This document shows positions 1-64,000 of a stretch of 64,000 nucleotides of DNA, one piece after another. Location: contig CAIIXF020000003.1 of the NCBI GenBank assembly GCA_903813345.2, positions 11,298,931-11,362,930 of the forward strand, in the 5' to 3' direction. The notes below the pieces were generated by a model, which was not told the DNA's origin, searched no databases, and saw only the letters and a list, made by a program, of their open reading frames with translations. The translations under genes and the position numbers were made by a program. The stretch is from Owenia fusiformis (Eukaryota; Annelida; Polychaeta; Sabellida; Oweniidae). How positions within the stretch are numbered: position 1 is the first letter of the stretch; every line of letters begins with the position of its first letter.

Positions 1-1030
1 CTAGTAACTAGACATGTCGTGATCAGACAGGTGAATGGCAAAATGGACGATCTAAATTTCGACAAATTCTGCTAAGATCAATATCTAGTTGAAAGCCCAT
101 GGTTGTTGCCTTCACTTTCGTATTTGGCAGCTGGGTTTCAAGATGTAACCTCGGACAAGAGATGACATAGAACATACTGGTAAATTTAAAGCGCAGCAAG
201 TTTGGCAGAACAGTGTGAGCTTAATTCCATCAGTATTACCAAAAGCGAAGCATACAATATAATTCACCAATCAATCAAAAACAAATGGCAAAGACAGTAT
301 TCTAACTCTCTAAATCCAAAACTGCAGAATCTCCTGCATCATCAACCAGCTCATAAGTGGACATACCCAACTCAATAGCCACCAAGCCAAAATAAAACCA
401 AGTACAACAAACCTCTGTGAACTGTGTAATAAACCAGAAACTGTGGACCACTACATAAGTTCATGTAAACTCTTCGAGTACTGAAGGGCTACAGCTCATG
501 GCACAATGGTCTATAGATATCTTATTTTTCAGGTTCAACTGCTTGCCTTTGATTGAAGAAGTGTAACATCCGGGTGTAACATACTGTAGACTATCATTGT
601 CATGGCGTATCATGATATCGATTTCAATAGAAATTTAATATAAACTCACTTTATGAAGTATATATATCCATCTGTATGACTGCAGGTACTGTAATGTTGC
701 TATTATTTTGGTTAGGCAGGGAAATAAATATAGATCTATTTATGTACAACACTAAAAAGTTTGTTTTCCTGGTTTTAGGATAGAACTGTTATTGTAAATA
801 TTAGTAATATTATGATACTCAAATTTGTATCATGTTATAAACATTGAAATGTCTATGATTAATTCGAATTATTTGAAAAATCATATTCATCGTGAGAATG
901 AATTACAAAATTATGCTAAATACTCCTGATAAATTGTTATTAAATTATTAATTATTCAACAATAGTAATGTCCTAGCGCACTTCCATGACACGCCAGTCC
1001 AAGGTTTCCTTATGATTCTAACCCTATCAA
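1..1030. other. upstream intergenic DNA
   Basis: AT-rich DNA upstream of PCIF1. Apart from the LINE remnant listed separately I see no coding exon here. Part of the stretch near 505-545 resembles one arm of the foldback element at 1486-1882 (shared 'cacaatggtct' followed by 'cttattttt'), so it may be a fragment of that family. Confidence 0.5.
180..490 (+). mobile_element. LINE (non-LTR retrotransposon) 3'-end remnant
   Basis: Decayed C-terminal coding end of a non-LTR retrotransposon. One frame reads KSEAYNIIHQSIKNKWQRQY, which resembles the tryptophan-containing stretch near the C-terminus of LINE ORF2 proteins. A second frame reads CELCNKPETVDHYISSC, the Cys-x2-Cys...His...Cys knuckle typical of LINE ORF2 C-termini. 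The two pieces are in different frames and are separated by stops, so the copy is dead. The clade cannot be assigned from this fragment. The rest of the element, if present, lies outside the window. Confidence 0.5.
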
Positions 1031-1045
1031 AATACAGATTTGCTG

Positions 1046-1195
1046 TGACGTCAGACTAAAAATTGCATTCAATGGCGGACGTGGCTTTGTTTCGCGTCCC
1101 AAAATTTGTTCCAAGTTTTTGAACTATACATAGAAAATAGGATTGCATATTTATAAATTGACAGTTAAACATCTTCATGAACATCCAGTGCACAG
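1046..1195 (+). promoter_or_regulatory. PCIF1: probable PCIF1 core promoter and 5'UTR exon
   Basis: A perfect CRE palindrome TGACGTCA (1046-1053) is followed about 20 bp later by CAATGGCGGACG (about 1069-1080), close to the YY1-type element common just downstream of housekeeping transcription starts. The stretch ends in a good splice donor, CACAG|GTAGG (exon end 1195). The next acceptor, TTTCAG at 2618, leads 23 nt later to the PCIF1 start codon. I infer a non-coding first exon of roughly 120 nt ending at 1195. No TATA box is evident. The transcription start is not directly shown. Confidence 0.5.
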
Positions 1196-1485
1196 GTAGG
1201 ATATCCTGATTCTATGTGATCACGTGCCTTTTCCATGCATTTGGTAGATTATTTCAAGTTTACAAATTGAAGAATTCTGAAGCTGATTCTCAAAATCACT
1301 GTTCCCCAAGTCAAATTGCAGTTTATAATTTTGCTCGGATTTAGAGAATTACAATATTTTCTATTTATCTGGTGCCAGGACTAGGGCAGAGGATTGTCAC
1401 ATCGATGCGTGGGGTAGGCCTAATGTCGACATGAGAAATGGGCCGGTTCAACTTCTAGATATTACATGTAGATTCTGTGGCCATT

Positions 1486-1882
1486 TAAAGTCCATTTCAC
1501 TGTTTAACTGCGTCAGTAAAAGCTAAAAAATAAGAAATCAAAATATCATTTTTCAATAATATATGGAAAAATATATTCCTATTGTACATGAATGACATTT
1601 GTATATCTTGGATTGCTTCTAGTTTGGCTTATAAAGTGTGTGGCCTCTTATATTTGGATGCTTCTCTGCCATGTTATTTTCAATAAGATTAGCATGGCTG
1701 AAATTCTTCAAATTACAAGACGGCACAGGCTTATTGCACAAAAAACTAAAAAATCGGAAATATACAAATGTCATTCATGTACATTATGAATATACTTTTC
1801 CATATATTATTGCACAATGGTCTCCCAATTTCTTATTTTTGCCGTTCTACTGACGCAATGAAGCAGTGAAATGGACTCTAGG
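1486..1882. mobile_element. foldback (long inverted-repeat) MITE in the 5'UTR intron
   Basis: The left arm (from 'agtccatttcactg') is repeated in inverted orientation at the right end ('cagtgaaatggact'). The arms are about 130 bp and share 'aataatatatggaaaa' and 'gtacatgaatgacatttgta'. The centre carries no recognisable protein. A non-autonomous DNA transposon is the likeliest explanation. It lies in the intron between the inferred 5'UTR exon and the first coding exon of PCIF1. Confidence 0.7.
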
Positions 1883-2641
1883 CTAGACAGAAGTCAGCTC
1901 TGGGAAGTTGGATGTATGTGTACTTGAAGAGAGTAAATCGAGCCCATTTTGACTAAACGCTGTGCTGAGTAGCCTTTATAATACGCTATATATTTGAATC
2001 AATACAAAATTTATTTGTTGTCACCTTATTTTGTTCCTCCAACAGTCTGTTGTTGTAGTAAATCAATGTTCTATGAGACAACAAAACTTTTGAATTTAGA
2101 TTCCAGCCATTTTCGAAAGTAAAAATTTGCTACAAAATAACTCGCGTTGGCTAAATATGAACAGTCTCGTAATCTTTCAGCGGTAATACCCATGCGCATA
2201 AAAAGTACAATGCACATGTGCATGCATGCACAAAAAGTTAAAAAAATGGTGCGCGTCAGTTCTGGAATTTCTCCACTTTAACTGCAATTACACCAAAAGT
2301 AGGACTTATATTGTCACCACGCGTCATGAAAAGGGCAAGTTACATTCAATTATCTTCTTCAATACCGTTTCTTATTCCAGCGCACCTGCTGGAAGTTGGA
2401 GAAAACCACTTCACAAAGTCGTATAATTGGCATATTTTCTTGAATTTTAACATTTAATGTCCCAAACTCCCACAAACGCAGAAAAGTATACACCCTAAAT
2501 CATATTTACCAAAATGAGTGTCTCCAAGGCTTAATACCAGCATATGCATAATGTATTTATCACGTGTTTGAGCTGAAAAAACACTAGGTTTCTAGAGACT
2601 ACATTATTACAATTTCAGTCAGAAGCTGATTCACATCCAAG

Positions 2642-2905
2642 ATGGGTGATACAGTGATTACCAGCTCTACAGATCATTCAAGACGGAACAACTCACACCA
2701 TGGTCAGATGTCATCAGTGGCTGAGATTAACACTCCTAGCCCTGTGTCTCCAATGTCTCCACCCCAGTCACCAAATCCAATGCATGATCTCCCAATAGAG
2801 CTTCTACAAGCAGGTTGGAGGAAGTTCTGGAGTAAACGTGAAAACCGGCCTTATTATTTTAACAAAGTCACAAATACCAATTCCTGGGATATTCCCTCAC
2901 TAGGG
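2642..2905 (+). CDS. PCIF1: PCIF1 exon 1: start codon and WW domain
   Basis: Encodes residues 1-88. The Ser/Pro-rich N-terminus ([14 protein letters not shown]) leads into the WW domain: [19 protein letters not shown], then [17 protein letters not shown]. The two signature tryptophans, the paired tyrosines and the closing proline are present. The match to the human WW segment ([19 protein letters not shown]) is close. The exon ends in phase 0 at CTA GGG|GTAGGT, and the next exon starts HDPLSDPLG, also conserved in human PCIF1 (DVISDPLG). Confidence 0.95.
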
Positions 2906-5900
2906 GTAGGTGTTAAATGGTGACTTGATGAGCTCTTTTTTAGGGTTTTGATGATGATATTTACCATATTCTCTCTAATAGGTGCTCATACTCTAATGAA
3001 CGCACACCCGACTTTTCCTTGAAAGACTTGCAACTTGAGTAACAAAAATCAAGAAAATTAAAAACTTGAAAACAATAATTGGGTGATAATAGGGTAAATT
3101 CCATTAATTCACTTACCGCTGTTGGGTCATTTCTGTGCGTTCATGTTTATGATAACCTTCTAGTTTTCATCAATATTGACACATATTGAGTATGTTGATT
3201 TACCCACAAAAACACAGTCAAACGATTAATGCATGAGGAAAACATTTGAGTCCACTTTTAAAGAGGAAAATCATGAAATACCATCGCCCATATATTAATC
3301 TCCCCCAGGAGAATTTGGGAGCTGCACTGTACATTTATTAGAGAGAAACAGTATTTGACCTTTAATCTTTATGATAAAAGAGTGGTTTCCTCGGCATTGA
3401 AGCAGTTCAACATCAAATTGAGAAAAAAATCTATTTTGATACATAAATATTTTGTATCGATAGGATATCCAAACTCTATGACAATAAAACATATATTGCT
3501 TTCTGTATGCTCAGTTGGCATAAGTGTGTGTCTCCCATTCCCAGCTTAATGACACTATTATGAAACACTGTGTTATTTCAGCATGACCCATTATCAGATC
3601 CCCTGGGTATATCAGGTCCAGGTTCTGGCCCCAACCCCCATCAAAGTGATGTGAGAATGTCCAGATTAAGCACAGATATCCCTTCACCCAGGGTAGGGGA
3701 AAAGCGAAGAAGTAGTCAAGAAATGTTAGGTAGTCCAATGAAGAAATCATCCCAGAGTATAGGGTGAGTCAATGTCATTCAATTGTTATTGTCAACTTGT
3801 ATTTGTTAGGCACAAATTTTACATCTCTATAAATGTGGTTTTATGAACTTTTATGATGATTTAATTTTTGTTGAAAGTGTGATATCTCAATGGAGCCCAT
3901 GTTATAAAATCACTAAAAGTGAAATATCTTTAATTGTATTGAGATAACACTTTTTATAATATCGAACACATTTTAAATGATATAATTGTTAACGCCTAAA
4001 AGATAAGATGAGAATTGATCCACTAAAAATCAATTAATTTTAAATTAAAGTTTACTGCAATGTACATGTACTGCAATGTAATCTGACCCTAATCATCCAC
4101 CTGGTGTTGAAACTGGTAATTAACTACAGGCACCTAATTAATTGCCAATGTTTTAATATTTCTAGATACACTTCACAGTATTTAAGTTGAGTATATTTTT
4201 AATGAACCATATGATATTTCTGCATGCAAATATATGATATGTTGGTTTTGATGGTTACATGTTGGATGTTAATGAAGAAAAGTAAGGATTGTAGATCGAT
4301 TTACAAATTTATACAGTCGTGTTCTCTCCACATTCAAATGGCGCAGCACCTCCAATTTATTCATAAAACCAAAATGTTCCTCAAATAATTCAGTGTGAGC
4401 CATATAATGTAACACTGCAATATTCTAATTTCAAAATTCTCAATGTTTCACTTAAAGATAGCAAAATTTTTCCTGGAGAGCAGTATTACTAAGCGTTTAC
4501 TTTATACAAATGGGTACTGTATTCTGGGGAGAGCACTATTGCATTTAATGTTTACTTTATACGTGTAAAGTATATCATATTGGATATTATGGGTACTGTA
4601 TTCATATCAGGGATTTATAGAATATGGGACATTATGGGTACTGTATTCATATCAGGGATTTAAAGTATATGGGACATTATGGGTCCTGTATTCCTATTAG
4701 AGACTTATATAGGACATTATGAGTACTGTAATCATATCAGGGATTTATAATATATGAGACATTATGGGTAATGTATTCATGTCAGGAATTTATAGTACTT
4801 ATGGGACATTAAAGGTATTTATATCAGGGATAAGTGAGCGTCCCACTTAATCTTGTCTACTTGTTTTCAGGCATACCATTTGACAGATTTCAAATTTTCA
4901 GGGATATTTTTTGGAAAATCTTCTCTGTTCATCTCTGCATGTGGCAAATCCAACATCATTGTAACATTGCGCTTTTATCGATACATGAAAATAATCCTAA
5001 CATCAACTATAGTTCACAAAAAGTATGATTGGATACAACTTGGTGCCAAAATGCAATAATCCCAGAAAGTTTGAACTTAAATATTATGTACAATTCTTGC
5101 CATCCTCGGAGAAAGGCTTGAAGATTTTTTACTTTTTATATTTCAATGATATTAGTAAGTTGTTAAAAAAGTTCTGCTTTTTCATTTCAGTGATATAAAA
5201 GTTAGTAAAAAAAGTTTTCCTTTTTGGCTACTCAAGCAAATGCTAAAGCTGTACTAGAATATTAGAGGTGTATTTAGGTATAAAATAGACATTGTAGTGA
5301 AACAATATTGATTATGATTTTTTATGGAACTTTTGAGTAAGGGTAAGGCACAAAAAAGGATCATCCAAGAGATGCACTCATACAGCAAATTAGATAAATC
5401 TCCCATAGGAATAAAAAATGATTGTATATTGCTATGTTTTATAGGCCTTTCTGGAACTTTGAAATTCCAACAAACGTAATCATATACGAGAGGCAGATGT
5501 CCCGCGTGCTCCCACCTCATCCAGAGATGGAGGTCTACAGGTCACAACTTGTCACTAAATTACGCCAGAGTTACCAGGAAATGTGTCATTCTAGGGAAGG
5601 TTTGTTGTATTTCCTTATACCCACATTCAATTTACCTCAAACAATACAATATGAACCGCTTTCATGCATGGATGAGTTCATTTCTCACTTGTTTATCAAT
5701 AAATTTTCTTAATTTCTTTGGGAAAAACAGCTTAGGATGTATGCTATGCATTGGTGTGAAGTATGGCTTATTAAAAGTCTGTGTGACCTCTAAAAATTAG
5801 TTTAAATAAATTCATGATTTTTCGAGTAAAAAGTTCTTCAAAAAGCCTATTACATAAGCCAAAGTGGTTCAAACTTTTTATGGGGGCTTTAAAATTTTTT

Positions 5901-8900
5901 ATGTGATATGGAAAATGTTCAACTGGGTACAACATAGTTTGTCAGCTGGCCCAAAAATAATCAAATGTTCCTTTTGTTTTTCTCCAGGTATAGATGCACC
6001 GAAGGAATCCTTCAATAGATGGCTCTTAGAGCGCAATGTTATTAACAGGGGTCCTGACCCTATGTTACCTAGCGACTGTACTCCAGAAATCTCGCAATCC
6101 ATGTATCGAGAAATAATCAATGATATACCAGTGAAACTGATCAAGCCCAAGTACTCAGCTGATGCTAGAAGACAGTTGTCAAAGTATGCAGAGGCAGCTA
6201 AATCAATGGTGGACAGCAGGTTAGAATTCATTACTGCTGTCTTTAGTAATTTAAAATCTGAACATAGCTAAGCCTTATAACAACAGTCTTGGCTGGCTTA
6301 GACAGGATAAAGGATTGTCTCAGATATGAACAAGACCATTCAAAATATTAACACTTAATAGAATCTATAATGCTTAAATACTGTATTTAGCTTAGCCCTA
6401 ATGTTATTTGGACAAAAATAATTTAGGTATAATTTTTGTCACCACCAAAAAGTGGTGACATAGTGTTATAGTCTCCGTTTTTTGTGGCGGCGGTTGGTGA
6501 TCGGCGGGTGGCGGTTGGTTGTTGGTGTCTGTAACAAATTCTTACAACTTAACTTATAACTTAACCCCCCTATCACACCAAACTAGTTCTTACCCGTTCT
6601 TGCCAGTCCTACGAAAATGTCGTAAACGGGCTCGATCTGGCTGCGGTCAGGATATATGTCTAAAATAATTAGCTACTTCGTTCATAAACAGTCTTCAATA
6701 CGTCCATCTCGTTCGCAGTTCGTTCAGGTCGGTGTGCAACGTAGTATAAACCGTCCCATAGTCTAGATGTTCATCATGACCTGATTACAGAACGGTATGG
6801 TCGCCATCGAATTTTGAATCGATTCAAAATTCTAAATCACATACCCCATCCGGGAAAGTCCATGAAGTTCGTAAACAGACCATAGAAAGTTGTAGCTACG
6901 TTCATTCAGTTCGCACACAGTTTAAAACCGATTCGGCAACGTTTTGATGATCACCAGAAAATGTTGAGCATGCTCTAAGTTCTGGAGGACCTACTCGTTC
7001 TAGTAGTTTCATGAAGTTTGTAAACAGATCCCAAACGGTTCTTAGTTGGTTCTTAGTACGTCAAATCCGTTCGTGCACAGTTTAAGCCCATTTTCGAGAA
7101 CGTAGTGAGAACTAGTTTGGTGTGATAGTAGGGTTCCAAATACTGTTCAGACTGACTTCAATTTTTTTTAAATCATCTACAAGTTTTCAGAAGTTCAAAT
7201 CTGACTTTATATTTAAAATTTGACTTTCAACGAAGGTCAAAAAGGTTAAAAAAGGTCTTTTTATTCTTAACTTGCTTCAAATTGACCAAATTTTTTCTCA
7301 AAATCATCTACAAGTTATCAGAAGTTCAAATCTGACTTTAGATTTTAGATTCGACCTTCTGTGAGTCAAAAAAAGTCAAAATTGTATTTTTTTAACTTGC
7401 TTCAAATTGACCAGTTTCTTTTTTCAAAATCATCTACAAGTTCTCAAAACTTCAAATCTGACTATAAATTTGACCTTCAATTTTCAAGGTCATTCTCAAG
7501 GTCAAAAAGGTATTTTTTCAACTTGCTTCAAATTGACTAATTTTTTTCAAAATCATCTACAAGTTCTCAGAAATTCAAATCTGACTTAAGATTGAACTAA
7601 TAATATTGTGAGAAACTTGGTGGTGTCATTTTGTCAATGTTAATGCCTTGTTTAATTCTATTCATCATTGTCTTGTTTCAGGTCTGTGTCTGCTGAAAGT
7701 AGAAAAATTGTAAAGTGGAATGCAGAAGACACATTTCAGTGGCTACGAAAAATGCAGAACCCATCATATGATGACTACCTCGTAAGTAACTCAAACATAG
7801 GACTCTTCATATTAAATAAAATTGCATTTGGAACATCAGCCTACATTATTGTTTACCACTAACATTCAGTTCATATGTGCAAGTTTCCATTGATGTTAAT
7901 TAATTGATTATGAATTATTATTTATTAGCAATCCATGAAGCACGAAAATCATCAAAACATGATTGATTGAACAAGATTCTGGAATCAAAATTATTTAACT
8001 ATTTCTTCAATTGTATGAGTATATTTCAACAACAAAACTAACATTAAAAGTGCGGCCCGATTTGTGGCCCGAACTAATTTGACCTGGCCTGAGCAAGCCC
8101 GACCCAAGGGCTGCCCGACTCACCCGTACTTCATATGATGACTACCTCCTTATTGTCTCAAATGCAGAACCATTCATGTTATGACTGATCACCTTATAAG
8201 TACCTTAAATGCAGATCCCTTCATGTAATGACTGACTACCTTATTAGTACCTTAAATGCAGATCCCTTCATGTAATGACTGACTACCTTATTAGTACCTT
8301 AAATGCAGAACCATTCATATTATGACTGACTTCCTTATAAGCACCTTAAATGCAGATCCCTTCATGTTATGACTGACTACCTTATAAGTACCTTAAATGC
8401 AGATCCCTTCATGTAATGACTGACTACCTTATTAGTACCTTAAATGCAGAACCATTCATATTATGACTGACTTCCTTATAAGCACCTTAAATGCAGATCC
8501 TTCATGTTATGACTGACTACCTTATAAGTACCTTAAATGCAGAACCCTTCATGTTATGACTGACTTCCTTATAAGTACCTTAAATGCAGATCCTTCATGT
8601 TATGACTGACTACCTTATAAGTACCTTAAATGCAGAACCATTCATATTATGACTGACTTCCTTATAAGCACCTTAAATGCAGATCTTTCAAGTTATGACT
8701 GACTACCTTATAAGTACCTTAAATGCAGATCCCTTCATGTAATGACTGACTACCTTATTAGTACCTTAAATGCAGAGTCCTTCATGTTATGACTGACTTC
8801 CTTATAAGTACCTTAAATGCAGATCCCTTCATGTAATGACTGACTACCTTATTAGTACCTTAAATGCAGAGTCCTTCATGTTATGACTGACTTCCTTATA

Positions 8901-11900
8901 AGTACCTTCAATGCAGATCCCTTCATGTTATGACTGACTACCTTATAAGTATCTTAAATGCAGAACCCTTCATGTAATGACTGACTACCTTATTAGTACC
9001 TTAAATGGAGAGTCCTTCATGTTATGACTGACTTCCTTATAAGTACCTTAAATGCAGATCCCTTCATGTTATGACTGACTACCTTATAAGTATCTTAAAT
9101 GCAGAACCCTTCATGTAATGACTGACTACCTTATTAGTACCTTAAATGCAGAGTCCTTCATGTTATGACTGACTACCTTATAAGTACCTTAAATGCAGAT
9201 CTCTTCATGTGATGACTGACTACCTTATTAGTACCTTAAATGCAGAGTCCTTCATGTTATGACTGACTACCTTATAAGTACCTTAAATGCAGAACCCTTC
9301 ATGTTATGACTGACTACCTTATAAGTACCTTAAATGCAGAACCATTCATGTTATGACTGACTACCTTTTAAGTACCTTAAATGCAGAACCATTCATGTTA
9401 TGACTGACTTCCTTATAAGTACCTTAAATACAGATCCTTCATGTTATGATTGACTACCTTATAAGTACCTTAAATGCAGAACCATTCATATTATGACTGA
9501 CTTCCTTATAAGCACCTTAAATGCAGATCCTTCATGTTATGACTGACTACCTTATAAGTACCTTAAATGCAGATCCCTTCATGTTATGACTGACTACCTT
9601 ATAAGTACCTTAAATGCAGAACCCTTCATGTTATGACTGACTACCATATAAGTACCTTAAATGCAGAGCCCTTCATGTGATGACTGACTACCTTATAAGT
9701 ACATTACATTAAATGCAGAACCATTCATGTTATGACTGACTTCCTTATAAGTACCTTAAATGCAGATCCTTCATGTTATGACTGACTACCTTATAAGTAC
9801 CTTAAATGCAGAACCATTCATGTTATGACTGACTTCCTTATAAGTACCTTAAATGCTGATCCTTCATGTTATGACTGACTACCTTATAAGTACCTTAAAT
9901 GCAGAACCATTCATGTTATGACTGACTTCCTTATAAGTACCTTAAATGCAGATCCTTCATGTTATGACTGACTACCTTATAAGTACCTTAAATGCAGATC
10001 CTTCATGTTATGACTCACTACCTTATAAGTACCTTAAATGCAGAACCCTTCATGTTATGACTGACTACCTTATTAATACCTTAAATGCAGAACCATTCAT
10101 GTTATGACTGACTTCCTTTTTAGAACCTTAAATGCAGATCCTTCATGTTATGACTGACTACCTTATAAGTACCTTAAATGCAGAACCCTTCATGTTATGA
10201 CTGACTACCTTATAAGTACCTTAAATGCAGAACCCTTAATGTTATGACTGACTACCTTATAAGTACCTTAAATGCAGAACCATTCATGTTATGACTGACT
10301 ACCTTATAAGTACCTTAAATGCAGAACCCTTCATGTTATGACTGACTACCATATAAGTACCTTAAATGCAGAACCCTTCATGTTATGACTGACTTCCTTA
10401 AAAGTACCTTAAATGCAGATCCTTCATGTTATGACTGACTACCATATAAGTACCTTAAATGCAGAACCCTTCATGTTATGACTGACTTCCTTATAAGTAC
10501 CTTAAATGCAGATCCTTCATGTTATGACTGACTACCTTATAAGTACCTTAAATGCAGAACCCTTCATGTTATGACTGACTACCTTATAAGTTCCTTAAAT
10601 GCAGAACCCTTCATGTTATGACTGACTACCTTATAAGTACCTTAAATGCAGAACCATTCATGTTATGACTGACTACCTTATAAGTATCTTAAATGCAGAA
10701 CCCTTCATGTTATGACTGACTACCTTATTAGTACCTTAAATGCAGAGCCCTTCATGTGATGACTCATAAGGTGTTTTCAACTACTCAAAATCCTGTTTGA
10801 ACCTCCCTGAAAATGAGGAAAAGACAGGAAAAATTGGCTTGTTTTAATTATTAGAGTCTATAAAGAACCCCAGAGTGAGAGGGTAATGAACTCAGAGTTT
10901 GTTATCTATTTGTATTCCAGGAACGTCTAGCACACCTGAAGCGCCAGTGTCAGCCCCACCTCACAGAAGCAGCCAAGGCATCAGTTGAGGGAATTTGCAG
11001 TAAAATATATCACCTCTCTCAAGAATACGTCAAAAAAATACTAGAAAAACATTGGGGAATTTTAAAGGAGCATTTCATAAAAGGTTTGAATCATTATAAG
11101 CGTTTGTTACTTTAAAATCAGTATATATCAGTAAAAATACAAAGCCCTGTCTGAAAATGTTAAATTACCCATGTTCTACTATACATTTGGTTGTCTATTG
11201 CAGAGCCCCCTGTTGAGACCCCACCAAAGAGAAAGGTGATGTGTTACCCTGTCCTCCTTGCCACTCCATGCCCTAGGGTCTCAACCCCTGATCTCAAAAC
11301 AGAAGGCGATGTGACATTTATTCGCGTTCGAGGAGAAGCTTTAAAAATAAACACAGTCCACTTTCAAAAAATGGTAAGTGTATATCTTGAGTAATACATC
11401 ATAAAGAGATGAAAATATTGCAAGTAATTTTTGAATGGACATCCTTTAAGAAAAATGAATTGTTAAGTTAATCCCTCCAGTTTGTGTGGAATTATCATTT
11501 CGACTGAACAAACCTTTAACAGCAGATCATTAGGTGTCACAAACTCAAGGCAGTTCAGTTCTTTCTACGTATGACATGAACTAAGTGATGGACCACTGAA
11601 TAGCTTGTCAGAAAACTGCTCTATTTCTCAGTGTTTCCCAAGAAAGGACATTTTGTAGTATTTAAAAGAAGTCCAGAATAACAATCATAATGTAAAATGA
11701 TTGTTGTAGGAACAGCTGTATAGGTGGAACTGTAAGGATGATCCAAAGTTTGAGTTCTTCCTAGCAAGAACTTGGTGTGTGCTGAGAAGATACCAAGTAA
11801 GAATTGCAGATGAACTTTATGTTTGTGGAAAACTAGAGATCGTGGAAGTGAGGGACTTGGGGAATGATGTAGACATGTAGTTAACAATTTGGATTAAATG

Positions 11901-14900
11901 AAATTGTCAGAAAAGTAGGTCCTTCAATCACTGTGTTGAGAAAAAACATGAAATATACAACAGAGAAACAAAGCAGGTAGAATATTACAGACAGTTATTT
12001 CTGGGATTGTGTTTGAATCTGGCTTTGCTATTGATGGACTATGTTTTCTTGTTCTATATTCAACATTTTACTGTAAAAGTCGAAACTACAATCATGGGAT
12101 CAAAGATGGTTCAACAGTTTCTTGTTCTGTTATCTTAATGTGCAATTGATAAGTTCACAGGGCTCAATATGCAGTATATGTTTAATACTACAGTAGCGGG
12201 AACAATTGATTTACTGGTCTATAATCTAGTATCTAAATGTCATAAATGCAATAATGTTTCTCTGGATTGCTTATCATATAAGAATTGAATTGAATATTGG
12301 CTCTGATGAATAGCTTAATCATGCCAGTCCATTCCATGTAAAGCTTGTGTATGTCAAACTTAAAGGGTGACGCATATAATTTAGCAAATCGAACGCTCGT
12401 TTCTGGTGGTGCTCACTGTTATATAGCATTAGCATATAATAGATAGTCACACATTTATAAAAGAGGGGTTTTATTTTGACAAATCAAATCAAATCAAGTT
12501 TCAGGATCTTCTATTTGTGTATAAGGAAAAACTGACATCTAAAATTTCCCCATAATATATTGGCACACAGCTTTGCATATGAAATATTCTCCAAATGAAA
12601 CAAAGCAGTTCTAATACAAGGATTCATATGGGTTGTTGTACATGCGTTCTTTGAACAATCACTCTCTCAATAACGTTTTCAGATTACTTTATCACCAAGA
12701 CAATTTCAATACACTGGATTTTACAAAACTCCCCTTATTTCTTAAAAATGGACTGATCCAGTTGACTCGCCTGGAGCTGCCATATTGTTTTTATACAGGT
12801 AGCTTATCGGAACCCTTTAAGTGTGCAATTTGTATTTTAGACACTCTTTGGTCTACAACCCAAGGAAGGTTTTGGGATGCAAGGAGCCCTGCCTGTGCCT
12901 GTGTTTGAGTGTCTCAACAGGCAGTTTGGTGTCACCTTTGAGTGCTTTGCCTCACCCCTCAACTGTTACTTCAAGCAATACTGTTCAGCATTTGCTGACA
13001 CAGATGGTTACTTTGGCTCTAGGGGGTGAGTGTCTTAAAATTGCCATTTTTGTATCAAAGTTTTGTGAAATATTTCTAGTATTTGCCTATTTCTGTATTT
13101 CCATGTTTTAGATTGAAATATAAGACCTTACTAAATATATTTGTCTCCAGTTTTTAAATTCCAATTTTTATGTCACCTCATGTCCATGAATCTGCCTCTG
13201 TAAAGTGGAAAATCATTTGTTATTGTAGACCCCTGTTAGATTTCCAACCGGTGAGTGGGTCTTTTGAAGCCAACCCACCATTCTGTGAAGAACTGATGGA
13301 GACCATGTGTGACCATTTTGAAAATCTTCTAGCAGAGTCCCAGGAACCTCTTTCTTTTATAGTGTTCATCCCTGACTGGAGAGATCCGCCCACAGAGGCC
13401 CTTATTAGGCTTGAATCAAGCAGGTCCGTCATGTACATTTTTATTCAGAGTTAATAAGTTACATAGTTATTTTCAAGATATATAATAAAGAGGTTTCAAA
13501 GCTCTTGGTTAACATTTAAAAAACATTTGAATGTGAAAAGATTGTCAATTTTTTTCTATTAGGGAAGGACTTTTTACTTTCAGATGCAAAAATAGGGATC
13601 AAAATATAAGATCAAGTGAATTGAATAATAGCATTATAAAACATAACTGTGTCATGTTTCAAGTATAAATAAGTCAATATTGTTCCAAGACTGAGGCCAT
13701 GTTTGAATGCTGTAGATACACTTATTTTGATGTAACTTAATTTGACGGATTTGCTCAATTACAAATATTGGCAGCTATTTGATTTGGCGGATTCAGGACT
13801 GAAGTTTAATTTTTGTCAATGTTTATGTCATTAGGATAGGTATTTACTGAGATATTTTCTGTATTTCTTTTGGAATAATGTAGAATTGATGACTTGTTGA
13901 CTCGAAAAGGGGGACCATAAGTTTAATTTCTGAAGTGCATTGGACAAAAATTCCAAACTGAAAGACAGATTTTTAATTTGGTGGATTTTCTGAATCTGCC
14001 AATCCATCAAATTAAAATGGGATCCAAATTAAGTATCCATAGTGATCAAATCATGTTTGAAGCATAACGCCATGTTCACACTACTATACCTAACACCTAG
14101 AAATGCATAAGATACTTTGTTTGTCTAATTGAATTGTTTAATATATTTTTGAAAGTGCCTTACTAGCATCTAATTTTCAACCGATAAACCATTCATAAGG
14201 AACAGACAAATAAAAACAAATACATAATCATTAGTAATAAGCCAAATGGGTTGCTCATGAACACCAAATGCAAGGTATAGTAGTGTGATGTTTGAATAAT
14301 CGAGTTTTAATTAATTTAATGTTTTAATTGTCTGAGTAATTGAGTGGATACAATAGCAAATCATCTAGTATTTCAATTTGTCTCTTCTCCAGGTTCAACA
14401 AAAAGCAAGTTGTGATCAAGCCATATGAGCATGAATACAGACATGGCTTCCAACACCAGTGTTCTAAGTAAGTTACTCTCCCCCACTTCCACCAACCTAT
14501 TCTCCCCCAGCTCCATCAACCTATTCTCCCCCACATCCACCAACATATTCTCCCCCCAGCCCCATCAACCCATTCTCCCCCAGCTCCATCAACGTATTCT
14601 CCCCCACTTAATCAACGGACCAATGAAAATTTGTCCCACTTGAAGTGATGCATTGCGGGAGATATTTATGTTAATGACCATGTTTTCGTCTATCGCTTAT
14701 TAAGTCTATTTGATTGGAGATCGGAAAATGGGGAATCCCCGAATACGATAGAATATGAAAGAATTATGGGAGCTACTCACTTCTTCTGCACCCACCTACT
14801 CAACCCACCTTCCCCCACCTAATCAACTCCACCCACCTACTCAACCCACCTCATAACCTCCACCCACCTAATTACCCCCTCATCCACCCACCCACCTGCA

Positions 14901-17058
14901 AATTTTCTCAAACCTCTACCAACCTAATTCACCCCTGCCCCACATTCACTCATCTCCACCCACCTAATCACCCCCTCCTCCACCCACCTAATCACCCCCT
15001 CCTCTACCCACCTGTTCTCTCCAACCTCTACCAACCCAATTCACCCCTGCCCCACCTTCACCCACTCACCTCCACCTACTCACCCCACCTTAACCCACCT
15101 ACTCACCCCTTCTTGGAACAACCAATTAACTCACACTCACCCCAATCACAATCTAAGCTTACTCATTTCACATATAACCATTTTAGATAGATATATAAGG
15201 GTTATGTACTGGGAGGTTTTGGATACAGGGTTTATCCCAAGGGAAATATGTGTATCTCCCGAGGGACCGCAGGGACCGAGGGAGATACACATATTCCCCG
15301 TGGGATAAACCCTGTATCCAAAACCGACCGTACCTAACTGGTGTATCTCATACTTGAGTGGGTTTGGGGTAGATATAACCTTTACCACCTTTTTCAAATG
15401 ACAAGATAGGCCTATAATGTAAAAGCACAATTTATATTTAACATTTTCATAATATTCCTTCAGTTCAATACAATAGAATTGTAACATTTAAACTTTTTGA
15501 AAAATTTTAAACTTCTGAAATTTAAATTTTTAAAATTTTTAAACTTTTTTAAACTTTTGAAAAAATTCCCGGGAGCGGGATGGATATATTATATCTGCCC
15601 GCATTTGGCCTAGAGCGGGACATATACAATGTATCCTGTCCGCTCCTCAGATATGATATATATTCCCGGGTGATATCTACCCCAAACCCACTCAAGTATG
15701 AAATACAGATAGATATAGATTTATATTATTAGATGTCAAGACATAACTTTCCACAAAATTTACTTTGGTGAAAGCCTTATAGAAGTTATTTCATAAAAGT
15801 TAATATATAGAAGTTCATAATGTAATAATATGTAGTTTCTTTTGACTATTTCAGCTTATAGATGCTTTCACTTGATAGCTTTCTTATAATGTAACAATAA
15901 TTTCAGAGATGACATGGACATTAAATCAAGTCACGGTACATTGGTGATTTTTCTACAAAATGACGCAGGGTATGCCAGGTGGGGACCAACTCAAGAGAAA
16001 GTGAAAGACTTAATTCTAGCATATAGACCCAAGGATTCAGTGAGCTGAGACAGAGAGTATCCCTTTATAGAGATCAGTTCCTTATGGTTATCAGTGCGGT
16101 GTACTTATAGCTTACATCTGTATGTAAACATGCTTGTACATAGCAATACCCATAGATCTACCAGTCATATACCATATTCCACACATGTCTTTAGTTAGGA
16201 TAACACATACATGTACTTGGAGAAAGGTGAATGCCCTAAGTGCACATTGTTTATCCAAGAACATTTATTGATATTAAATGATGCGCAGAATAATGAAAGA
16301 TTTTTGTTAAAGACACTAAGAGTGTAACTTTGAGTAAAGTTTGATAAATGACATCATAAACAGAACACTAGCATTCTTGAATATGTGTTTCATATGAAGT
16401 CACATATATCTTTTGATACTTAAATACATATATTAATAGAGGACTTCTATTTGTGATGTCATCACTTTATGTGCCCAAAGGTTTCTTAGGATTTACTAAG
16501 TATCCTTCATATTTTTGTGTTCACACATGCTTACCAGTAATAAGCTAGGAATTGTTCATCAATGCACTATTACATAAAACTTGTATTAAAGACTTCTTTG
16601 TTATGTCACCAACACAAGTGGTGACATATTGTTATACAAGTGGTGACATATTGTTATACAAGTGGTGACATATTGTAATAGTCTTTTTTAGTCTTTTTTG
16701 TGGACAGTGCTTGAAGTTCATCATCTGTAACAAATGGCAGGTGGTGACATTTTGCATGTTAATGTCTTGTTTTTTCCTGTTAAGCTCACAAAAAGTGACC
16801 TTACAGGTAAAAAAGTTGTCAAAACATTTTATACACAATGTATAGTTTGAAATTATGTCTGAACATTTCAGAGAAAGCACATATTTGGCAAGTCATGGCA
16901 CTGTCGTGATATTTCTACAAAATCATGCTGGGTTCGCTAAGTGGAGAGCAACACAGGACAAAGTTAATGCCCTAACCTTAGCATATAGGTCTTCACTAAG
17001 AGAGAGAAAGGAAACTTTGGAATATCAGCTAAATAGAATGGAAGTTAATAACATCTAA
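2642..17058 (+). CDS. PCIF1: PCIF1/CAPAM, cap-specific mRNA (2'-O-methyladenosine-N6) methyltransferase
   Basis: Nuclear enzyme that adds N6-methyl to a cap-adjacent 2'-O-methyladenosine (m6Am) and binds Ser5-phosphorylated RNA polymerase II CTD through a WW domain. Coding exons: 2642-2905, 3582-3763, 5445-5599, 5988-6219, 7682-7781, 10921-11083, 11204-11373, 11710-11796, 12841-13025, 13229-13423, 14393-14467, then 15907-16048 (12A) or 16872-17058 (12B). All junctions are GT-AG and the phases join without a stop, giving 649 or 664 residues (human about 704). The WW domain is near residues 50-85 (W59, W82). The catalytic NPPF motif is at 528-531, inside [14 protein letters not shown]. The start ATG is 23 nt inside exon 1, before a Ser/Pro-rich leader. 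Residues between exons 2 and 3 are about 25 fewer than in human, so a small missed exon in intron 2 is possible. NPPF is intact, unlike the inactive fly orthologue. Confidence 0.97.
4575..4830 (+). repeat. 45 bp tandem repeat in PCIF1 intron 2
   Basis: About five to six imperfect copies of a 45 bp unit. Starts of the 'gggtactgta' motif or its variants fall at 4591, 4636, 4681, 4721 and 4766. The unit contains 'ttcatatcagggattta' and 'gggacattat'. No coding potential. It does not resemble the adjoining exons. Confidence 0.8.
6565..7135. mobile_element. nested MITE with ACTATCACACCAAACTAGT-type ends
   Basis: Inverted termini: left 'cctatcacaccaaactag', right 'ctagtttggtgtgatag', with about 25 matching positions. 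The interior has three diverged copies of a motif with 'gtaaacag' followed by 'cgttcg', i.e. subterminal repeats, and no protein. A non-autonomous DNA transposon of about 570 bp inserted in the larger element around it. Superfamily not determinable: the flanks are low complexity and no target duplication is clear. Confidence 0.65.
7150..7600 (+). repeat. four copies of a ~126 bp tandem repeat
   Basis: The marker 'atcatctacaagtt' recurs about every 124-129 bp (near 7173, 7302, 7428 and 7552), each followed by 'caaatctgact' and later 'aacttgcttcaaattgac'. The copies are diverged in length through AT-rich stretches. It is part of the GTGGTGAC-ended element and ends about 80 bp before exon 5. Confidence 0.75.
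8128..10770 (+). repeat. ~47 bp minisatellite filling PCIF1 intron 5, derived from the exon 5 splice junction
   Basis: About 56 head-to-tail copies of a 46-47 bp unit ('aaatgcagaaccc', 'ttcatgttatgactgac', 'taccttataagtacctt'). They make up about 2.6 kb of the 3.1 kb intron. The unit matches the last ~30 bp of exon 5 plus the first ~16 bp of the intron. The first, degenerate copy shares 17 identical bases (8131-8147) with exon 5 (7764-7780). In the array, the position of the real donor GTAAGT reads ATAAGT or ATTAGT. Copies vary in small blocks ('agatccc', 'agaacca', 'agagtcc'), as expected from local array expansion. Confidence 0.92.
12841..13423 (+). CDS. PCIF1: PCIF1 exons 9-10: methyltransferase core with NPPF motif
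   Basis: Exon 9 (12841-13025) encodes the conserved [16 protein letters not shown] and [15 protein letters not shown]. Exon 10 (13229-13423) begins by completing that glycine, then reads [15 protein letters not shown] and [20 protein letters not shown] is the adenine-binding catalytic motif of this family of N6-adenine methyltransferases. The intron between them is 203 bp, phase 2. The exon 10 donor is AG|GTCCGT, weaker than its neighbours but needed for the conserved R-F junction to exon 11. Confidence 0.95.
13712..14042. mobile_element. foldback element in PCIF1 intron 10
   Basis: The left arm ('tagatacacttattttgat', 'taatttgacggatttgc') is matched by the inverse complement of the right arm ('ttaagtatccatag', 'ccatcaaattaaaatgg'). 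Arms are imperfect over about 60-70 bp and the interior is non-coding. It is directly followed by another inverted-repeat element. Confidence 0.55.
14075..14290. mobile_element. small MITE with CACACTACTATACCT ends
   Basis: The terminal inverted repeat CACACTACTATACCT at the left is mirrored by AGGTATAGTAGTGTG at the right, enclosing about 215 bp with no protein. A non-autonomous DNA transposon, superfamily unknown. It ends about 100 bp before exon 11 of PCIF1. Confidence 0.65.
14474..14612 (+). repeat. pyrimidine-rich ~25 bp repeat starting at the exon 11 splice donor
   Basis: About six copies of 'ctcccccacttccaccaac'-type units separated by 'ctatt', beginning only about 7 nt after the exon 11 donor (AA|GTAAGT at 14468). 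The strand is C/T/A-rich and nearly G-free. It contains many CCCAG/CCCCAG trinucleotides but is far from the next acceptor. Confidence 0.75.
14785..15125 (+). repeat. CCCACC-rich polypyrimidine tract
   Basis: Degenerate tandem DNA built from 'cccacctaatcacccc' and 'cacccacctactcaaccc' variants. The strand is almost G-free. It appears related to the shorter array beside the exon 11 donor. No reading frame of interest. Confidence 0.7.
15180..15720. mobile_element. nested palindromic foldback elements (CCCGAGGG family)
   Basis: First palindrome, about 15205-15330: arms of about 55 bp containing 'ggatacagggtttatccc' and 'atgtgtatctccc' around the core CCCGAGGGACCGCAGGGACC. Second, about 15345-15710: 'catacttgagtgggtttggg' is matched in inverse at the other end ('cccaaacccactcaagtatg'). 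A third small inverted pair (CCCGGG...CCCGGG, 15567-15669) lies inside. No protein. A homologous palindrome sits at 24028-24158. Confidence 0.7.
15907..16048 (+). CDS. PCIF1: PCIF1 terminal exon 12A (proximal alternative)
   Basis: The acceptor ATTTCAG gives phase 2 entry completing lysine (AA|A). The exon encodes [20 protein letters not shown], then [20 protein letters not shown] and PKDSVS before TGA. The human counterpart is HNTAVLFLQNDPGFAKWAPT...AAYR, so this is the genuine conserved end of the protein. It keeps the QND and W-x-PT residues of the vertebrate protein. Using this exon gives 649 residues. Confidence 0.93.
16600..16775 (+). mobile_element. short copy of the GTGGTGAC-ended repeat between exons 12A and 12B
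   Basis: Begins 'atgtcaccaacacaagtggt' and ends 'ggtggtgacattttgcatg', 'ttaatgtcttgttt', like the element at 6434-7655. The start is locally triplicated: 'acaagtggtgacatattgtt' occurs three times in a row. The interior contains only 'gtctgtaacaaat'-like sequence, so this is an internally deleted relative. Confidence 0.6.
16872..17058 (+). CDS. PCIF1: PCIF1 terminal exon 12B (distal, duplicated alternative)
   Basis: A diverged second copy of exon 12A. The acceptor ACATTTCAG has the same phase 2 entry completing lysine. It encodes [20 protein letters not shown], then [19 protein letters not shown], followed by a longer charged tail ([19 protein letters not shown], then NNI) and TAA. The core SHGT-V-IFLQN--G-A-W--TQ-KV--L-LAYR aligns throughout with 12A. 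The frame is intact and the acceptor is sound, so it looks functional rather than a dead copy. Using it gives 664 residues. Because both copies enter in the same phase and each carries a stop, they should be alternative last exons. Confidence 0.88.
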
Positions 17059-17486
17059 TTTAATTGTAGAAATGTCAAAAATCTGCATGTAGAGGACACT
17101 ATCCATTAGCATAATAATAATGCCTTTTATAAGTTCCTTTCCAACATTGCTGAATGTTGTTCAAGCCATACTTATCATAAATGACAAAAGGTGCAATGTT
17201 TAATCATTTTTCACTAAACTTCCATCATCAGCCAAAACAATTAATGATTCATATTTTTTTTAATTTCTTCCATTGGCAGTTAGTTTAATGTTTGTTACAT
17301 TTGTACATATTCATTTTTCATATTTTTATTGTACAGAAAATGTATATACTTCAATTATCAGACTTATTTATTAGAATTTTATCAGATTGTACAGAAAGAG
17401 AAGAGTTTTAGTTTAAACTGTAGACAAATAGGTTTATATTTTGTCATTTTTTGTAAACGTCTATATTTATTTTTCCTGTATATTAT

Positions 17487-18003
17487 TAAAGGGATATTCC
17501 TTGCCAGACCATATCTCTCCTGCATTATTTCCATATTTAACAAAACATAGGAAATGTTTTAATATGGACAATATTGATCATTTCTAAAGATGTATTGCTC
17601 ATTTTTTCCAATAGGCTTTCATCTTTTAAGGTTTCACACAGGAAGTGATGTCATCAACTCTTCATGAACTTGCCCATAAATATAAAGGAAAGTACCATAG
17701 AATCACCTCTAGACAAGCGGTTCTTACTTTCTTTGCAAAAATATATTCAGTGCTTGTCAATTTGAAATTGACAAAGAATATTCAGCTGGTTTTGTCCTTC
17801 TTATAACTCCTCATCAAATGGTACAGTATGTAGAGATGTATTTGCTAAGTTAAGAGTCCATGGCATCACTTCCTTTGTAACTTCTTGAAAGATAGCAGCT
17901 TATTTGAAATGAGTTCTACATTTTTACATGATCAATTCTGTCTATATCAAAAAAATTTTCCATGTTTTGCTAAGAAATTGTCTGGCAAGGAATACCCCTT
18001 TAA
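17487..18003. mobile_element. MITE with TTAA borders downstream of PCIF1
   Basis: Left end TTAA|AGGGATATTCCTTGCCAGAC, right end GTCTGGCAAGGAATACCCCT|TTAA. The inverted similarity continues inward for about 80 bp ('aacaaaacataggaaat' against 'ttttccatgttttgct'). TTAA target duplications are the hallmark of piggyBac-type elements, but no transposase remains, so the superfamily call is tentative. It may lie in the long 3'UTR of the 12B transcript. Confidence 0.6.
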
Positions 18004-21000
18004 AAGTCAATTAGAATTAGAGAGCTTGTCATCCATTATAAAGCATGTTTTTATCAAAGGAAAATGTGGGACTTCAACTAAAACATGGTGCAATTTCCTT
18101 TGACTATACCATATATGTCCCATCAGACAAATGGGATATAGGGACACATTTGTCTGTATATGGGCTAATATAATCAAATATTGTTGCCCCAATATTTATA
18201 TGCACGTGCCATGTTATGTAGAGGATGACAAGTTCTGCAAAAAAGAAAATATTTAATGAATAATGCTTGGAAGCTTTTGACAAAATGGTGGACATTTTAT
18301 AATATATGTGTGTTGTCAAAACTTATTTGTGAAGAACATTATCTTTTGAAAATTTGTCCAATTTTGTGTTCATTTTGAGAAATGATGACTGGTAGTCACA
18401 TTTGCCACCCACAAAACATCCAATATGATTTGCTACTTCTTGGCATTGCTGTTACCAAGTTAACTCTTAGAAAAGTTTCAAATAAATAATTTCATACTTT
18501 TTTAATTTTAGTAAATTCGTCATTAGTGTATTTTATGTATATATCTGTAGAGTACAATTACTACAGTTGTAAAGTTTTTTGTATTATAAATAACATTTTA
18601 AGATGGGAAGAATATTGCCTTGGAGTAGAAATTCTAATTCTTTTGAAAAAGTGATATAAAATGCCTAACCATGAATGTATTATGCATAATAAAAGGTGAA
18701 CCTGTTATTATTTAATATGACCATCTCCTTTTATAATACCACATGAGGGTCAAATTTGAGTTGTTCTCATTAAGAGATGGTGCAATAGCTTCTACATTAA
18801 GGCAATGTTTATCCCCATCACCAGGAGGGGAAATATATATGTACATCATAATTAGAAATAGGGTCAGGTCAAGGAATTATTTCTACCCAAATTATATTGT
18901 GCCATGAACCATGGCAGTTGATCTACATTCGTTGTTTGCATGGATGGGTAAATCTGTTAATACATATAAGATTGTAAAGATGGCACTTCAAGCGAGTGAC
19001 AAGTTTGTCTTAGATTTTCTAAATTTTTCATATTTTGGTTTAAAAAGATGTCATCCTCCACACAGGCTTAGCAGTAAACGCGCATGTGAATAACCTTGGA
19101 GTAGTGATGCCTTCAGTTAGGAAACTCCGATACTATGGTTTAAAAGAAATTCAATTATAATTGCAGTCAACTATACAGTCTCTTGCTTATGGGTTACAAA
19201 TATTTTTATAATGAAAATCTTATTTAGAAGAACATATTACAGGAGCAAATCTAATCTAAAAGTGTACAACATTTTGACAAGATATTTTACCATGGTATTG
19301 CTGGTTGGTCCTGTAGTTTGTGAGTTTTCCATTGCAACTGCATGTGTAAAAATAAACAGTAATATAAAACGACGAACTTATCTACTTTTGTTTCTTAGAT
19401 CTATAACAATGTAGTCTATATAAAAGCTGACAATAATTTTTTAAAAGATTGTCACAATATTACAATATATATACACTAAAAAGTATAAGCTATATTTCTG
19501 AATTATGAGCATGTATCACTGTGAACACTTTTTCTCCGTCCAATTTTGTTATCTCCCAGCGACTTCCATTTTAAAGGGAAATGTGGACACTTGCTAAACC
19601 AAACTGGCTGGTCTCATTAGCGTTCGAGTGGAGCATATTTTACTGCACTAATGCCTCAGTCACATTTGATCTACGGCAACCTTTCGTACAGGCGGTCGTA
19701 GCATCCCAAAATCGAAAGAAATATGCAGCATGAAATATTGGGATGAGCGGTACGATGAAGATTTTCTACATCGATTTTGTGAAGCTACGGCCGCCGTAGA
19801 GCAAACACAACCCCGGGAAGGGGCTCTGGGATGTTCCGATCTGATCACGATGTTCAATCACATCTGGCTCCTCTTCAGATACAAATTCATCATAATAAAT
19901 TCAGACTCTTCTGCCATATTTTATGTTCACAGTTAGTATCTTAGAGATTTTCTAAACACACCACTATAAATGTTTATTCCATAGTAAACCTGTAGTAAAT
20001 ACTTGATTCACAGCGTCCGACATTGACCCAGTTTTGCAGTGATATTACTTCTAACGTTAATATGTGTTTGTGTTCACAGATAAATATTAGTGAATCTACG
20101 AATCCTGGAAATTCCAATTCACCACCATTGCGTTTCCGGGTTGAGTTCTATCTCTTATAAGCCATTCAAACTTTTAAACTCGTGTGTGATTTGATATAAT
20201 TAGCCTTACCATGGATCAACTATGATGGCTTGAATTTCTAAATTCAGAAGCGTACGTGTAAAATATGGCGAAACTGAAATAATTATATTCTATTAAAACA
20301 GCTCTAATTTAATTTCATAGTATCGAAAAGTGAATATACTTACTGAGCTAAATATATTCCATATTTATTTTATTGATATAAACTAAGCACCAAATCGTCA
20401 CTTTATGAAAGTACTAGCCCAAAAGCTACATTGACGAATAGATTCTTATAATCCTAATTGGTACATCTACGAAAGAAAGGGTAGACCGATACGTAAATGT
20501 TCTGTAGGCCTGCATTTTTTTATAAAATACGTTGAAAATAAAACAACCAGAAATAATATCGACGCTACCAAAATTAATCTGAAAATGATGATGTTATTCA
20601 TTATCTCAAAGAGCTGATCTATTTTATATGATCATCACTCGTCAATGAATTGTGATGCCCACATTTTCTCTTGAAAATAGCACAAAAATCAACCGTTTGA
20701 TTGAAAGTGAAAAATTAATCAGGCACCAGATACTTGACTCTGTTAAAATGTCAAATTCCATCACAGGGTCTACTTGATAATCAAAACCATAGAATTTATA
20801 AGAACGTAATTAAATGGAATATATTCGTTAATATCCATCGTCAGATATAGAGATAAGCAGCCTAGACCCAAAGATTACATTTCACCAGATATTCTTTTAC
20901 ATGTTTTGTTAATTTTAAGCCACAAATAATTTAGCTTTCTTCATTGAATAAACAATTAAACGATATGGAAATACTTAAACATTTTCGTTTCTCGTCTACA

Positions 21001-21680
21001 AGAACTATTGGATGAAGAGAAAGCTCCCGTCTGAATTTCCAGTCCGAGGCTTAATTTCATTTATTTGGCTGGCACTTTCTTAATCAGAACTTTTTCTAAT
21101 ACGTCATTAGACATTTAAATACATGTAGGATTGTAAGTGATACATAGTGTCGACCTGCTCGTCACCATTCTGATGCTCATATCTTCTTTCTGTTTCACAT
21201 GAAACACATCTCAGGGCTGAGAAAGAAATGAAATGTCACGGTTTATCATGATGGCTCGTCACAGTCACAAGTGCTCTTGGGGGACGTAGATTGCTTTTCA
21301 TTTTCAATAATATTGCTTTTCATTTTCAATAATATTTTATTGTTATTATAATTCTATATGCGTATGCCTCGGTAGACCTAACGAATTGTCTAATGGCGTT
21401 ATCTGGAGTTATGTGTCGACCACATTAGTGACGCAAGTCCTGACTTGATAATGGCATGTGCACGTGGGGTGATGAAACACTTCAGCTATGCTTTCAATAT
21501 GGCCGTCGTTTCTTTACTCTGGCATTTTGATAACGTCTTCTGTGTGATTGGTGGAGTCGTGTCACATGGCTTGGGCAAAGGGTATGTGGGATGATACACG
21601 AATTGGTAAAGTTCTTAACTAGCCAACTCAATCAACGCCTCCTTTTAGAGATATTCCGTTTGTTCTGGACCAAAAGGACA
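18004..21680. other. intergenic DNA, no gene recognised
   Basis: AT-rich sequence between PCIF1 and a mariner remnant. It may include PCIF1 3'UTR at its start (AATAAA near 18481-18488). A short direct duplication, 'gcttttcattttcaataat' twice in tandem, lies near 21292-21338. I see no exon with conserved protein similarity. Confidence 0.5.
19660..19810. repeat. CpG-rich inverted repeat
   Basis: 'ctacggcaac...ggcggtcgtagc...caaaatcg' is matched imperfectly by the inverse of 'cgattttgtgaagctacggc', 'cgccgtagagc'. CpG-rich against AT-rich surroundings. Probably a small foldback element. No protein seen. Confidence 0.4.
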
Positions 21681-21682
21681 TA

Positions 21683-22715
21683 CGAGGCCCGATCAGAAAG
21701 TAAGTAACCAACTGCTCTCATTTTTTCATACTTCATTCAATCACACTGAAATTTTCACAGATGATGTAGAAAATATTAACCTATTAAAGAAGACCAAAGA
21801 CAATGGGTTAGCGTCTATGCCATTGTTATGGCTGTTGCTATGGTGATTATTGTTTTGGGTAGGTGGTGCACCCTTTTGTAAGCCGCTTTGGAAGATGGTT
21901 TGTAGAGTTTTTTACATGCTGTATTCCTCCAAATGACCTAACGTTTTTTATGTAAGACTGGATAATTTGTTCTATGTATTATCACAATGGTAACTACACT
22001 CCATTGTCTCATTTATAAGTCATCGACACAAAGATATCAAGGGTGTATCTATCATAATGATGGTCATGATTTTGTCACAGTTTCAATCCAGTCAAATGTT
22101 GTTGAAGGGGGACTTTACTGCCATGATGACAATGGTCCACCTCCACAGAATCAACATCACCGAAGATACAGTAGATTAAGCATTTCCATGGCCACACAAC
22201 TACCCCAGGCTCACTATTCCCCAGTCCTGGCCCCACGTGACTAAATTCTTTCCAAATGCAAAGATGTTGTTACGGAGAGTCCTTTTGGACAGCAATAAGG
22301 CCATCATTAAAGCTTTCAATGGCAGTTTGCAGTCATTGAATGGTGCCATGTTGCACTTCTTTAAGGACGGAGTGAAACATTGCCTCAACTGCATTGACTT
22401 TGGTGGCGATTAATTTGAAGGACTATGTGTTAAAATGTAGTCTTACATTTGAATTTGATATATTTGGAGGTATTAAAACGTATAGAAAAACTGTACAAAT
22501 TATCTTCAAACGCCACTTAAAACAGGGTGCCCCGCCTACCGAAAACAATTGTCACCATAGCAACAGCAATAACAATGGAATTGACGCTAACCCATTGTCC
22601 TTGGTCTTTTTTAATAGGGTAATATTTTCTCCATCATCTGTGAAAATTTGAATGTGATTGAATAAAGTATGAAAAAATGAGAGCAGTTGGTTACTTACTT
22701 TCTGATCGGGCCTCG
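21683..22715 (+). mobile_element. decayed mariner-like transposon with ~200 bp terminal inverted repeats
   Basis: Flanked by TA on both sides (21681-82, 22716-17), ends CGAGGCCCGATCAGAAAGTA. The inverted repeats run about 200 bp (21683-21882 against 22517-22715), far longer than the ~30 bp usual for mariner. Between them lie transposase relics. PQAHYSPVLAPRD corresponds to the P-x-YSPDLAP-D signature just before the last catalytic aspartate region. FPNAKMLLRRVLLDSN and KHCLNCIDFGGD in the next frame correspond to the C-terminal W--C----GDYFE region. Stops and a frame change separate them, and the N-terminal half is absent, so the copy is inactive and internally deleted. Confidence 0.85.
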
Positions 22716-22844
22716 TATATTAGGATTTTACTCGTTACAGTTGATTCCTTCATGTTTTAAATATACATTTCCTTTTATATTGATTGGATGGAGTTCAATG
22801 TATGTTATTTGTGACACTTCGATTGCAATTAAATCTTTATCACG

Positions 22845-23025
22845 GGCTATATGTTTATAATGGGCTATATGCTGATAATGGGGTATATGTTATATATTCA
22901 TAATGGTCTATATGTTAAAAATGGGCTATATGTTTATAATCGGCTATATGCTGATAATGGGGTATATGTTATATATTCAGAATGGTCTATATGTTAAAAA
23001 TGGGCTATGTTTATAATGGGCTTTT
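22845..23025 (+). repeat. tandem duplication of 'gggctatatg' units
   Basis: Short units ('gggctatatgtttataat', 'gctatatgctgataatgggg', 'atggtctatatgttaaaa') form a block that is repeated almost entirely, with roughly a 70-75 bp period. Non-coding. Confidence 0.7.
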
Positions 23026-23029
23026 TGTT

Positions 23030-23990
23030 TCTCATAGGCATGAAGCGACGTCCATTATTCCTCGGAAAACTGAGAAGTCAAAAAACAATGATATAATTTT
23101 ATTTTTCCAGTAATGAATAACATAGTATTCAGAACTATGAATAATATGAAATCTACACTGGAAACATAATTCAAAACATGATAATATATTATTAATGCGA
23201 CATGATAACATTGAAAAATTATTTGTAATTAAGAAACCAAAATGGATCGATTAATCAGAGATACCTTCTTAATGACCGTTGACAAAAAACTAGTGATTTA
23301 TAGTTTTGAGAATTAGATTAATATACGTGATGATGCTCTGAAAAAACATTGATGCCACTTGGCCTCCCACCAAGGGACCCTGGTAATACTTTCTAAATAT
23401 GCATTTCACCATGCAAATTACCCTTCCTCTCCACCCATTCCATTTTCAGCACATAGACAAGACAGTTGTGGCCTATATCCATACAATATGTACAATATTT
23501 TCTTGTGACAAAAAGTGACAAAGAAGTGACAAAAACGTGGCAATCTATTTTTATAAATCAATATCTACCTAACTGCCTAATGAAATTTTCGTGACAAGTG
23601 TCAAGATAATATTCTGAAAATTCTAAGAAAACTCCAAGCAAGGGAGAGCCATCAGCCGATATCAGTCTGGCAGTTTTATGCGTGCATTAATTTGACAAAC
23701 GAGACTACAAATAAACAATAGGATGACTTCATTAATAAGACTATTTTAGAATGTGCGACCCCATTGTCCTTGCCATTCCAGGAACAATGTATGCACCATC
23801 CGTTATTTCTTTCTTTAAACAAATAAATAATTTATTTACAAAATGAAGTTTTGATTACTTAAAATCATTTATTTTTTTACAAATCTTTTATTTCTCGAAT
23901 TGGGTAAGATAATTTGTATCGCAAACGGACACCCATTTTATAATTCTTTCATTCATTGGAAAATCCAGTGGTCTCAAAATATGCATATTT
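23030..23990. other. intergenic DNA, no gene recognised
   Basis: AT-rich, no repeat structure or exon recognised. Confidence 0.4.
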
Positions 23991-24027
23991 TAGACACGCC
24001 TAAGATAATATATAGAGATTATCCTAT

Positions 24028-24158
24028 ATGAGGTTCAGGATATTGGGATTATCTCGAGGCCAATATAATATATCTGCCCGAGGGCCGTAGGTCCCGAGGG
24101 TAGATATTTTATATTGGCCAAGGGATAATCAAAATATTCTGAACCGACTATAGGATGA
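24028..24158. mobile_element. CCCGAGGG-family palindromic foldback element
   Basis: Arms of about 60 bp share 'ggttcag-atatt', 'gattatc' and 'ggccaatata' around the core CCCGAGGGCCGTAGGTCCCG. The layout and several blocks match the palindrome at 15205-15330, so the two are one family. A perfect 25 bp palindrome, CGGGCAGATATACTATATCT followed by GCCCG, lies nearby at 24421-24445. Confidence 0.7.
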
Positions 24159-24514
24159 TCTGTTTATCCCATACCAATCACATTCTCCAATTGGCCACAG
24201 TTCAGAAACTTTGCAACGAACCGTGGAATTATTTTGAAATATTCATGTCCAGTTTTGTATTCTTGTCCGTAGCCGGTTTTCGATATTAACGGGGCATACT
24301 GCTCCTTCCTTCTTTAAAGCATCAAACAGATCGTGATTGTCTGCGTTTTTCTCCATTGTCGTTTACAGTATGCGAACGTTACAAAAACGAACCAATATGG
24401 GAACAGCGATTATGACGTAGCGGGCAGATATACTATATCTGCCCGCTCGGTGCGGGACGTAAAGCTATATATTTACAAACCGGCTTTATGTACCTGTAAC
24501 ACGTCCAAGTATGG

Positions 24515-25015
24515 GATAAACGTCTATACGTCTAACACGCCTAACCATCGACAACGTACAGTGACAAAATATACGGTAGTATACTTTATCTGTACGTTGT
24601 CATGTTTGAAGCAAAAAATGTGATGTAGGTTTTAAAAGATTTATTTAAGGAATATACATGTAAGGAAGTATTTTAGGTTTAATTTCGTGCGTATGCTCTT
24701 GATTACGTAAATAGATTCTCGAGCAGTGCCCGAATTTTTTCGAGGTATCCACCCACATAATTGACCGGTTGGAAAATGCTCACATGCACATGGGTGGAAT
24801 TACCTAAAAAAAATTCGTAGTCTGTTTGAGAATCTGTTAACGCATGGGATTTCTCTTGAAAGTCCATGGTTAACGTAACTTACCAAGAGCATGAACTTCA
24901 TCATATTCCTAAAACCTGCATCACAATTTTTGCTTCAAAAAGCTAAAGTGACACCCGTATATTTTGTCACTGTACGTTGTCGATGGTTAGGCGTGTTAGA
25001 CGTATATTATCTTAG
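24515..25015. mobile_element. ~500 bp inverted-repeat (foldback) element
   Basis: 'gtctaacacgcctaaccatc', 'gacaacgtacagtgac' and 'aaaatatacgg' at 24528-24575 recur in inverse at 24957-25002. Inner arms ('gcaaaaaatgtgatgtaggt' against 'acctgcatcacaatttttgc'; 'atgctcttg' against 'caagagcat') continue the match toward a centre near 24765. The reading frame at 24333-24623 that crosses it has no family resemblance. Confidence 0.7.
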
Positions 25016-25289
25016 AGTTTTTTAAAAAGAAAATGCTTCGGTTACAAATTATCCCCACGTCTTTACCCCTGCGTTCTACGCCTCAGAAATGCAGGCACGA
25101 AAACTGTAATATTTATACAAATATATATATTCATACTATTGAGGTGAATATCCGTACTTATCCCATGGTTACAAGGATATAGATTGAACATCAGGTAAAC
25201 ATATATTTGATATGTAGATCAAGATATCATATTTTGGCAAAGAATCCCCAAACAACGAATATCACTTCTCAAAATATCGAATATCATTT

Positions 25290-25905
25290 CTCAAAACGTG
25301 ATATTCGATGGTTTAGATTTTCCAATGTTTTTTCAAAACATTTTTTCAATATTTTATTTCAAATTTTTTTTCAATAGAAATATTTTCAATTTTTCAAGAT
25401 TTTTGAATTTTAATTTAAAAAAAATTATATTGATTTGTTTTCACATTTTTTTTGCTGGGTTAAAATTTCCCATGGGATAATCGGAGAATTCTATGGTTTT
25501 GAACAAATATCAATTATAACCACTCATGGATATCAATATCTTCACTCATTCGCTGCGCTCACTCATGAAGATATCAATATCCAATCATGGATATAAATGA
25601 TATTTTTTCAAAACCATTGAATATTTCTATAATCTTTCAATGATTCTAGCAAGGTGTATTTCCCAAAGCCCGAAGTGCGCTCACTCATGTAGATATCAAT
25701 ATTCACTCATGGATATAAATGATATTTTTTCAAAACCATAGGATATTCCTATAATCTTTCAATGATTCTAGCAAAGTGTATTCCCGAAGCCCGAAGGGCC
25801 AGGGATACATGCTCTTGACCATGGTATCCGGTCGTTATATTCACATGTCGGGATGATATGAGGAATGTCCCTAGGATGATGATATCAATATTGATATCAT
25901 CCTTG
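25290..25905. repeat. AT-rich hairpin-forming repeats with GATATCAATAT motifs
   Basis: 'gatatcaatatc' recurs in both orientations. Near 25528-25592 it forms a hairpin ('tggatatcaatatcttca' against 'tgaagatatcaatatcc') around 'ttcgctgcgctcactc'. A second copy of the block follows at about 25675-25800. The stretch ends in a perfect 24 bp palindrome GATGATATCAATATTGATAT-CATC (25878-25901). Probably decayed foldback elements. Confidence 0.55.
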
Positions 25906-28900
25906 TGATTTTCGCCATATCAAATCCCTCCTGATGAATAACTTCTTTGTACCATATACGTGCAATCTTTGCAAGTGTCACCAATTCAGTGGAATAGTAT
26001 ATTTATCGGTGCCAACTACTCATTTCCGATCGTGAAATACATCAAAATAATATATAAAAATAATATATATCATGGAAAAGGTCTATTTTTTATTTTCTAT
26101 ACCTCATCTACATAGTTGGAATTTTGAGGTTTTTATCTTGTTGTTCTACTTATCATATTGAATCACAATGTCATATTAGCAAGAATCAGAAAAACACCAT
26201 CTCATTAAATAACCCTATTATTTATTTTCCGTGTAAGTATATGAGCTTTTCGCATTTCTGCTCGCTACCTCGGAATTTACCTTTCTAGTTAATCATCTCA
26301 TGGGCGAGACAAAGTATGAGGCAGGCAACAATTGCTTCACCAAAATATTACAGACATACATTTTCAGACTAAGAAACAAACGGCAGTAATAAACCTCTTG
26401 AGATTTGCCTCGCCTAATTATCTTTGCCTCACATAATTTTAAATGTTGACTTCACCATTGCTTCTGTTCAAGTTTGCTAATCCTGAAAGTCAGTGAGTGA
26501 GTCAGTCTAGTGGCTGAATTTCCCCACAGCATGACGATCATGTCTTGTCACCTCCACATACTTTGCTAATTACTGCCAATTCATTAATTAATTAAGCCGT
26601 GCTTATGTAAATATCAACACCTAAATATACACACATCAAGACTGGATAGTGTTCCGTTAAGGATATACTTATGGTAAGACATAATTTTTCCGTGTGTGTC
26701 AATATACATGTAACCCTTGCCTTACACTTCGCCTCGCTTCGCTCACACTGTGCTGTGTGTTATTATGTAATCGTGTAACATTGTTTTGTCATTTTGTTCA
26801 TTTTTACAAACTACATAGCTACAATGATATAAAATAATTATGGTTTATACATCTTGTTAAATACAGATATGCAATAAAATTTACAAATAATTATAAAGAA
26901 TATGCGATGATTTTTGTCACATAAAATCCTTGTCCACAAAATGGATATGATATCTGCACAAGTTCTCACATTTGGTCATTTCCCATTTGAGTTATTGCTA
27001 ACTCTAACATGTTTAAGTTGTTGGACTAGTCTATGACATGCCCTGCAGTTCTACCTAGATGTCTCGCATGATAACTAACAGACTTAAGACATCTACTTTT
27101 TGTGTGGGAACAGTATTCACGTACAGTTTATTAATTGCATATCTCATTTTCATCCATTATAATATTTGTAAGAATTAAGCATCGCATGCTTTTCATTAAA
27201 ACTAATGACATTCTTATTGGGTACTATTTTGTATTGTTTTTACTGGACATGAGGGATCGGGTTTGGTTGTTTGTATTATTCCAATGTTGTCCTTTGTGTT
27301 GTCTCATTTTCAAGGGAACTTATTGCCCAAAGAAAGGATGAACTGTTTCATTTTGAATCAAGTGGGAAACATTCAAGGAAAGCAACACTGAAGGCTGAAT
27401 GAGTGAGAATTATCAAGTGATATCTGACCTTTGTACCTGCAGCATTTCTCTAGCATCAGCGCACTCATCTCTGCAAAGATCTCAGTGTATCACTGCCCTC
27501 AGATTCCATCAACAATCCTTATCTGGCTATTCAGAGTTTTGTCAGTAAAAGACCATGGGATAAAGATACATTTCAATAAAATAACACGAGCAGTAAGCCC
27601 ATGTGGATCACCATGGTTATATTTTACGATATGATTGGAATGGACTTTGGTATGGAAGTCAGAGGCCCTAAATACATTGTACTATATACTTTTTTTTTAC
27701 ATTTTTGTCAGTCACCTATCCTGTCACACCACCTTTCACCATAATTTAACCTTTCGTAGTTTTGATATTTGTCATTCTTGCATCGAATCTCAGACGCGGT
27801 CACTATTTTCAGGATTTTAAGAAAAATGCGGCCAACATCCAGGATTTGTTTGTCATTTGAATTGTCGAGGCGTATCGAGCATCATCTCTGCCAGGAGAAT
27901 GAATTTCCATCAGGGAAATGTGTAGTTTATCTCCGTCTCACCTTACTTTGTGATGACTTAATTGAGGAGTAAACAGCCGAGAGAAAGCATCAAGGAGGCA
28001 TCTTTCGAAATGAATCTGGGGAACATGGGCTGGCCTGTGAATCAAACATCACTCGGCCCATTTTTCCTCGTCATTTGAGCAACAATTGGGGGAATAAGCG
28101 AGGAACGAACAAAGCAGGTGTGAAAATAACAATTAATGGCAGATAGAAATACGTGAAAATGGAGCGTGTCATTCCGATTCTTTTTGGGGAAAGGGGAAAT
28201 ACGCAGTAGCTGAGTTTACTTGTTTTGGAAAGGTTTAGTCTCTCACATCAAAGAAGACCGTTTAGCTACCCTAGAACCCTGTCAGTGCCTACATAGCTTG
28301 CTAATTGGAGATGTGCATCAGCGAGAACTGATCAGTGGTATTACTCCGCACTAACCACAAATATCAATTTGCTCCATATGACTGCAGTTTTGATTAATAT
28401 CCCCCACCCTCCCATTTGAAATAATAACATAATAGCCTGTTTTCTGGTCCTCTATTGACCAATTTACTGTGCGAAATGATGTGGATAAAGAAGTTGTGAA
28501 ATTCATGGGTGAATTGATTCGATGTCAAAATCATCAATGAGTTTAATAAATATTTTGACTTGACTAAATTATACTTATATACAAGATTTCAGTGATTCAT
28601 AATGCTTTCTTGTTTGTATTAAACATAAAGAGTGTCGGTCAATTCGAGTTAGAATAGTGTTTACTGTTTGGGAATATGATTTAGTTTTAGATGTGATATG
28701 GTCTCCATATTTTCCTGATTTCAAGTGGCGGAAATGCATAATCTATTTCAAAGCAAAGACTGATCTGATTTGCCATATCATTGTACAGTCGACACTTCCC
28801 ATGACTTCAAACTGTAGACATGGTAGATCGAACCCAACTCTTTATGTCTCTGGACATTGTTAACAATTATTGAGATTTTTTGAATCAAAAAAGTTTCAGA

Positions 28901-28944
28901 AATCTAATTAAATGGTCATAAATATTCTCCTGAATGATGCTCAC
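25906..28944. other. intergenic DNA, no gene recognised
   Basis: No exon or repeat array recognised. The part at about 27950-28210 is less AT-rich, non-repetitive and free of obvious transposon signatures. It could be a conserved regulatory element of the FoxF neighbourhood, but only comparison with related genomes could show this. Confidence 0.35.
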
Positions 28945-29462
28945 TAGAGGTGTGCACTGTTGGTAAATCACTTAATCGATCAACAAAATGTTTTAATCGA
29001 TTAATCATCGATTAATCATTCTAATATAAATGATAGAGATCTGACATAATTTCCCTAAAATTTTCTAATTCTTTAGTAGTAGGCGATAATTCACTCGTTT
29101 GATTTGATTGCATACCTCTATTGAATAAAATATATCAATACGATGTTTCAGAAAACACAAAAACAACAAAGGTAAGCGTCTGGCTTAGGGTAATTAGCTT
29201 GTTTGGCAGTTTGATACCTCCTTCCTCGCTGGAAGGAATGTTATGGATGATGTCTTGAGCCCTGCGTTTGGCATCCTCCTATCACAGGGCGTCAACCTGA
29301 CAAATTAGGTCTCAATCAGTCAGTGACATCATGTAAGCTTACTCACGGCAGGATACTGAAGATTATCTTTTTGAGAATAGGTTAATTGAGTATTAAAAAT
29401 CTTAATCGATTAAACTTGTGTCGATCAATTAATCGATGATCGATTAAAAATTCACAACTCTA
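28945..29462. mobile_element. hAT-type MITE with perfect 8 bp target duplication
   Basis: The 8 bp direct repeat ATGCTCAC flanks both sides (28937-28944 and 29463-29470). Ends are TAGAGGTGTGCACTG and, in inverse, TAGAGTTGTGAA, the terminal pattern of many hAT elements. Subterminal regions are rich in the palindromic 'aatcgattaat' motif in both orientations. No transposase frame is left in the 518 bp. The perfect target duplication suggests fairly recent insertion. Confidence 0.88.
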
Positions 29463-29470
29463 ATGCTCAC

Positions 29471-32400
29471 TGCGGTTTCCCAAATAGGAGACGTCTTTTT
29501 CTCCTCGTTTGTGAGTGGTGGGGCATATAAATATAATATGTTTCTCATCCAAACCATTATGAGTTATTATACATTCAGCTTTCGTAAAATCAAAACAAGA
29601 CTTGGCTTGGGGTTTGTCTAATGTGCAAAGCATTAAGAGTTTCACAACCAATATGTTTCTCCAAGAAGTGCATTCAGCTGATTCTTGTTCCATTTATGGA
29701 GAATGCCGAAAGGTAAATGGATACATTTAATTTGGAAGCGATTTAAAGAATTGAAGCCTAATAGCAAAGGCATGTTCCTTGGTTCAAACTACCGTTACAT
29801 AAAGTGGCATAAAACGGTGACTAATGGCTCTCGCGTGGTCCAGAGTAAACAATTTATGTATCCTTCCCTTGCCAACCAGAGTTATCCACATGTAGTTTTA
29901 TGTTCCGTCACTTCATTGCATAGAATAAATATGAAATGGTATCTCCAAGACATAATTCTATCGCATACCATTTGCTTCATGCATTATGATGAATTATGTT
30001 TAGATTCCAAAGTATTTGATGAACTGTGAGATATGTAGGCAGAGTGAATTCGATTGCACAATAGAATGGAGGAAATTGGCCGACCAGATGGACGGCTATG
30101 ACGATAAAGAGAAAAACGTGGCTGAGTGTCTTACAGTATGTAGGATACACTGGACACGGTCTTATGTGGAATGGACTGAATATAAGATTTATGTACAAAA
30201 ATTAAAATGTCTTAATTAAAAAACAATTAGATTTTTTTATTTAAAAACTGAGAATGTAAAAACATATGGTTTAATAATTTAATTGGTTGCTTAAGTTAGT
30301 TCAGTCATGGCTGATAATCTCATCGGGGCTTTTTGATTTTTTCATGTTATTAGAAATTCTTAAAATCAAATGAGCAAAAGTAATGTATTTTCTTTGGATT
30401 TTTAAATCTAACGAATCATGTTATGGCTTATTCAATTGTATTTTTTAATTTGAGATTGTTGGCATAGTAACATAGGTGTCTGAAGATACACCGTCATATC
30501 AATCATTGTACCGGTAAGTTTGTGTTTAACAACATTAAGTACGTGAGAAAAATATTTTAGCAAAAGAAACAAGTATAAAGGGATACTATAGAATACCACA
30601 AACGTTTCAAACAATTCTAGCCACAAAATAAAACAAAACTTAAGAAAAAGGAAAGAAATTAAATTAATTGCCTTACTATCAAAACCGCCATCATCAAAAT
30701 AAAGCTAAGTATGAAAGCGTATATTTTGATTGACATAAGATAAACTGGTAATAATGGCGTACTGTGAGGAGTCACGAAAACGCCCGGAATGAATTTCTCA
30801 ATAAAAACAAGAATCTGGAAAACTATAGCAGTAATCTTAGAATAATCGAGAATTTGATATATTCCGATTAATGTAAAGATACGAAGGTTGCTTACTGAGC
30901 TTACACGATTGCCTCTGAGATTAAGGCATTAGTAGATAAGGTCCCATTACACTAATCCTTGCTTCTCACTCCGTGGGTAATCAGGGAGAAAAACCCTTAA
31001 ATATAAATGCATGGTGGTCGATCGTGTTACCTGTACTGACACGTTTTCTGTAAATTCCATACATATCTAATGGGAGAGCGAAGCGAGTAAAAATAAAAGA
31101 TTAATAAATATCAATTAATGCGATATCTATTGGTTTTGAGCTGAATCAGCAGAGAAACGGCAATATTGCATCATGAAACTAGTAACGAACCACATTATGA
31201 TCACGTTGAGAAAGTTCATTAACAAATACGAAGGACTATTCAAATGTTTAATTAGTGCAAGTTCTTGAAAAAAGTAAATCCCATCTTTTCACCATCCTGA
31301 AATCCTGGATGTAATGGCCTTTATCACGAACTCCTTTGTTTCTAAAATTTAATGTTGGCAAATTGAGAAAAGAAACCCCAGTCGTCCAAATCATTTGATA
31401 TAAGTCTAGTTGACGCTTATGGCGATGAAAAATTAAAGAATAAAGATCGACTTTTGACATTAACGTCAAATCCTGAAAAATAAGGAAAATTTATATAATT
31501 TGCTGAATTTGTCAGCATTGCTTTAATTATTACGTGTTGAAACTGTTTTACCCAACCTTGCAATTCTATAGCAGTGTTTTAAGAATACTAATTTTTGTAT
31601 TTTCCTAGGAATGCAATTATACAAATCTTATATTTTTATTGAGCTTGGAATGAAACACTGACAGATACAATATTTCCCGTCCGTCTCTATAGAATAAAAA
31701 GTAATCTTTACAATTATTCTGGACAATTAATGATAAAACACATGCGCCATACTTGGATGGCGGAGCGATTCCATGTTGGCATTTCCAGATGGAAAGTCTC
31801 TCGAAGAGAATCAGTAGAGTTGTTTTTATATTGGAATTTATTTTCTAATAAAAGGTAACCCTGATTCGCCATTCATTTTCCGAATCACTATTCTACCAGC
31901 CCATCATGTCATTTTTAATCCATGTCTCCTACATCTTGGAGTTCATCTTACCAACGTACACTAGATTTGGGTTCATAAAACGAACCAAATAGCAAATTGC
32001 AATCGTTCCAAGCAGCTGACATTTTATTGGATCCGAACTCTGATCTCTTGAATATTTATTGATGGTGTTTTTGACCCATGCCACCCCTGATGAAACACAT
32101 TTCCTGAGTTTTAACATCTCATAGATGGTGACATCTAAGTACATGCAACAATAGAATATGATAAAAACGGAAAACAATGAAGCAATGGAACAATGAAGGT
32201 ATAGAGTTTATTAAATATCTTCTCTAATTAATGGCCTTTCAACGCTATCATTAAGAGCAGGGTTTCTAAACATTTTGTTTTTTTACAAGATCTATTGACT
32301 AGTCTTCACTAAAACCAGCTGTCAATTCCAACACTTTTGACTGTAATATAACATCACAGATAACTATTATTTTACATATTGCGAAGAACACATGCGCGTC

Positions 32401-32550
32401 ATAACAATGTCATATTAGGTGGTTCTTTACACAAAGGTGATGTGAGAGTGCAACAAGTAGTCGATTAGTCAGCCATAAAATGTACACTTCCGCGATTCTT
32501 CAGCTCATGAGGTTACGATTAAAGGTGAGCAGATTGAGATATCCTGGATC
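29471..32550. other. intergenic DNA, no gene recognised
   Basis: AT-rich. Several reading frames of 60-115 codons occur here but none has recognisable family motifs or splice context. I call no gene. Confidence 0.4.
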
Positions 32551-33745
32551 AGTTCAAGTGTACGTGGACCCAGGTTAACGCGGACTGTAGTCAAGTCGGA
32601 CCCAGGTTAACGCGAACTGTAGTCAAGTCGGACTCAGGTTAAAGCGGACTACAGTCAAGTCGGACTCAGGTTAAAGCGGACTATAGTCAAGTCGGACCCA
32701 TGTTAAAGCAGACTATAGTCAAGTCGGATTCAGTTTAAAGCGGACTATATAGTCAAGTCGGACCCAGGTTAAAGCGGACTATAGTCAAGTCGGACCCATG
32801 TTAAAGCAGACTATAGTCAAGTCGGATTCAGTTTAAAGCGGACTATATAGTCAAGTCGGACCCATGTTAAAGCAGACTATAGTCAAGTCGGATTCAGTTT
32901 AAAGCGGACTATATAGTCAAGTCGGACCCAGGTTAACGCGGACTGTAGTCAAGTCGGATCCAGGTTAACGCGGACTATAGTCAAGTCGGATCCAGGTTAA
33001 CGCGGACTGAAGTCTAGTCGGATCCAGATTACAGCGGACTATAGTTAAGTCGGCCCAAGCTGACACAGTGGACCCAGGTTAACGCAGACTGTAGTCAAGT
33101 CGGACCAAGGTTAACGCGAACTGTAGTCAAGTCGGACTCAGGTTAAAGCGGACTACAGTCAAGTCGGACTCAGGTTAAAGCGGACTATAGTCAAGTCGGA
33201 CCCATGTTAAAGCAGACTATAGTCAAGTCGGATTCAGTTTAAAGCGGACTATATAGTCAAGTCGGACCCAGGTTAACGCGGACTACAGTCAAGTCGGACC
33301 CATGTTAAAGCAGACTATAGTCAAGTCGGACTCAGGTTAAAGCGGACTACAGTCAAGTCGGACTCAGGTTAAAGCGGACTATAGTCAAGTCGGACCCATG
33401 TTAAAGCAGACTATAGTCAAGTCGGATTCAGTTTAAAGCGGACTATATAGTCAAGTCGGACCCAGGTTAACGCGGACTACAGTCAAGTCGGACCCATGTT
33501 AAAGCAGACTATAGTCAAGTCGGATTCAGTTTAAAGCGGACTATATAGTCAAGTCGGACCCAGGTTAACGCGGACTGTAGTCAAGTCGGACCTAGGCTAA
33601 CGCGGACTGTAGTCAAGTCGGACCCAGGCCAACGCGGACTGTCGTCAAGTCGGACCCAGCTGGTTGACGCGGACTGTAGTCAAGTCGGACCCAGATTAAA
33701 GCGAATTGTAGTCAATTGTAGGGTCGAGGTTAACACGGACCCATT
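32551..33745 (+). repeat. 32 bp minisatellite (GTCAAGTCGGA repeat)
   Basis: About 36 copies of a 32 bp unit: 'agtcaagtcggacccaggtt' followed by 'aacgcggactgt'. A 34 bp variant arises from an extra 'ta' ('actatatagtc'). Unit types recur as pairs: 'cccatgttaaagcagactat' followed by 'ttcagtttaaagcggactat' occurs repeatedly through the array. The edge copies are degenerate. It lies about 2.7 kb beyond the inferred end of the FoxF transcript. Confidence 0.93.
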
Positions 33746-36400
33746 CGAAAAAATGAATATCAAAATGTCGGATAATTTGATTTGGACTACTAGAACTGTC
33801 CGAGTTGCAATGCTGAAATGTTTTAAAGCTAAAATATTCATTATGCCTTGACAAGCTTAGTTGAATGTTTGAGTAAAAAACAAAAGCAATGAAATGGATA
33901 TTATTGAAAAATCAATAGAAAGAGGAGTGTGTAATCAAAACTAGCAGACAGAACTGAACATATCACATAATGTATGAATGTACCTAAAGTATCATATTAA
34001 TACGTTTCGCATTGGATCATATTAATACGTTTCGCATTGGATAGGATATAAACTGTTAAAGATGAACGCTAAGGATCAAAACAAAATGCTGAATCATATT
34101 TCAAAAGCGAAAGTCGTGACTTAGTTCTTGATAGGCCTACCACAATGCAGGATTGGGTTGTTCTTACAGAAAAAACGAAAGTACTTGTAATGCTCATTTA
34201 AAACCTAAATACATCTTTTTTGTTTTGCAGATTTTACACACTTGTACAATCTGATAATATTTCAAGAGTTGATAATTGGAAATGTGCCTTTTGGATTGAA
34301 TTTTGAACTTGACTATCATGATATGGAAAGGACTTTATGATAGATTGCCTTCTTAACTTGTGGTGAAATGGTCGTAAAAAGCGTGTCAGGAGAGGTTCTA
34401 CTTTGGAGGCTTACAAACCCCAGCTGTACGCTGTCCAAGCCACTTTTAAATGTTTTTGGTGCTTTCCAAGTTGTTGCTTAATTTCAAAATTGATAAGCAG
34501 TAATTATAACCAAACCGCCATATAATCAAATCCATAGGGTTGAGCTGTTGAACAAAAAGGAAAACATACATTACAAGACACGTACAATTAGGATGAAGAT
34601 TTTGAAATAGAACCATTTCTACGATTAAAGGTCCATTCGTTCAAATTGTTCAAATTGTTTCATTGGTTGTTTTCGCCACATGAATATGGTTTTAGAAGGA
34701 TTTGGGTTACAGATGACTGGGAAAGCGATACTATTTCGTGATATCTTAATCGTGTCCTAAAATCTTGCAGACGACCTTTTGGCGGTTGTTTTCTTATTTA
34801 AGTATTCTTTCAAGAAAAAATGAAAAGCGTCAAACTTTTTTGCATAGATTTATAGCAGGGGGTATGAATTGGTATGAATGTGACACATTTTCACCACGAT
34901 TTCTCTGTTTCTCTGAGCTTTCCACTCGAGAAATGTTTGATATTTTAGGGTCGGTATCCATCATCATTTGAAGGCATTCTTGACATTGCTGGACCACCAA
35001 TGAGAAACATCTTGTTTGTACTTCGAGGATTAGTGGTTACTTTGAAATTAAATTGCAATATATTCCATATAAAGATATTGATAGACATGTAATGATCGCC
35101 TATTATTATGAGATGGGCAGACCCATATATTATTCATTTACAGTATCAATATGGTTATTTCATGCAAAATATTTATCCATGGATTGCTGAATATCATATG
35201 AAATGTTAAATTCCTCTTACAACTTATATCCCTTTTTTAATACTGATACCATTGAAAGTGATATTCCGATTGTTGTCCCGTTCCTCACTAATAGCCAGCT
35301 ATGCCACAACAGGTGGCAATTGTCTTGAAACCTAAAAACCGACGGCCATTTCCAGTTGAGGCCATCAAGGATCGTCATGTACACCCTTGTCCAGGGTATT
35401 TTGTCTGATGGGCTGATCAAGACGCCGATGACAGTGATGGTAATTTCAGCTGACTGCCTGTCGAAGGATAACTGACAATTCTTGGGTGTTCTGTTCCATA
35501 GCAGGGAGATTAATGTCCCCTACACAAGCACTCACTAAATCACGGTCCTTGGATTGCAGCTGGGCTCTTGTTCATTTGTTGGTGGTCATTGCATCGGAAT
35601 TCAACTAAATCACATTTTAAAGAGCACTTTTGATCATATTTGAAACCACATTTCGTAATATATTATCGTACAAGGTTGGTCGAACATAAGCGCTCCCTAC
35701 TCATCGTGTAAATCATTGCGTAGGAGTTCCACCCAGATTAAAACGCAGGGTATTTCAAATGTAAGCCATCGCTTCCGAGTCACTGCCTGGTGTGCAGTTG
35801 GGCTTGAATGGTAGAACCCATTGCACTGGACTCGCTTGTACTTTTTTTTTGGGGGGGGGGGGGGGGGTTGGACAAAGTTTGGGGACAGCTATTGTGTGAA
35901 GTTGCTGTTTGCCATTTGGCGGACATAACGAAGTGAAATGGTGAACATCGACGTCTTGCATTTTCCCATTGGTCTTGAAAAAGCGATGAAATAAATTATG
36001 AGGTAATAGCGTTTGAATATCACATACTCTGCGATCGTGGCATACACGAGTTTAAAAAAATGTTTAAGATTTGATTTAAATTTAAAAAAATGATGTAACT
36101 TCCTTAAAATTGAGCCAAAGGCTTCAAATAAAAAGCATCTTCGATCTAACGGTTTTATTTTGATTGGTTATGGAGGGGGGGGGGGGCGTTCGCACCAATC
36201 GCACCCCTTGGCTACGCCCATGATAAGTATCTGTAATAGAATGTTCCAGAACACTGACGTTATGTCAGTGAAGTTGAGCGTAATTTATGATAAATCTCCA
36301 TAATGTCAGATTACTTCAAGAACAGACCCAGGCCTGTCAATAGAGTGATGAATCTATTCTAGTTCAAGAAATAACCAGAAAATAATGTAAAAGTATATCT
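33746..36400. other. intergenic DNA with homopolymer runs
   Basis: No gene recognised. A 25 bp direct duplication ('catattaatacgtttcgcat' followed by 'tggat') occurs near 33990-34040. T9 followed by G17 lies at 35842-35867, and G12 at 36175-36186. The second run is followed by 'caccccttggctacgccc', a tail seen in dispersed animal repeats, so a transposon end is likely there. Confidence 0.45.
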
Positions 36401-36875
36401 CAGGTTTTTATTTTTTATTATAATAATCATACATAAAATATGGTTTACAGTATTGTAATATATATCAAATGCTAAAATACAATGAGTTGAGGTGTATATC
36501 TAAAATGGTTTGTGATAACAATGATGAACATTTTGGCACTCAATTAGAACATTGCACAATGTTGGCCTACAGCAGTATCATTCAATAAAAACATGTGTCA
36601 AAAAAGACTAACAATAGCATTATACCATCAGGTGTTTCTGTAATGCTAGTGAAAGATGGGATAATAACTATAATGCGTATATGAAGGCACATTTCGTGAT
36701 GCCAGTCCATGGTACATTTCATAAATGCCAATTGAGGAACATATTTCGTGATCGGTGTCGAGAGTCTACTTTCCAATTTACAGATTCACACAATAATGAC
36801 TTACATACAAACATAAATCAGGAATAAGAGAGTTTAAAAATTCACCATCAGTTTCACATGTACCAATAGCATGTA

Positions 36876-37079
36876 TACGAGGATTGCCCGAAATATTTTT
36901 AACAAGTCTTGATACAGTAAATAATAAACGCATACAAAATGTAATTGTCTGCCCATGGGCATTTTCCTATGGATCCATTTTGCCAAACTTCCAAAAAAGA
37001 TTGAAGGTCCTGAAGCTAGCAAATCTCTAGCAATGGAGGACTAAAAGTATAGTTCAATCATTTTTGGAAACACCTCGTA
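36876..37079. mobile_element. ~200 bp mariner-type MITE
   Basis: TA-flanked ends TACGAGGATTGCCCGAAAT and, in inverse, TACGAGGTGTTTCCAAAAAT. The terminal match is short and imperfect, the interior non-coding. It lies between the FoxF stop codon and candidate polyadenylation signals, so it may be transcribed within the FoxF 3'UTR. Confidence 0.55.
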
Positions 37080-37617
37080 TAAACCACTAATTTAAAGACG
37101 TGTAATCAACACAGGGTTTCTTGTTACGCGCCTTATCAGTCCAAGCCTCTTATTTATGCATTTTACTTGTTGTTAAAGACGGGTGGCGATGAAGCATGGC
37201 TGATATACCCGAAACTAGCAGGATAACGGTCCTTATCTTAACAGGGACCAAGGAGACCTTTCAGGAAGGCACACTTCAACTCAAATTAATGGCAAACTTA
37301 TTATTTCAGTACTAGACTAACAGTGACTGACACGTTATTGGCAAAATATTAATAATACAGTATATAATTCCCCTGATTTTGTCTGACTCGAACGAGTAAT
37401 GAATAAATGTAGGTATTTACAAAAATGACTAAAATGACTCATAAGTTCCAATTAGAAACTATTTGGCACTTTGTGATTTTGTACAAGTTTTTGTGCCATG
37501 TCGACGCAGCATAGAAAAAGTTCAGTCTTAATATAGATATTCAGTCCAAAATATACAAATATTTATGATCCCTAAAGTTTATAGATCAAGAGCTTGATGA
37601 ATCCTTTGTTGGGGTCT

Positions 37618-37793
37618 TCACGGAGTTCCAGAATACAGTGGGTATTTTACACTATTGTCAAAATGGTGAGCGTATGAGGGTGTTGATTGAACGGTGGGTG
37701 AGCTAAGTCCATTCATTGCGCATGGGTAGTAGCTGGGTGCTTTTCTGTCGTACGCTTGCGCACTGTAGTTTACACTCTGTGAGCCTTTCAGTC
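37618..37793 (-). CDS. FoxF: FoxF exon 2 (conserved C-terminus)
   Basis: The acceptor TTTCCAG precedes GA, completing glycine 412. The exon reads [57 protein letters not shown] and stops with TGA. The Tyr/Ser-rich tail with a DRK motif matches the position and type of the vertebrate FoxF C-terminus (CDRKEF...SYYHQ). Too short and too spliced to be found by frame length alone. The phase agrees with exon 1. Confidence 0.93.
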
Positions 37794-40700
37794 CTGGAAA
37801 TACATAAAAATGAATATATTAATAAGTTGTTATATACATTTGGTTTAATATCAATTAATTGAATAAACGTATTTATATTTAATGATAATAAACTCTTTAT
37901 AATCGCTATGGTGGAGTAATTTGATCTTCTAAATGTCTGCTTATGTTTCAATGAATATCTACAATTTTTCTTAATTGAATGAAGCATAAATATTTTGTTT
38001 AATCGCTTGATTAAAGTGTGAAAACTTGGTCTACTTTAGTTTATTTTACTTAGACAAGGCGAGGAAAACAAAACCGTGGCTTATGCGACGTTACGTGAAA
38101 TTGCGTTTGACTTGGACACCCACTTTTACAATTCGATACTGTGCTAAGGCGGTTATGTCACACTGGGAGTATTTGTGATACTTCATACAATATGAACCAC
38201 ACACATGTTCACAATATAACAAAGTTCTACAGCTGAAGATTCTAAAGATTGTGGAATTTTGGAGTTATGTTGCGTTCGAGTTAACTTGTCAAAACTTAGG
38301 AAATAGCACTGCCACAATGTGTTACTTTGGAGTAGTAAATACCTTATTGACAATTTTAGGAGGAAAATTCAGATTCAAACTTTCTTTTGTATGACTATAT
38401 TCAAGTTTGTCAGTTTGGCTTTTAACAGCGTTCTGCAGTTTCACAGCTAATTACAAACTATTCCAACCATCTCCAGAACGTCTGTCCTAATCAAACTTGG
38501 CACAATGATATCCCATGTTATACCAACTCTGGACAGCCATATGGCCCTAGGGCAGTTAATTTCAATCTCTGCAATTCAAGAACCGACAACATTGCCATGG
38601 TTACGCAACAGCCAATCAAAATCAAAGAAAAGACGGCCATTTTATGCGTCTGGGATAGCGGGTGTAAGGCTACTGTTGCGAAGTGTGTGTGCGGCCAAGG
38701 TATCATATACCCACCCTATTTCCAGTGCTACTTTGAAGCCGCTTGAACAACCTGTAACACTTAGCCCGGTTGGCGTCTAACCCCTTAAATTCAACTCTCG
38801 AGACACATTCTCACTTAGATCTAACAACTAGATATTCCCAAATGGAAAATTATACCGTAATATTCTTATCTTATATCAGCCACCACCCATTAGTAATTTT
38901 CCTAACTTGATTAATTTTATGTTAGTATTACGCAATTAGATATTTCTAAAATGTGTCTACTTAATTTCGATTTGCGGATTAGTTTAGTGACCACTTTTAA
39001 TTTAATATTCATTTTGAAAAATGTAACGAACAATCTCCATGTAAAACAAGCAGACAAGTGAACAAGTTGAATAAGGATACTTGTTTTCAAAAATCTCAAT
39101 CCCATGAAAAAATACCATCAAATTCCTTACAAATTAGTCATACATGTAACAAAGAATATTTTTGTAATTAAATCTTTAATAAACTTAAATCAAAGTAACG
39201 TTGCATATTTCTTTGTGTATATAACATATATGTCTCCATTTGAATTTATTACAGCGTACTTTGTTATACAATTCCCTCTTCAAATATACTGGTGTGTTGC
39301 TAATTCGAATAAAATTACGGAGAATACAATCATCTAAAATTAAAATTCATTTGACAATCGTAATGAAAATCGTAAAAAAGTAATGAAAACAAAGCTGGAA
39401 TATTTGATAATTCAGCTCACAGCCCATTAATCAACCTGTTCATCAATAGAGCAAGCCAAAATATAAAGGTATTATTTTAGTTTTTATATTGGAATGCAAA
39501 GTATCGACTCTTGTGTTGCATTCATGGCATTTAACTTTAAAAACAACAAAGTATCCCTTTGGCATATTTTGGGAAATCAAAAGACCAGAAAAATAACAAC
39601 ATTTGTCTTGGAGTTGTTGTTTTACCATGCAGTTTGCGAGACACAGAAATATTAAGTTTCTAAGAAAATTGAGCCAAGTCAGTTCTTTTAAAATATTGGA
39701 TAGATCTAAAGAAACCCGACTGTAACCAATGAAAGTTAAGTTTTGTTGTTTTGGTATCTCATGCACATTAGTAGTTTTGATTTCAAGAAAAATACAGTCA
39801 TTTTCTAGAAGTCGATCGAGTTCCTGAAAAAACAGAAGATTCTGTCTTGAAGTTTGAATTCTCCAGTGATGAGAGAGTTTTCTAAATAGCTTCATTGCTG
39901 AAAATCTGTCTTCCATTCAGCTAATGCTCTCAATACGGAATAGTTTTCATTACTAATGTTCTGCAAATATCTGCTTTCCCTTAGAATTTCTTCATCTCCC
40001 TTGGCTATCTAAACATTTCTGAAACATTCTCAGCGTTTCCTATCTTCATCTGTAAGACTATGGGATTAGTTAACCCCCTTCGGAATGTTTTGTATACTAC
40101 GACGGCCGTATGCTTCAACGCTACCAACTTTAAAGTTTATTGTAGTTTATATTATACAGTAATCAACCAGCCATGTTGCCATTGAAGTTTGGTCTGAGGT
40201 GCGATTTGTATATAAATATAGTAAACTATCACACTCTGCAACTATTCATTAACACTTTCGCAAGACAAGGTACGCGCGTCGAAAGTTTACATATAAGTTT
40301 CAAAATTTGGTTGAGTTTATGGAACAGCGCTGGCTTTAAATAAACTGAGATGGAATCGTTTTGTAAACCGACTAAGTGATAATTCCAACGAGCAGCGTGA
40401 ATATAATTCAAACCAATAACAAAATGAAGGATGTGTTTTTTCCAATGTTAAATCTGATTTTAGCATCTTCATGAATTTCAAATGCTTGAATTTCTGGCTG
40501 CCGCTGATTTAGCAGTTGATTTGTGTTTCACAATTTTGCCTGGTGTGTCTTCTGGTAGGAAAACTGAAGACATCATTGAGAAAAACAGATATTCTGTTGC
40601 AAGTGAAAACTGCCATAAAGAATCAGTATCATGTTACAAAACATATATAATGGCATGTGGCTATATGATTTGAACTAATGAACTTGGTTAGATGCGTCAG

Positions 40701-43700
40701 GTGACAACTTATTCTCCCCTTATCCCAAAAGTTTCATTTTCCTCCCCGAACCCGGACAAGCCTTATGAGTCCGAGGCAAAGTATTTCCATCGCAATTTGT
40801 TCCTAACCAATCCCTTTGAATAAGTATGGGGCAAAAATCATTATATTGGACTTTATTTCCAAAACATTCCAACAATGTAAAAATGGAAATGTAATTAAGT
40901 GCTCAAAGTTGACCCTTTGCCAGATGGATGAGTACAATGTAATACAGAAATGTCATCTCTTCTTCACTTGTCTTCTAATCTATTTGAGAAATTGTGTGAA
41001 AACCAAAGTCCAATGTAACAAGTTTAAGACTGTGTTATTTATTAGCCTGGCATGACCGCGTAGTGATAGGTTGAGATTCATTAGGTTTTTTAAGACCAAC
41101 TTGACAAATTGGTGGCATTAAATACGAGCAAGAATGCACTAGGACCACCCTTTAGAAACCTCTGAATGCTCAGTAAGTATTCAAGCAGATGGGACCAGAT
41201 GGTGAGCCTGTTAAAACCATTAGATCATAGAAATCTGAATTTTCTTCTTCTCTTACGCGAAAGATGTTTTCCCGCTTTGATGCTAAGCAGACGGCCTAAC
41301 TCACAATGCGGTGAAACATCTCAATAAATCTTCCACAAAACCTTCTACAATCTTTGTACAAGATGTTAATTGAAACACATGTGTTTTACTTGATCTCACA
41401 CGGGAATTTTTTGATTAATTTAATGATGTGATAATGTACATTAACGAAATGGTTCTCCAACTTTTACAGCATGAGAAAATCAGAACATAAACCTCACTCT
41501 ATTTTGAAATAACCCCATACTCTTCCACCAAACAGGAACACCAGTTTGAGTGGTTTATTATTTCTTTCCTGGTCTTAATATATTCATGATATATTAATGA
41601 AGATAAAGAAATAAAGTTTATGAAGTAAACATGTAAAATAAGCGTGAAAGAGTATTTTGATTGAAAAGTTATAAATGGATTTTACCCACTTTTATATCAT
41701 GCGCTACCAGCAACGAATAATCTATAAATGCACGTGTCAGATGAAAAAGAAAATAATGTCACGACACCAACAACCACGCTCAAATAATATTATATAATCT
41801 AATTAATACTAAGTCAATAAAAATTACAGATTGTAGCAGATTATCTCACCATCGCTAAATCCATAATCCTTTTACATCACATGGCTATCAGTATGAGATG
41901 ATATTATCTTTCACTAGAATTTCTGACACTAATAATTCCGACAAGATATCAAAACAAGATTCAAGATTTCATGTCTAGCAAGAACAAGGCATTTTGTCTA
42001 CCCTTGCCCGCCCGGAGTCATTTCTATACACTTAAATCTGTACAGTTTGGGTTTTATTTTGGCAACTGGAACTTACGAAATTCTTTTTATAATCGATGAT
42101 TCAAATTTTATCCAATTTGTTAATCTTTATAAATACTTCCTGAGATTTATGTTTGAAATATATAAAGAAACATAATTTGCCTTCTAGGTTCTGGATGTTA
42201 TTTTATGATGGATAACCGTGGAATTTATTGAAGTTCTGACATGGAAGCCATTAGAGCCATGCCATGATAACAATCTCGCTGTCCGATGATTCCCCAAGAT
42301 TCGTTTTGTTTTCAAAACCTCAAGAATCTACACGTATCACTACGTGCTATGTTGTATACCACTACTGGACTCGAGTGCCCAAGCCAACAAGGCGTCAACG
42401 CTAGGCGTCAAGAACATACAGCTTTAAGCTTCCACTTTGCCCATGGCAACAAATAAGCCTCAAACCGTCAAATCTCAATTTGCTATTTGTTTTTTCATGA
42501 ACTACTCTGGCTTACTCTGTTGACGAAAATGTTTTAATTACCCAGTGAATTTTCAATATTTCTGTATTATTAACGTTATGTTTGGAAAATGTAAAATGTG
42601 TCTTAAGATATTTATTGAGTATTTAGTGAATTGTGTTCTGCAAAATGTTGCCATATTCCCTTGTTCATCACAAACATTGTAAGAAACTTTGCAAGAAATA
42701 TGTGAATTCCTTACTGGAACTCAAGGTAAGATTATGAATATCAAATATGTAAAAACTTCCTCCAAAAATGTCGTCGTGAAAATAATAGATGAACGCATTT
42801 TTAGATTTGGAGTTAAGAAAAATTACGAAATTACGCAAAATTCAAATGTTTCAAGTTTATCCAGAGTGGTGGGTATCAAAAGTGATTATTGAGCAATCAG
42901 CTGATCCGTTTATAACCCCGGGATCATCCGACAAGCATCTTGAACATGTAGGGTATAATCTGATCCACAAAACGATTGAAACTGCAGCAATTTGAGTTAG
43001 TCATGAACGTATGTGAACCAGATTGCTAATATATTGCACGATAGGGTAGCTGAGCTTTATCAGATAGATTTCAACTTGTCTGCACATCACATCCGTCAAG
43101 ATTTCTTTGAAGAATTATTTTTTCTAGGCTATTTTAATCAAACGTGTGCTTTTGAAGAATTATGATTTTCAATACAACTATTTTAACCAAACAGGTCCTT
43201 ATTGAAGATTTGTGTTTTAAACGCTATTTTAATCAAAGAATTATGATTTTCAATACAACTATTTTAACCAAACAGGTCCTTATTGAAGATTTGTGTTTTA
43301 AACGCTATTTTAATCAAAGAATTATGATTTTCAATACAACTATTTTAACCAAACAGGTCCTTATTGAAGATTTGTGTTTTAAACGCTATTTTAATCAAAG
43401 AATTATGATTTTCAATACAACTATTTTAACCAAACAGGTCCTTTTTGAAGAATTGTGTTTTAAACGCTATTTTAATCAAAGAATTATGATTTTCAATACA
43501 ACTATTTTAACCAAACAGGTCCTTATTGAAGATTTGTGTTTTAAACGCTATTTTAATCAAATAATTATGATTTTCAATACAACTATTTTAACCAAACAGG
43601 TCCTTATTGAAGATTTGTGTTTTAAACGCTATTTTAATCAAATAATTATGATTTTCAATACAACTATTTTAACCAAACAGGTCCTTATTGAAGATTTGTG

Positions 43701-46700
43701 TTTTAAACGCTATTTTAATCAAAGAATTATGATTTTCAATACAACTATTTTAACCAAACAGGTCCTTATTGAAGAATTGTGTTTTAAACGCTATTTTAAT
43801 CAAAGAATTATGATTTTCAATACAACTATTTTAACCAAACAGGTCCTTATTGAAGATTTGTGTTTTAAACGCTATTTTAATCAAAGAATTATGATTTTCA
43901 ATACAACTATTTTAACCAAACAGGTCCTTATTGAAGATTTGTGTTTTAAACGCTATTTTAATCAAAGAATTGTGCTTTTCTATACAACTATTTTAATCAA
44001 ACGTTTGCTTTTGAATGATTTTTCTTTAGGCTATTTTATTATAATGCGTTCTTTTGAAGAGTTAAATGTTTTTCTATACAACTTAAATTTAACCAATCGC
44101 GTACTTTTGAAGAATTGTGTTTTAAATGTTATTTAATCAAAGGTTTGCTTTTGAAGAGTTATGATTTTCTAAAGGATTATTTGAAATAACGCGTTCTTTT
44201 GAAGAATTATTTGTGAATACACAACTATTTTAACGAAACACGTGCTTTTGAAGAATTATGTTTTAAATGCTATTTTAATCAAATAATTATGTTTTCCTAT
44301 GGGCTATTTCAATCAAACGTGTGCTTTTGAAGAATTGTGTTACTATTTTAAAATAACGCGTGGCTTTTGAATTGTTTTGAGACACGTTTTGGTTCAGTAT
44401 TTTGTATGTATGTATTTAGAAATAAGCATATTAGCTATAGAATTTAGAATTCAGATATCATTTCATTTTAATCAAACACATGTGTTAGAGCTTTTTTTGT
44501 ATACGGATAGCATGCTATTTAATTTTTTTGGCTTTTGGCATGGTGGATGCAGGTATTACTCAGGAGGAGGGGGCAACGTTGCAATATTAAATTCACCTTA
44601 AATTGTGTGTTTAAATAATGTTTAGAATAAAATTGTCCTGGAAGCTACCGTAAGAATTATATCGTGGATAGGACAACACGATTGTTATTTTTAATATTCT
44701 ATATAGAACTCGTGTAGTTGTGAGATGAAAGTTCATCTTTCTTTACTTTCAACAAATAATTTGTCCATATTATAGACACCGGCTATAAGTTTCCCATGAT
44801 AGTTTACGTTCTGAGTTCATAAAACACAAGTAGTGCGTCTTCGAAAAACTTAGGAAAATATACAAGAAACAAAGACAGAACCAAGTGAAATGTGTTCATA
44901 ATCTTAGCATGTGGTAAAGATTTTTCTCACGTCGTATTTCACTCTAAACCGGCTCTATTCACCACCGATGCCCATAAATTAACACGATCCTTTACACCTG
45001 AGAAAACATGTTTTTTGACAGCCGAGGAGGATAGGCATAGATATGAGATATTCTGAAAAAAGAAGAAATTAGTAAGCCTTGTTAGATTATGATGAATCGT
45101 GTGTTTTGTTGCCTTCCACTGGAATTGAGAGAATTTCTTTGAAATGATATCGTATGGACAACACACTAAGTGTGCGAATGTTTGAAATCTAAAATGTCCA
45201 ACTATAAAATTGAGGCACCCTAAAGTCAGCCGTATTATTTTTTAATAGATTCGTTTTTGATTTTTTAAAATAATATATGAACTTGAATTTATCAGCTAAA
45301 ACCAAGTAACAGAAATGTAATTAAATCATGTTTTATTCGTGTTGATTAGATACATATTTGTTCCAATCTTTCTCTTATTCTTTCATTGCTTTGTTCCATA
45401 ATTTAATACAACTTAAGAAAAGTCACATGGTTCCATTATTACTGGCGTTCATGTCTGAACAAAGTTACAAGATCCGAATTTCAAAACATGGCAACTGATC
45501 CGATGCCGACTATAAGACATAGGGAAGTAGCTTAAAGACGGAACTATTTACTTGAATTAAAACCGATTTTTGAATATATGTAGAGAACATTTCATTTATT
45601 CTAAAGCCTTTATTTTATTGTAAAGCTCATTGCTTATTCAAAAGTATAATTAATTTTTCAGAGGATTCCGTTATTGAAGCTTCAGGATAGATGTTAAGTA
45701 AACTATGAATTGAAATATTGTAGGTTGTTTATTTTTATTTATTTTACAATGATTGTATTTGTAAATATTTTTCTAAGTTGTGGGGCTTATGGTTAGTTAG
45801 TCTATATTTATGTAATTGCATAACTGAAGATAATATTGAAACATTAAACCTAAATATTTTGTAATCAATTTCTATAAAATAGTAAAACGGTATCTATAAC
45901 AATGAAGCTCATGGTAAACAAATTGAACAACCACATCATTCTTTTTGGCCATTCAGTAATACCTCGTTCCCTATTTACAAACTGAAATGGTCGTTTAGAG
46001 CCTTACTCTTAGTTTATCTTTAATTCTGATAAATTACTGGACTGAATAACTTAGTTTGTGAAAGCATTTACACACAAAATATTTGAAATATTGTCTTGTA
46101 TAAGAATTATTAGTACATACTAATAATTCTAGAAAACTTTTTGAAAATTATAATATTACCTGTTGATGCCGACATGGCGAGATCTACGGGTTCTAGGGTA
46201 GCTTGGGACACAGGCACCTGCTGTGCGTAACTCGTCTCGTTACTGGAGGTGGGAGATAAACTGAGGGACCCTGTGCTCCCCGTCGGCGACAGCGGTTGCT
46301 GTTTTACATTGTTATTACTGGATATGTTGTAGCGTTGAGCTTGGGACGCAGCACTCCATTGTTCCCGCGTCTCATATGGGCTAGGGTTAGAGGTAGGTAG
46401 TTGTGTCGTACTATAGTCTTTATAATCTTGAGATGTTGGGTTATATTTATAGTCTTGTGTGATTGGTGAGTACTTGTACTCAGATGGTGTCGTGGGTAGC
46501 GTATGCGATCCTACTCCGCTATATTGTTGAGAAAGGCTTGTATTTGGTCCCGTCATTGAGCCCATAATGTTTCCATATACGGTGGAGTTGCCCATGGCGG
46601 CTGCCATGTTGTTTGGATCGTATTGCTGAGCGGTGTTATTGCTAGGTGTTTGCATGTTCATCGTCATTCCATTTTGGTGGAACATATCGTAGGCACCTCC

Positions 46701-47393
46701 AAGCATGCCTGAGTTAGGGTGACCATGCATGGCAGCCATACCGTAAGGGTGCATCATTCCGCTCATCGCCTGACACTTGCGCCTAAACCCCCTCGGGCGT
46801 CGTCTATAAGATCCTTCTTCGAACATAAACTCAGCCGCAGGATCAATCGTCCAATAGTGTCCCTTCCCTGGTCGACCCAAACCCTTTGGGAGCTTCTTGA
46901 AGCATTCGTTCAGTGATAAGTTATGCCTCACCGAGTTTTTCCACCCTGTGTAAGAGCCTCGGAAAAATGGAAACCTTGTTTGCAGAAACTGGTAGATCTC
47001 ACTAAGTGTGCATCGCTTCGTTGCACTCGCTTGGATTGCCATGACAATCAGTGCGATATAAGAATAGGGTGGTTTCTCTTGTCGTCTCAGTCCAGCGGGT
47101 TTCATCTTACCATTTTTAGGGCTACCAGGAGCTTCCTTAGCATCACTGTTTTTCTCCTCTATATTATTAAATACACGATCATTCTGATCAGTTGACGTTG
47201 AGTTACGGTCCATGCAAGATGTTGTATTTGGTGAAGTGTTTGCAATTTTTTGCAAAGTTGTATTGCTCGATTGTTCAAGTTCTTTTACGGCGCCTACACC
47301 TTGAGGCGCAAACTGGCGCTTTAGATCTTCTACTATATTATCACCCATCATGGTGATTGCCTCCTGCTTAACGTATGCATTGTTTGGATTCAT
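37618..47393 (-). CDS. FoxF: FoxF forkhead transcription factor
   Basis: DNA-binding regulator of visceral (splanchnic) mesoderm development in bilaterians. Two coding exons: 46160-47393 and 37618-37793, joined by an 8.4 kb phase 1 intron (ACAG|GTAATA ... TTTCCAG|GA), giving 469 residues. Forkhead domain at about 106-200 ([16 protein letters not shown]; recognition helix [15 protein letters not shown], 151-165), then the basic [10 protein letters not shown] characteristic of FoxF. KQQPLSP in the C-terminal half and the exon 2 tail with YDRK and [11 protein letters not shown] fit the FoxF C-terminus. The start is the first ATG of the frame, with an acidic and Ser/Thr-rich leader. Two AATAAA signals on this strand (36407-36419) suggest a 3'UTR of about 1.2 kb. 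The forkhead domain cannot belong to FoxL1, FoxC or FoxQ1 because of the FoxF-specific flanks. Longer than vertebrate FoxF1. Confidence 0.97.
37800..43150. other. FoxF intron, 3' part
   Basis: AT-rich intronic DNA with no repeat array and no recognised transposon. A 157-codon frame on the FoxF strand (39443-39916) is the longest non-repetitive anonymous frame in the window. It shows no domain I recognise. Non-repetitive, less AT-rich patches, e.g. about 41080-41320, are where intronic enhancers might sit, but nothing in the sequence proves it. Confidence 0.4.
43156..44370 (+). repeat. 81 bp tandem repeat in the FoxF intron
   Basis: Ten near-identical 81 bp units (43156 to about 43970; 'attatgattttcaatacaac', 'tattttaaccaaacaggtcc', 'ttattgaagatttgtgtttt', 'aaacgctattttaatcaaag'), followed by diverged copies to about 44370. 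Each unit has two related halves ('gaattatgattttc...ctattttaaccaaac' and 'gatttgtgtttt...ctattttaatcaaa'). Because 81 is divisible by 3 the array is open in one frame for 324 codons, opposite in strand to FoxF. Near-identity of the central copies indicates recent amplification or homogenisation. Degenerate flanks are older copies. Confidence 0.93.
44371..46159. other. FoxF intron, 5' part
   Basis: AT-rich intronic DNA between the 81 bp array and the FoxF exon 1 donor. Nothing recognised. Confidence 0.4.
46160..47393 (-). CDS. FoxF: FoxF exon 1 (forkhead domain and activation region)
   Basis: Encodes residues 1-411 and the first base of codon 412. After the forkhead domain the sequence is Met/His/Asn-rich (residues 210-290), then carries short imperfect repeats: [20 protein letters not shown]. 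It ends [20 protein letters not shown] and a Ser/Thr/Gln-rich stretch. The frame reads on past 46160 only by running into the intron. The GTAATA donor is required to join the conserved C-terminus. Confidence 0.96.
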
Positions 47394-50300
47394 CTTTAAG
47401 ATATTCTCTGACTTTGTTTCCCCTACAGAGTCGCAATATTAAACACTGGGGCTGTTTGATGATAAGACCCTTAACGCACGAATAAGTTCTAAACGCCCAG
47501 AGATAACTACAGATTGCTTGCGTATGTCGGAGCGTTGCCTGTGCACAACTGGGGATTGTTCTTCATCAGCGCCGTCTCCACAACTCTGTATTATTTCTAA
47601 ATGTTTACTTGACAGCTTCGGTTACTCAATGCTTTCCTGCTATGTGTCTAACTCGACAGAGAATGATCCAAATTCTTAACAGTTAGTCCTTTTAAACCTC
47701 CATGAAATTCAAGCTGAATCTTAATGCATAGTGAGCGTTATCAAATCCTCCCGCTGAGTCCAGACTCACCAAGAGCATACCCATCTGGACCACGTGACCT
47801 GTCAGTCTTTGATTCTGGATTATGATTGGCGCAGATCTCTAACGAACGCAAGCGATCCAAAGAATTCACAAATCCACATCAAGTGAAGAAAAAATGTTTG
47901 AAAACAAGTTTTAAGAATATGCCTACCCTATGGAGTAGTTGAAACGAACCGAGATAAACGGATAATGATGTTGCAGATTTGTATTGTTTTTCTAAAACTG
48001 GTATTTTATTCTTGCAATTACTAACACAGTATGGTGCCTGTTAAACTAATTAGGAATGAGATATTTGAGATCATCACATTTAAAATTCTGGGTCTAAACC
48101 ACCGTACTAAGTCCGGGGCCACCCAATTGAATACAATCGGGCGAAATATGAGCCATTTTGACCCTAAATCCTTTTCACAATGTATTTATTTTCATATAGT
48201 CGATCTTAAGTCACTTCTAAGACTGTGTCTTATTTCTTGTGGACAGTGTTTGTTGTTTTCCCTGATTTTAAACTATTTCAAAGACCCCATTATCTAGTCT
48301 CAAAATGTACTCTGTCAACGAGCTCTTTGTATGATACCAATGGGTGACAATATTGCAAATAAATTGCAGATTTTCGGTTCATGCAAACGCGTTTGCTGTA
48401 TTCAAATGTTGCCCTTGTGCTTTCTAATGAAGTACAGGACCAGGGATTATGGACCGAAAGAACATTATATAAATGCACGTATGAAGCAATGACCTCTTTG
48501 GCCACTTATGGAATTGCCTCCTGATCTAGGGGCCAAAGAAACCAATTATTTCCTCCAACTCCTTTTGAAATGCAAGAATGCTGAAACACCTGGTTAGTTC
48601 AATGCTGAGTAACATAAATCTACACGATTCTATGACTCTTTAGATCATTTCTTAATCTGATGACGTCAAACGCATTCATAAAGTCTAGAATAATGTCAAA
48701 AATACGACATCGTATAGGTTTTTAAGTAGCAACCTCACAGGTCCGGGGTTGGTAGGAAATATTTGCCGAGATTGTGTATACAGTCACTTAGTAGACCACT
48801 TGTAAGATTTAAAAACAATTCCTACTGTTACTAGTATTTTTTGTTTATCTAACAGTATCTTTTACTCTTTTTAAGATACCTCTCTGCTTGGGTTTAAAAT
48901 GTTCAATTATTTCACCATATTTTCTTTTTGGCAGACTCATTTCAGAAGTTGTTTTACATGAAGTCGGGGTGGGGGTTAGATGGTTTGTTTTGAATGTGGC
49001 TTTTTGTTTTTACATTTTTTACTGTTTCATATATCTGTTATTGTTTTCTACTTGAACATGATTTAAAATCTCATGCACTGAACATGTCAATACGTGTTGT
49101 ATGACACCGATATTGTCGAGAAAGAAGAAGGTGCAGCATGAGCAAAACGATGAGATAGGATGGTCTGAATAGAGTTTAAATCGGTTATATGAAACTAAAT
49201 AATAAAGCTGAAAAAACTAAATATGACAATAATTATGGTGACGTACCACAAGCACATGTAACAGGTCCCGTCTTGTAAATTAAACCACCAGTTGAATATC
49301 AGGAAGGTCCCGAAACTGCGCGTAGAGAAATTAAAGTTGCTGAATGGAATATCAAAGATGCTATCATCTATAAAAACAATTGTGATTTATTTGACCAATC
49401 GCTTAAATACAGTTAATATACTAGGGTCCAAGATGAGAAAATTGAAACTCGATAGCAGGTCTGGAGGGGGTCCAAATGTAATAGGCGACAACTCAACCCA
49501 GAACTTTTCGAGTCAAGTGTTTCAAAAACATTCCTTCGCAACATGTATTTAAACGCAGTAGCCAATTTGACTGCTAGAGAAAATGCGATCCATTTTCAGT
49601 GGTTTTCTAAGTAATATCAGGTTGTCTAAGTGGCGTACTGATTTTCTTATAAAATTAGATAAAACATTGAAATAAAATAATTGTAATTTCCGTTACATTG
49701 CACCACGCCAGAAGTCCTAAATATTGGACATCAATCCAATCTAATAACTGTCTTTGGTTTTATTAAATGTTTATATGTTTATATATATTTTTAAAACTGG
49801 TTACGGATGTGTCTAGTATTATCATCGATGTAAACATACATGGCTTTTTTCTTTTGGACAATGCATTGACGAATAGCCGCAACACCCACAGCATTCTATG
49901 CATAACTTAAACATAATTATATCATATCTCGATATAATTTTAAGATATATGTATAATTTAAACGAATGAAGGTCTTTTGATATATGCAAACTGAAATATT
50001 AACTACTCATTAAAATGAAATGTTTAGGAAGTAAAGATACAACAAAAATGGTAAAGATACACTAAAGGATGAAACAAACACTAACAGTATTTACAACGCT
50101 AAGGGTCGCGTAAAATGAGACATGGCATATAGAAACCAGAACTTTCGGAACGACAAGGGGACCAACGAATGTTTCATGTCGAAGATCCTGACATTTTGAC
50201 TCATGTACATAATTTACTGCAATAGTTTATGATTTTCCGCATTTCCATCTCCCCAAAATATGTAGCTCGAGTTATCGAGAGAGAAGCTAAAAGAATACTT

Positions 50301-53300
50301 TTAAATATTTTAAATAACTTGCTTTGTTTTATTGGAATTTAATCGAAGTACAACATGTGAGAATAATTCCCAATTGAGCAAGGCACAATAGTTCAATAGA
50401 GAGAGCCAACGGAGTTAGATTGAGCAAATCGCAAGACTGTTAAACATTAATAAAGCGAGTCACTTAAATTCAATGAGGTTCACGAAAGCAAATCACTAGT
50501 GCTCAATAGATAAAGCCCAAGGTTTCAATACAGCAAGCCAATTTAGTTCACTGGAGCAAGGCACCAAAGGATAAATCAAAAAACAAAATCCAGGGTCCTC
50601 AACGATCTAACACCAGAGAATTAATTGAGTCGGATAAGTTTTTCCAAATTCTTCCCACCATCTGGTCGCACGTGCTTATCGGCCACACAGTTTTTGCTGA
50701 CAGTTTACGATGACAAATGGCGCATGATGACACCATTTCTTGGTTATAAATTAATGCTAAAATCTTGGGAGGCCATGTTATTTGTGCAGCTGCAACCGGT
50801 TGGTTACATTTACATCGAGTCACAATAGGTCATGGAAGCTTTTGTCTAAGCCAGGTTATTCATGTATTGTGTCAGGACCTAACGTTTTTTATACAATAAA
50901 CCTAAAACTTTAAAACATTTAGTTGTCAGTCTTAATTCCCGAGAGATTGCAAAATCCCGCGACTCTCATCGTGAAATTGTCCAAAATGTCACGTCATATT
51001 GTGCGTGTGGCACAGCTTGAAGTGTATCTGTGCATCTGTAGTAATCTTTGTTATCACGTCTGGATTGTAATATAAGTTTAAAAACCAACAAAATAAAGTC
51101 CATTCGTCTATACAGGCTATGCTGCATCATTACATACTACTGCATAATAGGACCCCTGTGGTGAATTAATTTCCGGAATTCAATTTAATTATTTTTGTTA
51201 TTTTTTTCAAAAGCATCCATTAAAATGATTGTTCAGACACCGGCACTTGTTGCTAGCCAGGCACCCAGGTCGTTTTTTGCAAACTGACTTAAATAACATT
51301 CCTTATAGTATCAAGAATTTACCAACGAGCAGAATAAGGATAATAGGGGTTCAGCAATTTCTGTTGCTCGGTGTTTAATGTCTAAATAGGTAACCATCCC
51401 TAATATTGCTCGCTCGTGAGCTAACGATGTCTTGTGAGATTAAACCAAGCTTATTTTGTATAAGAAATAGATAGATAATAGTATTAGAAATAATTTATCA
51501 TTGGTTCAGAATTTGTTTTATATTTTAATATACCGCGCGATTATTAAATCAATGTACAATGAGGCATGTCGATTACAAAAATGGGTCTAACATGAACATC
51601 ACTTGTGTTTCTTACGGATGATCTAAAACAACGTCTGATTAACAACAGGATAAGACGAAAATCTGCTAGATTAATTAAAAGGTGTTGGTTTTCACCTTTT
51701 GCTAACAGAGCTCTGATTTATGCATTTATAATAGGAACGCTAGCACTTGGAAGTGCTGTCAGTGGCAAAACGTTCCATTCTACACCGCTATTAGCACATA
51801 CTTTAAAAAGTCTGGCAAATGTATTGTACATCTTGAATGCTTCATTAGAACCATTAAATCTGTAAGTGCCATCGGTGTGAGGAATCCTACGCTATTAGTG
51901 ATGCGATGGGGCAATGTCGGCTCTATCTACAATTATCTAGCAATGGCCTTAGCAGATTTCAATGCTCAGTGTTCTCTTCGATTTCAGGTCTACTTCTATG
52001 TCAAACTACATAGAAACACTGCTGTGCGCGATTTGACTTACCAGATGAAGGGTGCATTATTTTCAACGTTTCCCTTGATGAGATCAGACACAATAAAGAT
52101 ATCTGCTCTTGTATTGTCTTTTCTGATTTAGGAACACCAATCGGAGTAATTTATTTTTCTTTCCTTGTCTTTTTAAGCTTCTTATACTTTAATCAAGAGG
52201 ATGAAATTATTTTAATGATAAAAATTGATTTATCAGAAAGAGGTGGAGATTATATGAACCTTATCGCTGCTACTAATTACTCCCCGAATTACTGTTCGCT
52301 GGCAGAGAAACCGACAGATCTCAGATACCGTCTATGATGTTCCACGTAATCTTATGAAATTACTAAAATTATCTAAGTACTGTGGGAAACTAATTGCGAA
52401 GGAGCTAAAGTCGTTTGAGATCGCCTGGATCCGCAAGCATATTATAAACATTAATATACTGACATACTCTCTCACTCCACTGGTGCTGAATCAAGTCAAG
52501 CTAAATGAGGACCTTACCATGGCACTTATGTATTTCAGGAATGGGGGTGCTAAATAGTATATAACATATACTTGATCTCCTAATCAAAATAACCTTTTCA
52601 CAAATTGCTTTTAATTCATTGTTTCTTTAGAAGAAAACTCTGTTTAGTAGTGTGCCTAATCAATTTATATTATACGTGGATCTTTCATTGGAGAGTTTCG
52701 CAAACGTTTTTAACCCAAACATCTCTATTATTTCCTGAATTGCTTCCTGAATCACAACATCTTATCCCCTGACAAATTTGGTTCAAGGAACAGATTGAAC
52801 CAAGAGTAAATTCAATAAAACTACGATATCGGAATGTTTTAGAAACAAACAAGCCGCCCATATACACGCCATACTGAAAGTGTCATTTCGCCAACTACTT
52901 GAGGGATGTCCAGTTAACGTATTGGCCGTTCTAATGGACTCAAAACGTCCATAGATATATACAAAACGTGAAAAATGTCTGAAGGAATTATCTCAAAGGA
53001 AATAAATTATCCTGAGAGGAGAGCTTACGGCAAATGTTCCCACATTCATTAAACTTAGTTTCTTCAGTTTAGAAGAAATAAACGGATTTCGTTATCTAAG
53101 AGCCTAATATGAGATGCTGTATCACACACTCATCAAATCTCAGGCGTTATATTTATCTCTTCGAATGGGGTCTAATAATAATCCCATTTCCAGATTCGTA
53201 GAAACAGTTCTGGACAGATGGAGAAAAGTTTGCATTGAATTCAGCTTGGTAAAGACGCCGAGTCCGTCAGACCAGTCAGCATGGGGTTGTGCATCTTTCA

Positions 53301-55017
53301 TGATATTAATACAGCGATGTATTTTTGCCCATAAATTGCAAATATGTAGTCAATAACACAAAGGAACTAGGCAAAATGACCAGAGAGAAGTGTCGGAACC
53401 CCAAAACCAAATCACAAATTAAACATACCCAAGAAAACCTTCTAGAAAAGCACATATTTGTATTTAAAGTATCATGAAACTGTGACAAATATATTTTACA
53501 AATCAGACGCCTGTACAAGAAATAACTTTTTAAATTCAGGAAATATTCCGTTGATGAAGATCATTAACTTAGTCTATCATGTCAAACTGACTTCAGTCGA
53601 CAATTTGTTATGACATTTGGTGGTATGTTGGTATCAGAAAGCATAAATATATATTACGATACTATTAGATGTTACATTAAATAAATCTCATGACATCATA
53701 CAGAAACACACTAACATACAACGAGATATTTACACATAATATTTACTTGAAGTGTGCCTCCCATAGTATACAAAGTAGTAAACGTTCGAGTCATTTTCGG
53801 AATAAATATTTGTTAAACATTATGGGGATGTTAAACAGAACCTTGAAAGATAATCGTGTCTAGTTATCACTTATAAAGATACACAAATACTAGTACACAG
53901 ATTAATCATAAATGTGTTCAACTTTAATTCTTAAATCAATTTGTCTACTTTTCGATGTGGATCTCTGTCGACCCGGGGGATTCGAAAGTAGATATAATTA
54001 TTTATTTGCATTTGGACGAATATCAGTTTCAATTAATTGATCAAAAATAAAATACAAACTCAAATAAAAGGAATGATATTAATTGTAAAAAGAAATAATG
54101 AATTAATTCAATTTTGATTGCATTTACTCGTAGTTTATCAACCGACCAACATTCAAATTCACTCCGGTTGGGTTCGGTTGGGCGGATTGCAATTGAGATT
54201 GCACGAGGCGATTTGGTGGTCTCTATCCTTTTTGCTCTGTTGAAATTCAAGACGACTTCAATCAAACCTGGCTGGCAGAAAATCTTTGAAATTGACATGC
54301 GGGGAAAGTAAAACATGAATTTGCAATTTAGCAAATTCTTACATAAAATCCACCCGGTTAAAACTGACGCGTTGGAGTGGTATTAAAATGTGAAAGAATT
54401 CCGCTGTTGGATATCGTTACATTAGTGTCATTTTAATGTCAATTTTTATGATACTTATCAATATATTTTCCTTACAACAATAATCAGTTGGAGATATAAA
54501 CAAATTGCGGAATTTGTAGGGTCAATTGAGGAATCCTGTTGTATGTGGGATCTTTACTAGTGACATCTTTAAGTAAAGTGTCTTATGTACAGCAAGTCTG
54601 AGTATCACAATGCCATCTATATTCATTGAATAGTATTAATCTTGCATTCCATCACAAACGGAATGGCTCGTCGTCACTCTACTAATCTAGACCTTGCATT
54701 TGGTGTTAGTGAGCAATCCATTTGACTGATCAGTAATAATTATGTGATTTGTTTTTATGTGTCTGTTCCTTATGAATCGTTTATCGGATGACTGTTAATG
54801 TATTTATTAACCATGGCACTTAAATAAGATAAATATAAAAAATATAACATAATAAATAAATGTTAATAATAAGGTACTTTCAAAAATATACCAAACAATT
54901 CAATTTTACAAACATATCTTATGCATTTCTAGGGGTTAGGTATAGCAGAGTGTAATGCTTCTAGACTATTTATAATTAGAGGGTGGGCCAAAAATGATCG
55001 CATCAGATAAATAAAGG
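47394..55017. other. FoxF upstream region, no gene recognised
   Basis: The FoxF promoter should lie at its left edge. The first 500 bp upstream of the ATG are less AT-rich and hold a CACGTG E-box (about 47791-47796), but no clear TATA box. A CRE-like TGACGTCA occurs at about 48660-48667. Three reading frames of 67-86 codons at 51605-52557 lie in different frames and match no family I know. The rest is AT-rich DNA without recognised structure. Distal FoxF enhancers may be here, but this is not visible from one sequence. Confidence 0.4.
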
Positions 55018-55022
55018 TAATG

Positions 55023-55413
55023 CAAAGGACGATTCTCGGTTTGGAGAACGAAGTTCATCAATCTAAATGAGCATTATCCCTGCTTCGGACAAATTTGATT
55101 TTTTTACATAATATAGATTTGAATGTCTTCTTTTGAATAGTCATAATTTAATTTGGGTATTATTTCTAGATTTTTCGCAAAAAATATATTAGCGCAGTAC
55201 ACTGATGAACTTCTTTCCCCAAATCGAGACTTGTATTTTATTGAATCGGTCTAATTGAGCGTTATCCCTGCTTCAGACCAATTTGTTATTTTTACAACTT
55301 GTAGATTTAAATGTCCTCTTTTGTATATGCATAGTTTAATTTGGGTAATATTTCTATATTTTCAATGAAAACAATTATTAGCCCCGGAGACTGTTCTCGA
55401 GAATCGTCCTTTG
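55023..55413. mobile_element. 0.39 kb inverted-repeat MITE, copy 1
   Basis: Ends CAAAGGACGATTCTCGG and CGAGAATCGTCCTTTG, flanked by a 5 bp duplication TAATG on both sides. The interior consists of two direct half-units of about 190 bp, each with 'agcattatccctgcttc' or 'agcgttatccctgcttc', then 'aatgtcttcttttga' or 'aatgtcctcttttgt', then 'ataatttaatttgggtat' or 'atagtttaatttgggtaa'. A central 'cccaaatcgagacttgt' recalls the terminal motif, suggesting the element is a fused dimer. Non-coding. Confidence 0.85.
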
Positions 55414-55481
55414 TAATGTATATACTTATAAAAGTGTAATGTTATTTGAAATATTTGATTGTTTTGAGGAATATCGCTATA

Positions 55482-56519
55482 CAAGGGCCGATCAAAAAGT
55501 TTCTTACCGTTGCCTCTAGATTTTATAATAAGACAAGTTGGATGCTCAAACTTTCACATAAGACAGGGTAGTAAGTTTGCTTGAGACTGTCTGAGTTTCA
55601 TTTAAATTGGTTCATTGGTATTGACACAGAGTCAATACATATTTTCAATGATTGAATTAGGTGGAGTGGCATTTTTTATAAAAAATTGTGCTAAGCTACA
55701 GTTTTGAAAGGACGATTCTCGGTTTGGAGAACGAAGTTCATCAATCTAAATGAGCATTATCCCTGCTTCGGACAAATTTGATTTTTTTACATAATATAGA
55801 TTTGAATGTCCTCTTTTGAATAGTCATAATTTAATTTGGGTAATATTTCTAGATTTTTCTCAAAAAATATTAGCGCAATACACTGATGAACTTCTTTCCC
55901 CAAATCGAGACTTGTATTTTATTAAAATCGGTCTAATTGAGCGTTATCCCTGCTCCAGACCAATTTGATATTTTTACATCTTGTAGATTTAAATGTCCTC
56001 TTTTGAATATTCATAGTTTAATTTGGGTAATATTTCTATATTTTTCATGAAAAAAATATTAGCCCAGGAGACTGTTCTCCAAACCGAGAATCGTCCTTTC
56101 TAACACTATAAGTAGTGTCATCTGTCAACAGACTGTAGTTTAATCATGTTTAATTAGTTTTTCTGCTAATATTCATTTTCATTCAAAATATTCAACCCCA
56201 GTGGCAATGCACTTCCTATATCTGTCCACTCGATCCAAAAACACATGTTTAAGGCCTTCGTATGAGAGGTTTGAAACGATGTCAGTAAATTTCCAGAAAC
56301 ACAAGTCAGCAGATATTTTTTATATATAACGCTGCTCCACCTAACTTTGTCATTGAAAATATAAATTGACTCTGTGTCACTACCAATAAACCAATTTATA
56401 TGAAACTCGAACAGTTTCAGGCAAACTAACTATCCTGTCTTGTGTTAAAGTTTGAGCTTCTAACTCCTCTCATTATAAAATTGAGAGCCAACGGTAAGAA
56501 ACTTTTTGATCGGTCCTTG
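55482..56519. mobile_element. mariner-derived MITE with ~200 bp inverted repeats, carrying a nested element
   Basis: TA-flanked ends CAAGGGCCGATCAAAAAGTT and, in inverse, CAAGGACCGATCAAAAAGTT. Inverted similarity extends about 190 bp at each side ('gacacagagtcaat', 'atattttcaatga', 'ttaggtggag'). Without the 0.39 kb insertion it would be about 645 bp. Like the element at 21683-22715 it has unusually long inverted repeats and a GGCCGATCA-type end, so the two are probably related subfamilies. Some transposase-like coding sequence may remain on the right side; I cannot confirm it. Confidence 0.8.
55707..56099. mobile_element. 0.39 kb inverted-repeat MITE, copy 2 (nested in the mariner MITE)
   Basis: Same family as 55023-55413, with longer intact termini (AAAGGACGATTCTCGGTTTG and its inverse at the right end). 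Copies 1 and 2 are nearly the same length and highly similar along both half-units. This copy interrupts the mariner-derived element and therefore inserted later. Confidence 0.87.
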
Positions 56520-57001
56520 TAGTATTCATCGGTTTTCTAATTTGAAGTTATCTAAGCAATGCTTGTGAATATCGTCTGGTCTTTTGAAGCATGTGGGTTT
56601 TGACCAATCATAAAATACATATAATCAGAAAGGTCTTCCTCGTCTTACCATTTCATTCCATGTGCATTATAGAGAATCACCAATTATCCTATGTGAATGC
56701 AAAATGGATGAAATTAAATGTGTGTTGTTATAAATAGTTTTTTGTTGTACACACTTTAACATTATAACCACCATTATACTTTATTGATAACAATTGTATA
56801 AATAGGGTGATCAAGTATCAGATATTTTCAAAAATAAGCCCATTCTTTCGAGTCTTCTGAAAAATGAAATCTCGCTCAGACCTCACACAACAAAATTAGC
56901 CATTAAAATAACCAGTAGATTTTTTCTACAAGAGTCAATTGATAATAATTGTATTTGATATGTTCTAGCAAGCATAATGTACTGAACGAAACATCCATCC
57001 C

Positions 57002-58912
57002 CTAGACGACGAGAGACTCGCAACAGCAGACATCTGGGTCGCTATTGAACCACATCTGAAAGCCATCCATATCCATGGGACAACACTCAGATCTGAAACC
57101 GAGGAAAAAGTGAATTAATAGCGAACGATGTAGCCATGGATAGTAACGATATTGTACTGCTAGCCAGCCTGACCACCTACCTTGTTGTGCTAGCCTGCCT
57201 AACCACCTCCCTTGAAGTGCTGACCAGCCTGACCACCTACCTTGTAGTGTTACCCGTCCCTCCACCTACCTTGTAGAGTTGGCTGGTCCTCTACCTACCT
57301 TGTAGAGTTAGCTGGTCCTTTACCTACCTTGTAGAGTTGGCTGGTCCTCCACTTACCTTGCAGAGTTAGCTGGTCCTCTACCTACCTTGTAGAGTTAGCT
57401 GGTCCTCCACCTGCCTTGTATTGTTAGCTGGTCCTCCTCCTGCCTTGTAGTGTTAGCTGGTCCTCCACCTGCCTTGTAGAGTTAGCTGGCCCTCAACCTG
57501 CCTTGTAGAGTTAGCTGGTCCTCCACCTGCCTTGTAGAGTTAGCTGGTCCTCTACCTACCTTGTAGAGTTAGCTGGTCCTCCACTTGCCTTGTAGAGTTA
57601 GCTGGTCCTCCACCTGCCTTGTAGAGTTAGCTGGTTCTCCACCTGCCTTGTAAAGTTAGCTGGTCCTCTACCTACCTTGTAGAGTTAGCTGGTCCTCCAC
57701 CTGCCTTGTAGAGTTAGCTGGTCCTCTACCTACCTTGTAGAGTTAGCTGGTCCTCCACCTGCCTTGTAGAGTTGGCTGGTCCTCAACCTACCTTGTAGTG
57801 TTAGCTGGTCCTCTACCTACCTTGTAGAGTTAGCTGGTCCTCCTCCTGCCTTGTAGAGTTAGCTGGTCCTCCACCTGCCTTGTAGAGTTAGCTGGTCCTC
57901 CATCTGCCTTGTAGAGTTGGCTGGTCCTCAACCTACCCTGTAGTGTTAGCTGGTCCTCCTCCTGCCTTGTAGAGTTAGTTGGTCCTCCACCTGCCTTGTA
58001 GAGTTAGCTGGTCCTCCACCTGCCTTGTCGAGTTAGCTGGTCCCCAACCTAGCTTGTCGAGTTAGCTGGTCCTCCACCTGCCTTGTAGAGTTAGCTGGTC
58101 CTCTACCTACCTTGTAGAGTTAGCTGGTCCTCTACCTACCTTGTAGAGTTAGCTGGTCCTCTACCTGCCTTGTAGAGTTAGCTGATCCTCTACCTACCTT
58201 GTAGAGTTAGCTGGTCCTCTACCTGCCTTGTAGAGTTAGCTGGTCCTCTACCTGCCTTGTAGTGTTAGCTGGTCCTCTACCTACCTTGTAGAGTTAGCTG
58301 GTCCTCCACCTGCCTTGTAGAGTTAGCTGGTCCTCTACCTACCTTGTAGAGTTAGCTGGTCCTCTACCTACCTTGTAGAGTTAGCTGGTCCTCCAACTAC
58401 CTCGCGGTGTTAGCTGGTCCTCTACCTACCTCGCAGTGTCAGCTGGTCCTCTACCTACCATGCGGTGTAAACTGTTTCTCTACCTACCGCGTAGTGTTAG
58501 CTGGTCCTCAACCTACCTTGTAGTGTTACCTGGTCCTCCTCCTGCCTTGTAGTGTTAGCTGGTCCTCCACCTGCTTTGTAGTGTTAGCTGGTCCTCCACC
58601 TGCCTTGTAGAGTTAGCTGGTCCTCAACCTACCTTGTAGTGTTACCTGGTCCTCCTCCTGCCTTGTAGTGTTACCTGGTCCTCCTCCTGCCTTGTAGTGT
58701 TAGCTGGTCCTCCACCTGCCTTGTAGTGTTAGCTGGTCCTCCACCTGCCTTGTAGAGTTAGCTGGTCCTCAACCTACCTTGTAGTGTTAGCTGGTCCTCA
58801 ACCTACCTTGTAGTGTTAGCTGGTCCCTCCACTATGACGTATTGAATTGGATGTTCGGGGTCCTCCTCGTATTCGAGAGTTTCATACCAATTTCCAGCTC
58901 TGCAGCACTCAG
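57002..58912 (-). CDS. cysteine module B2 split by a satellite-filled intron (last two exons)
   Basis: Exon 58807-58912 reads AECCRAGNWYETLEYEEDP, EHPIQYVIVEGPANTT. Exon 57002-57092 reads (R)SECCPMDMDGFQMWFNS, DPDVCCCESLVV and ends TAG. Aligned to B1 ('CC...P-QYI...EC...C-C') it is the same module, but here an intron of 1714 bp interrupts it at GPANTTR|SEC. The last exon has an alternative frame (DLSVVPWIWM...), rejected because only the cysteine frame matches the phase 2 donor. The donor CAAG|GTAGGT is also part of the repeat unit that fills the intron. Confidence 0.78.
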
Positions 58913-61900
58913 CTATAAAGTGAGTCACCACTATGAAATATATTCTTAATATCAATCAAATATTAATCTTGAAATCAGCAAGGTCGGTGAACAACATATA
59001 CTTAACTAATCCTTATGCACTTTATTTGTTACATCACTGTGAACATATATAGTTCTGACCTACCCCCTTCGACAAAGGGAAATGGGTTGCAAGGTGGGTC
59101 TGTATTGGCGTCCTCGCAGAACACGCCCATGCACTCCATGATTGCACCACTCGAGTCGCATGTCTTCTCCTCGTCATTCCAAGCTGCAAAAGGTGACAAG
59201 GCGAAAGAATCGATATTGCATTTTGCAATACTTACAGGTTTCCAGTTTCCCAAGGAATTCCAAATGGGATATTTTTAATTCTCCTAACATTCCAAGGGCA
59301 AATGATGAGTGATATAGTCACAATTTGAATGCTTGTCTTCCTAGTTTCGATGTCGACTGGGGATCAATGACCCAGTTGCCATACTCGATTTCATACCCCG
59401 TTAACATTTGATATAAAAACAACATGATTCTTAATATGTAACATTTTAAGAGAGAGTTTCCGTTTCTTTTCTTTATTGTAATTTCTACTTACTTGATGGA
59501 GCAATACATCTTCCGGATGTGAAGCCAGTCCTGTTTTGGAAACACTGTACGAATGAACAGCAAGGATCAAATTCATCCGCAAAGAGAAAATGATCGTGGT
59601 TGTCACATGGAGGAATCTCTTCAACTGTTAAAAGTAGTTTCGTGGTGATACAAATGATACAAAAACATAAACTCAAAACTCATAACTGTACTGTTATGGG
59701 TTCTTATTATGAATAGATGAAGCTCAAAGAAGCAAAATCATACTGTTGAATGAGGTAGAAAGAGGAGAAAAGTAGTTGATCGAGGAGAAATAGCTTATTG
59801 AACCAACCGCAGCTACTTACAAACTTGGACACAAGCACACGCTTCGAGATCAAACACTTCGTCCAAAGGGCACTCCTGAAATTCTCTCATTCCATCTTGA
59901 ATATATTGTGCGGGACCATCTCCTTTGCTATACATTGGTTTCACTCCGAATATACCTTCCTCTAAATTTTGTCCTACACAGCACGTGGTATCTATAAAAA
60001 TCAGCAAAATGATTGATGAAACATATATATCACGAGAGAAATACAAATATTGTTTATTTCAAGGTAACAGGGTAACGTTTAGGTCATTTAAGATTTAACC
60101 ACAGAAATACCAATTTTTCACATGAATTTCTCTCTTGAATGTGCAATTTCCCCCCAAAAGTCTTTAACTTTGGCAAAGGCTACAATTACGGTTTTAAAAT
60201 GAATGTTTGAGACTCAATTCTAAACTGTATAGATAGATTAGATAGTATAGTTTGGCAAAAACTGACAAATATTTGCAGTTACTGATATGATGAGCGTTAT
60301 TGATATCTCAAATTCTCAATACCGGTGGGCTGAGGGCTTTCACACTCCAACTCTTGAATATTTGGAACATCACATGACCCCACGTCACAATCGGGAACAT
60401 ATTTAGCGAGATCACATGTCAACAAGTCTTGATTCCAGGCAGTACCATCGTAACATTTTCCCACAAGTCCTGGATAAAAGCATTCGTCAGAAAATTAAAA
60501 ATACCAGATTTTTTAATATCCTGGGATGAAGATAACAATGTGTCCCTCGTGTAGTACATAACTTCTTTATAGGGATATTTTTTAATGTAATTCTGTTTGA
60601 CACGAGGGAATAACACAAAATTGAAACAATAGTTCAAAAGATATAACCATAAACGTATACTTTGACTTGTAGCCCGTTGAAATTATTTTTACCTGTTTTA
60701 TTCAACTCGGGGTCGTCACAGAAAATGAAGGTACAGCAATCTTCTCCGAGCTCACTCCCAGCTATATATCCAAACTGGCTGAGACATAGGTCTACAATCG
60801 GATTTTATGTAAAACATGTTCATGACGGAGAAGCAAGTTGATCTGTCAAAATTTTACAGATTATGTAGACATTTTTAAATTAAAACCTTCGCTTAGACAA
60901 GAAGTGATCAAATATCGATTAAACACCAAAGAGGAGATGTAGTAATCGAATGGGAACAGTAACACGACTAGTGGGGACGAGAAGAATGGTCATAGTGGGG
61001 ACAAGAAGTAATCAAATGGGAACAATAACACTAGTGGGGACGAGTAGTAAGAATAAATGTGAAGAATGGTCATAGTGGGGACAAGAAGTAATCAAATGGG
61101 AACAACAAAACTAGTGGGGACGAGTAGTAAGAATAAATGTGAAGAATGGTCATAGTGGGGACAAGAAGTAATCAAATGGGAACAACAAAACTAGTGGGGA
61201 CGAGTAGTAAGAATAAATGTGAAGAATGGTCATAGTGGGGACAAGAAGTAATCAAATGGGAACAACAAAACTAGTGGGGACGAGTAGTAAGAATAAATGT
61301 GAAGAATGGTCATAGTGGGGACAAGAAGTAATCAATTGGGATCAACAAAACTAGTGGGGATGAGTAGTAAGAACAAATGTGAAGAATGGTCATAGTGGGG
61401 ACAAGAAGTAATCAAATGGGAACAACAAAACTAGTGGGGACGAGTAGTAAGAATAAATGTGAAGAATGGTCATAGTGGGGACAAGAAGTAATCAATTGGG
61501 ATCAACAAAACTAGTGGGGATGAGTAGTAAGAACAAATGTGAAGAATGGTCATAGTGGGGACAAGAAGTAATCAAATGGGAACAACAAAACTAGTGGGGA
61601 CGAGTAGTAAGAACAAATGTGAAGAATGGTCATAGTGGGGACACGAAGTAATCAAATGGGAACAATAACACTAGTGGGGACGAGTAGTAAGAATAAATGT
61701 GAAGAATGGTCATTGTGGGAACAAGAAGTAATCAAATGGGAACAACAAAACTAGTGGGGACGAGTAGTAAGAATAAATGTGAAGAATGGTCATAGTGGGG
61801 ACAAGAAGTAATCAAATGGGAACAATAACACTAGTGGGGACGAGTAGTAAGAATAAATGTGAAGAATGGACATAGTGGGGACAAGAAGTAATCAAATGGG

Positions 61901-63596
61901 AACAACAAAACTAGTGGGGACGAGTAGTAAGAATAAATGTGAAGAATGGTCATAGTGGGGACAAGAAGTAATCAAATGGGAACAATAACACTAGTGGGGA
62001 CAAGTATTAAGAACAAATGTGAAGAATGGTCATACTGGGGCAAGACGTAATCAAATGGGAACAATAACACTACTGGGGACCAGTATTAAGAACAAATGTG
62101 AAGAATGGTCATAGTGGGGACAAGAAGTAATCAAATGGGAACAATAACACTAGTGGGGACGAGTAGTAAAAACAAATGTGAAGAATGGTTATAGTGGGGA
62201 CAAGAAGTAATCAAATGGGAACAACACTTGTGGGGACGAGTAGTAAGAATAAATGTGAAGAATGGACATAGTGGGGACAAGAAGTAATCAAAGTGGAACA
62301 ATAACACTAGTGGGGACGAGTAGTAAGAACAAATGTGAAGAATGGTCATAGTGGGGACAAGAAGTAATCAAAGTGGAACAATAACACTAGTGGGGACGAG
62401 TAGTAAGAACAAATGTGAAGAATGGTTATAGTGGGGACAAGAAGTAATCAAAGTGGAACAATAACACTAGTGGGGACGAGTAGTAAGAACAAATGTGAAG
62501 AATGGTTATAGTGGGGACAAGAAGTAATCAAAGTGAAACAATAACACTAGTGGGGACGAGTAGTAAGAACAAATGTGAAGAATGGTCATAGTGGGAACAA
62601 GAAGTAATCAAATGGGAACAACAAAACTAGTGGGGACGAGTAGTAAGAATAAATGTGAAGAATGGTCATAGTGGGGACAAGAAGTAATCAAATGGGAACA
62701 ACAAAACTAGTGGGGACGAGTAGTAAGAATAAATGTGAAGAATGGTCATAGTGGGGACAAGAAGTAATCAAATGGGAACAATAACACTAGTGGGGACAAG
62801 TATTAAGAACAAATGTGAAGAATGGTCATACTGGGGCAAGACGTAATCAAATGGGAACAATAACACTACTCGGGACCAGTATTAAGAACAAATGTGAAGA
62901 ATGGTCATAGTGGGGACAAGAAGTAATCAAATGGGAACAATAACACTAGTGGGGACGAGTAGTAAGAACAAATGTGAAGAATGGTTATAGTGGGGACAAG
63001 AAGTAATCAAATGGGAACAACACTTGTGGGGACGAGTAGTAAGAATAAATGTGAAGAAAGGACATAGTGGGGACAAGAAGTAATCAAAGTGGAACAATAA
63101 CACTAGTGGGGACGAGTAGTAAGAACAAATGTGAAGAATGGTCATAGTGGGGACAAGAAGTAATCAAAGTGGAACAATAACACTAGTGGGGTCGAGTAGT
63201 AAGAACAAATGTGAAGAATGGTTATAGTGGGGACAAGAAGTAATCAAAGTGGAACAATAACACTAGTGGGGACGAGTAGTAAGAACAAATGTGAAGAATG
63301 GTTATAGTGGGGACAAGAAGTAATCAAAGTGGAACAATAACATTAGTGGGGACGAGTAGTAAGAACAAATGTGAAGAATGGTTATAGTGGGGACAAGAAG
63401 TAATCAAAGTGGAACAATAACACTAGTGGGGACGAGTAGTAAGAACAAATGTGAAGAATGGTTATAGTGGGGACAAGAAGTAATCAAAGTGGAACAATAA
63501 CATTAGTGGGGACGAGTAGTAAGAACAAATGTGAAGAATGGTCACAGTGGGGAAAAGCAACAAACAAGCACCTACCTGGATCTGGTATATCCACCC
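57002..63596 (-). CDS. secreted CBM14 (peritrophin-A) chitin-binding modular protein, 3' part of gene
   Basis: Probable extracellular matrix or cuticle/shell-type protein that binds chitin. Exons in transcript order: 63576-63596, 60693-60791, 60323-60469, 59821-59991, 59493-59624, 59064-59183, 58807-58912, 57002-57092. All have GT-AG borders and consistent phases, giving 294 residues from the first visible exon to TAG. The order is CBM14 (A1), cysteine module B1, CBM14 (A2), module B2. Both A domains fit the CBM14 spacing (C-x15-C-x5-C-x13-C-x12-C-x8-C in A1; C-x14-C-x5-C-x11-C-x13-C-x8-C in A2). The 5' end, with any signal peptide, is beyond 64000. No experimentally known protein comes to mind, so no symbol is given. 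Confidence 0.82.
57161..58830 (-). repeat. 29 bp minisatellite made from the exon tail and splice donor
   Basis: About 57 copies of a 29 bp unit. On the gene strand it reads ACCAGCTAACACTACAAG followed by GTAGGTTGAGG, with common variants. It begins inside the coding exon (the last 18 exon bases are one unit's left part) and runs almost to the last exon. On the gene strand most copies read CAAG|GTAGG or CAAG|GCAGG, i.e. a GT or GC splice donor. The period is not a multiple of 3, so no long frame exists. Confidence 0.93.
59064..59624 (-). CDS. CBM14 domain A2 (two exons)
   Basis: Exons 59493-59624 and 59064-59183. Reads PPCDNHDHFLFADEFDPCC, SFVQCFQNRTGFTSGRCIA, PSSTWNDEEKTCDSSGAIME, CMGVFC. 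Same cysteine spacing as A1, and again split by one intron, though a few residues later than in A1. This supports duplication of an A-B unit. A linker rich in Asp, Pro and Asn (EDANTDPPCNPFPFVEGG) follows. Confidence 0.83.
59821..59991 (-). CDS. cysteine module B1 (single exon)
   Basis: DTTCCVGQNLEEGIFGVKP, MYSKGDGPAQYIQDGMREFQ, ECPLDEVFDLEACACVQV. The pattern is CC, then about 37 residues, then C-P-x9-C-x-C. The 'ECP--EVFDLEACAC' part resembles the C-terminal motif of many invertebrate secreted matrix proteins. Entered in phase 1 and left in phase 1. The whole module is in one exon, unlike its partner B2. Confidence 0.75.
60323..60791 (-). CDS. CBM14 domain A1 (two exons)
   Basis: Exons 60693-60791 and 60323-60469. 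The domain reads LCLSQFGYIAGSELGEDCC, TFIFCDDPELNKTGLVGKC, YDGTAWNQDLLTCDLAKY, VPDC. The aromatic and Asp residues around YDGTAWN----TCD are typical of the chitin-binding surface of CBM14. An intron falls after ...LNKT and G|. A Cys-containing linker (DVGSCDVPNIQELECESPQ) follows. Confidence 0.85.
60950..63560 (+). repeat. 80 bp minisatellite filling the micro-exon intron, with higher-order repeat
   Basis: About 32 copies of an 80 bp unit: 'gaagaatggtcatagtgggg', 'acaagaagtaatcaaatggg', 'aacaacaaaactagtgggga', 'cgagtagtaagaataaatgt'. The sub-motif 'tagtggggac-ag' appears twice per unit, so the unit itself arose from a dimer. The array occupies about 2.6 kb of a 2.8 kb intron and starts about 25 nt after the micro-exon donor. 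The block 62031-62349 recurs at 62827-63145 with a 796 bp offset, including rare variants. Opposite-strand reading frames in it are artefacts. Confidence 0.93.
63576..63596 (-). CDS. 21 nt micro-exon of the CBM14 gene
   Basis: TTTTCATTTTAG|GGGTGGATATACCAGATCCA-G|GTAGGTG. It encodes VDIPDP plus split codons and joins the next exon in phase (completing Asp before LCLSQFGY). The acceptor and donor are both good, and the Asp/Pro-rich content suits the linker just before a CBM14 domain. Being so short, it rests on phase agreement and splice sites alone. Confidence 0.6.
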
Positions 63597-63599
63597 CTA

Positions 63600-64000
63600 A
63601 AATGAAAATTTACAGAATTTCAACCATTAGTTATTATTATTTATTTATTTATTACTATATAAAGTATTTACATAAAAGCTACATGTTACACACAGAGACA
63701 CCACAAGGCATATATCAGCATATAACAAGAGCAAATAACAATTAGGCTAACTAGTAAAAAAAGTGGAGACTCCTAATAGTCCTAAAAGTAATACTGATTA
63801 ACATAAAACTACATATTTATACGAGGTGTAAAAACGAAAAACATATTAGGTACAATAAGGTTACACGATGTGCCCGAAAAGTAGAGGAAATAAACATTAC
63901 ACAAGGTTACATATATGATGATAAAATAGCATTTTTATATGTTTTTAAAGGTGCAAAGAGATTTAGTATTTTTTATTACATCGTCAAGGTCATTCCACAA
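63600..64000. other. intron/upstream of the CBM14 gene, no feature recognised
   Basis: AT-rich DNA upstream of the micro-exon on the gene strand, presumably intron. No further exon of the gene was recognised before the window ends. Confidence 0.4.

Follow-up and report, generated by a model that had tools for sequence, protein, structure and literature searches.

Anatomy of the 29-bp array and its host gene

The window analysed here, meaning the whole 64-kb stretch of DNA from the annelid Owenia fusiformis, carries on its minus strand a gene encoding a Cys-rich protein. A Pfam search with the family protein returned no match; the exons are referred to by module. The last intron of this gene is occupied almost entirely by a minisatellite, and the features are as follows (a slash marks a splice junction):

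57002..57092, minus strand: last coding exon, exon 5 (SECCPMDMDGFQMWFNSDPDVCCCESLVV stop), from frame and homology
57093..57151, minus strand: non-repeat tail of the intron, 59 nt, with pyrimidine tract and acceptor (...CTTTTTCCTCGGTTTCAG), from alignment and genome search
57093..58806, minus strand: intron, 1714 nt, GT...AG, phase 2 (AG/A), boundaries predicted from frame and paralogs
57152..58806, minus strand: minisatellite, 57 intronic units, from TRF and cyclic alignment
58807..58835, minus strand: 29-nt unit copy within the exon, ATAGTGGAGGGACCAGCTAACACTACAAG, from cyclic alignment
58807..58930, minus strand: coding exon 4 (first part of module D4), from open frame and homology with 17 paralogous loci
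59064..59183, minus strand: coding exon 3 (module D3), ends set by eye
59494..59622, minus strand: coding exon (module D2), match extent only
59819..59992, minus strand: coding exon (module D1, the D4 homologue), uninterrupted, match extent only
60372..60458, minus strand: coding exon (module E1), match extent only
60691..60786, minus strand: coding exon (module E0), match extent only

Exon 4 ends in ...IVEGPANTT plus the AG of a split Arg codon; its last bases are ...GGACCAGCTAACACTACAAG, followed by GTAGGT as the start of the intron. Exons 4 and 5 join in frame to a TAG, and their combined peptide aligns with the paralogs across the junction, so that the peptide would be unchanged by the predicted splicing. 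The initial annotation had described a 29-bp unit composed of an exon tail plus its donor, which proved accurate except for the division of the unit: at the predicted boundary, it combines the terminal 20 nt of the exon with 9 nt past the donor, rather than 18 with 11. Its estimate of about 57 copies filling the intron agrees with our cyclic alignment, which placed 57 intronic units between 58806 and about 57152, besides one exonic copy. By TRF, the 29-bp period spans 57233-58832 (55.1 copies, 90% matches), with a 30-bp edge at 57152-57276. The first 54 units are all 29 nt long and the final three are diverged. As had also been proposed, the array begins within the reading frame, since a unit copy is exonic, and intronic units 1, 3, 4, 9, 19, 35, and 47 match the 20 nt at 58807-58826 exactly over their exonic part. 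Two other details required revision: the array stops 59 nt before the next exon, not about 70, and the 5’ splice site ascribed to every unit is a GT in 27 of the 57, the remainder starting with GC (28), CT (1), or GG (1). A repeat of such length is not attributable to chance.

Units containing the exon-like AACACT gather near the exon, with 9 among the first 14 vs. 5 among the next 40 (Fisher 0.0004; this cut was chosen post hoc, and other cuts give 0.0001 to 0.013), while unit identity showed a marginal trend with distance from the exon (Spearman p 0.051). We searched the genome (498,259,871 bases in 525 contigs) with 116 nt of array units and obtained 19 places, all of them within the 57152-58806 array, in a search that ignores simple repeats and highly frequent words. 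The 59-nt tail has a single genomic occurrence, which rules it out as a repeated element.

The array also presents a clean splicing problem. Scored with a human weight matrix, 22 downstream sites equal or exceed the true donor, yet each of the 56 donor-like sites further down that score above 5 bits would run into a stop after residue 42 of the exon 4-5 reading frame. None of the 56 would keep the frame or yield an intact protein, so the first donor is needed for one. Its choice is likely explained by exon definition starting at the upstream acceptor.

Paralogs, family introns, and arrays elsewhere in the genome

A protein search of the genome returned 69 exon matches, mostly on contig C4, and 19 stretches over the better of these formed our paralog set. 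Seventeen loci (L034-L050) have clear D4 matches; of the other two, L051 lacks a D4 match and that of L052 is weak (E 0.12) and likewise continuous. The frame runs uninterrupted across the splice point in 17/17 loci, as illustrated by L041, which reads QYLIVEGPAASERLQCCPLDMQGN vs. QYVIVEGPANTTR/SECCPMDMDGF in the host gene. The Arg whose codon is split in the host gene is an Arg in every one of the paralogs except L035 (16/17), and the GP is kept in 7/17. Since all 17 encode this stretch without an array, the coding sequence must predate the array that was made from it. Judged from these comparisons, the exon is the source of the array, in agreement with the reading that the initial annotation had favored. 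The absence of the intron from the paralogs is a point beyond that annotation. Module D1 aligns with D4 (hhalign probability 90.1, E 1.6e-6), forms one exon at the matching place, and, by this homology, is an internal outgroup for the D4 intron within the host gene itself. With the intron missing from all 17 paralogs and from D1, it is best read as a newcomer, most likely gained in the host gene. In a protein tree of the host gene and 16 paralogs (L048, L051, and L052 were left out for coverage), the deep nodes have ultrafast bootstraps of 11 to 69; thus, the tree alone can neither prove a gain nor exclude a single loss in other genes.

As read from the predicted gene structures, intron positions are labile in this family, with five distinct positions across two exon regions. 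D4 introns occur ~20 codons upstream in L041, L046, and L048 and about four codons upstream in L034. The E0/E1 junction is continuous in 10 loci (L037, L038, L039, L042, L043, L045, L047, L049, and L050 by adjacent matches; L035 by reading), a judgement that leaves aside L036, L040, L048, L051, and L052. It is interrupted at NKT-G in the host gene and L046, with only the acceptor side seen in L041, and three codons past NKT-G, at NKTG.VG/KCMGG, in L034 and L044. The E0/E1 introns of L034 and L044 are, by their sequence, mirage-like. The L034 array has a 52-bp unit of exon tail plus donor in 11.4 copies and begins ...AACTGAACAAGACTGGATACGTAG/GTGAGT, while L044 has an 88-bp unit of exon tail plus donor, of which two full copies and a third, broken one lie at the limit of the sequence analysed, which may not include the first copy. 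L034 and L044 do not group in the protein tree, yet their mirage-like introns lie at the same codon position (V G/G), for which either parallel gain or shared history may account. L034 also has its last exon piece twice (5431-5508 and 7319-7396), 1.9 kb apart with identical protein, and these could be alternative last exons. In L042 and L043, 48-bp arrays occupy the intron preceding module D2 (4121-4496 and 4442-5046, respectively); that of L042 reaches about 6 nt before the exon, which places it on the acceptor side.

Donor-bearing arrays elsewhere in the genome were sought as three tandem AGGTRAGT sites at a spacing of 20-50 bp. This pattern gave 617 matches vs. 523 for the reversed motif, indicating that the donor motif is not clearly over-represented in tandem arrays. 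Among the matches listed on C1 up to 19.4 Mb, there were six donor-motif arrays vs. three others; one array detected with the reversed motif coincides with that of L060. The six are all those among the first 100 places in genome order, not picked for exons; a pair of clusters separated by 1.1 kb was treated as a single array. Five of them (L055, L056, L057, L059, and L060) begin at a predicted exon end with an acceptor and open frame, while the 5’ edge of the sixth, L058, gave no clear exon end. The L057 edge, which encodes a Rieske motif (Pfam PF22543, 3.4e-8; PDB 3d89, 1.1e-8, the latter match extending up to the final residue), is on this sequence certainly an exon. The exon calls for L055, L059, and L060 were made from open frames and splice sites only, and L056, whose 33-bp unit stays open, may be a coding repeat. 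Open-frame length at the six edges compared to random positions gave a modest combined Fisher p of 0.012. No Pfam family exceeded its cut-off for L055, L056, L058, L059, or L060, the best for L060 being DUF4904 at 0.018, below its cut-off, and genome searches for paralogs of the L059 and L060 exons retrieved only the exon itself each time. A further array on C6 (G000:C6:20703966-20704904), with a 49-bp unit, has the translation YGDPTPSVTWYK ahead of its donor, which we take to resemble an Ig-domain motif.

Origin of the array and the intron

Taking the anatomy, the reading frame, the exon without array or intron in the paralogs, and the like repeats in two of these as direct observations, we consider it likely that the array is a mirage-type minisatellite, that its intron came to split what had been a single exon of the Cys-rich gene, and that the array was seeded by tandem duplication of the exon 3’ end together with its donor. 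According to this proposal, the end of the coding exon and its 5’ splice donor would have been tandemly duplicated to create the seed of the array. With the first donor (58806) spliced to the 57093 acceptor, all extra copies would then be removed; the protein would thus stay constant at any copy number, leaving the copies free to multiply and drift. From the sequence, we infer the use of the first donor in vivo, the gain rather than loss of the intron, and the growth of the array by unequal exchange or slippage.

How the intron itself came about is a separate issue, and there are several possible routes. According to the Rogers model, the duplication would itself have given birth to the intron, making array and intron a single event: an exon stretch ending in AG is duplicated, the junction changes from AAG/AT to AAG/GT and becomes the first-copy donor, and the AG of the last copy serves as the acceptor. 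We regard this as a serious possibility, albeit one that falls somewhat short of even. The exon 29-mer directly before the donor is one unit length, and the part of the unit after the donor is similar to exon sequence preceding the 20-nt tail when five unit heads are aligned up to GAGG (right-anchored shuffle, p 0.001-0.022), but the likeness is weaker with other anchoring (p 0.03-0.18) or unanchored (p 0.28 by shuffle, 0.13 against genomic 60-mers). On the donor side, 20 of the 29 nt are certain as duplicated exon; the remainder has p values of 0.001-0.28 depending upon the test. Elsewhere in the genome, the unit is nearly all exonic in L056 (31/33 nt) and L060 (36/41 nt), and the post-donor parts in L059 and L057 resemble the upstream exon (shuffle p 0.008 and 0.013; genomic 60-mers 0.036 and 0.018, respectively), whereas the first 11 nt past the L034 donor have no such likeness (p about 0.998). 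The post-donor likeness is compatible with a donor born where two duplicates meet, without amounting to proof. The model also leaves the origin of the 3’ splice site unaccounted for, because the similarity of the 59-nt tail to exon 5, suggestive by eye, is not significant (p 0.08-0.56). That tail is neither a repeat nor significantly like an exon, which accords with the idea that the intron came by another route, or slid from a neighboring position, and that the minisatellite later grew over an existing 5’ boundary. The five intron positions in two exon regions of this family speak for the same idea, to which we assign a nearly even chance; against it, two events are required and the post-donor part of several units appears exonic.

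An intron that is ancestral and was lost in the paralogs is, by comparison, unlikely. Intron loss is generally common and the deep branches of the tree are poorly resolved, but such a history must contend with the absence of the intron from all 17 D4 loci as well as the homologous module D1, while the other introns of the family genes were retained. The initial annotation had also raised the notion that the array could have recruited an exon end, and a pre-existing satellite might conceivably have inserted and recruited or overwritten the end of the exon. Nothing beyond that initial caution speaks for this, and we consider it highly improbable, as the exon tail is homologous to paralogs that carry the same stretch without an array, which rules out recruitment, and the genome search found the array nowhere else. 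Returning to the duplicated exon end as the seed of the array, the three cases in this family and the C1 arrays may be snapshots of one process at different ages, in which exon ends are tandemly duplicated, expand to a minisatellite, and are spliced as new introns. That introns have been born repeatedly in this genome in such a manner is a suggestion we make only tentatively.

The initial annotation knew of no named family of this kind, but the mirages of amphioxus match it, as far as the available text of two reports describes them (PMC3087553, PMC3902484). Mirages are tandem repeats across exon-intron boundaries, described for the Adh3 and globin genes and there proposed as a path to new introns that does not disturb regular splicing (PMC3087553), with TnC and PGBD5 added in the other report (PMC3902484). 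Similar to those of Adh3, BflGb6, BflGb9, TnC, and PGBD5, the present unit spans the (predicted) exon-intron boundary and AG/GT occurs in many of the units rather than in every one; a proposed link to intron gain and harmlessness to splicing are likewise reported for mirages in these texts. Unlike what is described there, 57 intronic units here fill an intron that the paralogs lack, several such arrays are present in one genome, and the host is an annelid, whereas the mirage hosts reported so far in these sources are cephalochordates. Among the reports listed by the literature searches, which cover few subscription papers, we found none of mirages outside of lancelets. The array is probably of a kind already known as a mirage, here in a strong, repeat-filled variant with paralog evidence and in a phylum other than that of the lancelets.

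A review of intron gain by tandem duplication (PMC4974935) covers, among others, a fission yeast case with an exonic repeat of 24 bp. As in the cases available from that review (ATP2A1, the fission yeast repeat, and potato RdRp), the new intron would be made of exon copies and the peptide unchanged; unlike them, the acceptor side here is not traced to a copy, and the copy number is far above theirs, the fission yeast introns extending across four and two duplicates. Minisatellite expansions also alter gene structure in human paralogs (PMC2812944). Like the present array, they have units of ~30 bp that remodel genes in recent paralogs, with putative new introns among the outcomes, but they average ~4 copies, and for 66% of the intron changes a repeat-retaining transcript exists as well. 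The birth of spliceosomal introns is a long-open question with few recent cases, and a family that has uninterrupted, interrupted, and repeat-filled versions of one exon within a single genome would offer a direct test of duplication-driven intron gain.

Other features of the genome and the window

The Eryth_link_C family, which we take to be the annelid erythrocruorin linker, has three matches over its cut-off in this genome, clustered on C6 and one with an internal stop, whereas 14 control genomes had no match. For the GFP family, which is abundant in lancelets, this genome has no matches, and the control genomes gave none either. Together, these outcomes point away from a lancelet host.

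Within the window, the arrays at 8160-10764, 32566-33715, and 43155-44002 have no visible start at an exon end, as judged by eye. The first of these has a 47-bp unit in 55.6 copies and lies downstream of a WW-domain exon (2630-2923; PF00397, 8e-9), presumably PCIF1-like, and about 150 nt ahead of a possible later exon identified by eye. Upstream of module E0 of the host gene, an 80-bp unit is repeated 32.3 times on the minus strand (60981-63557), with no donor seen in the unit; a possible 21-nt microexon (63576-63596, by eye) ends 18 nt ahead of this array. At 43156-44136, a 326-aa open frame is built of an 81-bp (27-codon) repeat and presumably stays open just because its period is divisible by three. 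A Forkhead gene (Pfam PF00250, 6.8e-36), which we take from its motif to be FoxF-like, is located on the minus strand at 46110-47438.
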